Source: Allolobophora icterica (taxonomy: Eukaryota; Annelida; Clitellata; Crassiclitellata; Lumbricidae). From it: a stretch of 64,000 bases of DNA. Positions 1 to 64,000 of this stretch are shown one piece after another (position 1 is the stretch's first letter; every line of letters begins with the position of its first letter). Made by a program: the position numbers and the translations under genes. The stretch covers positions 84,706,021 through 84,770,020 of the forward strand of contig OY744605.1 in assembly GCA_963556255.1 (NCBI GenBank), in the 5' to 3' direction. Below the pieces are notes generated by a model that saw only the letters and a program-made list of their open reading frames with translations, was not told the origin of the DNA and ran no database searches.

Positions 1-156
1 TACAGTATCTCAGAAGATATACAGAAGTTCCTCACTATCTCAATGAGAAGCAGCAGTTCCCCTGTAGTTTAAACATCGGCTGAATGTGCCTTAGGATGCA
101 AATATAATCACGCATGCAGTTGAATCAACGGTAGGTGAATGTGATGCGCAAGTCTC

Positions 157-166
157 ATGAACGTCA

Positions 167-202
<36 letters not shown>
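157..202. repeat. (AT)n microsatellite
   Basis: About 15 TA units starting near 168. Tyr-Ile frames through it on both strands are artefacts. Confidence 0.95.
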
Positions 203-203
<1 letters not shown>

Positions 204-679
204 TGAAGTGTGCAATTTTTCATACATACACCATTTCTTCGTTGCAACAATACACAAGTGTTTAAAGTTCAAAAACTGGTACTCTTTTGGACAGTGCACT
301 AGTCATCTACTCCAGCTTCAATCACATCAAATGATGCCAAGAATTCGTTATTGATATTATATAATTATTGTGTTATTGAACTTAACGTTTAAAATGTAAA
401 TTCACTGTTGGCTTCAATGTTTTTACAATTCTGTATGTAAAGTATTAATAGGCGTATTGCTCACATACTGATCAGTAACAATCCTCAGCACTGTGGCTAA
501 TCTAATTTAATCCACCTTCTACAATACCATCATCATAATGTTCCAGACATCAGTCGATAGTCGCTTGGAGTGATCTATAGCAACTGAAACTCATAATCCA
601 TTCGAAAAGACATGTTGAATCTGATAGACAGAGAAACCAGAAGCCAGGCTATGCAAGTTGTGTCCCACACATGATGCAG

Positions 680-930
680 AAAAACAGTAAATTGGCTCGC
701 ATGCATTCCATGTCTCTGCCCCCAGGGAAAGGAATCGACTGCCACTCTCTCCACGGCTCAAATTCACTTCCTACCTTCAAAAAGCAGCTCAAAACTCACT
801 ACTTCTCCTTGGCTTTCAAGCACTTGGATATCTAACTCCATTTTCTCCTAGCGGCTGACTATCTGCACCTCAAATTCACATTTTGGTGTGACCAAGCGCA
901 TTACAAATTTAATTAATAATAATAACAATT
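680..930 (+). mobile_element. LINE 3' relic with AT-rich tail
   Basis: Conceptual translation gives fragments like the RT C-terminal end (CHSLHGSNS..., SYLQKAAQNS) corresponding to the AP-x-WNSLP...FK-x-LKTH end of CR1/L2-type LINEs. It is followed by ATTAATAATAATAAC. It is full of frameshifts. Confidence 0.5.
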
Positions 931-1191
931 GGCTGTAATTATTAACTTTTTTAAATCGCATGCTATCAGTCAAACAATGAATTGCCAACTGAACACAAAA
1001 CAAACAGGATTTGAAACCTGAACCAAGAACTTCTGCTTGGTAATAAACCAGTGGTTCTCAAAGTTTACTTCTCCACTAACTATTTGTGGTTCGCAAGCGA
1101 GATTCAGGTCGTCTGCCATGGCAAATATACCCACGCAAATATACCCACGCAATATACCCACAGCGTCCCTTCCTGTGTATACGACAATATG

Positions 1192-1321
1192 TAATGTAAT
1201 CAGAGATTTATATAGCGCCTCTTCACGAAACTTGTCAGAGGCGTTCTCGACCTAACGATGGAAAACCAGGATCCAACAAAATGGTTTTCAAACGCTTATG
1301 AAAGAGAAGTAAAGAAAGACC
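1192..1321 (-). mobile_element. LINE/retroposon 3' tail relic
   Basis: Contains TTTATATAGCGCCTC...TCAGAGGCG, the tail shared by several copies in this window, and a minus-strand peptide LLFHKRLKT typical of LINE ORF2 ends. It is interrupted by the MITE at 1322 and continues to about 1860. Confidence 0.5.
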
Positions 1322-1338
1322 CAGTGGTGTAGTGGGGC

Positions 1339-1430
1339 GGGAACGCGGGGGAACGCCGTTCCCGCACTTTTTTCCAGGGAGGGAACGCGGGGGAACGCCG
1401 TTCCCGCACTTTTTTCCAGGGAGGGAACGC
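1339..1430 (+). repeat. 42-bp tandem repeat
   Basis: Two units starting GGGAACGCGGGGGAACGCCG at 1339 and 1381, with a partial third at 1423. Each holds the palindrome GGGAACG..CGTTCCC. Frames across it are repeats, not genes. Confidence 0.9.
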
Positions 1431-1522
1431 GATCCCTCACTATTTTGCAGCATTTCTGCTGAAATAAATGAACAAAGAAGACTTCAAGACTCACAGTTTC
1501 AACTGCTTACTTACTGGAGCCA

Positions 1523-1542
1523 GGGTTAGGGTTAGGGTTAGA
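1523..1542 (+). repeat. Short interstitial TTAGGG array
   Basis: Three to four units of the metazoan telomere repeat lie within the hAT-type MITE, not at a chromosome end. Confidence 0.8.
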
Positions 1543-1860
1543 TTCAACAGTTTCAAAAATAGCAGCGCTCACACTATGCAAAATTCTTGCAAGATTGCAC
1601 TTTTTGCTACAGTTGCTACTTCAATTTCCAGGCGTTCCCCCACTTCATTTTTTAGGACTACACCACTGGAAAGACCAAGAAGATCATGTCGTAAGATGCT
1701 AGGTAACCTATTCCAGAAAGGAGGACTGACCACAGCGAAGCTTCTGCAGAACTGTGGATGTTATGGTTGAGGGAACAACTAGGTCATGATGTGCAGCAGA
1801 GCGAAGAAATCTTTGGCCAGGAATGGATGCGACCGAGACACACAAATCCCTACGACAATA

Positions 1861-4400
1861 ACACTGTTGTCACATTTCTATAATAAGACAATTTATATAG
1901 AGCCACAGCCGAGCCAAAGTTGCAGAAAACGGCGCTTTACCGGTACATGAGTTACAAAAATCAACGACAGTCATATAATAAGTTTAAAAAGATTAGTTTG
2001 ATTTTTCCAATACCATATCTAGTTATGGCTTTGGTTAATTCAATATCTTTATTACTATTGCTTTGCATTTACTAACTCGATGGCACTGAACAATTGCAAA
2101 TGAAGGACTTGTCAAGGTCCGTGCATAGTAACCATCTCAGGGGAAGCCTAAACCCAAGTTCTTAGTGTTACCAGGTGAGCACTCTAACCAATTGGCTACC
2201 ATGTCCCACAATGTGAAGTCATAGTGACAACATTTTTACCTTGATGGTCAATATCACTAATTTCTGCTAAAAATTGTTGAGCCATAAGTTTGACTCCATT
2301 AAGTTATCCCAAGCTAAAATCTTGAGAACCACTGCCATAAACAAATCACAGGAAACTTCGATACATGAGAGATCCAAGCAATGTTATTCTTTCCTTCGAT
2401 TGGGAAGTATAGAACTGGCTAGCTCTTTCAACAAGGTCCAAGATGGTAACATCTAGCGTAACTATGGGTCCAATCCTCAGAGCCTTATAGATTTATTCCA
2501 GAGCCTCGTACAGCATGTACACACTCCAGAAGCCCATCTGAGTAATGTCCAGCAGGATGAATTTTAAGTTAGTCTTTAAACAAAAGGTTGGTGTTTGTAC
2601 CATACCTACTGAACGTCCGACCCGTCGTATACAATGCAATCAACGTGTCAAAACGGCGGAATAAGTAATTTTAAAAAAAATAATTCTGCATTCCTGGAGT
2701 ATCTTATTGTCAACAACTGCTACATAAAGAGAACAGTTTACAATAACTTCTTAACTTTCATAAGATAACTGCAGTCATTATCTTCTTACTCATAAATTTT
2801 TGCATATGTTCAAGCCAGACAAAATTAAATCTGAGCACAAGGATCGTAACCGGAATAGGATTTAGAATTTGACCTTTATGATTTAACACTCTTTCCAGTT
2901 CCAAAGAAAGCCAACAACTCAAGGATAACAAAGTTTGTATATTTAGGCTTGCTTTCAAAACGCCTCATTTACATTTAAGGCCAAAGAACCATACATTTAA
3001 AGTAAGGTAATTGCTGCTCCTTTTTACACACCACTATCAACATCACTTCTCCAAGGCAGAGTTGCAGTTAAAGAACCTTTGATAAAATGACAACAGCAAG
3101 CCCTCTTTCACATGTGACATGCTAAGATTTGAATTCCTTAAACAGACAATGGTCAACTGAAAAATAAAAATTGAAAAATTTACATAAATCTTACTGAATC
3201 ACTACGCTTAGACCACACACAGGTCATCCACACAGAGGTCATCGGAGGCAGTGCAAGCACGCTGAACGTGTGATCACATAAAGACGTCAACAACACAACA
3301 CTAACATAAATGTGCAGTTAAAAAACTGTGTTAGGCACATGAGACTTGAATACATTTGGGAGACTAAATATCGTAAATGACGCCAATTCAACGCAAGTCA
3401 CAGAATATAAAGTTAAAACTTTCATGAAATGTTATTCCAATTTTGTGATTGTAAGTCCAAAACAATCATTTCATTGTTTATAGACACTAGGTCTGAAACC
3501 TAGAATAAATACTAGCAGCTGTGAGTCCAAACAATTTCTCATAATACTTATAACATATTCAACTGCTTCACATTCTCAACAAGTTTGAACATTTGGCACA
3601 TATGCCAACAACTGATAAAACCCGGCACAACACAACTGCACAGGACTCTCCTTAATGCAATCGCTACAATGCGAATTCTAATATAACGTTGGTAAGTACA
3701 TGGATCCCAACTTCAACTTTAGAAGTCAACCTTGAATAATGTGATTTTGTTACAAAGCTGCCATTACAGGAAGGTTTCCGAGTACAAACCAAGTTCAGAA
3801 AGGACTACAAAGCAGCTGAAGTATCTACAAGCCATCCATCCCCTTAAAAAAGAGATTCCAGAACTGTTAGAAACATGTCCATTACGACTATTAAGCAAAT
3901 GTGTAAGGACCTAAATCCCAGACATCAGAGAACCAAAGGCTATTAAACAGAAGTGTGGTGGTCTGAAACCCTTTACGATGACTTGCCTGTAAGTTCCACA
4001 ATCAAAGTGCAGTCTACTTCCATGATGTGAGATCACATTAACCATTAACAAAGACATCTAACTGCATGCTAAATCCATCCGAGACCCACCACTAACCACA
4101 GACGCTGACCCTTCGTAACAGCCCCCAAAAACAAAGAGGACAATAATACTTAGAAGTAAGATCCGCGTTAAAAAATTGTCTTGTTATATATGTATAAACT
4201 GAAACATTTCGGAACACCTTTCCAACTCATTTCAACACTGACTTCCAAAACTTCAGTATTTAAGCACAGGCCAGAGAAACACAACTGATAAGTGAATGCG
4301 TTTTACGATATACGATCTAAACTGTATCGAATAACTGCCATGAGTAGTCGTTTCTGACTTCTTAGCCAAGGAATCGTAAGTAACAGGAATTATGCGTTAA
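1861..4400. other. AT-rich stretch without recognised genes
   Basis: Only short open frames without family signatures. A degenerate tRNA-like (SINE head) segment may lie at about 2115-2215 on the minus strand (GGTGAGCACTCTAACCAATTGGCTACCATG). Confidence 0.4.
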
Positions 4401-4419
4401 ACGTTGGAGTGTGAAGTAT

Positions 4420-4498
4420 GGAGATCCACGCAGGACTGATCCTAGTAACACGAGGATGGATCACAGGGATGCCAGGGTGGATCACAGAAATGCCAGGA
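4420..4498. repeat. Degenerate minisatellite, left of Polinton
   Basis: Repeats of GGATCACAGGGATGCCAGG type. The same degenerate unit continues at 23000-23790, so the Polinton split one array. Confidence 0.6.
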
Positions 4499-4503
4499 CA
4501 TAA
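4499..4503. other. Target-site duplication, left (cataa)
   Basis: The sequence cataa abuts the first base of the left terminal repeat and is repeated at 22993-22997 after the last base of the right one. Confidence 0.75.
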
Positions 4504-4800
4504 AGTAGGGGGGCAACACGGGGTTGGGGACATCATCGTAATTACGTTTAAAAACCAGTTTTGACTGGCCTGCAACACCCAGTTTTTCTGGTCCCCACCA
4601 CTCCATTATCTCACCGAATTAAGAGGATGCCGATCTATACCATCTAGGCTTCCAGGGGGTCCTGAAACCCACGGACAATTATAGCCAATCGACTTCCAGG
4701 CAGTCCGTGGAATCCACGAACGCTTATAGCTTAGAAGTCCTCGAGTGTGACCATTTTCACAGTGTGACGATAATATCTGTCACACTGTCACGTTTAAGCT
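4504..4800 (+). repeat. Polinton left terminal inverted repeat
   Basis: From 4504 to about 4685 the sequence matches the reverse complement of the right end with about one mismatch (an A-tract versus TTAAAA near 4550). From 4686 to about 4800 the two arms diverge but keep shared blocks such as CCACGAACGCTT and GTGTGACCATTTTCA. A dyad element lies at 4759-4788. Confidence 0.93.
4759..4788. promoter_or_regulatory. Dyad element copy 1 (left arm)
   Basis: Perfect 10-bp arms ACAGTGTGAC and GTCACACTGT flank a 10-nt AT-rich centre. The core at 4764-4783 is GTGACGATAATATCTGTCAC. Related cores occur at 14422-14441 and 22730-22749. The placement suggests binding by an element-encoded or host factor for transcription or replication; this is inference. 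Confidence 0.6.
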
Positions 4801-5018
4801 AGGAGTGTAATAACAGCTTTAACTATTTAAATTAGGAATATACGCCAAGTTGAATATATAAAAACGGTGCGGCGCTCCTGAGTAGGTTTCTTGAAGGGGC
4901 TATTTTAAATTCACAGAACGAATGAATGAAAGAATGGAAATAGAGAGACTGAGAGAGAGGTAGAGAGATAGACAGAGACATTATTTTATCATAATCATAA
5001 TTATACCATAATCGTCAT

Positions 5019-5308
5019 CATAGGCGCCGACTTTTGGTTTTGTCTCTGGGTGCCAGTCAGGGGCGGATCCAGAAGGTTTATTTTTTAGTCATCCGTCATT
5101 TTCCATCGTCTGCACAAAAAATAAAAGGGGGCCATGTCTCCTAAAATTTGGCGACTTTTAGGAATTCATCCCCATAATAATGTAACGACCTTTTTAGGAA
5201 TACCCCAAAATTTAATTTAAGGTCCGAATTCCTCTGGGGCCAGGCCCCCACCGAACTTTTTCTCTGGGTGCATTGGCACCCAAGGCCCCCAAGAAGTCGG
5301 CGCCTATG
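5019..5308. mobile_element. MITE nested in Polinton left arm (hAT-like)
   Basis: Inverted ends CATAGGCGCCGAC and GTCGGCGCCTATG bound 290 bp, with further complementary blocks inside (CTGGGTGCC and GGCACCCA). The flanks atcgtcat (5011-5018) and atcatcat (5309-5316) match at 7 of 8 bases, as expected for an 8-bp duplication. It carries no convincing gene. Confidence 0.6.
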
Positions 5309-5316
5309 ATCATCAT

Positions 5317-6005
5317 TACACCAGTAATATATACTTTTTCGCTGAATACAGAAAAAAGTAGAATCACTACTCACCAGATGATTGGTTTTTTCCTTGGGCG
5401 GATTGCCGTTTCGTCTTGTGCAGTAGTCATGTCCTGAAGACCAAGGCCAAGACCGTAGTCTCAAGGGCAACAAGACCCCTGCTTGGACTCGTCAGGACGT
5501 GTTTTACACGCCGACGGCCTCCTCCCAGCTAACTGCTGGTCTTCCGCCCCCATGTGTAGAACACGATTGTTGAACGACAAATACTATGTAATGATATTTC
5601 AGGGTCTATTGTGTTGCCTGTATTGGAATCGTCTAAACTTTTAGTGAAAAACAAAAATATATCCCACAAAAAACTGCGGGGGCACAGGCTTATTTTGATG
5701 GCGGCCTGAACTCGCCACGTCACAAAGCTATCAATGGGCTCCTGCGGTTTTTAATTATGAGACAAACGCCACTTTGCCACACACCGCGCCCTGATAACGA
5801 TGCCAATATAAATCTTTAAAATTTTCACAGAGCTATGCTATACTCAGCCTTATACTGGCACGGCATCAGCTAAAAATCCGTAATAGCCAGGCTCGAAGGA
5901 AAATTTTTACCATGTTAGGGCATCCGTCCTTATAACAGCGCCGTATGAGCTCAAAATTTGTTATAGCCCGACTGTAAGGAAGAATTAAAATTTAGAGAAT
6001 TTAAC
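5317..6005. other. Polinton left-arm noncoding stretch
   Basis: No credible gene is seen. Two degenerate direct repeats of about 60 bp (about 5850-5905 and 5928-5985, each ending in GAAGGAA or AAGGAAGAATT) precede the 3' end of the minus-strand coiled-coil gene. Confidence 0.4.
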
Positions 6006-6007
6006 AA

Positions 6008-6352
6008 CTACAAATTAATATCATCGTCCTCCATATTCTCCACGACAGGTTCACCCAAGGCTGCTAAAATTGCATCTTCTACCTGTTGAGGCAGTTGTAA
6101 ATTTTCACATTCAGAATCTGAATCTTCATTTACGCCTACCTTTAGCCCGTTAACTTTCTCACGCAGCGACTTCCGTTTAATTCCGAGCTGCTTTAATTTT
6201 AACGCTGATTCATTCAGCCGTTGTTTCGTCTTTCTATAGTTTTGATTTATTCTTCTAAGCTGCATTTCTGCAGATTTAATTTTCTCTTTTTTACTAACCT
6301 CTTTAAATGGAATATCAGCTAAAGCTCGCAAAAATTTCTGTTCCTTGTCCAT
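6008..6352 (-). CDS. Coiled-coil hypothetical protein
   Basis: The product is 114 aa, starting MDKEQKFL. Residues about 15-70 are rich in Lys, Arg, Glu and Leu with heptad-like spacing, suggesting a coiled coil; the last 40 residues are acidic and end MEDDDINL. No family is recognised. It is the leftmost gene and reads outward toward the left terminal repeat, opposite to the polymerase. A longer in-frame reading upstream enters the CATA microsatellite and is not believable, so the Met at 6352 is preferred. Codon use and a clean stop support it, but proof of expression is lacking. Confidence 0.55.
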   Translation of the reverse strand: MDKEQKFLRALADIPFKEVSKKEKIKSAEMQLRRINQNYRKTKQRLNESALKLKQLGIKRKSLREKVNGLKVGVNEDSDSECENLQLPQQVEDAILAALGEPVVENMEDDDINL

Positions 6353-6672
6353 TTCCGAATGATTATAGCACGTTTACCGTTCAACAACCGTCTTCCGACA
6401 CATGGGATGCCAATCCAGACTGAGCAGGTCCTATATATAAACACCCACGTTGCTCTGCCTGCCCGCCCGCCCACTTCCATAGTAAGCATGCAGAGACTCT
6501 TACACACAGCCTGCCCAGCGACCAAATTTTGCGACGGCCCATATAAGTCGATAGTTAAGACTCGCACAGAGACTGGCAGGCGCGCGGCTACCCCAGCCCG
6601 GCCCAGCCAGCAAAGTTTAGCACAGAGCCGCAAGGCTAGCCAGCAACGACACATGAGATTCATGACAATACA

Positions 6673-6832
6673 ATGAATACATATGCATACATACATACAT
6701 ACATACATACATACATCCATACATGCATACATCCATACATGCATACATCCATACATACATCCATACATACATACATACATACATCCATACATCCATCCAT
6801 ACATCCATCCATACATACATGCATACAAATTA
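6673..6832. repeat. (CATA)n/(CATC)n microsatellite
   Basis: An imperfect tetranucleotide array lies inside the Polinton between the coiled-coil gene and the polymerase. Frames through it encode only Ile/His/Thr or Met/Tyr/Cys periodic peptides and are not genes. Confidence 0.95.
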
Positions 6833-6990
6833 TTTGTGCTTTTATGAGACACTTGATATTAACTATAGCTTTTGACTTAACCATTGTGCGAAGAACCGAA
6901 AAGGCAGACACAGGCCAACGCAGACGCAGACAGAGACACACACAGAGGCGCACACAGGCACACACACAGAGGAAGACATATGCCCGCATA

Positions 6991-7214
6991 GAGGCTTTAG
7001 GCCACATCATTCGACGCTTGATATAAAACAGATGCGTATTATTTTCCATCAGTGCGGCGGTCTCCGACAACCGCCCAATTGTGATTTATTGCTTTGTACC
7101 CACTTAGAGGCTTTAGGCTACATCATTCAACGCTTGATATAAAACAGATGCGTATTATTTTCCATCAGTGCAGCGGTCCTTGACAACCGCCTAATTGTGA
7201 TTTATTGCTTTGTA
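6991..7214 (+). repeat. Two-copy 116-bp tandem duplication
   Basis: The segment starting GAGGCTTTAGGCCACATCAT at 6991 is repeated from 7107 with a few substitutions, including GTGCGGCGGTC versus GTGCAGCGGTC. The copies lie in the noncoding arm; no role is evident. Confidence 0.9.
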
Positions 7215-7324
7215 TTATATTACATTAGTAAGCATCCTGTTTCACGTGATGTGGCTTTGTTTAGCGCTGAGAAATCTCGGGGATAAAGGCCTACATTACA
7301 TTTACGTAAAGTTCATCCATCATC

Positions 7325-7380
7325 CTTTCCATCCATCCATCCATCCATCCATCCATCCATCCATCCATCCATCCATCCAC
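7325..7380. repeat. (CATC)n microsatellite
   Basis: A near-perfect CATC array of about 13 units inside the Polinton left arm. Confidence 0.95.
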
Positions 7381-7526
7381 CGCGGTCTGGGTTTTACAAC
7401 AAGCGAACCATAAACACAGGCCAAAATAATAAGGACTTTGACCGATCATCGTCCATATCGACGCCGTGCACTTTCAGGCGATGACTGTAAGCCTTAAATC
7501 CAACAGTGGCCTATTTTTATGTACTG

Positions 7527-7657
7527 TGGCGCTTCATACGGTGAAGGAGTATAAATCGTGTTTAAAGGACTTGTATAATTAAAGACTTGGAAGTCCTTAT
7601 TATTTTGGTCATGGCATCTATGTACGTGGCGCCTCATACGGTGAAGGAGTATAAATC
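7527..7657 (+). promoter_or_regulatory. Duplicated TATA-like promoter segment
   Basis: The sequence CATACGGTGAAGGAGTATAA followed by ATC occurs at about 7534 and again at about 7635, each with GTGGCGC just upstream and GTATAAAT at the 3' end. The second copy lies about 100 bp before the ATG of the Cys-rich gene. A duplicated TATA-type promoter is the simplest reading; this is inference. Confidence 0.45.
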
Positions 7658-7750
7658 AATAACAATAATAATAATAATAATAATTAGCCTTGTTTTGAAT
7701 ATTTTTTCAATTTAAATAAAAGAATATGTTATGGTATACATAAAATCATA

Positions 7751-8026
7751 ATGTTGGGGCAAAACTTCTGCAAGTGGTTAGTTATAGGTAAAACAAATCT
7801 GTGCTGTCGCAGATGTATTGGGGAGTATTGTTTCAAACATTTAGCACGACTGCGAAACGGCTGTGGGACAAGACCATGCGCCAAATGTGGGAGGGGCATC
7901 AAAAACCACTTGGGTGAGTGTATACGCTGCGGTTATTACGTCATAAAATCAAGAGTTCGACGCTGCGGACTAACCCGTGAATTCGAGAAAGAATGGAAAA
8001 GACTAGCGAACATAGTAGTAGAGTAA
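7751..8026 (+). CDS. Small Cys-rich zinc-binding protein
   Basis: The product is 91 aa, starting MLGQNFCKW. It has an internal CCRRCIGEYCFKHLARLR segment and then CAKCG (about residues 43-47) and CIRCG (about 57-61), which look like paired zinc knuckles; several further Cys follow. Small proteins with the pattern YC-x2-HL-x-RLR...PC-x2-CG accompany Polintons in other invertebrates as far as I recall, but their function is unknown. The C-terminus is basic. It reads the same way as the polymerase, 160 bp upstream of it. A DNA- or RNA-binding regulatory role is plausible but not shown. Confidence 0.65.
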   Translation: MLGQNFCKWLVIGKTNLCCRRCIGEYCFKHLARLRNGCGTRPCAKCGRGIKNHLGECIRCGYYVIKSRVRRCGLTREFEKEWKRLANIVVE

Positions 8027-8187
8027 AAAATTATCTATTAAAGAAACGATTCCGTTATTGTATTGAGATAAAATAGATGAGCAAGCGACAATCGAATATC
8101 TAGTAAACAAAATTTCATTTTAAACAAACGATTCTGTTATTATATTAAGAAAAAGTTTGCCATAGTAATATAAAATAATTTATAACT

Positions 8188-11100
8188 ATGGCATTGTCTG
8201 CGAATGAAAAAATTGAACAATTGTTGGGCGAGTTTACTGGCCCCCCAGCTCTTCGAGCTGTTCTAAAAAATATCTTAGACGAACCTATCCCAGATGCAGT
8301 CAAAAGGCGCTTACTACAGCCACTACTTCCAAGGCCAATTCCTCCAGCGCGCAAGCATAGAGGGGCAAAACGTAAATCCCTTCTAGCACAATTCGACCCA
8401 CTCCTAATTAAGAAGGATAGAGGTGGACCACCACCCTTTCTAGTACACAAAGAGCTCGCCAATCAGCTTCTGAGAGACTTCCGTGCAGAAGTACCTCTTA
8501 ACCACAGGCTGGAAAGAGATGCGTTGGCTTTCTTGAGTGCAATGGAGCACAACATTGAGGCGCAACTCAACGAAGAGCTGTTGAAACAAGACGGTCTGAA
8601 ATACTCGCAAGTGTTGACAGTTGAGTTGGAAAAGCTGGCTCCGACCGTTGACATGTTGTACGACGGAAACGCGACCCCGGGTACTATTACCAATACGGCC
8701 TACTTTCGAAGCAAAGCAGTGCCAATTACGAATGCGAGTAAAATCCAAGGGGCTGTACGAAAGGCCAAGGCCGAAGTACTAAAAAGCCTCGAGGACTATA
8801 CCAATGAAGGGTCGGGGTGGAGAGTGAAGCGGGTCGTGGCGCTGGACCTCAGTTTTGCAAGATATAAGCCTTTCCGAGGTAAGAGCTACTTTCCCACACC
8901 AAAGTATATACCCCCTCGTACGGTTATTAATGTAAAGAATAAAGATAACCGATGCTTCGAGTGGGCCATATTAAGTGCTATGTATCCAGTAGGTCATGGA
9001 CAAAATCCAGATCGCCCAACTAAGTATCGGGGCCACCTCCTCGAGCTAAACTTCGACGGTATAGAATTTCCAGTGAAGGTCACAGATATCGGTAAGTTCG
9101 AACGTCAGAACCCTAATATAAGCGTCTCAGTCTTCGGGTGGGATAAAGCTTTGTATCCAATTTATGTCTCAAAGCAGACCAATAGAGACTATAATATCGA
9201 TCTTCTACTGTTAGTCAGTGGTGAGAATTACCACTACGTCTGGATTAAAGACCTTGGCCGAATTCTTAATCAAAATAGCAAAGACAAAAGCAAGAAACAC
9301 CCATGCCGTCGCTGCCTACACATATTCTGTAGACAAGACTTGCTGGATGCTCATATCAAAGATTGCCAGGGTATTAGTAAGAAGCCTCAGCGGATTGAGA
9401 TGCCAAAAGACGATGAAAATATCCTCAAATTCCAGAACCATCGCAAACAGATGCGAGCCCCGTATATCGTTTACGCAGACTTCGAGGCTCTAAACGTACC
9501 AATTGAAGGTGCAGCCATGAATCCCAGCGAGAGCAACACCAGACAGATAGCTGAGCAGAAACCATGCAGCTTCTGCTACATAGTGGTTCGATGCGACGGC
9601 CGCACGAAGAAGCCGGTTCTATACCGGGGAGAGAACGCCGTGCCAGAGTTCCTGGAACGACTACAAGGCGAGCTGGCCTCTATCAAACAAAGGCTGGCCA
9701 CCCCAGCTAAAATGATTATGTCAGCGGCCGATCGCCAATCCTTCTGCGAGGCTGCCGAATGTCACATCTGCGGAGAAGCGCTCGAAGCGGATAGAGTTCG
9801 CGACCACTGCCACATTACCGGTAAGTACCGAGGTGCTGCTCATAACGCCTGCAACCTCAAGCTTCGAATATATCCAGATAAGTGCAAGGTACCAGTGGTC
9901 TTCCACAATCTACGAGGTTACGACAGCCACCTCATAATGCAAGCGATAGGCAGCTGTGAGGCCGCACAGGATGAGGAAACTGATATTAACTGCATCCCAA
10001 ACAATATGGAGAAATACATGACATTCAACATAGGACAACTGCAGTTCATCGATAGTCTCCAGTTTCTAAACAGCTCGTTGGATAAGTTATCAGGAAATCT
10101 GTCGTTAGAGGATTTGAAAGTTACAGCAGCATATATAAAGGAAAGTTTCGTTCACAATGATAGGACAAAACTAGATCTTTTGAGGCGAAAGGGCGTATAT
10201 TGTTACGAGCACATTGACGATTACCACCGCTTCGAAGAAGACCGACTTCCACCCAAAGAAGCGTTCTACAGCAGGCTGTCCCGAGAGAACATCTCTGATG
10301 TGGATTATGAACACGCCCAACGAGTATGGAACGAATTCGACTGTAAAACTCTGGGCGACTATCACGACCTGTATCTCCGCACGGATGTACTTCTACTAGC
10401 CGATGTATTCGAGACCTTCAGAGACACCTCAATGAAGCACTACAGTCTAGATCCAGCAAACTACTTCAGCCTGCCAGGAATGGCCTGGGACGCTTTGCTG
10501 AAAAAGACGAAAATCGAGCTCGAACTTCTCACCGATATAGACATGCACTTATTTGTAGAGAACGGTCTCCGAGGTGGAATTTCGATGGTATCTAAGCGCT
10601 TCGCAAAGGCTAACAATCCGCAATGCCCAGATCACGATACCACGAAGCCAGACAACTGGATCATGTACCTCGATGCTAATAACCTCTATGGCTGGGCGAT
10701 GCAACAGTCATTGCCAGTTGGAGGATTTAGCTGGGAAAGTCCTACTCTCGACGAAGTGTTGGAAACTCCAGACGACGCGCCTGAAGGCTTCCTGCTCGAA
10801 GTTGATCTCGAGTACCCGGAGCACCTCCACGAATCACATAGCGACTATCCCTTAGCACCGGAGACCCTGACAGTCCAAGAGGAGTGGTTGAGTGACTATC
10901 AGAATGTGCTTATGAACGAGTTGGGAGGCAAGTTCACAAAGCATGTGAAGTTAGTACCAAGCCTACGACCTAAGGAGCGGTATGTGGTCCATTATAGAAA
11001 TCTCAAGCTCTACCACTCGTTGGGCCTTCAAGTTTCTAAAATTCATCGTGTCATTAAATTTAGACAGGAGGCATGGATGGCTCCATATATCGAGATGAAT

Positions 11101-11934
11101 ACGAAATTGAGAGCGAAGGCAACGTCAGAATTTGAAAAAGACTTCTTCAAACTGGCTAATAATGCAGTTTTCGGAAAAACCATGGAAAATCTTAGAAAAA
11201 GAATCAGGGTCAACCTGGTCCCGACCTCAAAAGTTGACAAACTTCGTAAACTAATTGCTGACCCGGCCTACATATCACACAAAATCTTCAACGACCAACT
11301 CGCCGCGATTCACAGTTTGAAGAACAAGCTCAAGTTAAACAGACCTGTATATGTCGGCCAGGCTGTCCTCGACCTCAGCAAGCATCTGATGTACGACTTC
11401 TGGTACAACGATGTGAAAAACGAGTACGGAGAAAAAGCCCAGTTGCTATATACAGACACTGACAGCCTGTTATTTCAGGTGGAAACTCCGAACGCCTATA
11501 CCGATATGTGGAATAAAAAACACCAATACGACCTCTCAGAGTTTCCAAGAGACAGCCCCTACTACGACGTCGAGAACAAGAAAGTCGTGGGCAAGTTCAA
11601 AGATGAATGTAACGGAGTTGCCATAGCCCAATTCGTGGGACTGCGCCCGAAGATGTACTCGATCTTAAAATCGGGTGGTTCAGAAATCAGGAAAGCAAAA
11701 GGCGTTCAGAGAGCAGTTGTGAAGAAGGATCTGCACCACGAGCTATACAAGGAGTGCCTGTTCGAACGAGAAGAGATGCGGCACACACAAGTCGTGATTA
11801 GAAGCCACGACCACCAGATCGGAGTGTACGAGCAGAATAAGATCAGCCTCTCTCCATTAGACACAAAAAAGTGGATATCTCCGGACGGGATAACAACGCT
11901 GGCATATGGGCACTACAAAATCAACGACGGTTGA
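8188..11934 (+). CDS. polB: Protein-primed family B DNA polymerase (pPolB)
   Basis: The 1248-aa protein would replicate the element by protein priming. Visible motifs in order: an N-terminal region with CFEWAILSAMYP (about residues 255-266), typical of Polinton polymerases; a C2H2-like finger CRRCLHIFC...H..DC (about 372-392); exonuclease I YADFEAL (about 429-435); an endonuclease VII-like zinc module CHICG...HCHITGKYRGAAHNAC (about 526-558); exonuclease II HNLRGYDSHL (about 572-581); exonuclease III YLRTDVLLLADVF (about 729-741); polymerase motif A YLDANNLYGWAM; motif B NNAVFGKTMEN; and motif C YTDTDS. All catalytic carboxylates are present. An AT-rich TATAAAATAATTTATAACT precedes the ATG. 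Its last 14 bp overlap the end of the convergent integrase gene. Confidence 0.97.
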   Translation: MALSANEKIEQLLGEFTGPPALRAVLKNILDEPIPDAVKRRLLQPLLPRPIPPARKHRGAKRKSLLAQFDPLLIKKDRGGPPPFLVHKELANQLLRDFRAEVPLNHRLERDALAFLSAMEHNIEAQLNEELLKQDGLKYSQVLTVELEKLAPTVDMLYDGNATPGTITNTAYFRSKAVPITNASKIQGAVRKAKAEVLKSLEDYTNEGSGWRVKRVVALDLSFARYKPFRGKSYFPTPKYIPPRTVINVKNKDNRCFEWAILSAMYPVGHGQNPDRPTKYRGHLLELNFDGIEFPVKVTDIGKFERQNPNISVSVFGWDKALYPIYVSKQTNRDYNIDLLLLVSGENYHYVWIKDLGRILNQNSKDKSKKHPCRRCLHIFCRQDLLDAHIKDCQGISKKPQRIEMPKDDENILKFQNHRKQMRAPYIVYADFEALNVPIEGAAMNPSESNTRQIAEQKPCSFCYIVVRCDGRTKKPVLYRGENAVPEFLERLQGELASIKQRLATPAKMIMSAADRQSFCEAAECHICGEALEADRVRDHCHITGKYRGAAHNACNLKLRIYPDKCKVPVVFHNLRGYDSHLIMQAIGSCEAAQDEETDINCIPNNMEKYMTFNIGQLQFIDSLQFLNSSLDKLSGNLSLEDLKVTAAYIKESFVHNDRTKLDLLRRKGVYCYEHIDDYHRFEEDRLPPKEAFYSRLSRENISDVDYEHAQRVWNEFDCKTLGDYHDLYLRTDVLLLADVFETFRDTSMKHYSLDPANYFSLPGMAWDALLKKTKIELELLTDIDMHLFVENGLRGGISMVSKRFAKANNPQCPDHDTTKPDNWIMYLDANNLYGWAMQQSLPVGGFSWESPTLDEVLETPDDAPEGFLLEVDLEYPEHLHESHSDYPLAPETLTVQEEWLSDYQNVLMNELGGKFTKHVKLVPSLRPKERYVVHYRNLKLYHSLGLQVSKIHRVIKFRQEAWMAPYIEMNTKLRAKATSEFEKDFFKLANNAVFGKTMENLRKRIRVNLVPTSKVDKLRKLIADPAYISHKIFNDQLAAIHSLKNKLKLNRPVYVGQAVLDLSKHLMYDFWYNDVKNEYGEKAQLLYTDTDSLLFQVETPNAYTDMWNKKHQYDLSEFPRDSPYYDVENKKVVGKFKDECNGVAIAQFVGLRPKMYSILKSGGSEIRKAKGVQRAVVKKDLHHELYKECLFEREEMRHTQVVIRSHDHQIGVYEQNKISLSPLDTKKWISPDGITTLAYGHYKINDG

Positions 11935-12934
11935 GTATTCTATCGGGGGGTAGCTCAGTGCCCATAGGCACCAGAAGCAGCTCCTCACGTACAAAACCGC
12001 GGCCAGGCCCATCAACTAGATGGTATAAAGCCGGTTTACCAGCCTGCCGAACAACATCCAAAATAGCGTGGATGGTGAGCGACCAGTTAGGATCGGTGGC
12101 ACGTTTGCTTCCACCTTCGAGCTCGCCGGGAGCGTACAAATAGCGGACGAGAACGTCGTGTCCGAGAATAGGCTCATCCATTCCCCACAAACGAGTTTTC
12201 ATTTGTGAATGAGAGGGCTTCTGTGTCACTTTAGCAGCTTTCATCGCTTCAACCGGCTTCATGTCGAGCAAGCGCGTCGGCTCATCGTTTAGTGTAGCTA
12301 CAACTTCGGGCAATCGTCGAACCCATTCCACTGACCGTTCTGATGACCCCCTTGCATCCAGGAGCAATTCCTGAGCGTATTGAGCACCGAAGAGTCGCTC
12401 AGCTAGAGTACGGTTAAAGCGTTCAACGATGCCCTGTTGGCGATGATTTCCGGCCTGTCCGCGTCTTACAAGAACGTCGTGCTTCGTCAGCAATGGTGTA
12501 AAATCACCCATAAATTCGCGTCCAGGATCGACCTGAAAGAGTCGAGGCCAAGTTAATGGGCCCCTCTTATAGATCCGGCTTAAAGCGGCGGCGACTTCGG
12601 TCGCACTTTTGTTGATCAACGGTTCAGCTTCTTTGTATCGTGAGGCAACATCAACAACAGTGAGAGCGTATTTATAAGTCTTTCGACCTACTTTATCGTG
12701 AGGTAAAAACAAGAGATCGGCTTGGTGTACGGCGTTTGGTCGATTTTCCTCAAACTTTGGACGCGGTATGCGGCGTGGAACGGGTAGATAAATCTGCCAC
12801 ACAGCTTGTTTCTTCAACCAATCACGAGCCTCGGCCTCGGAAACTTTGGCGGCTGAGGCTAGTTTCTTCACCGCGGCCTTACCTCGCCAGTAACCTCTAG
12901 GGCTGTAATAGACGGCTGAAAGGTGCTTAGACAT
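11921..12934 (-). CDS. Retroviral-type (rve) integrase
   Basis: The DDE integrase would cut and join the element's ends at the target. From the Met at 12934 it is 337 aa. The catalytic triad is in QADLLFL (Asp about 73), QVDPGREF (Asp about 136) and QGIVERFNRT (Glu about 171), the two last residues 35 positions apart. The N-terminal KAAVKKLASAAKVSEAEARDWL segment is helical, as in Polinton integrases that use this region to bind DNA. Upstream in-frame residues reach 13018 but form a hydrophobic stretch, so MSKHLSAV is the preferred start. TATATATA lies at 12946-12953 on this strand. The 3' end overlaps the polymerase stop convergently. Confidence 0.95.
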   Translation of the reverse strand: MSKHLSAVYYSPRGYWRGKAAVKKLASAAKVSEAEARDWLKKQAVWQIYLPVPRRIPRPKFEENRPNAVHQADLLFLPHDKVGRKTYKYALTVVDVASRYKEAEPLINKSATEVAAALSRIYKRGPLTWPRLFQVDPGREFMGDFTPLLTKHDVLVRRGQAGNHRQQGIVERFNRTLAERLFGAQYAQELLLDARGSSERSVEWVRRLPEVVATLNDEPTRLLDMKPVEAMKAAKVTQKPSHSQMKTRLWGMDEPILGHDVLVRYLYAPGELEGGSKRATDPNWSLTIHAILDVVRQAGKPALYHLVDGPGRGFVREELLLVPMGTELPPDRILNRR

Positions 12935-12980
12935 TTCAGTTAAACTATATATAACAAACAGGTAAACACATACACAAATG

Positions 12981-13036
12981 AACGCAAATGAAAAATTCAT
13001 TCGCGTTTGCGTTTTCATAAATGAAACTCATTTATG
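12981..13036. promoter_or_regulatory. Paired palindromes between integrase and PLA2 genes
   Basis: One dyad has arms AACGCAAA (12981-12988) and TTTGCGTT (13006-13013) around ATGAAAAATTCAT. The next, at 13016-13036, has arms CATAAATGA and TCATTTATG with a 3-nt centre and covers the stop of the PLA2 gene. It may be a transcription end for the upstream gene or a promoter site for the integrase. A related 21-bp dyad is at 16676-16696. Confidence 0.4.
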
Positions 13037-13618
13037 GCCCTTCGTTCTGACACCCATCCCCAGCCTCGACTTCGCCGACATAATGGCCGATACCAGCCGC
13101 GCATCCTTCTTCTCATAATCCGGAGTTTCATCGGTGAGTGCGATCTTCGACGCGGCTGCAGCGAGGATGTCATCTGCGTGGTTACGCCCCGGAGTATCTT
13201 TATGAACTGCGTAAGCCACATCGTGGTGGAGGCACGCACGGTCGAGCTGATTAACACCGTGATAGCGCTGTGACAGCCGTTTGTCGAGTTTTGTGAATGG
13301 CCCACAGTAAGAGTACTTTCCCGTGTTCTGAAAAGAACCTCCCGGATTATCTTCCGAAGACATACCGGATGGAAGACTCATATGCATCTCAGGCAGTGGA
13401 AGAGCGTTGAGGGCCCTATTCAGTAGAGAACCTCCATAAGTCTCACGAGACTTATGCTTCCGCACTTTAGAAGGCAAAATTTGGCTCTTCTTTGCACCGC
13501 AGACGGCACAGGTTCCCTTCTTGGCTGGCCGACCGTTTCGTAACTCGACGATTGTTTCATTTGAAGTCTCAGTATGTTTCTTACATCGTAGGCAATACAT
13601 TGTGTTCGTTGAATACAA
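13028..13618 (-). CDS. Zinc-ribbon plus phospholipase A2-like protein
   Basis: The 196-aa protein joins two modules. Residues 9-40 hold CLRC and CAVC pairs, a small zinc ribbon of the YC-x2-C kind seen in phage and Polinton proteins. Residues 103-139 carry YCGPFTKLD, then LDRACLHHDVAYAVH, with the catalytic His-Asp of the parvovirus-type PLA2 fold and a glycine-containing calcium-loop-like segment. In parvoviruses this domain breaches the endosomal membrane; a like role at entry is inference. It starts only 20 bp from the divergent ATPase gene, so the two probably share a promoter. MYCLRC at 13600 is an alternative start. Confidence 0.8.
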   Translation of the reverse strand: MYSTNTMYCLRCKKHTETSNETIVELRNGRPAKKGTCAVCGAKKSQILPSKVRKHKSRETYGGSLLNRALNALPLPEMHMSLPSGMSSEDNPGGSFQNTGKYSYCGPFTKLDKRLSQRYHGVNQLDRACLHHDVAYAVHKDTPGRNHADDILAAAASKIALTDETPDYEKKDARLVSAIMSAKSRLGMGVRTKGHK

Positions 13619-13638
13619 TCATAACTCGTTGTCTCTAT

Positions 13639-14325
13639 ATGGAAATAACAAATTTCGATCTCGAAGCCGACGATGTGAAAAAACACCACCATTGGTTGTT
13701 GCCATCAAGCATACGATGCATAATCTGTGGGCCTAGCGGATGTGGAAAAACAAACCTACTACTCAACCTCCTTCTGAAGAAGGGGTACCTACGTTTTGAC
13801 CGGCTCTATCTATACTCAAAGTCTCTGGGACAGGAAAAATATCAGTTCCTCCGGGACTGGGTTACAGAGTTGGAAAAAGTTGCCGGGAAGGAAGTGGCTT
13901 CCTTTCACTCTTGCTCAGATGAAATAGTTCCAGTTGAATCATTAAATAAGAATGCCAGAAGCCTTCTAGTGTTCGATGACGTCATGCTTGAAAAACAGTC
14001 GCCCATCGAAAGGTATTTCACTATGGGTCGACACGGTGGCGCGGACTGCTTCTACTTAACTCAAAATTACTTCCGCATTCCCAAGCAAGCGATCCGTGAC
14101 AATGCTAATCTTATCGTCCTCTTCAACCAAGACAGCAAAAATTTGCGAGCCATTCACGATACGTTCGTGGGCGGCGACATGTCTTTCGATGAATTCCGTA
14201 CGTTCTTCAGCGAGTGCGCTGCCCAACCATATGGATTCGCAGTCATAGATTTGACGTCCAAAGTGTACGATGGAAAATATCGTTGCGGGTTCGATCGCTT
14301 CTATAAGCCCAAGGCAAGTATTTAA
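13639..14325 (+). CDS. FtsK/A32-like genome-packaging ATPase
   Basis: The 228-aa protein is an HerA/FtsK-superfamily ATPase that would drive DNA into capsids. Walker A is GPSGCGKT (about residues 31-38), Walker B is LLVFDDVM (about 109-116), and a sensor-like FYLTQNYF follows at about 139. The frame is open upstream to 13492, but that extension overlaps the divergent PLA2 gene, and MEITNFDLEADD at 13639 gives the usual Polinton N-terminus. Stop at 14323-14325. Confidence 0.93.
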   Translation: MEITNFDLEADDVKKHHHWLLPSSIRCIICGPSGCGKTNLLLNLLLKKGYLRFDRLYLYSKSLGQEKYQFLRDWVTELEKVAGKEVASFHSCSDEIVPVESLNKNARSLLVFDDVMLEKQSPIERYFTMGRHGGADCFYLTQNYFRIPKQAIRDNANLIVLFNQDSKNLRAIHDTFVGGDMSFDEFRTFFSECAAQPYGFAVIDLTSKVYDGKYRCGFDRFYKPKASI

Positions 14326-14497
14326 AGACATGATATAGGCAACATATAGTCGACATATGGACAAAAGTTATCGTTACTGATTGATTGAATGTGTATAAAA
14401 AAATACCTTAGCGTGACAGTTGTGACGATATTATCAGTCACATTGTAAAACTTGTCACACTTAAGAACTTACAAGATATAGTCGACATACAACCACG
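14326..14497. promoter_or_regulatory. Intergenic control region before the structural block
   Basis: A 172-bp AT-rich gap holds the mid-element dyad and flanking TGTCACAC half-sites. It also has a direct repeat: ATAGTCGACATATGGACAAAAG near 14346 resembles ATAGTCGACATAC...TGGACAAAAG at about 14478-14508. Confidence 0.5.
14422..14441. promoter_or_regulatory. Dyad element copy 2 (mid-element)
   Basis: GTGACGATATTATCAGTCAC lies in the only sizeable gap of the late-gene half, between the ATPase stop and the ATG at 14498. Further GTGACA and TGTCACAC half-sites flank it. It may drive the block of structural genes that starts here. Confidence 0.6.
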
Positions 14498-15598
14498 ATG
14501 TGGACAAAAGTTTCGTCTAAACAGGAGCGAGACGCCTTGACTCAGGATTATTTAGCTCGCAGAAATCGATTGAGACAGCGTTTCGTGGATGAGAAGCTCG
14601 GTGAAGCCAACCTTCAGTACGATGCGGCAAAGCTTTTTAAACCAATAGCCACAGCCACGGCTGAATCCCAGGTGGCTACGTCTAAGGAGCTGCAGAAAGT
14701 TACCAGCGCTTTACAGGATTTGCCGGCGCAGATTTCAGAGTCTGCTAATTTTAACCCGATAGCAGCTTTGTTCGGTGAAACCGCAGGAACAGCAGCTCCT
14801 GCGCTTCCAGCGCTTCCAGCATCCCGAATCCCCCCCGCACTGTTAGTTGATCCAAACAAATATCTCAACGTCGAGGCAATCATAAGGCACGGTTTCAGAC
14901 CTCCGAGCGAGCTCGATTTAGCCGACAAGGCAGGTGCTGAAAAGATAATCGGTGAGGTCAATCACTATAATCGCCACACCCTGGGCAAAGAGAAAAAGCT
15001 GGCTAAAAAGCAAAAAGACGAAGAAAAGGTAGATGCGGTGACTGCAGATATCGAAGCCCTAAGGGAATATAAAAAGCGAATCGATACACTGATAGAGGGC
15101 CACACCCTCATCAAAAAGGGAAAGGGTTTCAGTGTTCCAACCGTTCCTCTGAAATTACAAGGTAACGCCTTGGGTGAGCTCTCCGTTGACCCCGTCGCCC
15201 TGTCTGCTGGTAGACTGAGAGTGTTTAAAGGTGGCAACCTCGTTCTCGAATCTCCGGCCGATGAGTCGTTGTTCAACCTACTAACAAAACGCTTCGTTAA
15301 GACTAAGCAATACTCGCCTCAGGCAATTGAAACTTTTAAAAAGCTCGTACAGATGTCTGGTCTGCCCATTCATGGCCGGAAAAGTAAAAAGTTCCAGCTG
15401 ATTCGAGGCGGCGCGGTGCAATTTTACAACGATCCAAACGCCCTGGTAGAGAGGTTGCAGCTTTTGGTGGCCTCTAGGGCCGCGGGAAACACAGGTCTCG
15501 GCAACGAAATCTCCGCCATTCTTGATGAGTTACTGCGTTCCGGTGCGATCTCCAAAGAGCTGGCACTCGAATTGAATAGAAACATGCTCATAAAATAG
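14498..15598 (+). CDS. Uncharacterised Polinton structural-region protein
   Basis: The 366-aa product starts MWTKVSSKQER. The N-terminal half is charged and helical with Ala/Pro-rich linkers (GTAAPALPALPASRIPPA, about residues 95-112) and a Lys/Glu coiled coil at about 155-195. The C-terminal part, with GELSVDPVALSAGRLRVFKG, FNLLTKRF and GLPIHGRKSKKFQLIRG, has the layout of a domain found in Polinton proteins of cnidarians and insects (I believe DUF8207-like, from memory). Function is unknown. Its place before the penton-like gene suggests a virion or assembly role. Confidence 0.7.
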   Translation: MWTKVSSKQERDALTQDYLARRNRLRQRFVDEKLGEANLQYDAAKLFKPIATATAESQVATSKELQKVTSALQDLPAQISESANFNPIAALFGETAGTAAPALPALPASRIPPALLVDPNKYLNVEAIIRHGFRPPSELDLADKAGAEKIIGEVNHYNRHTLGKEKKLAKKQKDEEKVDAVTADIEALREYKKRIDTLIEGHTLIKKGKGFSVPTVPLKLQGNALGELSVDPVALSAGRLRVFKGGNLVLESPADESLFNLLTKRFVKTKQYSPQAIETFKKLVQMSGLPIHGRKSKKFQLIRGGAVQFYNDPNALVERLQLLVASRAAGNTGLGNEISAILDELLRSGAISKELALELNRNMLIK

Positions 15599-15616
15599 AA
15601 ATAGAAAACAAAATTC

Positions 15617-16420
15617 ATGGCTCAGATGGAACGCTCGGAGAAACTACTCGAAGAAATTCGAGAACTTTTGCAGCCTAAGGAGAATTTTAGTATAGTTGTT
15701 TCCTCAGATACTACAGGGTGGACCACGGCTTTCTCACCACCGCTGTACCTGGATCCAAAAAGACGCTTTGAGCTTGCTTTGGTCAATCTTGAAACTTATA
15801 ACTCGATCCCGAACATAGACAGTTCAAATAACAAGTTCGTCTACAGCCCCACCAATGGACAGACCTGGAAGACGATCATTTTACCCGACGGAAGCTACGA
15901 GATCGCACAGATTAATTATGAAATCAGCCGGCAGTTAGAAATGCAAAATCCGCCGCCGCCAGGTGTTGCTCAACTCAGCTTTGATTCTCCTATTACTATA
16001 GGAGCTAACGCATCTACCCTTCGCGCCTTCGTAAAGATAACGAAGGTCCGTTTTAAGGTAGATATGGCCGCATCTACCATCAGGCAAACGCTCGGTTTTA
16101 ACCCTCAGACGCTTAGTCTTGGTTATAAAGAGGGAGAAAATCCAGTCGATATTCTCCGGGTGGACACAATTCTGGTAAATTGTGATATTATCTCTGGATC
16201 GTATCGAAATGGTAGCCAGCTGCCAGTAATCTACAGTTTTTTCCCGGATGTGTCGCCCGGCTATAAGGTAATCGAGTCTCCGAAAAATCTAGTGTACCTA
16301 CCAGTAGCACCGGCTGGCAACGTACAGGGCATTCGTGTGTGGCTGACCGACCAGAATGGTGAACAATTAAACCTCCGCGGTGAGACAGTAACTATAAGGT
16401 TTCACATCCGCAGTGCGTAG
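15617..16420 (+). CDS. Penton-like minor capsid protein (single jelly roll)
   Basis: The 267-aa protein is probably the vertex (penton) protein. After a short helical start (about residues 1-20) it is beta-rich: ALVNLETYNSIPNI (about 54-67), WKTIILPDGSYEI, IYSFFPDVSPGYK and a C-terminal IRVWLTDQNGEQLNLRGETV. These blocks match my memory of the minor capsid (penton) protein of Polintons and adintoviruses. It sits 18 bp after the previous gene, and its end overlaps the first possible ATG of the next, consistent with one transcription unit. A structure search should show a single eight-stranded jelly roll. Confidence 0.7.
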   Translation: MAQMERSEKLLEEIRELLQPKENFSIVVSSDTTGWTTAFSPPLYLDPKRRFELALVNLETYNSIPNIDSSNNKFVYSPTNGQTWKTIILPDGSYEIAQINYEISRQLEMQNPPPPGVAQLSFDSPITIGANASTLRAFVKITKVRFKVDMAASTIRQTLGFNPQTLSLGYKEGENPVDILRVDTILVNCDIISGSYRNGSQLPVIYSFFPDVSPGYKVIESPKNLVYLPVAPAGNVQGIRVWLTDQNGEQLNLRGETVTIRFHIRSA

Positions 16421-16442
16421 ATTTTCACACTTAAATATTCTC

Positions 16443-16904
16443 ATGTTTGTTCTTGGAATTAAAAAGCGGCGGCGTCGTGTCGTGGGTGGTGGACTTTTCG
16501 ACTGGATACCCAAAATCGCGGGCTTCCTTGGCCGTGCAGGCTCCTTCATTTCGGCGAATAGAGGCACAATCACAAACGTTGCCAAGGCGGTTGGTAATGT
16601 CGCGAAAGCCGGCGCCACAACAGCATCTGCCGTCAGGCAAATTGTTGATGCCGTGAAAGCGAGACGCGCTGCGGCCGTAAATGAAGCTCATTTACGAAAT
16701 GAAAATTCATCTGCCGCGCCCGTTGTTCCCGCACCTTTGGAGAAGGCGCTCAGCGACAAGAGCATCGAATACTTGAAACAACTGGCTGTGAGTCCGCCAC
16801 CCGTTGTTCCGACAATGGCTGACATAAACAGCCGCATTGCTGGATCCGGTTTCAAGACTATAAAGCCGAGTCGTTGTGGTAGGGGTCTGTTTCTTGCAAA
16901 ATGA
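16443..16904 (+). CDS. pX/pVI-like basic core protein
   Basis: The product is 153 aa from MFVLGIKKRRRR; the frame opens 10 residues earlier at 16413, overlapping the penton stop. It has a basic cluster KKRRRRVVGGG, an amphipathic segment FDWIPKIAGFLGRAGSFI, an Ala-rich helix, a Pro-rich linker and a C-terminal GSGFKTIKPSRCGRGLF. Small basic proteins with amphipathic segments (adenovirus pX and pVI) bind DNA or disrupt membranes and are cut by the viral protease; VVGGG resembles such a site loosely. Its position between the capsid genes fits. Confidence 0.6.
   Translation: MFVLGIKKRRRRVVGGGLFDWIPKIAGFLGRAGSFISANRGTITNVAKAVGNVAKAGATTASAVRQIVDAVKARRAAAVNEAHLRNENSSAAPVVPAPLEKALSDKSIEYLKQLAVSPPPVVPTMADINSRIAGSGFKTIKPSRCGRGLFLAK
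16676..16696. promoter_or_regulatory. 21-bp dyad inside the pX-like gene
   Basis: Perfect 9-bp arms CGTAAATGA and TCATTTACG flank AGC. The core TAAATGAAGCTCATTTA differs by one base from that at 13018-13034. A second dyad, ATGAAAATTCAT, follows 4 bp later. Confidence 0.3.
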
Positions 16905-17016
16905 AAAAAATTTCCGACTAATTCACAAAACGGAAAAAAAATGTTTAACCCACCACATATGAAATTAATTTGCAACATGATTAATAATTGAAGCTTGAAC
17001 TTTTTTAACTATAATA

Positions 17017-18312
17017 ATGGCGGCATTTGACGTGCCGAGTGAAATGTTGGACATCGCTTCGGCGGTACCCGATGACAATAGCATAGAATCGTTTGAATAC
17101 CGTGAGTATGAATCACAAAACCCTGCGGCTATTAACAACGGCCAGGCCATACAGATAGACATCCAGAATCAAGACATTTTCACGCAACCTTCCAAGAGTT
17201 ACCTTCTTGTGGAGGGCAGGATTACATCAACTGGCGCGGGTTACAACGCAGACTCGTTGGTGTCATTCATCAACAATGCTATCCCGTACATGTTTTCTCA
17301 AATTCGATACCTGGCTAACAATACCGAGATAGAGAATGTCATGTCACCTGGGCAAGCCACGACGATGAAAGGCATGCTGGTATACGGCGATGATTTTTCC
17401 AAAGGCGAAGGTTTAAACATGTGTTGGCAGAAGGACACGACCGCGGCGGCGGCGGCTGCGAATATCGGCTTCGAGGCCCGTCGACTGATGATCATTGGAA
17501 AACCCGTCCCTATTGGAACGTTTTCATTCATCGTTCCCTTAAGACATCTATTCGGTTTTTGCGATGATTATCACAAGGTCGTATACGGGATCAAACACTC
17601 CTTACTGCTGAGCCGGCAGGGGGATGCAGACGCGATCTTCAAGGAAGCCGCAGCGGCCAATGGCCAGATCGCGCTGACTAAACTCTCCTGGTTCATGCCG
17701 CATATAATACCCGCTCTGGAGTATAAAAGCATGCTTATGAAGCAGATTGAAGCCAAGGTTAAGGTACCTGTAGCATTCCGCGCCATGCAATGCGACAACA
17801 TTGCGGTGCCACGAGCGACGACTTTTTCCTGGCGTTTGAGCGTTAAGTCGGGCACGGAAAAGCCACGCTGGATTCTTGTTGCTTTTCAGACTGGAAAGAA
17901 TGCACATCAAGGCCAGAATCCGGCACTGTTTGACCATGTGCAGGTTCGCAACATTTTCGCTATGCTCAACAGCGATCGCTACCCGGTGGTTGACATGAAT
18001 CTCGACTTCACCAAGAGGACAACCTCTCGCGCTTACAAGGCCCTACGTGACTTCAAGGAAGAATATTGCGGTATAGACGCGCGTGAATCGTCATGCCAAC
18101 CGACACCAATCGAATTTGTAGATTTGTTTCCGATCTTCGTCCTGGACGTGCGCAGGCAATCCGAACGACTTAAAACCTCTGTACAGGACATACAAATCAA
18201 GGTGGACTTTAACGAAGGGGTACCAAATAATACGACAGCATATGCCGTCCTGATCAGCGACCGACTCCTGAATTTTGAATCGGATGGCAGCAAATTCAAC
18301 GTCGTCTACTAG
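17017..18312 (+). CDS. Double jelly-roll major capsid protein
   Basis: The 431-aa protein would form the hexon-like capsomers. Recognisable blocks are YESQNPAAINNGQAI (about residues 29-43), SKSYLLVEGRI (about 59-69), NNAIPYMFSQIRYLANNTEI, the RHLFGFCDDYHKVVYG segment (about 186-201), and FAMLNSDRYPVVDMNLDF with a C-terminal FVDLFPIFVLDV. These fit the double-jelly-roll MCP family of Polintons and adintoviruses. An alanine run (TTAAAAAANIG) lies at about residues 142-152. ACTATAATA stands directly before the ATG. The length is normal for the family and no damage is seen. Confidence 0.9.
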   Translation: MAAFDVPSEMLDIASAVPDDNSIESFEYREYESQNPAAINNGQAIQIDIQNQDIFTQPSKSYLLVEGRITSTGAGYNADSLVSFINNAIPYMFSQIRYLANNTEIENVMSPGQATTMKGMLVYGDDFSKGEGLNMCWQKDTTAAAAAANIGFEARRLMIIGKPVPIGTFSFIVPLRHLFGFCDDYHKVVYGIKHSLLLSRQGDADAIFKEAAAANGQIALTKLSWFMPHIIPALEYKSMLMKQIEAKVKVPVAFRAMQCDNIAVPRATTFSWRLSVKSGTEKPRWILVAFQTGKNAHQGQNPALFDHVQVRNIFAMLNSDRYPVVDMNLDFTKRTTSRAYKALRDFKEEYCGIDARESSCQPTPIEFVDLFPIFVLDVRRQSERLKTSVQDIQIKVDFNEGVPNNTTAYAVLISDRLLNFESDGSKFNVVY

Positions 18313-18369
18313 AAATCGGTTTTTCACATTTAGATACAAGGCCCTCTTTTAGATATATTTTTTCCAAAA

Positions 18370-18942
18370 ATGAAAACTGAATACGTTGCGTTCGGCCTTT
18401 CACTGACCGAAGGGCAAAAGCAAACATTAGCTAGAGCTGCGCGCGCCGGCACTGGTGCCACGATCCGGCTCACTCATGGCCAGCTTCGCGGAGAAGATAA
18501 GCTCGCGCTTACGAAAGTTCAAGCCGCCCGAATCGTGAGGAAGATTTCGGAAGGCGTTGGCATGGAGCTGAGATTCACCAAAACACAATTGAAAAAGATG
18601 ACAAAATCGGGCGGATTTCTTCCACTACTGGCTCTCCTCCCGCTGATTTTTAGTGGGTTAGGCGCGGTGGGTGCCGCGGCTGGAGGGGCCGCCGAGGTGG
18701 CAAAGGCCGTGCACAACAAACAGGCCAGCGATGCAGAGGCTCTGCGCAAGAAACAGGCCAGCGATGCGGCCCAAGCCGAGAAAAAACGGATCGACGACGC
18801 GGCTTTAGCAGAGGCCGCGCGTCACAATCGCGAACTCGAAGCTCAGGTCCGCGGGACCGGTTTATATCTCGGGCGCCAGACTTATGGTGGTTGCTGTTCA
18901 ATGTGTAAAGGATCCGGCCTGTACATCGGACAAAAAAACTAA
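18370..18942 (+). CDS. pVI/pX-like precursor, upstream frame of the frameshift pair
   Basis: The 190-aa protein has two short repeats, IRLTHGQLRGEDKLALTK (about residues 32-49) and LRFTKTQLKKMTKSGG (about 67-82). A hydrophobic segment GFLPLLALLPLIFSGLGAVG (about 82-101) and an Ala/Lys/Glu helix follow, then GTGLYLG and GSGLYIG near the end. The plan recurs beside adenain-type proteases in Polintons and recalls adenovirus pVI/pX. The last sense codons CAA AAA AAC before TAA contain the frameshift heptamer A_AAA_AAC (18933-18939), so a fraction of ribosomes would continue into the protease. Confidence 0.75.
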   Translation: MKTEYVAFGLSLTEGQKQTLARAARAGTGATIRLTHGQLRGEDKLALTKVQAARIVRKISEGVGMELRFTKTQLKKMTKSGGFLPLLALLPLIFSGLGAVGAAAGGAAEVAKAVHNKQASDAEALRKKQASDAAQAEKKRIDDAALAEAARHNRELEAQVRGTGLYLGRQTYGGCCSMCKGSGLYIGQKN

Positions 18943-18983
18943 AACCGCTGAGCAACTTTGACATAGAGAAAGTTGCCAGAGCG
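18933..18983 (+). promoter_or_regulatory. Candidate -1 programmed frameshift signal
   Basis: The slippery heptamer A_AAA_AAC (18933-18939) is in the correct register for the upstream gene, whose stop is the very next codon (18940-18942). After a 6-nt spacer a stem CGCT/AGCG (18946-18949 with 18980-18983) encloses an 8-bp perfect stem GCAACTTT/AAAGTTGC (18952-18959 with 18969-18976). Slippage by -1 leads exactly into the protease frame. Confidence 0.75.
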
Positions 18984-19313
18984 CTGCCGCATTTCCGCGG
19001 TGTTTTCATGCGAGATGGTCTGCCCGCCGTGGCTCGTGAGAAGGAGTGTGGAGTTGTTAATCTGGATTCCGGTTCTGGTGATGGTACTCACTGGGTCGCC
19101 TATTGGATAGATGGACCAAAAGCCGTCTATTTTGACAGTTATGGGCTGGATCCACCTCTCGAAATTTCTCGATATTTAAAAAATCCTATAAGAACTCAAA
19201 CGTTCCAGCTACAGGGGCCCGATGATGTGGTATGTGGTCATCTCTGTCTGCTCGTGCTAAGAGAGCTCGCTGCCGGAAAGAATTTTGAAGACATCGTGCT
19301 TGACCTATGTTAG
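18939..19313 (+). CDS. Adenain-type cysteine protease (frameshift product)
   Basis: The maturation protease would cut capsid and core precursors. The triad region is visible: GTHWVAYW (His), YFDSYG (Asp/Asn position) and CGHLCL (nucleophile Cys), with the oxyanion Gln as QLQGPDD. The first ATG of this frame is at 19008, but the conserved N-terminal part (PLSNFDIEK, then the ALPHFRGVF segment) lies upstream of it, in frame, with no ATG between it and the slippery site. That favours translation as a fusion with the 18370 gene by -1 frameshifting at 18933-18939. The frame adds 124 residues. Splicing is the main alternative. Confidence 0.85.
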   Translation, partial: LKPLSNFDIEKVARALPHFRGVFMRDGLPAVAREKECGVVNLDSGSGDGTHWVAYWIDGPKAVYFDSYGLDPPLEISRYLKNPIRTQTFQLQGPDDVVCGHLCLLVLRELAAGKNFEDIVLDLC

Positions 19314-19340
19314 ACTTCCATCACCTTTTTGTATATAAAA

Positions 19341-21173
19341 ATGCCGGTTGATAAATTTGGAAGAGACGGTGGAGGTGGGGTGGGAGGAGGGCAGATAAGC
19401 GCCGCTGGGCTCATCCACAAGGCTGGTGATACCATGCTGGGAATTCTTTCGGCTGGAGGTTTTCGGCTGACAAATGTGGGAACGCCGACGATGGAAACGG
19501 ACGCCGCGACAAAGGCTTATGCAGACATCGTAGATCAGGACAACCTGCAACTCACCGGTGGAACGATGTCTGGCGTTCTAAAAATGGGCGGTCATAAATT
19601 GACTGGTTTGCCCACGGACACTCCGGGATCTGATAGCGAAGACGAGGGTTGGGATGAATTGGTGGGGGAGTCCGACGTTGGGAGTTGGAAACAAATAACG
19701 GAGTACGCGAAAGAGCGGGCGCACCAAGCTGAGTTGTATGCAGACGGCTTAAGCTCCGAGGTAACTGGTCTCGTTAAACGTTACGCAGACGATAAGGACG
19801 CTCTGCTGGACACTGCCGTCAGGCTGTATGCGGACCAGAAGGCATCCGCAGCCGAAAGGCATGCAGACCAGAAGCTTATCGATGCCAAACAGTACACGGA
19901 CGAGAAGAACGAGGTGCTGAGAGATTCCGTTAGGCAGTATGCAGACGAAAAGGACGTTATTGTAAAAAGTTACGTCAACGAGCAAGATGTTATCGTCAAG
20001 AACGCGTGTGTGCTCAAATCTGGAAGTGTAATGACTGGAAGTTTAGTCATGGGTGGCCACCGAGTAACTGGACTTCCAACAGAGATTCCAGGATCTGATA
20101 GCGACGCAGCGAGTTGGAAACAAGTGTCAACAGCGGTCGCCGGCGCTCTATTGAGCCTCGATAGAGTTCCCACGGAGTCGTTGCACGTGGTTAACAAACA
20201 ATATGTTGATGTTCAACATATTGCTGCTAGACAGTACGCGGTGGATCAGGACACCGCGATTAATTCGGCCGTGAGGTTGTATACAGATCAAAAGACCGCC
20301 GCCGCAAGGGGGTACGCAGACCAGAAAGCCGAAGCTGCAAAAACTTACGCCGAAGAACAAGACGCTATGGTCAGGAGCGCTTGCGTGCTTAAAGTTGGCG
20401 ACGCAATGACTGGAAATTTAGCTATGGGCGGTAAGAGGGTGACTGGGCTTTACACGGGGGCCTCAACAACTAATACCGACGCGGCGAGTATCGGGCAGGT
20501 GACGAGAATCGTAACCGGCAAAATGACAAAATTAAATAAAATACCGACGGAGCCTTTGAACGTGGCCAATAAACAATATGTCGACAATCAGGCTGTTGTG
20601 GTTAAAAGATATACAGACAGTAAAGATATAGCTATAAGACAGTACGTGAATAACCTCAGGATTCTCAACTGTATAGGTCACATTCCACCCCTATGCAAAG
20701 ACTCTTCCGAAACAGGTTTTGTTGCCCTAGCCAGCGCATTTCTTCCGACTTACCCACCTCACTTAGCATTCAACTCGGGTGTTGAAGGTGAGTGGAAGGC
20801 CACGCTCGTCGGGGGTGCAGGGACTTGGTTAGAGATTTGCTGCCCAGTGGCTGTACAAATATGGAAGGTCAGCTTGGCTGGGGGAAGTAGTACTAGTTCA
20901 CCGCGTATCACGTCCTGGGAGATCCATGGAGTTACACATCCAATTGTCAACAATGTAGAGGTGATGATATCATCGTTTTCAAACATCCTCCACTCCTCCA
21001 GCGTTACTTTGACTGCTTCTGCACAAGAGTTCACCATCAACACAAGCGCCGCCAACGCCGGAACTGCATACAAAAGATTCAGACTGAAGGTCCTTGCCAC
21101 CAGCCCATCACAAGCTACTGTTGGAATATCCCACTTTCAGATTTACACATATTTAAAAATTGGAGATATGTAA
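19341..21173 (+). CDS. Fibre-like attachment protein
   Basis: The product is 610 aa from MPVDKFGR; an in-frame Met at 19329 overlaps a TATATAAAA box. After a Gly-rich start there are four copies of a phage-tail-fibre-like repeat: GDTMLGILSAGGFRLTNVGT, GGTMSGVLKMGGHKLTGLPT, GSVMTGSLVMGGHRVTGLPT and GDAMTGNLAMGGKRVTGLYT. Between them are long helices built of YADQK/YADEK/YVNEQ repeats, likely trimeric coiled coils. The last about 150 residues are beta-rich (EGEWKATLVGGAGTWLEI to HFQIYTY) and resemble a galactose-binding or F5/8-C-like fold. A trimeric spike binding a host glycan is the natural inference. Confidence 0.7.
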   Translation: MPVDKFGRDGGGGVGGGQISAAGLIHKAGDTMLGILSAGGFRLTNVGTPTMETDAATKAYADIVDQDNLQLTGGTMSGVLKMGGHKLTGLPTDTPGSDSEDEGWDELVGESDVGSWKQITEYAKERAHQAELYADGLSSEVTGLVKRYADDKDALLDTAVRLYADQKASAAERHADQKLIDAKQYTDEKNEVLRDSVRQYADEKDVIVKSYVNEQDVIVKNACVLKSGSVMTGSLVMGGHRVTGLPTEIPGSDSDAASWKQVSTAVAGALLSLDRVPTESLHVVNKQYVDVQHIAARQYAVDQDTAINSAVRLYTDQKTAAARGYADQKAEAAKTYAEEQDAMVRSACVLKVGDAMTGNLAMGGKRVTGLYTGASTTNTDAASIGQVTRIVTGKMTKLNKIPTEPLNVANKQYVDNQAVVVKRYTDSKDIAIRQYVNNLRILNCIGHIPPLCKDSSETGFVALASAFLPTYPPHLAFNSGVEGEWKATLVGGAGTWLEICCPVAVQIWKVSLAGGSSTSSPRITSWEIHGVTHPIVNNVEVMISSFSNILHSSSVTLTASAQEFTINTSAANAGTAYKRFRLKVLATSPSQATVGISHFQIYTYLKIGDM

Positions 21174-21182
21174 GATTTAATA

Positions 21183-21728
21183 ATGGCCGACTCACACTAC
21201 AAGATTCGAGGTTATCTCCGGCAAAAAGGAGAAACGAATATGCATAAATACAACCTCGATGATTTGGTTGGACTAACCAACTGGGGATATACTATCCCTA
21301 AGCCCACCGCAGATATGTTAGACGCGGTTCCCCAAATCCACATCGATTTCGTATCGGACGATTACCATAGCCGCGATATTTACACAGCGACCAAAACTGT
21401 GACTCAAAGTTCGTGGCAAACGCTTCCATTGACCGCGGCACGTTATCCATGTATTACGTTGCAAACTAATAATGAGGTTATTTCATTAGACCGCGGATTC
21501 TGGAGGCTTACAATGTTTGGTGTTAGCACCGGTGATGCGTCAGTTCGCGTTATTACAGCCGCGGGTAGCATCGATCGTACAGTTGACATTCAAAGTGGAC
21601 AATTTGATGCATCTAGGGCAATATTCATTCCAGGACAAACGAGTTTTCGAATTGAAGGAAAAAAGAGAGGCGTTTTAAGTACTTCAACTATTGAGTTAAA
21701 CGTAACGTTACTGATAGAGCAACTATAA
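21183..21728 (+). CDS. Small beta-rich hypothetical protein
   Basis: The 181-aa product starts MADSHYKIRGYLRQKG, ten bases after the fibre stop and six before the next ATG, so it is tightly packed in the late block. Residues about 70-181 are predicted by eye to be mostly beta strands (FWRLTMFGVSTGDASVRVIT, AIFIPGQTSFRIEG, IELNVTLLIEQL), suggesting a compact jelly-roll or TNF/C1q-like domain. It may be a second spike head or a cement protein; the family is not recognised. Confidence 0.6.
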   Translation: MADSHYKIRGYLRQKGETNMHKYNLDDLVGLTNWGYTIPKPTADMLDAVPQIHIDFVSDDYHSRDIYTATKTVTQSSWQTLPLTAARYPCITLQTNNEVISLDRGFWRLTMFGVSTGDASVRVITAAGSIDRTVDIQSGQFDASRAIFIPGQTSFRIEGKKRGVLSTSTIELNVTLLIEQL

Positions 21729-21734
21729 AAAAGT

Positions 21735-22340
21735 ATGTCTTTGTACCCACCGCTGATGGAGTCAACAATTTCGTCAGACACGACGTCGCAAACATTTCGC
21801 TTGCAGAAGATCGGCGAAATAGAAGCATTCCTGAGGTCTGAGGCGATAAGTCGGGGACAACTGTGTAAAAAGTATAAGAGGGTTGTAGATGTGGCTAATG
21901 GGGCGTCGGCCGGCCTTGCTATAGTTAGTCTTGGAACTGGGGTGGGTGGGGCAGCTATGTTAGCCACTGGTATTGGTTTTATTCCTGGTATTGTTCTGGA
22001 GAGTTTGGCCATAGCGACGAGTTTTCTGGATATCATTGGAAATGTTGTCAGTAGAAGTTTCGTTGCTAAAGCTTCAAAACACGACGAAATTTGTATTTTG
22101 GCGGAAAGTAAGCTAAACACAGTTCATGACCATATTTCTCGGGCTTTGGAAGACACAGCTATTAGCGATGAAGAATACAAGCTTATTCTAGGAGAGGAGG
22201 AGAAATATAGAACGATGAAACGTGATATACAAAGCAAGAATGGAAAAAAAGAGTTGCCGAGTCAAAGCAAAGACCAGATGGTGGCAGAACTAATCAAGAA
22301 ACTAACCGGCGCCGGGTCTTGCCCGCGAACCTCAACATAA
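21735..22340 (+). CDS. Hydrophobic helical Polinton-associated protein
   Basis: The 201-aa product starts MSLYPPLMES, directly after ACTATAAAAAAGT. The layout is an N-terminal helix with KKYKRVVDVANGASAGLA, a glycine-rich hydrophobic region of about 60 residues (GTGVGGAAMLATGIGFIPGI, then ESLAIATSFLDIIGNVVS) and a helical C-terminal half with KHDEICILAESKLNTV and ISDEEYKLILGEEEKY. I recall the same layout in proteins next to capsid genes of invertebrate Polintons, function unknown. The middle could insert in a membrane, suggesting a holin- or envelope-like role, unproven. Confidence 0.65.
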   Translation: MSLYPPLMESTISSDTTSQTFRLQKIGEIEAFLRSEAISRGQLCKKYKRVVDVANGASAGLAIVSLGTGVGGAAMLATGIGFIPGIVLESLAIATSFLDIIGNVVSRSFVAKASKHDEICILAESKLNTVHDHISRALEDTAISDEEYKLILGEEEKYRTMKRDIQSKNGKKELPSQSKDQMVAELIKKLTGAGSCPRTST

Positions 22341-22709
22341 AAGTTTTCATCCTTGGTGGTTGGAGTAGTGAGTCCGTTATTCCTAGCGCACCACCGCCGT
22401 ACGATTAGTGGGCTATAATTTTTACTGGCACACTCCAATGGTTTGGGCCGGCCTCGTGGGAGGGTCTCGGCCGGCAGCAAACGACACTCTTGCGGTTTGA
22501 TGTGTTAGGGCAATCCACGATCCTTATTTTTTGGCTTTGGCCGAATTGGCTTAGAGACGGTCTTTATATCAAAGGACTTTCTATTGAGCCTGATTTCAAA
22601 GACTCACTTAACACCACGATTCAAAAGACTTCTAAGCCATGATAGCCATAGGCGCTGCTTGGAAACCAATCTTTGATAAGGGTCTGTGGGCCCTGTCCCG
22701 AAGCCGCTC
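22341..22709. other. Polinton right-arm noncoding stretch
   Basis: No gene is seen. A GGCCGGCC-containing segment (about 22440-22480) lies next to the degenerate part of the right terminal repeat. Confidence 0.5.
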
Positions 22710-22992
22710 AGTGTGACACTGTGACACTTGTGACCATATTATCAGTCACAACTATGAAAATGGTCACACAAAGCGTTCGTGGGCCCTCAGGAGGCCCTGG
22801 AAGTCGGCCTGCTATAATTGTCCGTGGGTTTCAGGACCCCCTGGAAGCCTAGATGGTATAGATCGGCATCCTCTTAATTCGGTGAGATAATGGAGTGGTG
22901 GGGACCAGAAAAACTGGGTGTTGCAGGCCAGTCAAAACTGGTTTTAAAACGTAATTACGATGATGTCCCCAACCCCGTGTTGCCCCCCTACT
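22710..22992 (-). repeat. Polinton right terminal inverted repeat
   Basis: This is the reverse complement of the left end, near identical over 22811-22992 and degenerate further in. It ends ...CCCCCCTACT and is followed directly by cataa, which also precedes the left end. The GTGAC/GTCAC dyad is at 22730-22749. Confidence 0.93.
22730..22749. promoter_or_regulatory. Dyad element copy 3 (right arm)
   Basis: GTGACCATATTATCAGTCAC, preceded by tandem GTGACACT repeats at about 22713-22727. It differs from the mid-element copy at one position. Confidence 0.6.
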
Positions 22993-22997
22993 CATAA
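22993..22997. other. Target-site duplication, right (cataa)
   Basis: Partner of 4499-4503. Extending to 6 bp gives acataa versus cataag, so only 5 bp match. Confidence 0.75.
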
Positions 22998-23790
22998 GGA
23001 TTGATAACAGAAATAACAGAACGGATCACTACAGACATCAGGATAGATCATTATGGAAATCAGAGTGGATTTAAATTTTGCAATGGATAATATGGGATGC
23101 TAGGGTGTATCAGAAACATCTGTGGACAGAAGGAAAGCCAGGATCGATCACAATTTCAGGAGGGTTCATAGACATGTTGGAGTGGACACTGGATCACAGA
23201 GATGTCAGAATGGATCAAGTAAGAACAGGATGGATCATGGTGGTCTAGCAGAATGGATTGTAGGAATATCAGGATAGATCATATGGATGCTAGAATCACT
23301 ATGATCTGTTCTAGATCATATGGATGCTCGCATCACTATGATCTGTCCCAAGGTGGATTTTTGGATCATAAAGCCACCTGGGTTTATCAGGAGGGCTGTA
23401 GCTGGGGTAAATCTTCATGGCATGGATGGGATCAGTCACAAACGAGCCTTAAATGGTGTCAAATCACACGTTTCAACAAAGAACAGAAGGTTGTCAGTGG
23501 ACACTTGTCTAACACCAGATATGATCACTAGGGCACGAGACACCCGGATCACTGTGTGAATATCACTGTCAATTACAGGATGTCAAGATGGATCACAGGC
23601 AATTTTTTAACATATGATCATAGTAACTGATCGTAGAGATGTCACAAAGGATCATACTGATGTTAGAACAGATCACCGGGGTGTTGGTGTGCATCAAACT
23701 GGTGTCAGAAAAGATCACCGCAAATTCAACATGGATCACCGGCATAAAGATTGTCAAGGCTGAAGTAAAATCGGTCACAGTTGATTGAAA
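22998..23790. repeat. Degenerate minisatellite, right of Polinton
   Basis: Irregular units of about 25-40 bp built around GGATCAC, GATGTCAG and GGATCATA. Part of it (about 23340-23430) recurs at about 24865-24965 (GGATTTTTGGATCA...GGGGTAAATCTTCATGGCAT). Confidence 0.6.
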
Positions 23791-24287
23791 GCACATTTTG
23801 ATTGGAAGGTTTATTATCAACAGGTCTTTTATCTGAAAATTAACTGACTGATGAGTCTTACCTGAAAGTTTATTGACCGACAGGCCTTACCTTGAAAAAG
23901 TTGAAAGAGCTGTTTGAAAGAATAGTTGAACGAATAGCTTATTCTTAGATTGGTAGCCCTTATCTGATAAATGTGATGGAGATATTTAAACGGAATGCCA
24001 AAGCTTAGTAAAGAGATGTAAGAGCTTGTGAAATGTCTCCACAACTCCTTTAAAACAACAGAGCAAACATATAATACCAAAATATCAACATTATGCTCAC
24101 GAAAATAAAACACCGTATCAGCAAGACATAAACTAAACGAAAACTTCTTACAATGGCTTCTGTCCCGACAGAAATGACAAAACAGAGTTCAACAATGCAA
24201 CAGAAAGCTCCCAAACAATGTGCACAAGATATCGTTCTCACAAGTGCGAGGTTCAGCGGCAAGGCATGTAAAGGCCAGGCTTCTTAA

Positions 24288-24378
24288 TTAGTCATTTGAG
24301 CTGCCTGATCGCGCTACGCTGGCTGCTTTCTTTCTCGACACAGAACGACTTCGCGAGCGAGACGCTGATGCAGAGTCC
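24288..24378 (-). CDS. SR factor exon 6 (RS tail and stop)
   Basis: Acceptor TCTGTTTGCAG. It encodes SASASRSRSRSVSRKK and ends SGSSND with TAA at 24290-24288. Confidence 0.75.
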
Positions 24379-27300
24379 CTGCAAACAGAATGTAAACATC
24401 CAGTAACCAGTAGGTTTCTCGGCCGCTGGTGACATTATAAGAATGTATCAAGACATTTAATTGTACCTGAAATCGAACATTTATAGAAACACACTCAACG
24501 ACTCAGGGGCATTCCAGACTCAAGTCATTGCTATCACTAACAAACAGAATGGACTTCCGGCATTTCCAGAACTACTGCTATAGAAAGAGAACAGTTTACG
24601 ATAACAGCTTTCATCTCTTTGGTTAAACATAGAAGACTTAAGGAGGCGGAAGAAAGCAGGTGAACAGCCTTGTGGAAATAAGCGCGAAGGTGGGAGCCCA
24701 TTCCATGTAGAGGGGCCAGCCATGCACTGAGAAGGCACGACGCAGTTTAGCTGAGGAGTGGGACCGAAAGACCAACAGCTCACCCCCAGTTGCAGAACAG
24801 CAAGTCCTGTGAATCTCCTGTTCCATGTTTAGGACCTTGGGATATCATCCATTGCGGTTCCAGGGTAAATATGGTGGATTTTTGGATCACAAAGCTACCT
24901 GGAAATAGATAGGACCATCAGGAGGGATCATAACTGGGGTAAATCTTCATGGCATGGATGTGATCCATTCAAACACCCTTGTCTACATGGATAAGGGAGC
25001 TCTATAACTTTCTTTTACCTTATCCTGCACAGCAACATCTTTAATCTATGTAATTCTCAAGAATGAGACAACATCTATAGATTGAATGGTAATTGTAAAC
25101 TGACATTTAACTTCAAGAAAAAACTTATCAGTGGTGCTACCTTGGCTCTCTTAACAACCGCCTCACCTGTGATTCTTTTAACAACCGCCTCACCTGTGAT
25201 TCTTCGAGTTAGGTCCATCACCTTTTCCTCGCTCGCAGCTTCGGCTTGCTCGGCGGTTAGAGTTTTTCGGGATGGAATGGCTTCTTCAATTCAAATCAAA
25301 CAACAGTTAACATAACTTTAAGCACATTAAATGCTCGAATTTCAGTAAGGTTAATTTATTCATTTAGATCAGGTCAAAGCAAGTCAGGTTCATAGCAAGC
25401 CATAAACAGCAACAGTCGCAAGAGAAATGTAACTGTGATCCCAAGGGTAGAAGTAAAAATGCAACGGCTTCAAGGCAACAGTGGTTGCAAGACAGAATTT
25501 ACGATTAGCTTCCCCATGTCGGGGAGCACGAAAGTCTAACTGGTAAGCATGTTGGACTGTCAACCGATAGGGTGGGGGTTCAAATCCCTGCTGGGGCAGA
25601 AATCTGTTTGTGGTTCCACTTGTGCCCCTTAGCCAACTCCGTTACACGTACACTGATCATACACTGTCAGTTGGAATATAAGGTGGCAAGGGTGAGGGTT
25701 GGCCACGTGACCTTATGTGCCGATGCTAAAGATAAAGATGCTAAGACAAATAGTCGTTATCACTTAACGCCCATGGCTGCCTCTCAGTCAGCTCTTCCTA
25801 TTACTTTTAAGGTGTTTTACGTAAATAAGGTTAAGAGGTTTGTAGAATACTATCTTTAATGAATTTATAATGCTAAGTGATTAACGTAAGTCCAATTTGA
25901 CAATGTGACCATAACCGCTGTTAGAACATATCTAAAAGAATGCAACGACTTTAGCAACATGCCGAGAACGATCGGAACGCTGCCTAGATTCAGGAGATTG
26001 CCTTTTCGCTCGAGATGATCGAGTCCTCAGTTCATCAGATGGCGAACGCCTTCGAGAAGTTGCCGATCTGCGCTGTGATTCGTACGACGGCGATCGCCTT
26101 CGATCTCGCGATCGACTGCGCGATCTGAAGAGATTAATAAAATTCCATGTTTCTCAATGCTCACTGTTGTTTCTTCAGATGTTATTATCATTAAAATTAT
26201 TACTGATCATAATCTTAACTCTTACGTTAATCAAATCAAATCTACTGAATTCTATATGCTATTATCACAGTGCTCAAGTCATCAATCGAAGGTCATTTCA
26301 TGTAAAATCACAGTTGAAAATCATAATACAATGGAGATTCTGAGAGATGAGAGAAACCAGAGGACAGGTTACAGTGGCTGAGCAAGTTGAAAGAGATGGG
26401 TTTAAAGTTTAGACCTGAATGACATCAAGGGTTGACAGAAGAAAGTGAACTGGACAGCAAATTCCAAAGCCTTTTCGATCGTGATGATCGAGATCCAACA
26501 GTGTTCGCTAAATGGTCTGACTTTCAGTAAAGTACTTGCACTTAAACAAGAAAAGCTTTAAATAAAGCAGAACTGGGTACACCATCGGTTGATGCCAGGG
26601 GTGTCTATCCACCCCCCCCCCCCGAGTCATTGGAGCAACTTCCCCTTTCCCCCTCTTCTTTCCCCTCCCTTCCCCTTAAAATGGTGACACACACTGGCAG
26701 ATCTTCCCCCATTTCTTGGAGGGAGCATTTGCTCCTAGGTTTCTATGGTGTAGACGCCCCTGGCTGATGCCTTGCGTATCAGACACCTGTGCAATACAAA
26801 TTTTAAATTACAATAACACATAACTCGGATCCTTTTGGCTCAAAATCGTTGTGGTAACTCTCTTCCAAAAGGTCGTTCTGTTTTCAGTCTTTGAACCACA
26901 AGCTAACATAGAATAAGTCTCCTACAAGGTAACACCAACAAGTGTTAATCGGAGAAAACCTAACCGCAAATCCGAACCCACCGTCTGGACGATCCACCTC
27001 GGAAGCGCACCGACTCTGCCATGCGTCGTTCTTTTGCTCCGGTTTCAAACGCATGCTCCACTCGCACTCGTCTCCCACACAGCGATCTACAACAACCAAG
27101 TAATTGTAATTAGTAACTTCTATTGCGCCAGTGTCTAAAGAACAAACCATCAACCGATGGCACACCAAAACCAAACCGCAATCAGGTCAATATCCAGAAG
27201 ATCAGTCCATAAGGCAGAGAGGCAACCTATGGTGGATAAGCAATTTAAAAAAGGTAAGTTTTACATTGAGAACGAAGTGACAAAAGCGACTGAGCAGAGC

Positions 27301-29351
27301 ACACAGACACACGGAGAGTTCCAAAAAGTAGGTCTAGCAAATGAAAAGTTCGTTCACCAAGAACAGTTCTTGATTTAAGTATTACCAGTGCTAGAACAAA
27401 GATAATCGATAGTTCTAGTGAAGACATCACAGAAGCTACCTAAGCAAACTAAGGTGCAGTGTGAATGCGTTAATGCAAAGCCTATGATCGTCAATATTTA
27501 GCACTACAATGCAGTCCTTGTATGGCATATTAAGTTAATAGCTTTGAAGACATAAATATAATTCATGTAAAAAGGGGACATAAATGAGTCTATTGTGTCT
27601 TCGCCTGTTTTGGACTTGCTGGTTTTAAACTTTCCTGTTTTAAAATCTTCCTGTTTTGAACCTATCCTGTTTTTGGACTTTCATGTTTTGAACTTTCATT
27701 TTTGGACTTTTCTGTTTAGAACTTTCCTGTTTTGGACTTGAGCAGTTTTCTCTGGCATCATCATACTGTTGCATTTGGTTCTGTTCAACATATATTTTCA
27801 CACTACCTTCAAAACCTATGCTATTACTGTACAGCACAGTGCATTAAAGCTTTGCTGTCATTGGCCTAACTTTTAGGACAATGTTGCCTAGAAATATACA
27901 ACATGGTTCCTTAGTCTGTGTTTACCTTTTTTCCATAAGTGCTTGAAAACCATCTCGTTCATTTGTGGTCCATGTTGTCAGATCAGGCGTGCCTTAGAAG
28001 AGGCGCTATATACATAGATCTGTTACTACAATTACCATTACATGTGGAGCTGATTTGTGGGTGTCTGTGCTGGTTTCTCTTGGAATGCGCTGCCAACTCC
28101 GTCTTCCAGAACTTTCTATCGAAAGCTTCCTTGTGCGTTATAAATCTTCTTATAATAATAAATTATTTTCTGAGTTAATGAAGCTTTCCAAGCAAAGTCA
28201 CATAGTATTAATAAGTACATATGCTGGGTAGGGTACACTCATCATTCATTACATCTCAACCCCGAGTTGAAGGATATTCTTGTGGATACTGGTTTGATTA
28301 CAGTTTGGTTTTGATACACTATCGGTTATGGTTTGTAAACTAGACATCAGTGCGATAGAATTTCTCAATTAATAACAATAATAATTGCTGAGGGGCATTT
28401 CGTACCCAAAAAAGCAATCAAACAACCTGACAAATGTGGTTTACAGGTTGATGAATTTTTCATTTCACACATGGCACTAGGATCCTAACCCTGAACACCC
28501 AAGGTGAAATGCTTTAGCAATACAACATCAACAAACTCACATAAATCTGTTCGAATTCGATAAATTGAACGTGTCAGAGTGGAAAGAAATTTTGACAAGA
28601 AATCAACCTTCCGTGGAGTTTCTTCACGGCTCTCTCGGCATCATCTGCATTCTTGAACACCACAAAACCAAAGCCTGGAGGATTCCTAGAGAAAGGCAGA
28701 AAATCTTGCGCATATAATATGTAATGGATAGTTTCATATAGCACATTTGTTGAAACACTCAAAATCACTGAGAAGTGGATCTTATGATAAATTGAAAATG
28801 TGTTGCACGATATTGTGTCTGTTTCCTAATGTAGTTTTGTAAGTTACACTTTTGGTCGATTTAATAACTGCAGGTGAATTTGTTCTGCCCCAAGTACAGA
28901 CCACTCAGTTTCATGGTTCTATTACAAGCTTCCTGATTTGTGCATGCATACTAGTGCACTTTCAACTCACCATCCGAGGCCCAATCAAATGAAAACGGGG
29001 CAAATAAATGGACTGCTTTTGGGAACCAATTTTCCTTTCCGAATTCAAACCGCCAATTACCTCGTTAACTCATCTCCAATAAGTCCATGACAAACTTTCC
29101 GCCTTGCCATACACGATGACCTATTGTTCCATCGCTTTCTTAAATGTTTTGGCGTGATTTATTGTTACAATTTCGTGGCAACAGTTAAATTTTTTCGTTT
29201 TCATGTTGGGCGTGGTTTACCTAGCAACCCAGACGTCCAGCAGAGTACCGAAATATTTAAATTCTCGGTCAAGATCGTTGCGGTCAATTCGGCTTCCCAG
29301 ATCACCTATGAAAACCCGATAACCACCTCGAACTTTGTCGTAGATTGCCAT
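24288..29351 (-). CDS. SR splicing factor, SRSF3/SRSF7-like (six exons)
   Basis: Exons, high to low: 29221-29351, 28608-28685, 26982-27086, 25963-26124, 25194-25283 and 24288-24378. The joined length is 657 nt, 218 codons plus stop, and every junction is phase 2. The product is a serine/arginine-rich pre-mRNA splicing factor. It has one RRM (RNP2 VFIGDL in exon 1, RNP1 GFGFVVF in exon 2), then a basic linker and an RS domain rich in RSRSRSRD and RRRSPS. No CCHC knuckle is seen, so it is closer to SRSF3 in plan. Exons 1-3 are strong; the fourth intron needs a GC donor and the exon 5 assignment is tentative. A possible AATAAA (minus) is at 23810-23815. Confidence 0.8.
24500..24840 (-). mobile_element. 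LINE 3' relic
   Basis: A minus-strand frame contains GPSTWNGLPPSRLFPQ, then FFRLLKSSMFNQ, the GP-x-WN-LP...F+-LK motif at the end of CR1/L2-type ORF2. It lies just upstream of SR factor exon 6, in the intron. Confidence 0.55.
25194..25283 (-). CDS. SR factor exon 5 (tentative)
   Basis: Acceptor AATTGAAG, donor CACAG|GTGAGG. In the phase set by its neighbours it encodes an RS-like peptide with NRRASRSCERGKGDG. Its donor and flank are tandemly duplicated (27 bp), giving a second GTGAGG at 25166. Confidence 0.5.
25525..25745 (+). mobile_element. tRNA-derived SINE
   Basis: The head has A-box-like TCTAACTGGTAAGC and B-box GGGTTCAAATCCC. The tail (ACTGATCATACACTGTCAG...GCCGATGCTAAAGATAAAG) is shared with the element at 41.8 kb and minus copies near 52.6 and 63.15 kb. 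It sits in an SR factor intron. Confidence 0.6.
25963..26124 (-). CDS. SR factor exon 4 (RS domain)
   Basis: Acceptor AATCTCTTCAG. It encodes RSRSRSRDRRRSPSYE and further RRRSPS and RQRSDRSR blocks. No GT donor in phase 2 is present near its end; CG|GCATGT would make a GC-AG intron. Reading on instead gives VAKVVAFF and a stop, a possible alternative end. Confidence 0.78.
26596..26762. mobile_element. hAT-type MITE, copy 1
   Basis: Ends CAGGGGTGTCTA and TAGACGCCCCTG; flanks gttgatgc and gctgatgc (7 of 8). It has a poly-C run and a pyrimidine-rich half. The same family occurs inverted at 53253-53430. It lies in SR factor intron 3. Confidence 0.75.
26982..27086 (-). CDS. SR factor exon 3 (RRM end, basic linker)
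   Basis: Acceptor TTGTTGTAG, donor GTGGGT. It encodes SLCGRRVRVE, the RRM C-terminal strand, then a basic linker ending GGSSR. The exon abuts a LINE relic on its upstream side. Confidence 0.82.
27100..27430 (-). mobile_element. LINE 3' relic (family of 59-60 kb)
   Basis: The minus frame has KSRTVLGERTFHLL and VCSAQSLLSLRS, near-identical to the 59.8-kb LINE, followed by its 3' UTR (ATTGCGCCAGTGTCTAAAG, reversed). It abuts SR factor exon 3. Confidence 0.7.
27600..27745 (+). repeat. Degenerate CCTGTTTTGGACTTT minisatellite
   Basis: About eight irregular units of 15-20 bp in SR factor intron 2. Confidence 0.75.
27925..28600. other. SR factor intron 2, remainder
   Basis: Decayed retroposon sequence near 27.95-28.15 kb (GAGGCGCTATATACATAG tail-like). 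Otherwise nothing recognised. Confidence 0.35.
28608..28685 (-). CDS. SR factor exon 2 (RNP1)
   Basis: Acceptor TTTCTCTAG, donor GTTGAT. It encodes RNPPGFGFVVFKNADDAERA, a close match to the SRSF3/7 RNP1 (NPPGFAFVEFEDPRDA). Confidence 0.9.
29221..29351 (-). CDS. SR factor exon 1 (start codon, RNP2)
   Basis: ATG at 29351-29349. It encodes VFIGDLGSRIDRNDLDREF and ends in VWVA plus AG before donor GTAAAC, matching the SRSF3/7 RRM start (VYVGNL...VWIAR). Confidence 0.88.
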
Positions 29352-29479
29352 TACACGTGCTTTAATAATAAAATTTCTTCAGATTCAAATGCTTTGAAAT
29401 TTTTAAAATATGAAACTTTCAGCACCATATTATACACCATATTGGAAGTGACGTTTTTTCCGAGGGATCATTCAAAATT

Positions 29480-29520
29480 TGACGTAATAGTACGCGCATT
29501 CGAGATTTTATAACGCAATA
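29480..29520 (-). promoter_or_regulatory. Possible SR factor gene promoter
   Basis: On the minus strand a TATAAAA lies at about 29505-29512, about 150 bp before the start codon, followed by a TTACGTCA CRE-like octamer at about 29480-29487. Both are single motif matches. Confidence 0.3.
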
Positions 29521-29739
29521 ATATCGTAATCGTAATCTCGGATATTCTGCAGCGCCCCAAAAAGCGAAGTTGTAGGTCGCTCAAACTGTGAAATTTGTAA
29601 AGCGCACAATATCTGTTTCAGAGTTCCGACAACTCGTCGACATTTAACTAAATCAAATCCATTAAATATTAATAATAATTATGTGGTCGGTTTCAGTGCA
29701 ATATTTAAAACTCGACATGTCAACTGACTGACCTACATC

Positions 29740-30180
29740 GTAACCCTATTCTCCTGGCGCAGGGAACCAGCTATTCACGAGCGCTACGTCAGATCAGAGT
29801 GGGTTCCAGAGAGGACATGACTCGCAGAGTTTTTATGAACACACGCAATATGCATGAAGTAATAAATTAGGTTCACATGGGAGATAGATATGCACACTCT
29901 CGTTCACGTCAAAGCACTGCATTATTCCTAATTATTACTACTGCATTTTTCACTCCTGCAGGCTATTTTCTACATTAATTTGTGGGAAATAAGCGCACGG
30001 TGTATAATTATTATATGCAAAACCGGATTCAGGTCGACTTCCTAAACCGGACTCGGACCTCCTTTGGACTACTCTCTGGAAACCTCCTCTGATTTGACGT
30101 AGCGCTCGTGAATAGGCTGGTGCTCTGCGCTTGGCCTTCGATTGGCCGCTTTAGACGTTTGGAGATTACGATTACGAGAT
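29740..30180. repeat. Dispersed repeat (TTTGACGTAGCGCTCGTGAA)
   Basis: Two inverted blocks here (GAGCGCTACGTCAGATCAGAG at about 29778 and its reverse complement at about 30094) resemble ones at about 42955-43080, 43500-43630, 49195-49345 and 61190-61320. They carry CCGGATTCGGAC...GACTACTCTCTGG and GGAGATTACGATTACGA. Family unknown. Confidence 0.65.
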
Positions 30181-30189
30181 GTAAGCAGC

Positions 30190-33100
30190 ACATGCCTGTT
30201 CACATGCCATGAGATGCACCTCACGATTACACCAAAGCAATGCATATTGAAGTATTAATTAATATCGTAATCTATTATGGATTAGAATTGACATTATACT
30301 TTAGTTGTTTCTAAGGTAAAATAGAAATGAACTGTGTAATCATAACTGAAATAATTAAAATGAATTTCAATTGCAAAGCAGTCAGACACTAAAATATTTG
30401 GGCCTGGGTCGGGAGTACCTCTGAATAAGCCCTTTCGACATGTCGTGTGCGCATGCGCATTGGCTCGACCCACTTAATTGTCCTCGAGGTCATTACTACC
30501 AACTTTGTCAACAAACGAAACGCAATACAAGTCGCTGTGGGTCGATTGCATTTAATGTTTATGATTTGTAGCATTATATTACTTCAAAAATATGAAAATC
30601 CATTCGCCTGGATCAACCAACCTGTGATCTATGTTTAGCATAATTTCAACTCGAGCACTCTTACTTAGTGAATGCATGCGGGCAATTTTAAGATGTCTGA
30701 ATTAAGTATATTAATGAAACATTCACTACCAGTCATTGCAACAGAGTATAAAATGGTTACAGGTGTGATTCTATGTAAAAAGATTAAATATACTTAAGTT
30801 TTAGTTTATTAATTAATACTTTTAATATTTTCTGGTTAAGCTTGTGCATTGCTCTCAAATGGTGCAACAGATGCCACCATGCTAGGAAAACGAAAGTATT
30901 AGAACAAGTCTCTAGCATCGATTGGCAAACATCCCAGAATGATTTGTTAAACAATTTTCTTTCAAAAAAGGAGCCACACTTACTGAAAAATCACACCACT
31001 GCCTATTACCGAACTGCTATCTGCATTTGAATATGTGTTACATTTAATACTGATGAGTGCGACTTAACATGACGACCATCAGCAGTCACAACATGTGGCA
31101 GAAGTGGTTTCAGCAGGATCTATGTCTGCAAAACTAATTGGACACTTAACCTCAAGCAATCCCTCACCACAGCATCTATAAGTGACAATTCTATCTGGTG
31201 AAGCACATAAAACTGAAAGTCTCTTATGAATGTACATATATAAGCCACATTCCTGTTGGAACTGCTAAGTTTTCGTGATCCAAGTTTTGAACCACATATA
31301 TGTTTCAACTTCTTTCACTTTCCTTTCAAGGCCACATCTCAAAGACCAGCAGTAAAATTTTTGCCTTCCGTTATCAATTTAATAACAGAAGCAGCATCAC
31401 ACACTTTATCAGAAATAATTTGTTTGCTTGTGTAAAACCTTCATGTGCAAAACAAACCAAAGTGAACTTTTACTCTGACCACGTGTTTTTCTTCAATCTG
31501 CTTAAGTTCAAGCTCAGAATATACAGGCAGAACAAAATTAGTAGCACAATAAAAACGTTTAGCATAATGTAATAAATGTGTGATGTCAATCAATCAATTA
31601 AATATTCGTTTATTGAAAGATTCCCGTCAACAAGTGATCGGATTTCACAGTGTTACAAAGACAATAAGTGCAAGTGAAAATAAATCATACAGTGCATATT
31701 TTAACTATAACTAGGGGGACAAATGTCCCAGTAGTTTTAAGATTTGTCCCAGTAGTTTGGGTGATTTGTCTCTGCAATACTCTACTTTTAATGTAATTTT
31801 ACAACATTAGAATGAGTGATCTGTCTCTCACTGTGACAATCTGAGAACAAGCCATCGACTGTCAGTGTCTTTGGATACTGTTAATGATCGGTTATTGATA
31901 TCATTCAATGTCAATGGAGTGGGCACTGCATATTTTCACCCGAAGCCGCCATGCATAGCCAAATTGCTTGCTAGCAAAGAGAGACGCGAAGGACATTCGG
32001 ATCCGGACATTTATGCCATGCAATTCTATGCGCACAAGTTTTTCTGCAGTAACTGATCTTACCATATGGGAAGTTGTGACCGAACTCTGTCTTGACCAAA
32101 ACAGTAACATTATAGCTGATGAATACTATAGCTACATCCTATAAATATTTGTTTGGTGGATGGACCCATATGGGTCACTCACCAAGCAAACATTAATAGA
32201 ATGTAACTTGTTTTCTTTGCTAAACCAAATTGGAAAATAAAGTTGATCGTGGTTGCCGAAGTCAAAGCTATCATTGTTTGTTGTACCTGAAGCTCATCCA
32301 CTGGGTCACAGTCACTCAGCCTGTCACTAACTTACTTATATCAATTATTTTGGTAGTATGGTTGAACTAGATATGTCATATTTTCAAACTTCTTTGCATG
32401 AATTTAATCGGGATATGCATAATAATAGAAAGCAAATTTGGTAAAATAAAGTGGCTAAAATTGGCTCCATTTGGCAGCAAATGCTGTAAAATGCATTGTC
32501 GGCTGGGGCTTCGGCCCAGATCCCCTAGTCTTGGCTGACTTTGTCCCACTAGTCGAAATCCATTAAAATATGCACTGAAATCAGTTAATGAAAGAGACTG
32601 AAGAGATTAATGGATTTTAGAATAAGGTAGCCTATACATATAAGAGAAAAACTGTATAGTGCTAAAATAGTTAATTGTTAACAAGTGTTTTTATAGAGCT
32701 TACGGGAGATAAAGTTTTTGTCGTTTTTATCAGGTAGGCCCTAATGTGAAATTATGAGCCCGTGGCCGGAGATTATGAGGGACATTGCGATCAGATGGAA
32801 AATAATGGTCTCTGAGCATGGCCGTGGTCTGTAATGGTTGTCTTAAGGAGGCGTTTATCTGCCTGCTTTGTCAATTCAGAAGCGACTTGATTGGATGGGG
32901 AAAGTAGGCCAGAACGTCGCATTTTCTTCAGCAGTGTTTCAGCCATCTCCCTGTCTCCTACTTGGGTATAATCTCACCAGGCCGGAGTGTCGACTCGCAT
33001 TCCTCTGTTCAACATTGACATCACAGCTGATCGGGCTGTTGCGCTGCCGAGTGTAGTTTTTGGCTAAATGCGGCATGCCATAAAGCCACCAACTGTTGTT

Positions 33101-34930
33101 TCTTTCTACATTGAATAATTGTTAATCCCAGATTCCGGAAAATTTTCTTAATACATAAATAGTCCAAATTCCAACATTTGAAACCATCTAAATCATTGAT
33201 CTTATATATGTTTACCGCAGCAACAACAGCGCTTCCGGTAGTAATGACCTATGTAGGTCGAGCTGACCTAAATAGGTCACTGAGATGTCGAACCCGCTTA
33301 TAGATTCCTTTTAGGGTCGCTATATAAATGTTTTAGATAGATGGATACTAGAGGTCGTTGGATAGAGGGATAGATTTATAAATAGATTTGCGTGGCGTAT
33401 GCATTCTGGGAACATGGCAAGGACTCTATACAAAGGACTGGAAACTCCTTATGTAAGGCCGTTGGACAAGTTATTGGTCCATGGAGCGTGGCGCCTCCAG
33501 CGACAAAGGCGTAGAACTTCGTGTTTAGATAGCAAATGCAATGCGCTTTCTGCGAAGAAAATCGACGAATAATTATTTTTTAATTAATAAACAATTGCTA
33601 TGTAGAGGAATTATATTTAATATATGCTGTATTGTCTGTTACAACATATATAACATTTTATTCAATTTTAAAGCTAATTTTGCAGAACTTTTGCAGTACG
33701 CAAACATGCCACAATTGGACTCACTCTCAATTCTTTAGACGTGTGTGTGTGTCGAATGTTGATTAGGCCTACGGTTACACAATCTGACGGTAAGTGTCCC
33801 AACGTGTTAGCCAGGGCTTAGGCCTAGCCTAGTCAGTTATTAACTCTGCTCCCAGTCTGATTCTGATCTAAAGGCTTTGCATATAACCAAACCAGCTGCA
33901 GTCCACGTTGGGAGTCAACAGCGTGTACCACAGTCCTCCACAAGGGGGATTTAGCAAATGTTCTTGCAGTCTCTGGATGACTGCATGGTAGGCCTACAGT
34001 TTTACTGACCACTGAAGAATGCACAATCTCTTGACAGTTTTGTCAACATATATTTAGGTAAAATTAACTTCATTATTGCTTGTCTTTATGGCCGTTTCTA
34101 AAAAAAACCTTAGTATTGGGGTTGAAGTATTTATGACTGCAATCCAGAAACATGGTATAGGCTCCCTACATTTTAATTTTTTAACCATCTCCAAAGCACT
34201 TTGTTATTAATTGACTGACTCAGGTGGATGGAGAGCCGAGTTCGCCAATACAGCATAGTATTCTGTGAATGGATACCATCAAAGTACTAACCATGCTCAG
34301 CATTGCTCAACTTCTTGCACTTTGCCAGCATCTTAAACAGTGTCTTTATATGATATAGTTTCTGAGATTGTGAAGCAATGACTGATCTGTTGATAACTGT
34401 TCATTAAGTGTCACTCCATCGACTGAAATGTTGGTCTTTATAGTGATCTGGAAGATTTGCATTACTTTACACCATTATTTTAGAATTCTACTACTTAATA
34501 TAAAGTTACAAGTTCGACTTTTTTGCAATTCTTGATTAAATTGTTAAATTCTTTGCAACACATAAGTACAGGCCTTTTGTGCTTAGCCTATAGTTTCTTT
34601 ATTCAACTAAGAACATTTAATACAATAGGCCTATAGACACAATACTTATTACTATTTCAGATCATTGCAAAACACACAAGTCATTAGGAACAAAAGTTTG
34701 TATAGGGCCTAATTAAAGCTTTCACTAACTGAGTTATAAATTTGTACAGAATACTGTTCAGAACCAATGCTTAAGTGTAGGCCTACCTGTGCAGGCAGAT
34801 GTAACAAACATGTAATAAATTTAAATCAAGCACTGTTTTTAAATGTTTATAAATATTCTACACTAATTATTTAAGACGGTATAACAGTCACCAACGATAA
34901 CGACAATGATGATGATGATGAAATCCAAAA
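30190..34930. other. AT-rich region without supported genes
   Basis: No exon or transposon protein is recognised with confidence. At about 31.86-32.05 kb a frame with KERREGHSDPDIY might be a very old transposase relic. A GACAAATGTCCCAGTAG direct repeat is at about 31.72-31.76 kb. Confidence 0.35.
33245..33279. promoter_or_regulatory. Cluster of nuclear-receptor half-sites
   Basis: TGACCT-N4-AGGTCG (33245-33260) and TGACCT-N4-AGGTCA (33264-33279): two everted pairs with the same 4-bp spacing, 19 bp apart. Confidence 0.35.
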
Positions 34931-34939
34931 GCCCATGAA

Positions 34940-35048
34940 ATGGCTCTCCTCAAAATGGTCGGCGCACAGTCCACAGCTTACAGATAGATACGCAGCAGTT
35001 CGTTTGATTAGATCTTGACGTCGACATAACTGCACCCACCGCCTGCAT
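34940..35048 (-). CDS. THAP-domain-like exon fragment
   Basis: The minus strand reads CRRWVQLCRRQDLIKRTAAY and then LCADHFEESHFM, the second half of a C2CH THAP zinc finger (W...RR-DL...L...LC-x2-HF...FM). A TTGGCAG acceptor at 35049-35053 would start it at the usual internal THAP intron. The frame runs on into a TCA repeat and stops at 34871. The first-half exon (C-x2-C) was not found. It may be part of a host THAP gene, a THAP transposase relic or a pseudogene. Confidence 0.4.
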
Positions 35049-36415
35049 CTGCCAAACACGTATCGCAAAGTAAACTTTCTTACAGACAAGTAACGCAAAA
35101 TATTTCATTACCGGAGTAAAAATCAACCCAATATGTTATCCACAAAATGTTTCACTACATTGATTGTACGATTGCTCTGTGGTTTGAAGATGTCAGATGC
35201 GCCATAGGCCTTATCATACGACGCAAAAGTGCATATTTCTAAGGTTCACATTACCTGAAATTTATTAAAACTTTTACTTATAGGCCTAAATTACTTATCA
35301 TTTACTTTAACTTGTTACTGGGAAAGTTAAGGCAAACACAACGCAGGTTTCTTTTTTGCGAATTAATGTCAGATGCCATTGACTTCAGGTAAACATGGGT
35401 CTATATCTCTTCGCAATGCCCAACGCATGTTTCCACAATTTAGACTACTTAAATTACAGTAATTAAAAACAATATCTATAGACTTATTATCATTTACCTT
35501 TCTTGGTTCTTTGGAAACTGAAAAAAAGATAATCCGGGATTCTTCTTTCTAGAATTCGTGCAATTAATACCTGAACATCACATCGCGTCTGTAAACTTCT
35601 TTACCTCTCTCGAGACTCGTACACCCGCGACGACAGATGTCGCCACGATCTCCCCGCTGCCGGAAGTACAACGTTATTTTCACGAGTAACCAATCCTCTA
35701 AATATAGAATCCTTGGGAACATGGTAGCCATTTGGTCACGTGAATAAATATTCCGATGGTGGTTGTGTGAATCCGTAAAACGAATGGGCATTTAGTACAG
35801 TCTGTTTTGATTTTTCCGGAGAATTAAAAGGTTCGGAAATATGCAGAATCTTAGTAGTGGTACTTTGTTTAGTTGAGCTTCCTTTGCAATGTTTGTTTGG
35901 TCAAATTGTTTGGAACACTCCAATGATAATCGCAATGCGCACAGCGTGTTATTAAAAGTAGGCCTATTATTATTCTGGACCTGCAGTTGTGCACATTTCG
36001 TTCACGTTTAGTTTTAGCTTGCACACAGCTAAATCTATTTACTTTTGGCTTACATTTGGTCACTTGTGGCACATAGGCTACACCACAATGACATTCGTTA
36101 ATTGATACGCTTCTCCTGCTTGGTATCTGTTTGGTATCTCTCTTGGCATCTCTCTTGGTATCTTAGGACAACCCCTCTAACACGACGCAGCGTTTTTGAA
36201 GAAGCTGGTACTGCACACAGTGACCGCCTGAGTGAGGGGTCAAACCCGTATTCTGTGCATTACAGGTCAATCACTCTATCCATTTGGGTGCCATGCCCCA
36301 CAATGTGTTACTAGCTCGATGGAACCATACAAGAGCCTAAAAACAAGCTTACTATGCATTGGTAGATACAATACTCTGTGTAGCGTTGGATTGATTTACA
36401 CAGAATGCGTTCACG

Positions 36416-36431
36416 GCCAAGATGGCGGGCC
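36416..36431 (+). promoter_or_regulatory. YY1-like site at snapin 5' end
   Basis: GCCAAGATGGCGGGC matches the YY1 consensus (AAGATGGCGGC) 40 bp before the start codon, the usual place for YY1 at TATA-less housekeeping promoters. The ATG inside it opens a 5-codon upstream frame ending TTTAA. Confidence 0.5.
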
Positions 36432-36466
36432 TTTAAAATAAAAACTGGTTGTTTCTGCAGTCAGAG

Positions 36467-36585
36467 ATGTCTGCTGCATCCGATGCGACGCCATCGTTCT
36501 CTTCGAAGGAAGTACTGGCCGATGGAATCGTGGGATTGCTGAAGCCAGCCATTGAAGAAATCGACGAAAGGGTTATGGCTGTTCG
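36467..36585 (+). CDS. SNAPIN: Snapin exon 1
   Basis: ATG in CAGAGATGTCT; encodes MSAASDATPSFSSKE and the first helix. Donor GTAAGA at 36586, phase 2. Confidence 0.9.
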
Positions 36586-39500
36586 GTAAGAAAACAAAGT
36601 GGTGTGGATCAGTTTTTGTAGAGGGAGCTTTGTAATCCATCGCACATCGTGGGTGACATGATGGTCTGCCAGTAACACACTTGGTCACTGATCATGCGGT
36701 TGCGGGTTCAACTCCATGTAATGACCCTGGGCAAGTTGTCTGCTCACACATGTTCTGTTATCGAGCAGTAGGATTTGCGGGGAAGTAACCGGGATATCAC
36801 TGCGATATCAGCAGTTCAGGAAAAGTTTTCTGCTTGACTTACAGACACGTTTGTTTGGTGTTTCCTAGGTAAACATGCCAGAGCGCCATTGTGAGTTACT
36901 TAAAGGGTGCTATTCAAGTGCTCTGGTACATGCATACACTGCCCCCATGTCCAGCACCTCTGGGAATCGTCCATTGCCGGCTCGAGGGCTGAGTGAAGGA
37001 AATGAGTGTCTCACCGACTGTTCTCATGGGAATTGGGCGCTCTACTTTATGCGTCGTGAGGCATGGGGTTAAGAGAGTAACAACTGTTAAGGGTTTTGTG
37101 GGTACCCTCTAATGTTGTATTGACTGTCTTTTGTGCTGTTACATTCTGACATTGTGCTGTGCTGTGTGTTTTTTCATGTCAATGTGTTGTGCTGCGCTGC
37201 TCATTTCTGTATGTATGTGTCTGCAGAATGTTTTAAGAATGCCATAGACGCGGTTCTTGCTAACATGACTGATGCTAGAATGATGCCTGCACTAGCAGTC
37301 TCACACAGACACGAGGGGATTGGTCCATGAAATCCCTTCCACTGCTGAAGCATATTTACTGTCTCTGGTTTATTTTTGACAGTGTCATTGGTACTGCATA
37401 CATTTGATAATGGTAATTGCAAATTTATATAGCGACACTTAAAGAGACTGAGCTAGCATAATGAAACCACGATCAAACAGGCGTTTGCGGAAAAGAGGGA
37501 AAGAGAGGCTGAGAGGCTCATGTCGCAGGTTGTTAGGCAGCAGCCCATTCCAGGAGGAAGGGCCAACCAATCCATCACCGGTTGTACTTTGTCTTGCAAA
37601 TTTGATCCTCTGGATATTGACCTGATTACGGAGCTCTGGGTTCTGGTGTGCCATTGGTTGATGCCCTGTGTATTAGACACTGGTGCAATAGAAATTACTA
37701 ATTACATTACATTACATTAATATCTGACCTTAGAGAGCTTTGTATTCTAGTGTCATCATGATCTGGTTCTTCAGCTCAGGGTGATCTAGTTATCCTCTGT
37801 TGCGTACTGCCACAACGCAACATGGAAGCGTCACAGCATTTGGCCCCTCATTCTGGAAGACGCTTCCATGCAGTGTGCGACATAAGCTTCTTCTACTCTC
37901 TTTACCTCTGTTTTGCAAGCGTTTGAAGACTTTTGTGTGTGATCGTGATCTTTTGTAGTCAGTTCGGGACCACTTTTGATGAGTTTTCTTGCAGAGGCTC
38001 TATTTATGAGCACTTACAATTGTAAATGTAATTACGTTACGCTTGTATTGTTGCAGAGAAAGCCAAGCCGATCTGAGGCAACACATTGACAGTCTGGCCG
38101 AAGGTAACTGCGTTGGCTTCATTTCTTACACTTGGTCCTTGATTGGTCCTTAGTCATTGATCTGCCCGTGGTCCTTGATTGGTTGCTGGTCCTTGATTAG
38201 TCCTTGGTGCTTGATAGGTCCTTGGTCTTTGATCGATCCTTGGCACTTTATTGGTCCTTGATCAGCCATTGGTCCTTGGTTGGTCCTTGGTCCTTGATCG
38301 GTTCCATAACAATGGACATCTGCCACACATCATCCAGAAAAATGTCTTTGGGATCCAGGATAAAACTTTTGAGGGAACACTTCTCGCAAAAGACAAATTG
38401 TGTTTAAATAAACATTGATATGCAAGAGATCCATTATAACACGCATTACTATTGCACGGATTCTGACAGGACAGGGAGCCCAGGATAAGCTCTTTATAAC
38501 TTGATCTTTTTAAAGGCGGTCTATCATTGACCATGGACATGAAAAAGGTGCTTCAGTATTTTTGGGACATAACACCATCTCTTGTTAAGCAAAAGCATGT
38601 GACAGAATTAATAGGTCAGTTTAGATTTATGGATTATCAGTGCAGTTGCAGTTATAAGTCAATTTTTAGTTTAAAGTTGACGTAGATCAGACCTCGAGGA
38701 AGTTGAAACATAATGTTTAAAGTTATATTTAATTATTAAACTTGGTTAATTTAAAATTTTACATTCTTACTGGACCCACATTTGGATACCTCTTGTCTGA
38801 GTAGACTGAGATTTGGTCCTACAATGTTATTCCATCTGCTCTGCTCTTCGGTTTGATTGTTTGTTGTGTCCTTGTTTCGTAGATCTGAAGAAAATCTCCG
38901 AGCTCCAACAGATTCCTATAGACCTTGATCCCTACCTGAAGAAGCTGAGCAATGCTCGTCGACGTGTCATGCTCGTCAACAACATCCTACAGAACACGCA
39001 GGTTGCTGAATATTCTCCACGTATCTTTGCTTGCTTTGAAAGAGAGATAAGACGGCTCGGTAGTTTTATTACTTTGGCAGGTTTACTGTCAAATGGCAAA
39101 TTATGTTTATTAATTAGTAACTTCTATAGTGCCGGTGTCTAATACACAAGGCTTCGACTGATGGCGCACAAAATCAAGCCGTAATCAGGTCAACATCCAG
39201 AAGATCAGTCTGTAAGACAAAGGACTGGTGGATAATCGATTTGAAAGAGGTAAATTTTAAGTTGAGAATGAAATGACACAAGCAGCTGAGCAGATTGAGC
39301 AGGTTCACGGAAGGAATTCCAAAATTCAGGTCGAGCAACCAAAAAAGCTCATCCACTAAGAACAGTTCTTGATTTAGGTATGACCAGATAAAGAGAATCA
39401 AAATGACCTTGTTGAATAGTTGAATAGACTGAGGTAGAAATACATTCATGAATCTATTTATGTATTTATCAAATGCCAACAATGTTATAACATGACCTCT

Positions 39501-40884
39501 CGTCGATAATGTTATAACGTTGCCTACCATGATCTACACCGACTTCCATTGTGGATAATGTTATTCATATTGACTTATTAATTAATTAATTTAAATCTGA
39601 TGAAAAATCTCCAGTTCAGGGCGCTGAGCAATTGTGCGTGAAGGTCCATAACGAGTAATTGTAGTTGTAATGAGAGATTTATAAAGCACTTCTTCAAGAG
39701 AGACTTGTCAGAGGTGCTTGGTGGTTTCAGGGAAGGCATCTCATACGTGCCAAAGGTTCACAGGTGGTTTTTGCAGGAGTGGATTGGATGTTCGAAAATT
39801 ATAAATAATGATAGTCCTTGTAGGAGGTGATTGTGGGCAATATTCTAATAACATTATCAAAAATGATAGTCAGTGTAGGAAATGATGATTGACAACGTAA
39901 TAGCATTACCAATGATAGTACTCGATTTAGCAGATAATGATAGTCAATGTAATAGCGTTATCAATGATGGAAGTGAATATAGGAGATGATGGTTGTGAAT
40001 GTTATAACATTATCAACAAGAGAAGTCAATGTTATAACATTGTCAACTTGAGAAGTCAATGTTATAACATTATCAACGAGAGAAGTCAATGTTATAACAT
40101 TATCAACGAGAGAAGTCAATGTTATAACATTATCAACGAGAGAAGTCAATGTTATAACATTATCAACGAGAGAAGTCAATGTTATAACATTATCAACGAG
40201 AGAAGTCAATGTTATAACATTATCAACGAGAGAAGTCAATGTTATAACATTATCAACGAGAGAAGTCAATGTTATAACATTATCGGTGATGATAGTCCAT
40301 GTAGGAGGTCATGGTAGTTAATGTAATAACACTATAAATCAGTGCTGTCCCGCCTGCGGGCCGCATGCGGCCCGCGGACTGATTTTAAATGGCCCGCCAA
40401 AGCTGAATACCAACCGAAAATAATAAGAAATTGCAAGAACAGTTCAAAGCCAAATATCTCACAAAAAACGTGCTTGAACGTTTATTGATATACTTTTTTT
40501 ACGCTGAACTACTATAACACATACCATAGGACTACATATATGCTATTATTAACTGATTTTTACATGATTATTGCCATAATAAGTTAGTAATTTTCAATAA
40601 ATTTTAGCAATTGCTTTTGAGTTTACTGGTGCGGCCCTCGGCGTCAAGAATAATTGTTTCGGCGGCCCGCGGTGTCAAAAAGGTTGGACAGCACTGCTAT
40701 AAATGATGGAAGTCAATGTAGGTAGTAAATGTAAGGCATTTCTATAACGATGATGACCTTTGGATGACCTTTGCCTCCAATGGTTTTCTAGGAGAGGCTG
40801 AGTAAACTGCATTACAACGTTTCCAAGGAGACGGCAAGAAAGAAAGCGCTCCTCGACCCACCCAACGCTGGACCACCCATGTGA
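36467..40884 (+). CDS. SNAPIN: Snapin homologue (BLOC-1/BORC subunit), four exons
   Basis: Exons 36467-36585, 38057-38103, 38883-39001 and 40792-40884; the joined frame is 378 nt, 125 aa (human snapin 136 aa). Snapin is a coiled-coil subunit of BLOC-1 and BORC that acts in endosome-lysosome trafficking and synaptic vesicle priming. Diagnostic blocks: ADGIVGLLKPAIEEIDERV and AVR (human LRPAVQQLDSHVHAVR); ESQADLRQHIDSLAE (human ESQVELREQIDNLATE); DLDPYLKKLSNARRRVMLVN (human DLDPYVKKLLNARRRVVLVN); and LSKLHYNVSKETARKKALLD (human RRLNHSVAKETARRRAMLD). All introns are GT-AG and frame-consistent. Introns 1 to 3 carry LINE relics, minisatellites and a hAT MITE. Confidence 0.93.
36655..36745 (+). mobile_element. 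tRNA-like SINE head in snapin intron 1
   Basis: TGATGGTCTGCCAGTAACAC and GCGGTTGCGGGTTCAACTCC resemble A and B boxes of a decayed tRNA-derived SINE. Confidence 0.35.
37390..37715. mobile_element. Composite LINE relic in snapin intron 1
   Basis: A minus-strand LINE end (GPSSWNGLLPNNLR, FPLFRKRLF) abuts a plus-strand 3' UTR (TGTATTAGACACTGGTGCAA, then tandem ATTAC) of the 59-60 kb LINE family. Confidence 0.6.
37830..37995 (+). mobile_element. LINE 3' relic in snapin intron 1
   Basis: The plus frame gives SVTAFGPSFWKTLPCSVRH, then LPLFCKRLKTF, the typical GP-x-W-x-LP end of CR1/L2 ORF2. Confidence 0.6.
38057..38103 (+). CDS. SNAPIN: Snapin exon 2
   Basis: Acceptor TTGTTGCAG; encodes ESQADLRQHIDSLAE. 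Donor GTAACT at 38104, phase 1. Confidence 0.9.
38134..38305 (+). repeat. GGTCCTTGATT minisatellite in snapin intron 2
   Basis: About fourteen irregular units of 11-14 bp (GGTCCTTGATTGGT and variants) starting 30 bp after exon 2. Confidence 0.85.
38883..39001 (+). CDS. SNAPIN: Snapin exon 3
   Basis: Acceptor TTTCGTAG; encodes the most conserved block, ARRRVMLVNNILQNTQ. Donor CAG|GTTGCT at 39002, phase 0. Confidence 0.93.
39100..39400 (-). mobile_element. LINE 3' relic in snapin intron 3
   Basis: The minus-strand copy of the 59-60 kb LINE 3' end (TAGTGCCGGTGTCTAATACAC...AGCAGCTGAGCAGATTGAGC) ends in TTACTAATTAATAAAC. Confidence 0.65.
39665..39760 (+). repeat. Retroposon tail copy
   Basis: GAGATTTATAAAGCACTTCT...TTGTCAGAGGTGCTTGG, a member of the short tail family also at 1.2, 42.0, 46.5, 52.4 and 59.3 kb. 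Confidence 0.5.
39997..40284 (+). repeat. 30-bp minisatellite in snapin intron 3
   Basis: Eight full units of exactly 30 bp (starting AGAAGTCAATGTTATAACAT) from 40021 to 40260 plus partial ends; the last six full units are identical. Thirty being a multiple of three, both strands stay open and mimic a 10-residue peptide repeat; no start or conserved family supports a gene. Confidence 0.95.
40340..40696. mobile_element. hAT-type MITE, GC-rich ends
   Basis: Ends CAGTGCTGTCC and GGACAGCACTG with a perfect 8-bp duplication ctataaat (40332-40339 and 40697-40704). GGCCCGC-rich palindromes lie near each end. It sits in snapin intron 3. Confidence 0.88.
40792..40884 (+). CDS. SNAPIN: Snapin exon 4 and stop
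   Basis: Acceptor TTTTCTAG; encodes ERLSKLHYNVSKETARKK and a short tail ending GPPM, TGA at 40882-40884. It begins 95 bp after the hAT MITE at 40340-40696. Confidence 0.92.
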   Translation, partial: ERLSKLHYNVSKETARKKALLDPPNAGPPM

Positions 40885-41233
40885 TGAAGACCGTGGTTTT
40901 TCTCGGACCACCCACGTGTTCGCAGGGACCACCCAGGTGCAGCGTGAGACCACCCACTTGGATAGTGCTGTTGCAAATGGCTTTAAAGATGCACACAGTC
41001 ATTGACATTAACTTGGTTTTATGAGGACGCCATGTTCGGCTGTTCTTTATCTTCGAATTCGGCAATGTTTCAAATTGACCATCTGGTGTTTTAATGTATG
41101 CTTGCGCTCAGTTTACGTTTAGTCTTGTTTGCTAAGTGTAACGTTGTGTCGTGGAACTTTCCAGTTACATGTGTCTGTACGTTTTCCTAAATACATGTAC
41201 ACACTTCAGTTTAACTGAATGCTTTGGTTTATT

Positions 41234-41235
<2 letters not shown>

Positions 41236-41306
<71 letters not shown>
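41236..41306. repeat. (ATT)n microsatellite
   Basis: About 22 ATT units; the poly-Leu frame across it is an artefact. Confidence 0.95.
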
Positions 41307-41814
41307 AATATTTATGCCCCAAGGTAAATATATGGTATCTCGGGGACTTAAATGCTAATTGTATTCAGATATTGTATTCGGATATTTATTTAATTATAAA
41401 AGAAAGAAGCATTATTATTATTATTTCAATTTTATTGTGAAGATATTAATAATAATAATTATAACATTATTTATTATTTAACATCCTAGATTTGGCATCA
41501 AGTAGAGGCCATTGACGTCTGCATACGAAAAAATTTCTGTACACTTCACCGCATCTTAGATTGACAGTCGACAAAAAAAATTGGTTGGTTAGTGACTGTT
41601 CAACAAAACTGTCATGAGAAAGATAATTATGACCACCTTCCCTTAATCCAGGTTTTGGACTGGCTCCACCCGAAACGGTATTGAATCAGTCTCTAATTTT
41701 AGGATTTAGTTTCTATTTTAAGGGTATCTAATTCCCACCAGGGCAGAAATTTGGTTGGAGATTTCTGCTCCATCTGACCCCCTAGTCAGATGGAGCAGAA
41801 CTTACCACTGAGCC

Positions 41815-42170
41815 ACTACGTGGGGCGTGGTGACTCAGTGGTAAGTTCGGCGCCTTGTGACCGGAGAGTTGCAGGTTCGAATCCCACTCTAGCCGCTGCG
41901 TACGGACCTTGGGCAAGTCCTTCACTTGCGATTGCTCGTGGCGCTTCGGCGTGAAAATTCCGGCACAGTATCAAATGCTGTAGTCGGGAGCGCCTCTGAG
42001 TAGTAGTAGACTTCGAGGGGCGCTATAGAAATATCCGGAATAAAATAGTCAATTCGGCTGTAATGAGTATACTAATCGTACACTGTCGGTGGAAGATGAG
42101 GCGGTGAGGGAGAGGAATGGTCACCCGCCCTCTTATGTCGACTTGCCGAGGCTAAGAAAATGAAATCGCT
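41815..42170 (+). mobile_element. tRNA-derived SINE
   Basis: Head GGTGACTCAGTGGTAAGT (A box) and GGTTCGAATCCC (B box), followed by a GCGCCTCTGAGTAGTAGTAG body. The tail CGTACACTGTCGG...GCCGAGGCTAAGAAAATGAA is shared with other copies. A reversed second tRNA-like half precedes it (about 41750-41815). Confidence 0.65.
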
Positions 42171-42683
42171 AACACTTCATATCCATGAATGCCTCAGGGC
42201 TAGCTTAAGGGACTGGAAAAAAGCACCTGCAAAGGTGATTTAGAAGGGACTTCGCACGATATTATATCTGGCGTCTGACTATGACTTGTGGCACCAAAGA
42301 CCGCTGAAGTGGATGGGAAAAATTTGTACAGTTTTGACCATAACTATCAAAAGATTTCATTTCGGTATTATTTTGCGTCTTGTCACTGCAATAGTCGACC
42401 TAACTCACAATTTCAATAGTCGACCTAACTCACAATTTCTTATGGTCCTCCATTTGGCTATTGAACACGGCTGATGATGACTTATAAATATTTTGTTGAA
42501 AGCGTTTCAAAGGTGTCTAAAATGAGTCGATTTTATTTCGAGCGAGATCGAAACAAGTTTGTTTGATTTGACGAAGATTTGGTGATTAAACGCACTAAAG
42601 TAGTTTTCAATGGCGTTTTGTCATTACATAGAGGCGCCTTGCACATGCATTGTTAGTAGTAGAGGTAGGAACTGTATTCTCAT

Positions 42684-42905
<222 letters not shown>

Positions 42906-42949
42906 ACCTAGTTAAATAGGGCCTATATGGACTCGGTGCCAGAGCAGCC

Positions 42950-43640
42950 ACAGTATTAGCTCGTAATCGCAAACTTCTAAAGCGCCACTCGAAGGCCAAG
43001 CCTATTGACGAGCGCTGCGTCAAATCAGAGGGGTTTCCCAAAGAGTAGTCCAAATGAGATTCGAGTCCGGTTACCGTGGGGGTCAGACCAAGTGAGGAGG
43101 TAAATCAGCTGTTAAGCAGGTTGTATACTGAGAGAATAATTGGAAGGCGGAGGATCAGATGAGTCAGAGTAGGAGTAGGCCTATTTGAAAAGGTGAGACT
43201 TCAGTTTTGAGTGGAATGATAGATAGAGGAGGATAGAGGAAGGCTTGCAATGGTGATGGTGGAGGAACCGAGTATCTGCGGAACTTGGAGAGGAGATCGT
43301 TCCAGAGACGTGGTGCTGTGTTGGTCATGGCTCGGTTGGAGAACTTGAGACGAGTAATGCCAAGAGGTCGGAGTCAGCTTAAATCGCCGAGAATGATGTA
43401 GGCCTACACGTGAGGCTGGCAGGCGAGCGCGATCACGAAATAGTGAACTGGACTCGGCAGGCCTTGTTTATTCAAGAGAGCTCCACTCCTGGCGCTGAGA
43501 GGAGGTTGCAACATAGTGGGACATCCCCTTTGACTTGACGCAGCACTCGTGAATAAGCTGGTGCTTTGTGCTTAACGTCCTTTTACGTTACGCTTCTCTA
43601 ATTTCCGCAATTACAATGTTACTATGATTTGGCGATTAGG
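42950..43640. repeat. Copies of the GACGTAGCGCTCGTGAATAG repeat family
   Basis: Inverted blocks at about 42955-43080 and 43500-43630, with intervening sequence whose minus strand has TAPRLWNDLL, a LINE-like end. Confidence 0.5.
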
Positions 43641-43699
43641 GCCTATATTATAGCCACTTAGTGACTATCACATTTTTATTACCTATAGAATGGATGCAG

Positions 43700-45800
43700 A
43701 GCTTAACGACATTTTATGACAACAAAAGCAGCTGACGTCGACAGAGATTAGTTTGAACAGTTCTCACCGTTCATAGGCCTATGACATTAGCGTCAATCTC
43801 ATTTTCCCATTTCAAGACTTGTTACTAAATCTTAATTGTAACTTAATTGCAGGACTGTGCGTCTCCTTTTCCTTGTATGACAAATATTATCCTTAAAAGA
43901 GGTGTGGAATAATTTTGAAGAGTTCTCACCGTTCATAGGCTTATGATATTAACGTCAATCTCATTTTCTCGTTACAAGACTAATATAACAGGACTGCGTG
44001 TCTCCTTTTCTTAAAGGGCAAATAATTATCCTTAAAATAAGGATGTGCAATAATTGTTTGACGCAGTTCTCAATGTTCCAATGACATAATAACCTAATGC
44101 AATCCAGAGATTAACGACATTTTATGGCAAAAAGACGTTGACGTCGATAGAAACTATTTTTGGCATGATGCAAACTATAGGCCTATTGATGAAGGCTATA
44201 GGCCTACAGGTGTATATTTAACAATAAAACACAGTTCGGCCTAAATAGAAACTCTGCGTTTGGTTATTGTAATCATCTGACAAAGCAAATAGTAGTAGGG
44301 CTTATTATTTGGCTACCTATATTTTGCTATGCCGCAGTGATAGCCACAGTGTAAGCGCTTTCATTTTCTTACCCTCGGCATATCAAGTTGGGTTTAGCCA
44401 ATCGATCATTTCTACTCCTATCGACTTGACCCCGCTCTACTAGTTATGTGATTTCTTTGGGCCATGACTGAAATCCATCGATCTGGATAGAATAACGTAC
44501 CCGCACTCCAGGGTGAGATTTGTCGGGGTTGAACACCGTAGTCTCTGTTAGGACCCCACAGTTAAGTCTTCATTGCACAACACAGGGGGTCGTTTCCAAC
44601 CACCTCAGTTGTGCTAGTGTGATTATATTGTGCATAATTAGGCTATATTTTAGCACTTTCTTTCACAGTCCACTTTGTGGGTTACTATTAATAAAGTAGG
44701 CCTAGTGTTTTGGTTTATTGTGAGATTTGTGACCACGTAAATTGTATAGCCTACTAATAAATTTTGTGATGTCATTACTTTTAGGAGTTAAGCTTTCTAT
44801 TGCATTTTTTTTCTTTCTCAGTTTGCAAAATACAGATAAAATATTCAACTCCACATCAGGGACCACATGTATCAAACTCTTCTAAGCCTAACCCACCCCA
44901 CAGTCTTTTTCTACAATTCTCACCATGGGCGCCCGAAGCATGGGTCTATGGGGGTCGCGTGACCCCCTGGAAATCATGATATGACTACCAAAAGAATCAT
45001 GGATACTGAAAACCTTACTCTCTGAGTTTGAAAGCAACAGCAAGACTGCTGGCTGTTGACGAGAAACCCCAGAGTTAAAGCACTATAGAATTATTAATAG
45101 AAATAACACAGTAGGCCTAGGCCTAATGGAACCTACCTACAGCCGGCCATTGCCAGCCCTGACCTTAGGGTCAGCAAGCTAAGGCGACTGCCCAGAGAAT
45201 CATGGATACTGAAAACCGTATACTCTCTCGGTCTGAAAGGTTAAACAGGTGTTGGCTGTTGAAAGATAGCTTGGGTTTCTCTCTGCATGGTTCAAAGGCG
45301 GAGGATGGTGACACGCGCAATATATCAACCTATACAAGACTGAAGAAAGAGTGGCTGGACTTGGATATAGAGATAAGACACAGGACAACTAATTATTAAT
45401 TATTATTAATTATTATTTATGGGATTTCAGATTTGGAGGAGAAAGAGAGACTAGATCAGTTCATTTCAAGATCCCATCATTGTAGTCCCTATTCGAGAAT
45501 ACAGAGGATCGTAACTAAAGTTTAAATTAATAAAATTTATAATATCTAGTGGACCGCCATAAAAGTTTCATGATTTCCTTTCTTGTTTTATTCTGTGAAC
45601 TGGGAACATCAAACACTGAACCAATTTCTTGCATCAGCTTGAATCTTTCTTCAACGGATTGTATTGCCATGTCAAGAACGGTGAAGTAAAGGTTGATTTC
45701 CCTTTGGGATCCTGAATTAATTAATGGTGGCAAAAACGTACGACTACGACGGCAATGTTTAAAAATATGTCTTTGTTTAGCTTTTCTTTCGCCCCCAGAC
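43700..45800. other. Repeat mosaic without genes
   Basis: Two copies of a dispersed unit, AACGACATTTTATG...GACGTCGACAGA with AACAGTTCTCACCGTTCATAGG (about 43707 and 44110), and a repeated ATCATGGATACTGAAAACC (44997 and 45199). Otherwise nothing recognised. Confidence 0.45.
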
Positions 45801-45839
45801 ATGTGCCGCCCTAGGCACATTTCTGGGGTGGCAGAAAAT

Positions 45840-46200
45840 TCGCCTAGTGGTTAAACCGGCCCTGCCTTGAACCAAGGCAAGGTTTACGTTCAGCGTCAAA
45901 AGGAGACTTCATAGACATAAGATCGAATCTTCAATTCAGAAATAGGATGCTTGAGGTGGCTGGTCCAGCTGAATGGAACTGTGCCGGAATCAATGCCAAG
46001 ATCCACCTCGATAAATATTTTTAAAACCAAACTCATAACTTATTTATTCTCTAAATCTAAGTGCTATAATTAACTACTGCATTGTAACGCGTCCTCTATT
46101 TTTTAAGGCCCGTTATAACTATAAGTTTTATTGCATTGTATTGTATGATGAAGAAACGCAGTCCCTTACACACCTTTTCTAAGCCTTACAATTTTCGATA
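45840..46200 (+). mobile_element. LINE 3' relic (family of 57.9 kb)
   Basis: Near-duplicate of 57860-58150: GGTTTACGTTCAGCGTCAAA...TGGCTGGTCCAGCTGAATGG...AATAAATATTTTTAAAACC, the 3' end of a LINE ORF2 (GPAEWNSLP type) plus UTR. Confidence 0.65.
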
Positions 46201-46429
46201 ATTTAATAAGCCGAACAACATCTAGAACATTATTGACGTTCTGCCTCTAGCATTTATAGAAACACTAGAAGGCTTAGAAAAGGTGTGCAACGAACTGCTC
46301 TTGTTAATCATAAAAGCGCCGCCAGTCTCCAAGGCGATCGTCACAAAAGTTTGGGTGCTGGTAATGGTGGAGTACTTCACCTCTTTAGACATAGCTGCGC
46401 TATGTTGTGTGAGATGTGATAGGTGAGAT

Positions 46430-46432
<3 letters not shown>

Positions 46433-46462
<30 letters not shown>

Positions 46463-46520
46463 CGGAATTTATATAGCGCCCCTTCAAGGCAACTACTCAG
46501 AGGCGCTCCCGACCCAAGCC
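46433..46520 (+). repeat. Retroposon tail with (ATCA)n
   Basis: Seven ATCA units joined to GGAATTTATATAGCGCCCCT...ACTCAGAGGCGCTCCCGACC. Orientation shows that the element ends in a TTGA microsatellite. Confidence 0.6.
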
Positions 46521-46729
46521 CGTAATATAGTAATAATTATATTCGTGTAAGATAGTAATAATTATATTCGTGTATTAATTCAAACTGACAAGTACCCAGT
46601 AAGATTACATTATACAGTAGTAACAGATGATAACAAGTTTAACAAGAGTCGAATTTAACTGTATGGCCCATCTGTTGTACTGCTCATTTTACAGTCGCCC
46701 CCTAGGGTGTAGAGGGAGTGAAAAGGCCG

Positions 46730-47250
46730 AATCAGACTTTATGGAGCTTGCACGTAACGAACCCCGCGTCTTTCTAAACTTCGTGCCAACGTGTAACCAT
46801 TCAACCCTCCCGCCGCTCAGAGAGCGTCAGAGATGTGTCGTAAGTGTCGCGCACTGTCACCTCCTATGCCAGGCATCGCCTGGACCGCTAGAGGACTCGA
46901 GTAGGCCTGTCCATGCCTTGTCTGTACATCGCAGGTCCCACTCTTTTTGCCGATCAGTCGCTGCTCCTATTGGTGGCTCTACACCTGTCAGGGTTATCCA
47001 GGCGTTGAGCTCTGAATTCGCAAGTTTGTATGGTATCTCAGCCGACTATGTTGGTAAGATGAATGCCTCTAGTTCGTTTGTGCTAGTAGCAGAAGCCTGG
47101 AAGGCGGCATGTTCCAGAGTAGGTGCACAACGAACTCCCAGACCACCACCTCTCACCGGCAAAGAAGCCTGGAGCCAACGGTTATCGTCAAGGTCCACAT
47201 TCGAGATGGTCGATAGCCATTCTCTCAACAAGTGATCAAACCGAGCCAAG
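46730..47250 (-). pseudogene. Reverse-transcriptase LINE relic
   Basis: The minus frame at 47249-47046 reads LQASLPVRGGGLGVRCAPTL, then HAAFQASATST, matching the C-terminal region of a LINE polyprotein (ASLP-x-GGLG+R...AFLAS). Downstream frames are broken by stops. The plus-strand open frame over the same bases is its shadow. Confidence 0.6.
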
Positions 47251-47339
47251 CCCGGGCAATCGGCATAGACACCTAAACTGTTTCTCAGCAGAACAAGAGC
47301 GAAATGTGTTTAAAGTAAAGATAATCTTCTGATTGCTCT

Positions 47340-49190
47340 TTCAAGGTCGTTAGCTTTCTATCTATGACCTTATCCACAGCTGACCTCGTATCACTGGTGA
47401 ACCCAACAAGGTCATCTCCTCCAAGGCCAAATTCATAATTTCTTGAAACGCCGGGTCATCGATGGGCGTCTGGACGCTGTGGCAATTGCGATTTCGCATT
47501 TAATTTCGAAATTAAAACTTCATCTGTTAACTTAAGTCACAAGTTCATCCCAGACGATTAATTAGCTCTTCTGCTTATTTAATAGGACGAATAATATCCT
47601 TAAAAACGGGGTTTAAAGAAATAACCGTTATAATATATAAATTAAAACTTGAACATTAAATTTAATTTAAAACTGCGACGGAGAAGGTAATAAGTAAGTA
47701 TTATTATTTCAAAATTAGTTAACATTAGAACCTTGGAACACAAGTACTAGAGACTTGGTCTATTGGCAGCGGATTGTTTAATCTGCCTCTGCTTTGAAAT
47801 ATGGGACGTCTTAGGGAAATTCTGTAAAAGACAGCGGTTGTTGAAATCAAATAAAGAATTAATTAGGCCTATAATAAATCAAAGTACACACTAAATTGGT
47901 AAATATTCGAGACAAGCAAAAACAAACTGAACGACTTAACTATCAGATTATTATTATTTAAAAATTTAATAAATTACTGTAAATCTGTCGCTAGACCATG
48001 GATAATATAACACCCTCTTTAGAAACTCCTAAATAGCTATTAAAATACACGTAACTTTTTACATAGTATCTTGTTACTGCCCCTGAGAGGTTCGAACTCG
48101 CGACGCGCGGTTTTTAAGACCAGTGCTCTGCCACTGAGCTATATTGTCTCGAATAAGGTGCTAACTATTTTATTACTTTGGTCTGTCGACGATATCGGAG
48201 TACATTTACCAAACAATCAGTGAGAACTGTTCAAAAACAATTTCTGTCGACGTCAACGGCCTATATTGCCATAAGATGTCGTTAAACTCGCCATCCATTC
48301 TTACGCCTTTTTGGCAGGTCCATCAGAAATGAATAACTTGATATTAGTATTAGTAGCGTTTCATGCCTTAGGCCAAACTCTGCCACCACTGCCCGAACTC
48401 TGGTGGTGCCAGTCCTAGCTTGGGGAACAGGAGAAAGTCGATGCTAACGGCCTTGGTATATACAAGATGTCGTTAAAAACTAGGCCAAACAACTTTGTTG
48501 ACTCGACAGGTCATTATTACGAACAGTTTTAGTCATTGTTTGGGAGATTTTACAGCTGCCAGGGTCGTTTACATCGACCTTAAAATAGTTTAAAGGATAC
48601 TTCGGTCATAACTGCCAATTTAACAGGTAGTTTCAGTTTAACAACGCTGTGTTAAAATGATAGGAATCAGCTTTGTCCTTCTCCTTGATCCAAACTGACA
48701 CCAATCAAGTAAAAGGAAGCGGTGGATTCGCCCAAACGATTAAGTGAATTTCAATTTCAATTGTTAAACGGCATCTTGCGGCCGTCATAGCCGTTGACGT
48801 CGACCTTTCTAACTGTAGAAATATCGACAGAAACAGTACCGAAATTCACTAGAGATAAAACGCCAATGTCAATTTTCGATCATATAGCGTGAGATTAAAG
48901 CGTTTCAAAGGTGTGTAAAGAGAGTAAAGCAGTTACCACGCTTTAGCGAAATCTTGGAATTCCCCGAGCAGTTGACGTCATAATACAAACGGCTCCGGTA
49001 GCAGAACTTCAACTGAAATCTGTCATTCTACCTTGCCAATCTCAGGACCAGGCCAATCGACCTCTGAACCCTCGATAGGCCTAGGTTATTCTTTCCTCTC
49101 CTAATCCATCTTTTCCTATCCTAATCCATCTGATCCTCTGCCTTCCAAGCTATCTCGTCCTCAATGAAACCCTCCGTAACAGCTGCTCTG
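47340..49190. other. Repeat mosaic without genes
   Basis: Contains GATGTCGTTAAAC motifs (about 48275 and 48465), a GGTGGTGCCAGTCCTAGCTT block related to 51.95 and 62.65 kb, and a decayed tRNA-like segment at about 48085-48150 (minus: TAGCTCAGTGGCAGAGCACT, then GAGTTCGAACCTC). Confidence 0.45.
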
Positions 49191-49449
49191 CCTCTCTCTG
49201 GTCTCTCTGGCAACCGGACTCGGACCACCAACGGACATCGATCTCTGGACAACCCCTCGGATACGTCGCAGCGCTCGTTAATAAGCTGGTGCTTTGCGCT
49301 CAGCTTTACAGTGGCGCTTTAGAACATTGGAGATTACGATTACGATTAATTTCTAACTAACGACGATGCAGTTTTGTAAAGAAAGGTCGACTTCAACGAA
49401 CCTGGCAGCCACAAGATATCGTTAAACAATGGAAACTACTAACTAGTTA

Positions 49450-49790
49450 TCATTATGTTCTGGTTTGTCCCTTTGGATGTGCGGTGCTTACTCGGCAGGG
49501 CGGCTGCTTACCTGCCGCTCTCAATGCACTTCGGGCATTGGTGGCCCCGTCACTCCCTCCGCTCTGCGTTGCATGGCGAACTGTTGGTTCTTTTTGCACG
49601 CGCCTCTGTTATGCCGTGTTGTGCTCTCTGTGTTGTCTGGGACGAGCTCCCGTTGGAGCTGCGACTGCTATGTATAGGGATACCTCTGACACGTTCTATA
49701 ATATCCTAAAGACTGTTCTTTGTCGTCCGGGCTGGGTGGAGACCGCCTCTGAGAAGAATTCTTGAAGGGTCAGTATACAAATCCTCTGAA
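49450..49790 (+). pseudogene. LINE ORF2 3' relic
   Basis: Two plus frames share one degraded ORF end: LRSALHGELLVLFARA, then WDELPLELRL, then DTSDTFYNILKTVL. At least two frameshifts separate them. Confidence 0.5.
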
Positions 49791-50199
49791 CGAACATCAG
49801 TGGACCAGCTTTCAAGACCTCGACCGCGCTGCAATTGTGTATTCCTCGATTTGGCTGAGAAAATTTCTTCTATAAGACACGCTCATCTCTTAATATTTTA
49901 TAGATATGTTTTTTTACAAGTCAGTAATAAATGATTTATGTTTACTGTGACTTTACATGAATTACAAAGACCATTTTTATTTTTGTCATAAGAAGAAGTC
50001 TTTCATTAAGATTTACTTTTCCTTATCTTAATCTTGAAATTTTCCAACTGTCTCAAGAACCACTTAATTTTACAGATCACATCTGGCGACTGTCATAGTT
50101 TCTCTTTAACAACACTGTGTCATAAAGCGATGACTAGCGTCGCCCTCCTCCTTTATCCTGGCTTGGGACTGACATCAACCGAGCATAATAATAATTAGT

Positions 50200-50310
50200 A
50201 TTTAATGCGCAAGGCATCAGTCTATGGCACACCAATAATTTATGAATACATAACGAGGTCAAGATCAGCCTTTAAGACAGAGAGAGACACTCTGTGGTGG
50301 ATAGGCAATA
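50200..50310 (-). mobile_element. LINE 3' UTR relic
   Basis: AATGCGCAAGGCATCAGTCT...GACAGAGAGAGACACTCTGTGG, a reversed copy of the 60.0-kb LINE 3' end. Confidence 0.55.
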
Positions 50311-50537
50311 TTAATATATGAGGCAATAAAACATTTGCTAAAAGTTCCTGGACGCGTTTTTCTATCTTAAAAATGTTCAAAGTTATGAAAATTATGACAT
50401 GGTAATGTTTCTAGACAAAAACAGAAAAATAATTCAGACTAACGTTTAACGTCATTGCGTAATATTAGACTCGAATTCTGAGGATGGACTTCAGAATTAA
50501 GTTACACTGGGTAGCCACCATTAAGACGTGTTCAGAC

Positions 50538-51085
50538 CAGTGATGGGCACTAAACTAATTTTTTTAGTTAAACTAAAACTATTTTCCAACTAAAAAAAAT
50601 AGTTTAACTAAAGTTGGCAACTGATTTTGGAAATTAGTTAACTAAACTAAAACAAAGTAGTTAAACTTTTTCAAACTTTTTTCAAACTTTTTACGACAAA
50701 CATTTTCACAATAAAAGACGTTAAGTGAACTGTAATGATGCAAAGCGTCAATGACAATTTCACCTTAAAACGATGCAATGTGTACTGTTCTGGCATACAG
50801 TTACATGTGTACTGTAAGTAGTGTAAGAATTTGAAAACACAGGCTGTTAACGCTAAAACCATGCAGTGTTAAAATTTTTTATGCTGACAATGTTCAATGT
50901 TCACTGTGGAAAAATAGTTGCATATTGCTGATTTTTTTAGTTAAACCTTTTAGTTAGCAACTAAAATTTTTTAGTTAACTATGGTTTTAACTAAACTATT
51001 TTTTTAGTTAAACTTCTTCCTCAACTAAAATTTTTTAGTTAAACTAAAAGTTAGCAACTTTTTAGTTAACTATTGCCCATCACTG
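50538..51085. mobile_element. hAT-type MITE, AT-rich
   Basis: Ends CAGTGATGGGCACTAAACTA and TAGTTAACTATTGCCCATCA+CTG, with a perfect 8-bp duplication gttcagac (50530-50537 and 51086-51093). The ends are crowded with TTAGTTAAACTAAA repeats and form long complementary arms. Confidence 0.9.
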
Positions 51086-51147
51086 GTTCAGACAATCCTA
51101 TATAAAAACTTCATTTTGAATTTATCCGAAAAATCTTCGAAGTTTCT

Positions 51148-52790
51148 AGGTTTTGATCTTATATTCCATGTTAAACAGTTACCTAGATTTATAAATCATA
51201 AATTCATTCCACTCAACGTAATCGTTGTATAGTCTACGGTGAAAACTGTAGTAAATACTTTCCTGTCAACGTTAACAGCCGTTGAAGCCATAAGATGTCG
51301 TTAAGCTGTTGTAATTAATTCATCCAATCACCGTTTAGTTTTAATTCGAACAAACAGCTGTCATAGAAATTTGACATAGGCCTACGATGTGAGAATTTAG
51401 AAGGTGGATTCCAACAGCCAAAAGCTGTCTCCAAGTACGAATTAACCTCAAATTAAAGAATAGTAATAAAATATAGTTGTTACTGAGACACCCGTAAAAC
51501 GTGGACATTTCATTGTATATATAAAAAACTTGCCATCTCCGTTATTCCAGTTGGTCTTGACTTCTGTTGTGTTAGGGTAAATCGTTGAGCGGTAAACATA
51601 TACACGTAAAGTAAATGTTTTATTATTGTTTGGTTACCATTTTCTAAATTTGTTCTTTTGAATTAACATCACAATTATTTTACTACTTGGTAGATAAGCT
51701 GATAGGAACAAAGTAAAGACAAGCATGTCACCGGCCCATGCTTCTTCTGTGTATAGAACAAATAGGCCTACAATGTGTTAAATGAAATAACAGCCTGTAG
51801 GCCTACTGTACGATCGTAAGCCTTCTCTATCATGCAGGGGCGTAATCGTGAACTCCGAATTTATAAAGCGCTATTCTAAAGCTCTAAAGCGCCTGCTTTA
51901 TCAAGAGTTAACCAAGGTTGTAACTCCATCCCTGCCCCTATTCGGATGGTGCCAGTCCCAATCCTGGTTGGGATGAGTAGGGCGACGCTAATCAACTTCG
52001 CTATCTCACAGCGTCGTTAAACAATAACTTACTAACCAGTACCTATAGGCCTAACCTTAGCTAAAAAAAAGAGATTTGATGAGGTCGACGTTAACGACCC
52101 TTGCAGCCACATAATGTCGCCAAACTGTAAATAATGCGAAACTGAATTAGACACCTTGAAAACTGCAGCAAGGAACAAATATATTCATGTAAAATTGAAT
52201 GTCATTTAATGGTACCTTGTACAGATCTAATGGTTTAAAAATGTAAGGTCGGCGTCAAAGGCCGTGTGCTGACTGTTTATATTGTAACCACGCTACTAAA
52301 ATACTATAATCATTCATTCATTCATTCATTCATTCATTCATTCATTCATTCATTCATTCATTCATTCATTCATTCATATGGAGTATTTATATAGCGTCTC
52401 CTCAAGGTTATCTACTCAGAAGCACTCCCGACCCAACCCCGGCTGAAGAGTAGTCTTGAGATTTGAATAAAATGTGGCGGAATGAGTGCTTGGGACTAAT
52501 CGCAATTATAGAAGCTATTGTAAATGACTAAGAGAAGTACTTTGACCTCACCTCAGAGGTAGCCGCTACTGTATGAAGTTTAAGCAACTTCATTTTCTTA
52601 GCCTCGGCATATACCTCTCCTCGTCGTCTGATCTTCTCACCGACAGTGTACGGTCAAAATACGGTCAAAATACGCATTATAGCTGCGTTGATTATGGGGC
52701 GCAAGTGGTGGAGCTTAAAGGCTTCAAGAAAATGTCTGGATGAATGGATCCAGATTTTAACGACATCTTATTTTCAACATTTCTCACCAT
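51148..52790 (+). repeat. Dispersed duplication, copy A
   Basis: Collinear with 61865-63310 in the same orientation with many substitutions and small indels. Shared blocks include ATCTACGGTGAAAACTGTAG, GGGCGACGCTAATCAACTTC and TCAGAGGTAGCCGCTACTGT. Copy A alone holds the (TTCA)n and retroposon tail at 52313-52440. Confidence 0.8.
52313..52440 (+). repeat. (TTCA)n plus retroposon tail
   Basis: Sixteen TTCA units followed by TATGGAGTATTTATATAGCG and ACTCAGAAGCACTCCCGACC. Absent from duplication copy B, so it inserted or expanded after the duplication. Confidence 0.7.
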
Positions 52791-53252
52791 TCGTATGCAG
52801 TGCCTCCACTCCTTGGGATTTTTCCCAAGATCTTGGGATTTGGCGGATCGACTTGGGATCTGGGGATTTTCCATAGCCATCTGGGGATTTTCACTAAGGT
52901 CTACAGTCATAATGTAATATTAAAATTTCGTATGGAATTATAACAAAAAGCACTTGTCGTTTAGTGACTCGTTGGCCATTGTGTCTATGGCTACCGGTCA
53001 TTTACTTCTGTGCCCTGCTCCTACTTATCTTGTGAATAACATGACGTCATTCTGCATCCGTAGATTCCGTAAATTCCGTAATCCATACATTTTACCGACA
53101 ATTCCGAAATTCTAAGTTTTTACGTAATTAGGCTATTAAAGGAAAATGACTAAATCTGCACAAATCGTCGTAAAGTCGTAATGTAAACAGTTTTAAACCG
53201 GAATTTGTCATGGCATCGTCTGATTCTGACTGAGTCTGGCGACACTAGCACC

Positions 53253-53430
53253 CAGGGGCGTCTACACCATAGAAACCTTGGAGCAAATAATTATGCTCCA
53301 TCCAAGAAATACGGGGGGGGGGGAAGACCTGTCAGTGTGTGTGCCACCATTGGGGGAGGGGAGGAAGGGGAAGAAGAGGGGAAAGGGGAAGTTGCTCCAA
53401 TGACTTGGGGAGGGGGGATAGACACCCCAG
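53253..53430. mobile_element. hAT-type MITE, copy 2
   Basis: Ends CAGGGGCGTCTA and TAGACACCCCAG, perfect 8-bp duplication ctagcacc (53245-53252 and 53431-53438). It is inverted relative to the copy at 26596 and shows the same G-run and purine-rich half. Confidence 0.85.
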
Positions 53431-53439
53431 CTAGCACCG

Positions 53440-54290
53440 AGCCGCGTAATAAAGCAAACGTATGGTAGGCCTATACACAACCATTCAACGAGGAATGGCT
53501 TAAAATATGGGTGAATTTAAAATTTGACTTAAACCAAAGCGAGGAGGTAAATGTGCAGCAAGTTGTAACGTTTGTTCCAAAACACTGATTGGCGTAAACA
53601 GGTCGGCACTAGTAAAACATGGCGAGTCTACAAAACATGTTTAAAAAACTACGAAACAAAACAGAGTATAGTAGTATCAACAAGTTCTTAAAGAAACCGA
53701 CCACTCCCACCATTGACTGTATACTGCTAAAGCTGAAATAACTTTTAGTGCATTTGGTTCATATCTGCTTTCTCTTATAAGACGAATATCATCCTCAATA
53801 GAGGTGTGTATTATTTCTGAACATTTCTAACCGTTCGCATTGCATAAGACCATTGTATCTCTAAATACAGAACCACTACGCTTAAGCTTTCCCTTATAGG
53901 GCAAATACCCTACAAAAGAGGTGTGCATTATTTCTGAGCAGTTCTCACCGTTCCGATATGCAAGCGTTAGCGACTTACATGTAAAGTTAAAATGTTCGAC
54001 GGACCAGTTTGGATTTCAGGGACAAATGTTCCAAATGGCATATCCAACTCCATGATTAGAATTGGTACAATTACACTGAGAAAATGCGATATGCCAGCGT
54101 TAGCTTCAATCCCGACCATGAACTCTTGACTCTAAGAATGGGAAACTGCGATCCGTTACACGAAATAGGAGATATCCAAAACCCAAAATGTCTTATTTAT
54201 CTGTTGCCTTGTGGTAAAATGTTTCTGGTTACAATAATCAACGATTCGTATTGCATTTCACGCATTTCATGTTATATCTGAATGCGTTCC
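53440..54290. other. Repeat mosaic without genes
   Basis: Two copies of AGAGGTGTG(T/C)ATTATTTCTGA with a TTCTCACCGTTC-like block (about 53798 and 53920). No protein family is recognised. Confidence 0.4.
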
Positions 54291-54770
54291 ATTTTTCATT
54301 TCAATCATTTAATCGTTCTTTTCTTTATCAATTAATTCATTAATTCATCCATTTATTCATTTCTTTACTCAGTCATTCATTCCATATTTCATTTATTCAT
54401 CTTTTCATTATTAATAAATAAATAAACAAATTAATAAGTTAATTAATTAATTAACTGCATTATCCACTGATTAAGTAATCATCCAATTCATTCATACATC
54501 CATTCTTCATTTCTTTATTTATTCATTCATTATTTGACTATTTCATATTTAATTTTATTAATTAAAAATTCATTCATTCATTTACTCTAATATCCATTAA
54601 TTAATTAACTAATTCATTCATTCATCCATTTCTTCACTTATTTACCCATTCATTCTATATTTCACTTATTCACTTTTTAAATTAATTAATAAATTAATTA
54701 ATTCGTTCATACGTTCCATTTTTTCATTCATTCATTCATCCATTCATTTTTTTATTCTCTCTTTCATTCA
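54290..54770. repeat. Degenerate ATTCATT/AATT simple-sequence tract
   Basis: About 480 bp of imperfect TTCATTCATT and TTAATTAATT units, with no clear period. Confidence 0.85.
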
Positions 54771-55059
54771 TGACTTCTGTGGCTCCTCCTATCGTCGCCA
54801 ACGGAGACGTCGTCGCCGTTGGCTTCCGTTGGCAAACAGGACGATCGACCAAATTCGTCGTTTATCCGATCTTCGCTTGGCGCTATATTAACACCATCTG
54901 TTTACTTACTTACCCGCCTCGTTCCGTGGATGGCAGACGGGCTTTTTCTTTCTCTTTTCTCTCGGATTTTAAGAGAATAATCATCAATTATGAGAAAAAG
55001 AGAATACGAGAAATGCAAACGATCGAATGACAGAAATGTCAGTTAATTATAGTTATTAT

Positions 55060-55555
55060 TCGTAATAGATGGATGGAAGGAATAAAGGAACGAAGGATGG
55101 AAGGACGGAATTAGGAGGGAAGGACGGAATAAAGGAAGGAAGGAATGAATAAAGGAAGAATCGAATGAAAAAGAGAGGGACTGAAGGAAAAAGAAAGGAA
55201 AGAGGGATTGACGATGGGAAAGAACGAATGCATGAAGGAATGGAGAAGGGAAAGAAGGAAAGAATAAATGAAGGGAAAAAGAAAAGATGGAAGCAAGGAA
55301 AGGAAAAGGAAGGAACGCATGAAGCATAGAAGAAGGAATACGAGCACGGGAATGCAGGAAGGAGGGAAGGATGGGAAAGTGGGAGGCAGAGAGAGATGAA
55401 TATGGATAAAATATATGAATGATTGAGTGACTGAACGAATCGAGAAATTTGGGAAGAAAGAAAGAATGAATGGTTCAGTGAAGTAAGAAAACAAATAAGA
55501 AATGAATGAATAGATGAATGAAGAAAGATAGGATGAAAAGAGGGAGAACATGATG
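55060..55555 (+). repeat. Purine-rich (GGAA/GAAT)n tract
   Basis: About 500 bp almost entirely A and G on this strand. The Ser/Phe-rich frames on the minus strand are artefacts. Confidence 0.9.
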
Positions 55556-55561
55556 CAACCA

Positions 55562-55810
55562 TTTTATTCTGTCTGCCTGTCTGTCTGTCCATCTGTCTGT
55601 CTATCTTTAAATTTGTCTGTATATCTATCTGTCTGTCTTTCTGTCTGTCTGTTCATCTGTCCTTTTGTATGTCTGTCTATTTGTCCATCTGTCTATCTAT
55701 CATTATGTATGTCTGTATATATGTCTGTCTGTCTTTCTTTGTGTTCATCTGTATGTCTGTCTATCTGTCTGTGTGTCTGTCTATCTGTCTGTCAATTTGT
55801 CTATCTGCCT
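55562..55810 (+). repeat. (GTCT)n/(ATCT)n pyrimidine-rich tract
   Basis: Imperfect tetranucleotide array directly following the purine-rich tract. Confidence 0.92.
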
Positions 55811-56256
55811 TGCTCTCATTGTGCTTAAAAGAAATGGTGCGTGAATGAAAAGTAGTGGGAACAGGCGAAGGAAGAGGAAGAGGAGGAGGAGGAAATGAAC
55901 ACGAGGAGGAGAATGAGGATGTTGTCATGTCTGCAGATGAACTTCAGACTCATCATTCGATTGCCAGTCGTTGTTAGAAGCTGATATGTCGGTCATGAAG
56001 ACAGAGGAGTGAGAGGACGAAGGGAGAATGGAAGCGGAGGGAGGGAAGGATGGAGGAGGAAGGAAAATAATAAAAAGAAGAGAGAAGGAGATGGAGGAAG
56101 AGGGTTAGAGTATGGAAGACAAGGGATATAAACGAACTGATGTTGTGCAGAACGAGACCTCGTTTGGCACATTTACCACCTAACAACTCCTAAAGGATTA
56201 CATTTACCAACAACAACAACAACAGCCACAACAACAAAAAGAACAATTATATTAAA

Positions 56257-56284
56257 AAATAGCAGTAGTAGTAGTAATTGTAGC

Positions 56285-56323
<39 letters not shown>

Positions 56324-56324
56324 T

Positions 56325-56396
<72 letters not shown>

Positions 56397-56400
56397 ATAA
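56257..56400. repeat. (AGT)n microsatellite
   Basis: About 45 AGT units with two interruptions, bordered by AAC and AAT repeats. Poly-Tyr/Thr frames are artefacts. Confidence 0.95.
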
Positions 56401-56479
56401 TAAAAAAAAATAATGATAACAACGGTAATAATAACATCAACAACAGTAGTAATAGTAGGAAAAATATACAATAATAATA

Positions 56480-57190
56480 ACAATAATGAGTAAACGCCTA
56501 TTGCGTCACTGCAAAAATGCTGAAGGCATCAGTAGGCTACATGGCGCTCAAAGTCAGAGAAAAACATACGATGCAACAAAAGTATGCAGATCAAAGTCAG
56601 ATTTAAAATGAAAGGGAAGGCGAGTTTATGAAGATTTCAAGCAGAATGTTCAGGAAAATAGCAATAATTGCTATTTTTTATATATCTGATGTTGAATGAG
56701 TTATTCGTCAAAGAACATTCTCTATTACGTTTCAGAATCATTTCCTTATCTTCATAAACACAGTCATTCGCAATTTTACGCAGTTAAGAAATATATTCAA
56801 TGGATTAGTGCTGTTTAAAAGGTGTCCAATTGCGGGGTAATTTTGATTTGAAATGGTAGAAAACGGCGAGATGAGATGAATTTTTCACGAAAATAATATT
56901 TAATATCTTTTTAGTTTTCTGATGTTCAATGAGCTACTCACTAGTCAAAGAACAAACTGTTACGTTTTCAGCATTATATTAAACCGATCTGCATATCATG
57001 TGCGGTTTGTGAAATATATCACATTGATTAGTCCTGAATAAAAGGTGTTCAATTGCGGAGTAATTTTATATTATGATTGAGATTTGTTTGCCCTTTACCG
57101 ACATCTTGCGGCTGCTGTACTAACAGGCACTAGTGATTCTTTGATTGGGTTCTGTGTCATAATGATGATTAACCAGGAGATGGTTCGTTC
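56480..57190. repeat. Dispersed repeat shared with window end
   Basis: AAAAGGTGTCCAATTGCGGG (about 56819) and AAAAGGTGTTCAATTGCGGA (about 57041) head two tandem-like copies of about 220 bp. The second continues into GACATCTTGCGGCTGCTGTA. A related copy runs from about 63843 to the end of the window. Confidence 0.6.
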
Positions 57191-57241
57191 GGATAGCTGC
57201 GCTGGTTAGTGCGTGCGTCGCATGCGCCTCTGCGCGTGACG

Positions 57242-57374
57242 ATGCCGCCTCGCTTACCAACAATGGCTAATTTCGAAGATTTGAATCTCGACCTAGCACA
57301 GTCGTTTCACCATTCACATGGCAGCGGTGGTGGGAAATCTCACCCGAAAAACGAGTACATATACGTACATTTAT
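57242..57374 (+). CDS. Possible first coding exon, unknown gene
   Basis: Within a locally CpG-rich patch, ATGCCGCCTCG opens a frame with an inner MANFEDLNLDLAQSFHHSH start (57263), continuing GSGGGKSHPKNEYIYVHLCA to a strong donor GCT|GTAAGT. Upstream GCATGCGCCTCTGCGCG resembles NRF1-type promoter sequence. No family is recognised and no following exon was found before a LINE relic at 57.48 kb. Confidence 0.35.
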
Positions 57375-57479
57375 GTGCTGTAAGTTCACACTACCAAAGT
57401 CAGAGATGAAGCTAATTTTCCCATTTGTTGAAGCCAAATAGCTTTTTCTACCCCGAAATCCAACTTGAGATTAAGAGAT

Positions 57480-58180
57480 GATTGCCACATTCTATGCATG
57501 CTTATATTTCCATTTATAAACACGCTTTTCATCTCCGTCGAATTCGCCAAATCAAACGCTGTTCAAATGAACACTGCCTTCGCTTGCTTGTCCATTCACT
57601 TGTAATGTCCAGGATTGACTACTGTAATTCGATGCTTTCTGGGCTATCAAAATCTATCATTGCACCGCTTACCTCTGTCATCCACACCGCAGCTCGTCTA
57701 GTTAAAAACCGCGGCTCTAGAGACCAAATCACTCATTCTCTTTGACAACTTCATTGGTTACCTATCCACGTTCGAATATCCTTCAAAATCTGTCTCCTGA
57801 TGTTTAAGATTACGTCAGGTTCAGCTCCCACCTTACTTGTCATCTCTAGTTACACCATGTGCAGCCCTTGGACCAAGGTGAGGTTTATGTTCGGCGTCAA
57901 AAGGAGACTTTATATTCAAATGATCCAATTTTGAATTTGGAAATGGGATGTTTGAGGTGGCTGGTCCAGCTGAATGGAACTCTCTGCCAGAATCAGTGTC
58001 AAGATCCACCTCAATAAATATTTTAAAAACTAAACTCATATACTCCCTTAGTAATTACTGTATTGTAACGCGTCCTTTAAGACGCTATTTACTAAAGCGC
58101 ATTATAAATAATTATAAGTTGTAAACATTGTAATGTACGATGATGAGGAGCAGTCTCTTACACACCTTTTCTAAGAGTTG
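57480..58180 (+). pseudogene. LINE ORF2 3' relic (RT C-terminal) and UTR
   Basis: The plus frame reads SRIDYCNSMLSGLSKSIIAP, then HTAARLVKNRGSRDQIT, a stop, and LHWLPIHVRISFKICLLMFK, the conserved CR1/L2-type end (S+-DYCN...LHWLP...RI-FK). The 3' part duplicates 45840-46200. Confidence 0.75.
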
Positions 58181-58189
58181 CCATGGTTC

Positions 58190-59090
58190 TATAAATGTAA
58201 GAAACCGAATACCGGTAAGACTTGGCCTTTGGCATAGCCCTCGAATTTATAAAAACGTTGTAAAGCTAACAAAAGGTGTCTAAAAACGAGTAATATTAGT
58301 AATCTTATATTGCGTGATGCTAAGGCTTTTGGAGTCCATGATAAAGTATGCGCCGAAGAAATGACTAGATATTACTTGAGCTGAAGAATAAGCAACATAA
58401 CCATAATCTAAAAAAGACTCTACAACTGCTCTAAATACGGTTATGAAAGTTTTGTTTACAAAGCCCTATAGCCACTCATGTCTCTTATACGGTTTAACCT
58501 TTTATTTACATTTTTCAATAATTATTATAATGAATCTGTGGTTTCCAACTCAGTTTTCTACAGAAAATTTCTCTCTTGAAATTTGGATTATTGCCGATAC
58601 AATTAATTTTGGATGGCATTCATTTATATGGTATATTCATTGTGCAATGCAAAGGTGTTTCAATTCTTTAGTCAACGACTCTGAACGCTGTTAGTAAATA
58701 TTAGCCCTATGAAAAGAGTTACGCGTTGTCTCTCGTTTCACGCACATTAATTTTTGTAGGTTAATTTATTTATTTACCACCTACGTGACGTAATTGGGTT
58801 TCGCACAATCTCTTCATTCTCACTATAAGGCATTGTCTTGGCTGCGTCTCCCCTGGAAGCACACACCTCCGTCTTTCTCTTTCGCCCTGTCGGGATTTTA
58901 GCTCAAGGGCGTAACTTTGCAAAACAAAGTGTTATAACCAATTCCTTCCCTTCCTCGTTCTTTTCCTTCCTTCTCTGCTTCCATTCTTCCTTCACTCTCC
59001 CTCCTTCATCCCTCTCCTATATATACGACATAAGGATGCTTTGTCAGTCAGTTTAAGGTCAATCGTAAGATAATAAAGTACGTGTTTACA
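58190..59090. other. No recognised gene
   Basis: AT-rich DNA and a TTCCTTCC pyrimidine patch (about 58945-59015). The short frames lack family signatures. Confidence 0.4.
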
Positions 59091-59094
59091 TTCT

Positions 59095-60085
59095 GTGCAG
59101 CTGTTATCTGCTGTCTTTGACGAGGTACAGTCTTGGATGGCAGCCAATAAACTCCTCCTTAACCCATCAAAGACTGAATTTCTGCTACTAGGCACTCCAC
59201 AGCAACTTAAGAAATTTGATCAACTTAAGTCATTGAAACTTGGTGACTCCATTGTTGAGCTGGCTGATGCTGCTCGTAATTTAGGCGTCGTTTTCAATTC
59301 TACCATGTCTCTCACTGGCCATGTTAACAATATATGTAAGTCATCGAGCGCCTATGAATAGTTGCCTTGAAGAGCGCGCTATATAAATGTCTAGTTAATT
59401 GATTGATTGATCATATATGTTCATTCGTGATATACGCAGAATTAGGCGTTATGTGCCCATGTCTGCAAGGTTATCTCTGGCAAATGCATTGGTTTCCAGT
59501 CGCTTAGATTACTGTAATTCGCTTCTTACTGGTATCAATAAGGCAAACATCCTGAAGCTGTAGAGAGTGCAGAACTCTTTGGCTAGAGCCATAACTAATA
59601 CATCAAAATATCAACATATTACCCCTGTTCTTAAATCCTTGCATTGGCTTCCTGTTCAGCAGAGAATCGTTTTCAAATTGGGGCTCATCGTTTATAAAAC
59701 TTTGAATTCTGGCCAGCCACAATACTTAAAATCATTTCTTACTCCCCAGATTTATCATTATTCAACAAGGTCATCTGATTATCTTTGTCTGGTTATACCT
59801 AAGTCCAGAACTGTTCTTGGTGAACGAGCTTTTTCGGGAGCTGGACCCACTTTTTGGAACTCTCTTCCTGTGTCTGTTCGCTCTGCTCAGTCGCTTTTTG
59901 TCATTTCGTTCTCAACTTAAAACTTACCTCTTTCAAACTGCTTATCCACCATAGGCTGCCTCTCTGTCTTACGGACTGACCTTCTGGATTTGGACTTGAT
60001 TACGGCTTGGTTTAAGTGTGCCATCGGTTGATGCCTTGTGCATTAGACACCGGCGCAATAGAAGTTACTAATTAATAATTCTGTT
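59095..60085 (+). pseudogene. LINE ORF2 3' relic with nested insertion
   Basis: Frames before and after a 75-bp insertion are collinear LINE ORF2: LNPSKTEFLLLGTPQQLKKF and LGVVFNSTMSLTGHVNNICK; then RLSLANALVSSRLDYCNSLL, a stop, VQNSLARAI, LHWLPVQQRIVFKLGLIVYK, KSRTVLGERAFSGAGPTFWN and SVRSAQSLF. A frameshift follows, then a UTR ending ATTAGACACCGGCGCAATAG. Relatives of this 3' end lie at 27.1, 37.6, 39.1 and 50.2 kb. Confidence 0.85.
59338..59412 (-). mobile_element. 75-bp retroposon tail nested in LINE
   Basis: The insert is flanked by the direct repeat atatatgt (59330-59337 and 59413-59420). It contains GAGCGCCTATGAATAGTTGC, GCGCGCTATATAAATG and ends in ATTGATTGATTGATC; removing it rejoins the LINE reading. 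Confidence 0.8.
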
Positions 60086-60089
60086 CCAC

Positions 60090-61080
60090 AATCTGTTACT
60101 TTTTAACCTTATCGTAGAACATCGTTTGGCTACACATTGTATTGCTCATGAATTTTATTATTATTATTATTCTAAAGTTTAACGACGTCTTACGATATCG
60201 AAGCCGGTGACGACAATTCGGAAATGTCAATGAATGTTAATTGCTGTTTAACGACGCTGTGCTTCTGAATCGTTGCATCGATTTCCCTTCGACTGTTAAC
60301 GAACTATGGCACTAAAATCTCTAATATTATTAGAAAGAGGATTAGCGTCGCCCTCCTCCTTTATCCAGGCTTGGGCCGGGCACTGCAAATGTACGAGTGG
60401 CGACGGAGTCTGTCAATGAATGTAGTAGTTTCAATTTAACGGCACTGTGTAATGACAAAGATCATTTAGCGTCGCCCTCCTCCTTTATCCAGATTGGGAC
60501 TGGAACTTCCAGACTAAGAGCAGTGGCGGAGCTCCGTCAATAAACACGAGAAGCTTATAACATCTGAAAGACACCATTAAAAGGTGTCAAAACAGAACCT
60601 TACAAAATCGCTAATATTCATTGTTTAACGACATAAAGTTATACAATGTCATCTGACACTGTCTCTGATACTCATATCGTGATAAAATGGTTTGATGCAA
60701 TTAAACAATATTCCGGAGCAGTTGTTCCGCTCAAGAAATGTTAAAGTAAGGAAAACAACTTCGGCCATAAATGAACAATACATATAATTCTATTTATAAT
60801 TATAAGTACAACTATAAAGTTAGATTCTTATTCAATTCTGAAATTTAAGAGCGTTTATTTATTAACCTTCATCACCGTTATTATCATCATATCGTGGAAC
60901 GGATAGAAAATACCCAACAATTGAACGCAATAATACATATATGTAGCTTCGATTAGCAACTTGTTAAAGGTGTCTAAAGAGAGTTATACCATTCGGAATG
61001 ATACGGTGATAGCTTGCGACTACCAAGGCAGTTGAAGTCGAAATAGCATAACAATTTGGTACCAGATGTCAACTGAAATC
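60090..61080. repeat. Mosaic of ATTAGCGTCGCCCTCCTCCT repeats
   Basis: Copies at about 60343 and 60467 (another at about 50143), each followed by a TTTATCCAG...TTGGGAC/GGGC block. They are reverse complements of the GGGCGACGCTAAT block in the large duplication. No genes. Confidence 0.6.
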
Positions 61081-61189
61081 TTTTCATATTTAATTCTTGA
61101 CTCGCCTGATCCTCTGCCTTCCAATTATTCTCACCCTAAAGGACACCCGCCTTAATAGCTGCCCTGCCTTCTTTCTTGTTCTAACCTCC

Positions 61190-61325
61190 CCCGGTAACCG
61201 GATTCGGTCTTCCTCTGGACTACTCTCTGGAAAACCCATCTGATTTGACGTAGCTCTCGTGAATAGGCTGGTGTCCTGCGCTTGGCCTTCGAATGGCGCT
61301 TTAGAAGTTTGGAGATTACGATATA
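61190..61325 (+). repeat. Copy of the GACGTAGC(G)CTCGTGAATAGG family
   Basis: GTAACCGGATTCGGTCTTCC...GACTACTCTCTGG...GAATAGGCTGGTGTCCTGCG, ending TTGGAGATTACGAT, as at 30.04-30.18 kb. Confidence 0.7.
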
Positions 61326-61499
61326 CGCTTATCTCCCTTTTTGACAAAATAAAGTTTATTACCGAAGCTATAAAGGCACCTCACACTATACAAACTGCTT
61401 CAAGTAGATGCCACACGACATCATTTAGCTGTTGGAATTCATCGAAATCATTTGCATAAAGTCCTAACTCCGATTCGCATTTGTGTGTGATCTGGCAGC

Positions 61500-61588
61500 G
61501 GAGTAATAGTAGCAGAGTAGTAGTAATAGAAGTACTAGTATTAGTAGTTGTTGTTGCTGTTGTTCTAGTAGTAGTAGTAGTTGTTGTT

Positions 61589-61658
<70 letters not shown>

Positions 61659-61724
61659 CAGAAGTAGTAGCAGTAGTAGTAGTAGCAGCAGCAGTAGTAG
61701 TAGTGATAGTAGTAGTAGTAGTGA

Positions 61725-61782
<58 letters not shown>

Positions 61783-61792
61783 TGTAGTAGTT

Positions 61793-61853
<61 letters not shown>

Positions 61854-61862
61854 CAGTAGTTA
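61500..61862. repeat. Compound (AGT)n microsatellite
   Basis: About 110 units of AGT with AGC, GTT and GAT interruptions; the poly-Val frame is an artefact. Confidence 0.96.
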
Positions 61863-61864
61863 AT

Positions 61865-63310
61865 CTTATATTCCGTGTTATACAGTCACCTAGATTAATA
61901 AATCATATAGTCATTCTACTTAACTTAATCGTTGCATAATCTACGGTGAAAACTGTAGGAAATTATTCTTTCCTGTCAACGTTAACAGCCTGTGATTCTA
62001 CAAGACGTCGTTAAACTGTTTAAAGTAATTCACCCAATCACCTTTTGTTCGCTACTTATTCGAATCAACAGTTGCTGTTACAGAAATTTGACATATGATG
62101 TGAAAATTTAGAAAGTGGATTCCAGCAGTAAAAAACTCTCTCCAAGGACGAATTAATCTCAAATAAAAGAATAATTATAAAATGCATTTTACAGACACCC
62201 GTTAAACGTTTACACTTCATTATATATAAATGAAAACTTGCCACCGCCGTTATTTAAGTTGATCTCCATATATTATTCCGCATTAAGGTAAACAGTGAAC
62301 CGGTAAACAAATGCACGTAAAATAAATGTTTTATTATTGTTTGTTTACCATTTTCTAACTTTGTTTCTTTGAATTAACATAACAACAATTTTTGAAACGT
62401 GGTGGATATGCCTATATGAAAAAGTCAAGACAAGAATGTCACTAGCCCACGCTTCTTCTGTGTATAGTAGGCCTACATATACAATATGTTGAAATGAAAT
62501 AACGAACATGTACTGTACGAGCATAAGTCTTCTATCGTGTAGGGGCATAATCGTAAGCTCAAAGTTTCTAAAGCCTTACTCTAATGCTGAGGTGAGGACG
62601 CCTGTTTTATCACGAGTTAACCAGGTTGTAACTCCGCCACTGCCGCTCCTCAGATGGTGCCAGTCCCAAAGCTCGATGTGATGAGTAGGGCGACGCTAAT
62701 CAACTTCGCTATGACACAGCGTCGTTAAACGATAACTTACTAACTAATACCTGTATCCTTAGCTGAAAGAGGTTTGAAAAGGCTGACGTGAACGACTCTG
62801 GCAGCCACATTATGTCGCCAAACTGTAAATAATGCGAAACTGAATTAGACACCTTGAAAACTGTTCAAAAGAACAATATGTATATGTAAAATTGAATTGT
62901 TATAATTATTCATTCTACTTTGTCTAGGGGTTTAAGAACGTAAGGTTGGAGTCAAAGGCCTGTGCTGAATGTTGACATAGTAAAGTAACCACGGTACTAA
63001 AATACTATAATTATAATTTATGTTGTCGTAATTGTAATTATAACAGCTATTGTAAATGACTAAGAGCAGTACTTTGAGCTAACCTCAGAGGTAGCCGCTA
63101 CTGTATTACATGATTATAAACAACCTCATTTTTCTTAGCCTCGGCATGTAAGGACGGGTGACCATATACCTCTCCCTCGTCGTCTGATCTTCTCATCGAC
63201 AGTGTACGGTCAAAATACGCATTATAGATGGGCTGATTATTGGGCTCAAGTGGGGCTGAAATCTTGAAGAAATCATCTGGATGGGTGGATACAGAGTTTA
63301 ACTACATCTT
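61865..63310 (+). repeat. Dispersed duplication, copy B
   Basis: Counterpart of 51148-52790. It starts directly at the end of an (AGT)n array and lacks the (TTCA)n insertion. No gene is recognised in either copy. Confidence 0.8.
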
Positions 63311-64000
63311 ATGGCGGCAAAACCCGTTGACGTCGACAGAAATTACTTTCAACAGTTCTCACCTTTCGTTTGCCACAAGACCAAAATCTACACAATACAC
63401 GAACAAGCGTCTGCTTTCTCTTATAGGACGAACATAACACTTAAAACAGGTGTGTAATTATTTAGAAAAGTTTAGCCGGTTTAATGGCATAACGCATAAT
63501 TATTATTATTATTCTACAGTTTAACGTCGTCCTATGACATCAAAGGCCGTTAACGATTATTTAGATCATATAGAGTGCAGTAGAATAAAGTTATAACATG
63601 TGTAAGATACCATTTAAAGGTGTCAAAACTGAACTTTACAATGTCATTAGTGTTCATTGTGTAACAACATAAGTCATAAGATAATACAGCTAATAATGTC
63701 AATTATACATGAACTGTGATAAGACATTCTAAACAGTATTTTGCATAAATAATTATAAAACATTATGCATTATGACTGTTACCTGTATATATCTGGACAT
63801 TGCACGCTGTAAAGAGATATATTGCATGGTTCAATCTAGTATAAAAGGTGTCCAACTGCGGGGTAATTTTATATTACGACTGAGATAAGTTTGCCTTAAA
63901 ACGACATTTTTCGGCTGCTATACTAGCAGCAACTAGCGACTGCTTGATTGTGTTTTGTTTCATAATCAGGATGATTTACCAGTAGATGATATAACTGGGT
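63310..64000. other. Repeat mosaic to window end
   Basis: Contains GTTGACGTCGACAGAAATTA, TTTAACGTCGTCCTATGACA and, from about 63843, the AAAGGTGTCCAACTGCGGGG unit also found near 57 kb. No genes are seen. Confidence 0.5.

What the first reader, a model, noticed from the sequence alone, without database searches (positions are those of the whole stretch)
18933..19313. Protease apparently made by -1 ribosomal frameshifting in a Polinton
The adenain-type protease has no ATG before its conserved N-terminal part. The upstream pVI/pX-like gene ends CAA AAA AAC TAA, so the classic heptamer A_AAA_AAC sits in the right register directly before the stop. A -1 slip enters the protease frame exactly. Six nt later comes a two-part stem (4 bp outer, 8 bp perfect inner at 18952-18959/18969-18976). 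The layout resembles retroviral gag-pro, but joins a capsid-core precursor to its maturation protease in a DNA element.
Basis: partly seen in the sequence, partly recalled or inferred. Interest (0 to 1): 0.9.

Follow-up and report, generated by a model that had tools for sequence, protein, structure and literature searches.

The report
Frameshifted protease in a Polinton
A virus-like DNA element seems to make its maturation protease the way retroviruses do, by having some ribosomes slip back one base at the end of a core-protein gene, and the slip site appears to be kept in related elements.

Summary
In an 18.5-kb Polinton, the protein-X-like ORF (18370-18942) ends CAA AAA AAC TAA. The adenain-type protease lies in the -1 frame (open 18909-19313); its first in-frame ATG, 19008, lies past a predicted helix. 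A 4+8 bp stem starts 6 nt after the heptamer. Relatives make chance, assembly error and decay unlikely. Their DNA could not be read, but where two proteins overlap in two frames, the DNA is constrained. Three same-contig pairs force AAAAAAY before the stop over 12-13 codons (3 of 13 pairs tried; most others start too late to test). Of 53 extended protease rows, 11 fit core-protein tails over 8-16 codons at -1. Of 52 close core-protein rows with a tail motif, 44 end K[N/K] plus 0-2 residues; 3 of 106 distant rows do. Exceptions exist: junction ATGs, third-frame tails, one in-frame fusion. The exact stem is not conserved (0 of 14). Programmed -1 frameshifting is the best explanation (0.85); frameshifting itself is unmeasured. 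A 2024 preprint proposed hexon-adenain frameshift fusions in adintoviruses; my searches listed no report for this gene pair.

The parts
4504..22992 (+). Whole Polinton/Maverick, 222-nt terminal inverted repeats (4504-4725 and 22771-22992), ends AGTAGG...CCTACT, flanked by CATAA on both sides (4499-4503, 22993-22997)
   Evidence: inverted repeats 94% complementary; ends and flanks read; PolB, integrase, ATPase, double-jelly-roll capsid by Pfam
18370..18942 (+). 0-frame ORF: protein-X-like core/minor protein (190 aa), two G(T/S)GLY(L/I)G motifs near the C terminus
   Evidence: weak Adeno_PX match E=0.0072, below Pfam's cut-off; 133 homologues, 120 listed
18933..18939 (+). Slippery heptamer A_AAA_AAC in the 0-frame register
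   Evidence: the only in-frame A_AAA_AAC in the element's ORFs; kept in relatives by two-frame inference
18940..18942 (+). 0-frame stop codon TAA directly after the heptamer
   Evidence: many close relatives end KN-stop or KN-x-stop
18946..18983 (+). Candidate stimulatory stem: 18946-18949/18980-18983 and 18952-18959/18969-18976, spacer 6 nt
   Evidence: exact helix not conserved
18939..19313 (+). Adenain-type cysteine protease in the -1 frame (124 codons from CTA 18939, then stop); frame open from 18909
   Evidence: AlphaFold pLDDT 95.4, pTM 0.89; Foldseek best hits adenovirus proteases, E 8.9e-8; His51, Asp66 invariant, Gln92, Cys99 nearly so in 105 rows
19008..19010 (+). First in-frame ATG of the protease frame (residue 24), past helix 6-13 and at the end of strand 19-24

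Best explanation
Programmed -1 ribosomal frameshifting. Most ribosomes translating the protein-X-like gene stop at TAA 18940. A fraction, paused at A_AAA_AAC, slip both tRNAs back one base (AAA AAC to AAA AAA), read CUA at 18939 and continue into the protease. This gives a 314-residue X-protease fusion (190 + 124) as a minority product, as in retroviral Gag-Pro. The fusion would carry the protease into the particle with the core protein and then be cut free. Shown: heptamer, register, frames, missing start codon, predicted protease fold, and (by inference from proteins) conservation in relatives. Inferred: the slip itself, its efficiency, the role of the stem, co-packaging and self-cleavage.
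For: Position and register; rarity. 11 of 53 extended protease rows overlap some close core-protein tail by 8-16 codons at -1; 20 shuffles of each reach at most 6, and the other frame gives 4-6 for those 11 (partners mostly on other contigs). 44 of 52 close core-protein rows with a GLYL-type motif near the end, and 46 of all 65 close rows, end K[NK]x0-2 (38 of 65 by the stricter [KQRS]KNx0-1); 3 of 106 distant rows do (rows are related, so not independent). The stretch between motif and KN varies from 1 to 15 residues while the end stays; P0151 lost the second GLYL motif and kept KKN-stop. The inferred A run is 6 or 8 (window 7); the constant part is the heptamer. Px-protease is the only overlap among the plus-strand ORFs from 13639 on. 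P0262 is an in-frame X-protease fusion across the same joint. A start at ATG 19008 would lose a helix and a strand of a high-confidence fold.
Against: No direct evidence of slippage. Relatives' DNA could not be read; the last heptamer base is only Y in most. The exact stem is not conserved (0 of 14). Some relatives have an ATG at the junction (six rows start MPLSNFD; P0017/P0140 is compatible with an ATGA overlap, one codon only). Four core-protein rows have tails in the third frame (P0122, P0141, P0142, P0248); the third frame fits P0014/P0142 over 22 codons and P0055 and P0090 with P0141 over 8. P0136 runs into the protease frame and then stops. AT content just upstream does not set the protease clearly apart: 0.64 at the core, against 0.60-0.92 for the other plus-strand ORFs.
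Confidence: 0.85

Rival explanations
1. Coupled termination-reinitiation: ribosomes that stop at TAA 18940 restart nearby in the protease frame, at a non-AUG codon such as CUG 18948 here and at AUG in relatives.
For: Six relatives start MPLSNFD right at the junction and P0017/P0140 is compatible with an ATGA overlap. The Leu codon is CTG in the window and in P0013's inferred DNA.
Against: No AUG near the stop in the window. 13 relative rows begin only at MRD, i.e. at the site of ATG 19008, as gene callers do when they find no better start upstream (suggestive, not proof). It does not explain the heptamer, kept even where the motif before it is lost.
Confidence: 0.06
2. A short intron, or alternative splicing, joins the two frames.
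For: Four GT-AG joins of at least 29 nt keep the frame open; one is 50 nt long (18903-18952).
Against: That intron would remove the conserved G.GLYLG tail and the heptamer. The tail is conserved as 0-frame protein in relatives, and splicing predicts no heptamer.
Confidence: 0.03
3. RNA-polymerase slippage on the A run inserts one A in some mRNAs, giving a true fusion mRNA.
For: The run is 7 A here and 8 in P0001, P0007 and P0012 as inferred, and one A more makes the window's frames continuous; P0262 is an in-frame fusion.
Against: The inferred run is only 6 A in P0009/P0124 and seven other rows (P0002, 3, 5, 6, 11, 16, 27); the constant part is the heptamer in register, not the run length.
Confidence: 0.04
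4. Assembly error or a decayed copy: the true or ancestral sequence has one more A and a continuous ORF.
For: Homopolymer; P0262 is in frame; P0122, P0141 and P0142 are in a third frame.
Against: The element's other named ORFs are open. The same -1 offset recurs in relatives on other contigs. Of 171 core-protein rows listed, one is an in-frame fusion (both lists are capped).
Confidence: 0.02

Closest known systems
Retroviral gag-pro / gag-pol -1 frameshifting (recalled; Gag-Pol passage in PMC8537868)
   Same: Heptamer X_XXY_YYZ near the end of a structural gene, downstream stem, protease in the -1 frame as minority fusion
   Different: DNA element with a B-family polymerase; adenain-type cysteine protease; the upstream protein is an X-like core protein; heptamer directly before the stop
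Adintovirus Penton isoforms and Hexon-Adenain ('Hexain') -1 frameshift candidates (PMC11071296, section 16 read)
   Same: Same broad group (Polinton/adintovirus), a structural gene joined to adenain by a predicted -1 shift
   Different: There hexon (or penton), predicted by KnotInFrame and called potential; here the X-like gene, with heptamer conservation tested across relatives
Adenovirus protease (adenain) expression
   Same: Homologous protease
   Different: Adenain is translated from late L3 mRNA, a region it shares with pre-pVI and hexon, and is activated by DNA and a pVI C-terminal peptide (passages of PMC8537868); no frameshift fusion is described there
Distant Polinton in L003
   Same: Homologous protease in a Polinton-like contig
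   Different: Free-standing protease with its own ATG behind an AT-rich gap

Membership tests
Polinton/Maverick (adintovirus-like element) | PolB, rve integrase, packaging ATPase, double-jelly-roll capsid, adenain-type protease, TIRs | tested here: met
   DNA_pol_B_2 2e-21, rve 4.1e-10, Pox_A32 2.1e-8, DJR-like 9.2e-55; TIRs; protease fold. Protein priming itself not tested
Polinton/Maverick (adintovirus-like element) | target-site duplication | tested here: inconclusive
   5-bp CATAA on both sides; 6 bp is the recalled norm
Adenain-type cysteine protease | fold and catalytic His/acid/Gln/Cys | tested here: met
   Foldseek E 8.9e-8, TMq 0.73; profile hit to 1avp 4.8e-6 over part of the profile (44-123 of 136); residues conserved
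Programmed -1 ribosomal frameshift site | slippery heptamer in 0-frame register within the frame overlap | tested here: met
Programmed -1 ribosomal frameshift site | evolutionary conservation of heptamer and frame offset | tested here: met
   by inference from proteins and with exceptions listed
Programmed -1 ribosomal frameshift site | downstream stimulatory structure, conserved | tested here: inconclusive
   present in the window; exact helix not conserved; other structures in relatives untested
Programmed -1 ribosomal frameshift site | trans-frame product made in cells | not testable with these tools
   needs reporter, profiling or mass spectrometry
Adenovirus protein X family | Pfam Adeno_PX above cut-off | tested here: not met
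   16.6 bits against 25; precomputed PF05829 on some relatives

The most novel reading that the evidence does not exclude
A clade of Polintons controls its maturation protease by an ancestral Gag-Pro-like -1 frameshift at the end of a core-protein gene, with later switches in some lineages to a junction AUG or to a fused ORF. The fused core protein tethers the protease to DNA and supplies its activating peptide in cis, replacing the free pVI peptide of adenoviruses.
Probability: 0.3. Interest if true: 0.85.

Novelty: new variant of a known kind. Interest (0 to 1): 0.74.

Why it matters
Retroviruses use frameshifting to set the ratio of structural protein to protease. Finding the same solution, conserved, in a double-stranded DNA element related to adenoviruses would be a convergent case. 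Particles of such elements have not been observed, according to the abstract of PMC8097293 (listing), so a testable step of particle maturation is useful. Gene callers that need a start codon also truncate this protease: 13 relative rows begin at MRD.

Tried and rejected
Relatives' DNA: viral-contig scans with the protease, its alignment, the capsid protein, a junction pattern, the X-like alignment and PolB found no true relative (L001 and L002 look like chance matches in phage-like contigs). The one genome-contig scan gave one relative, the distant L003. Phage records: no match. I therefore inferred DNA from overlapping proteins.

A looser pattern test of N-termini (8 of 17 rows hit; 0 to 62 of 500 shuffles passed, 14 rows controlled) was replaced by the anchored overlap test.

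Same-contig pairs, 13 tried: 3 fit at -1 over 12-13 codons; P0013/P0248 fits in the third frame over 20; P0017/P0140, P0018/P0129 and P0032/P0241 fit over the stop codon alone, which says little; 6 do not fit, and in at least 5 of these the protease row begins at or after the junction. P0002/P0122, which both lack contig data, were only guessed to be a pair.

Rows not counted as support: P0004 and P0040 overlap only 6 codons; P0008 and P0034 3 and 4; P0013 4 (it fits A_AAA_AAG with a KK-stop end only if one undetermined base is A, my reading); P0014 5 at -1 but 22 in the third frame. The other 36 of 53 rows, mostly distant or near-duplicate, reach 2-5.

Tree (54 rows chosen by me): the 12 rows I labelled heptamer (P0013 included) and the window lie in a 39-row group with weak support (82/74); the root is a midpoint and some branches are long. 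Ancestry of the heptamer is suggested, not proven.

Literature: searches listed no paper whose title or abstract start reports this gene pair; I opened only four of the listed papers, so a mention elsewhere is possible. Searches were listings. Seen: section 16 and passages of PMC11071296, passages only of PMC10120064, PMC8097293 and PMC8537868; a find in PMC5009743 (first 300,000 of 475,107 characters held) gave no match for Polinton, Maverick, adenovirus or DNA virus. The original adintovirus paper is not held.

Full report
What is there. The window holds a Polinton, 4504-22992, with 222-nt inverted repeats, PolB, integrase, phospholipase-like protein, ATPase and double-jelly-roll capsid protein. 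The host was not identified. After the capsid gene comes a 190-aa protein-X-like ORF (18370-18942; Adeno_PX match below cut-off) and then a protease in the -1 frame, open 18909-19313.

The protease needs its N-terminal part. The 124 residues from the first -1 codon (CTA 18939) fold with pLDDT 95.4, pTM 0.89 and match adenovirus proteases (profile hit 1avp 4.8e-6). His51 and Asp66 are invariant, Gln92 and Cys99 nearly so, in 105 rows. The first in-frame ATG (19008) is residue 24, so a start there would lose helix 6-13 and most of strand 19-24. The two frames overlap by 34 nt, whereas the neighbouring ORFs on that strand are separated by gaps. AT content just upstream is 0.64 at the protease core and 0.40 at ATG 19008; for the ten other plus-strand ORFs it is 0.60 to 0.92, eight of them at least 0.72. 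This is weak evidence against a promoter of its own.

Chance. Among 4564 codons, A_AAA_AAC occurs in frame once, here; A_AAA_AAU occurs twice elsewhere. Codon shuffles place A_AAA_AAY before the stop in 0.015% of 20,000 trials. The stem is moderately unusual (z -3.5 for the window fitted to it, -1.2 to -2.8 for four longer ones).

Relatives by two-frame inference. The protein database returned 143 protease and 133 X-like homologues (120 listed of each); a profile search returned 319 X-like rows, of which 120 were listed and 51 were new. Several protease rows begin with residues upstream of the core that match nothing in the protease; they fit the core gene's tail read in the -1 frame. For three pairs whose contig lengths and sources agree (P0001/P0121, P0009/P0124, P0012/P0151), DNA can satisfy both proteins over 13, 12 and 13 codons, and its end is forced to AAAAAAYTA (3 of 13 pairs tried, most others untestable because the protease row starts too late). 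Against the 45 close X-like tails, 11 of 53 extended protease rows overlap by 8-16 codons in the -1 frame, where 20 shuffles each reach at most 6. The third frame, as a control, gives 4-6 for those 11 rows; over all 53 it exceeds 6 in three (P0014 22, P0055 and P0090 8), each with an X-like tail that is itself in the third frame. P0016 and P0027 are compatible with tails in which the 0 frame runs one codon further (KNR-stop, KNG-stop) and the heptamer stays, with C as its last base. In the other nine rows the last base is only known as C or T.

Tails. Of 65 X-like rows that I class as close by rank, 46 end K[NK] plus 0-2 residues (one of these, P0254, by accident), and 44 of the 52 with a GLYL-type motif near the end do; 38 of 65 meet the stricter [KQRS]KN plus 0-1. 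Of 106 distant rows, 3 do. K followed by N or K makes up 1.7% of positions elsewhere in the close rows. Between motif and KN there are 1 to 15 residues. This is not what a constraint on the protein end alone would give. The rows are related, so the counts are not independent events.

Exceptions. P0122, P0141, P0142 and P0248 have tails in the third frame; P0248's contig, read in the expected frame, gives CKGSGLYLGPQKK and then a stop if one undetermined base is A (my reading). P0136 enters the protease frame and then stops; P0262, a single row lacking the usual start of the X-like protein, is a one-ORF fusion across the same joint. P0017/P0140 are compatible with an ATGA overlap, and P0020, 21, 23, 29, 33 and 35 start MPLSNFD at the junction. 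L003 has a free-standing protease. On a tree of 54 chosen rows the heptamer rows are spread over one weakly supported 39-row group, with junction-ATG rows nested among them.

The stem. With any synonymous codons, 0 of 14 relatives can form all 8 inner pairs; 10 can form at most 7, three 6, one 4. The stem may stimulate slippage here, but its conservation is not shown.

Mechanism and rivals. Tandem -1 slippage on A_AAA_AAC explains frame, heptamer, stop position and lack of a start together. Reinitiation, splicing, transcript slippage and error each explain only part. Confidence 0.85 for programmed frameshifting; the role of the fusion (dosage, packaging, cis-activation) is inference.

Known work. 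A 2024 preprint (PMC11071296, section read) proposes -1 frameshifts in adintovirus Penton genes and potential Hexon-Adenain fusions. The present case differs in the upstream gene and in the tested conservation. Six searches listed no report of it, though most listed papers were not opened. Hence: new variant of a known kind.

Noticed in passing
window 11921-11934: PolB (+) and integrase (-) ORFs overlap tail to tail by 14 nt.
   Followed up: no
window 19341-21173: 610-aa ORF with repeated MTG.L.MGG..VTGLPT-like units, fibre-like in appearance; no Pfam match at E 0.01.
   Followed up: partly
window 4499-4503 and 22993-22997: Flanking CATAA repeats suggest a 5-bp target duplication, in keeping with an intact insertion.
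   Followed up: partly
L003: A 6.1-kb piece of a distant Polinton sits in a bacterial MAG (Balneolales), probably misbinned.
   Followed up: partly
window 13028-13600 (-): Phospholipase-A2-like protein carries an N-terminal DUF5679 domain.
   Followed up: no
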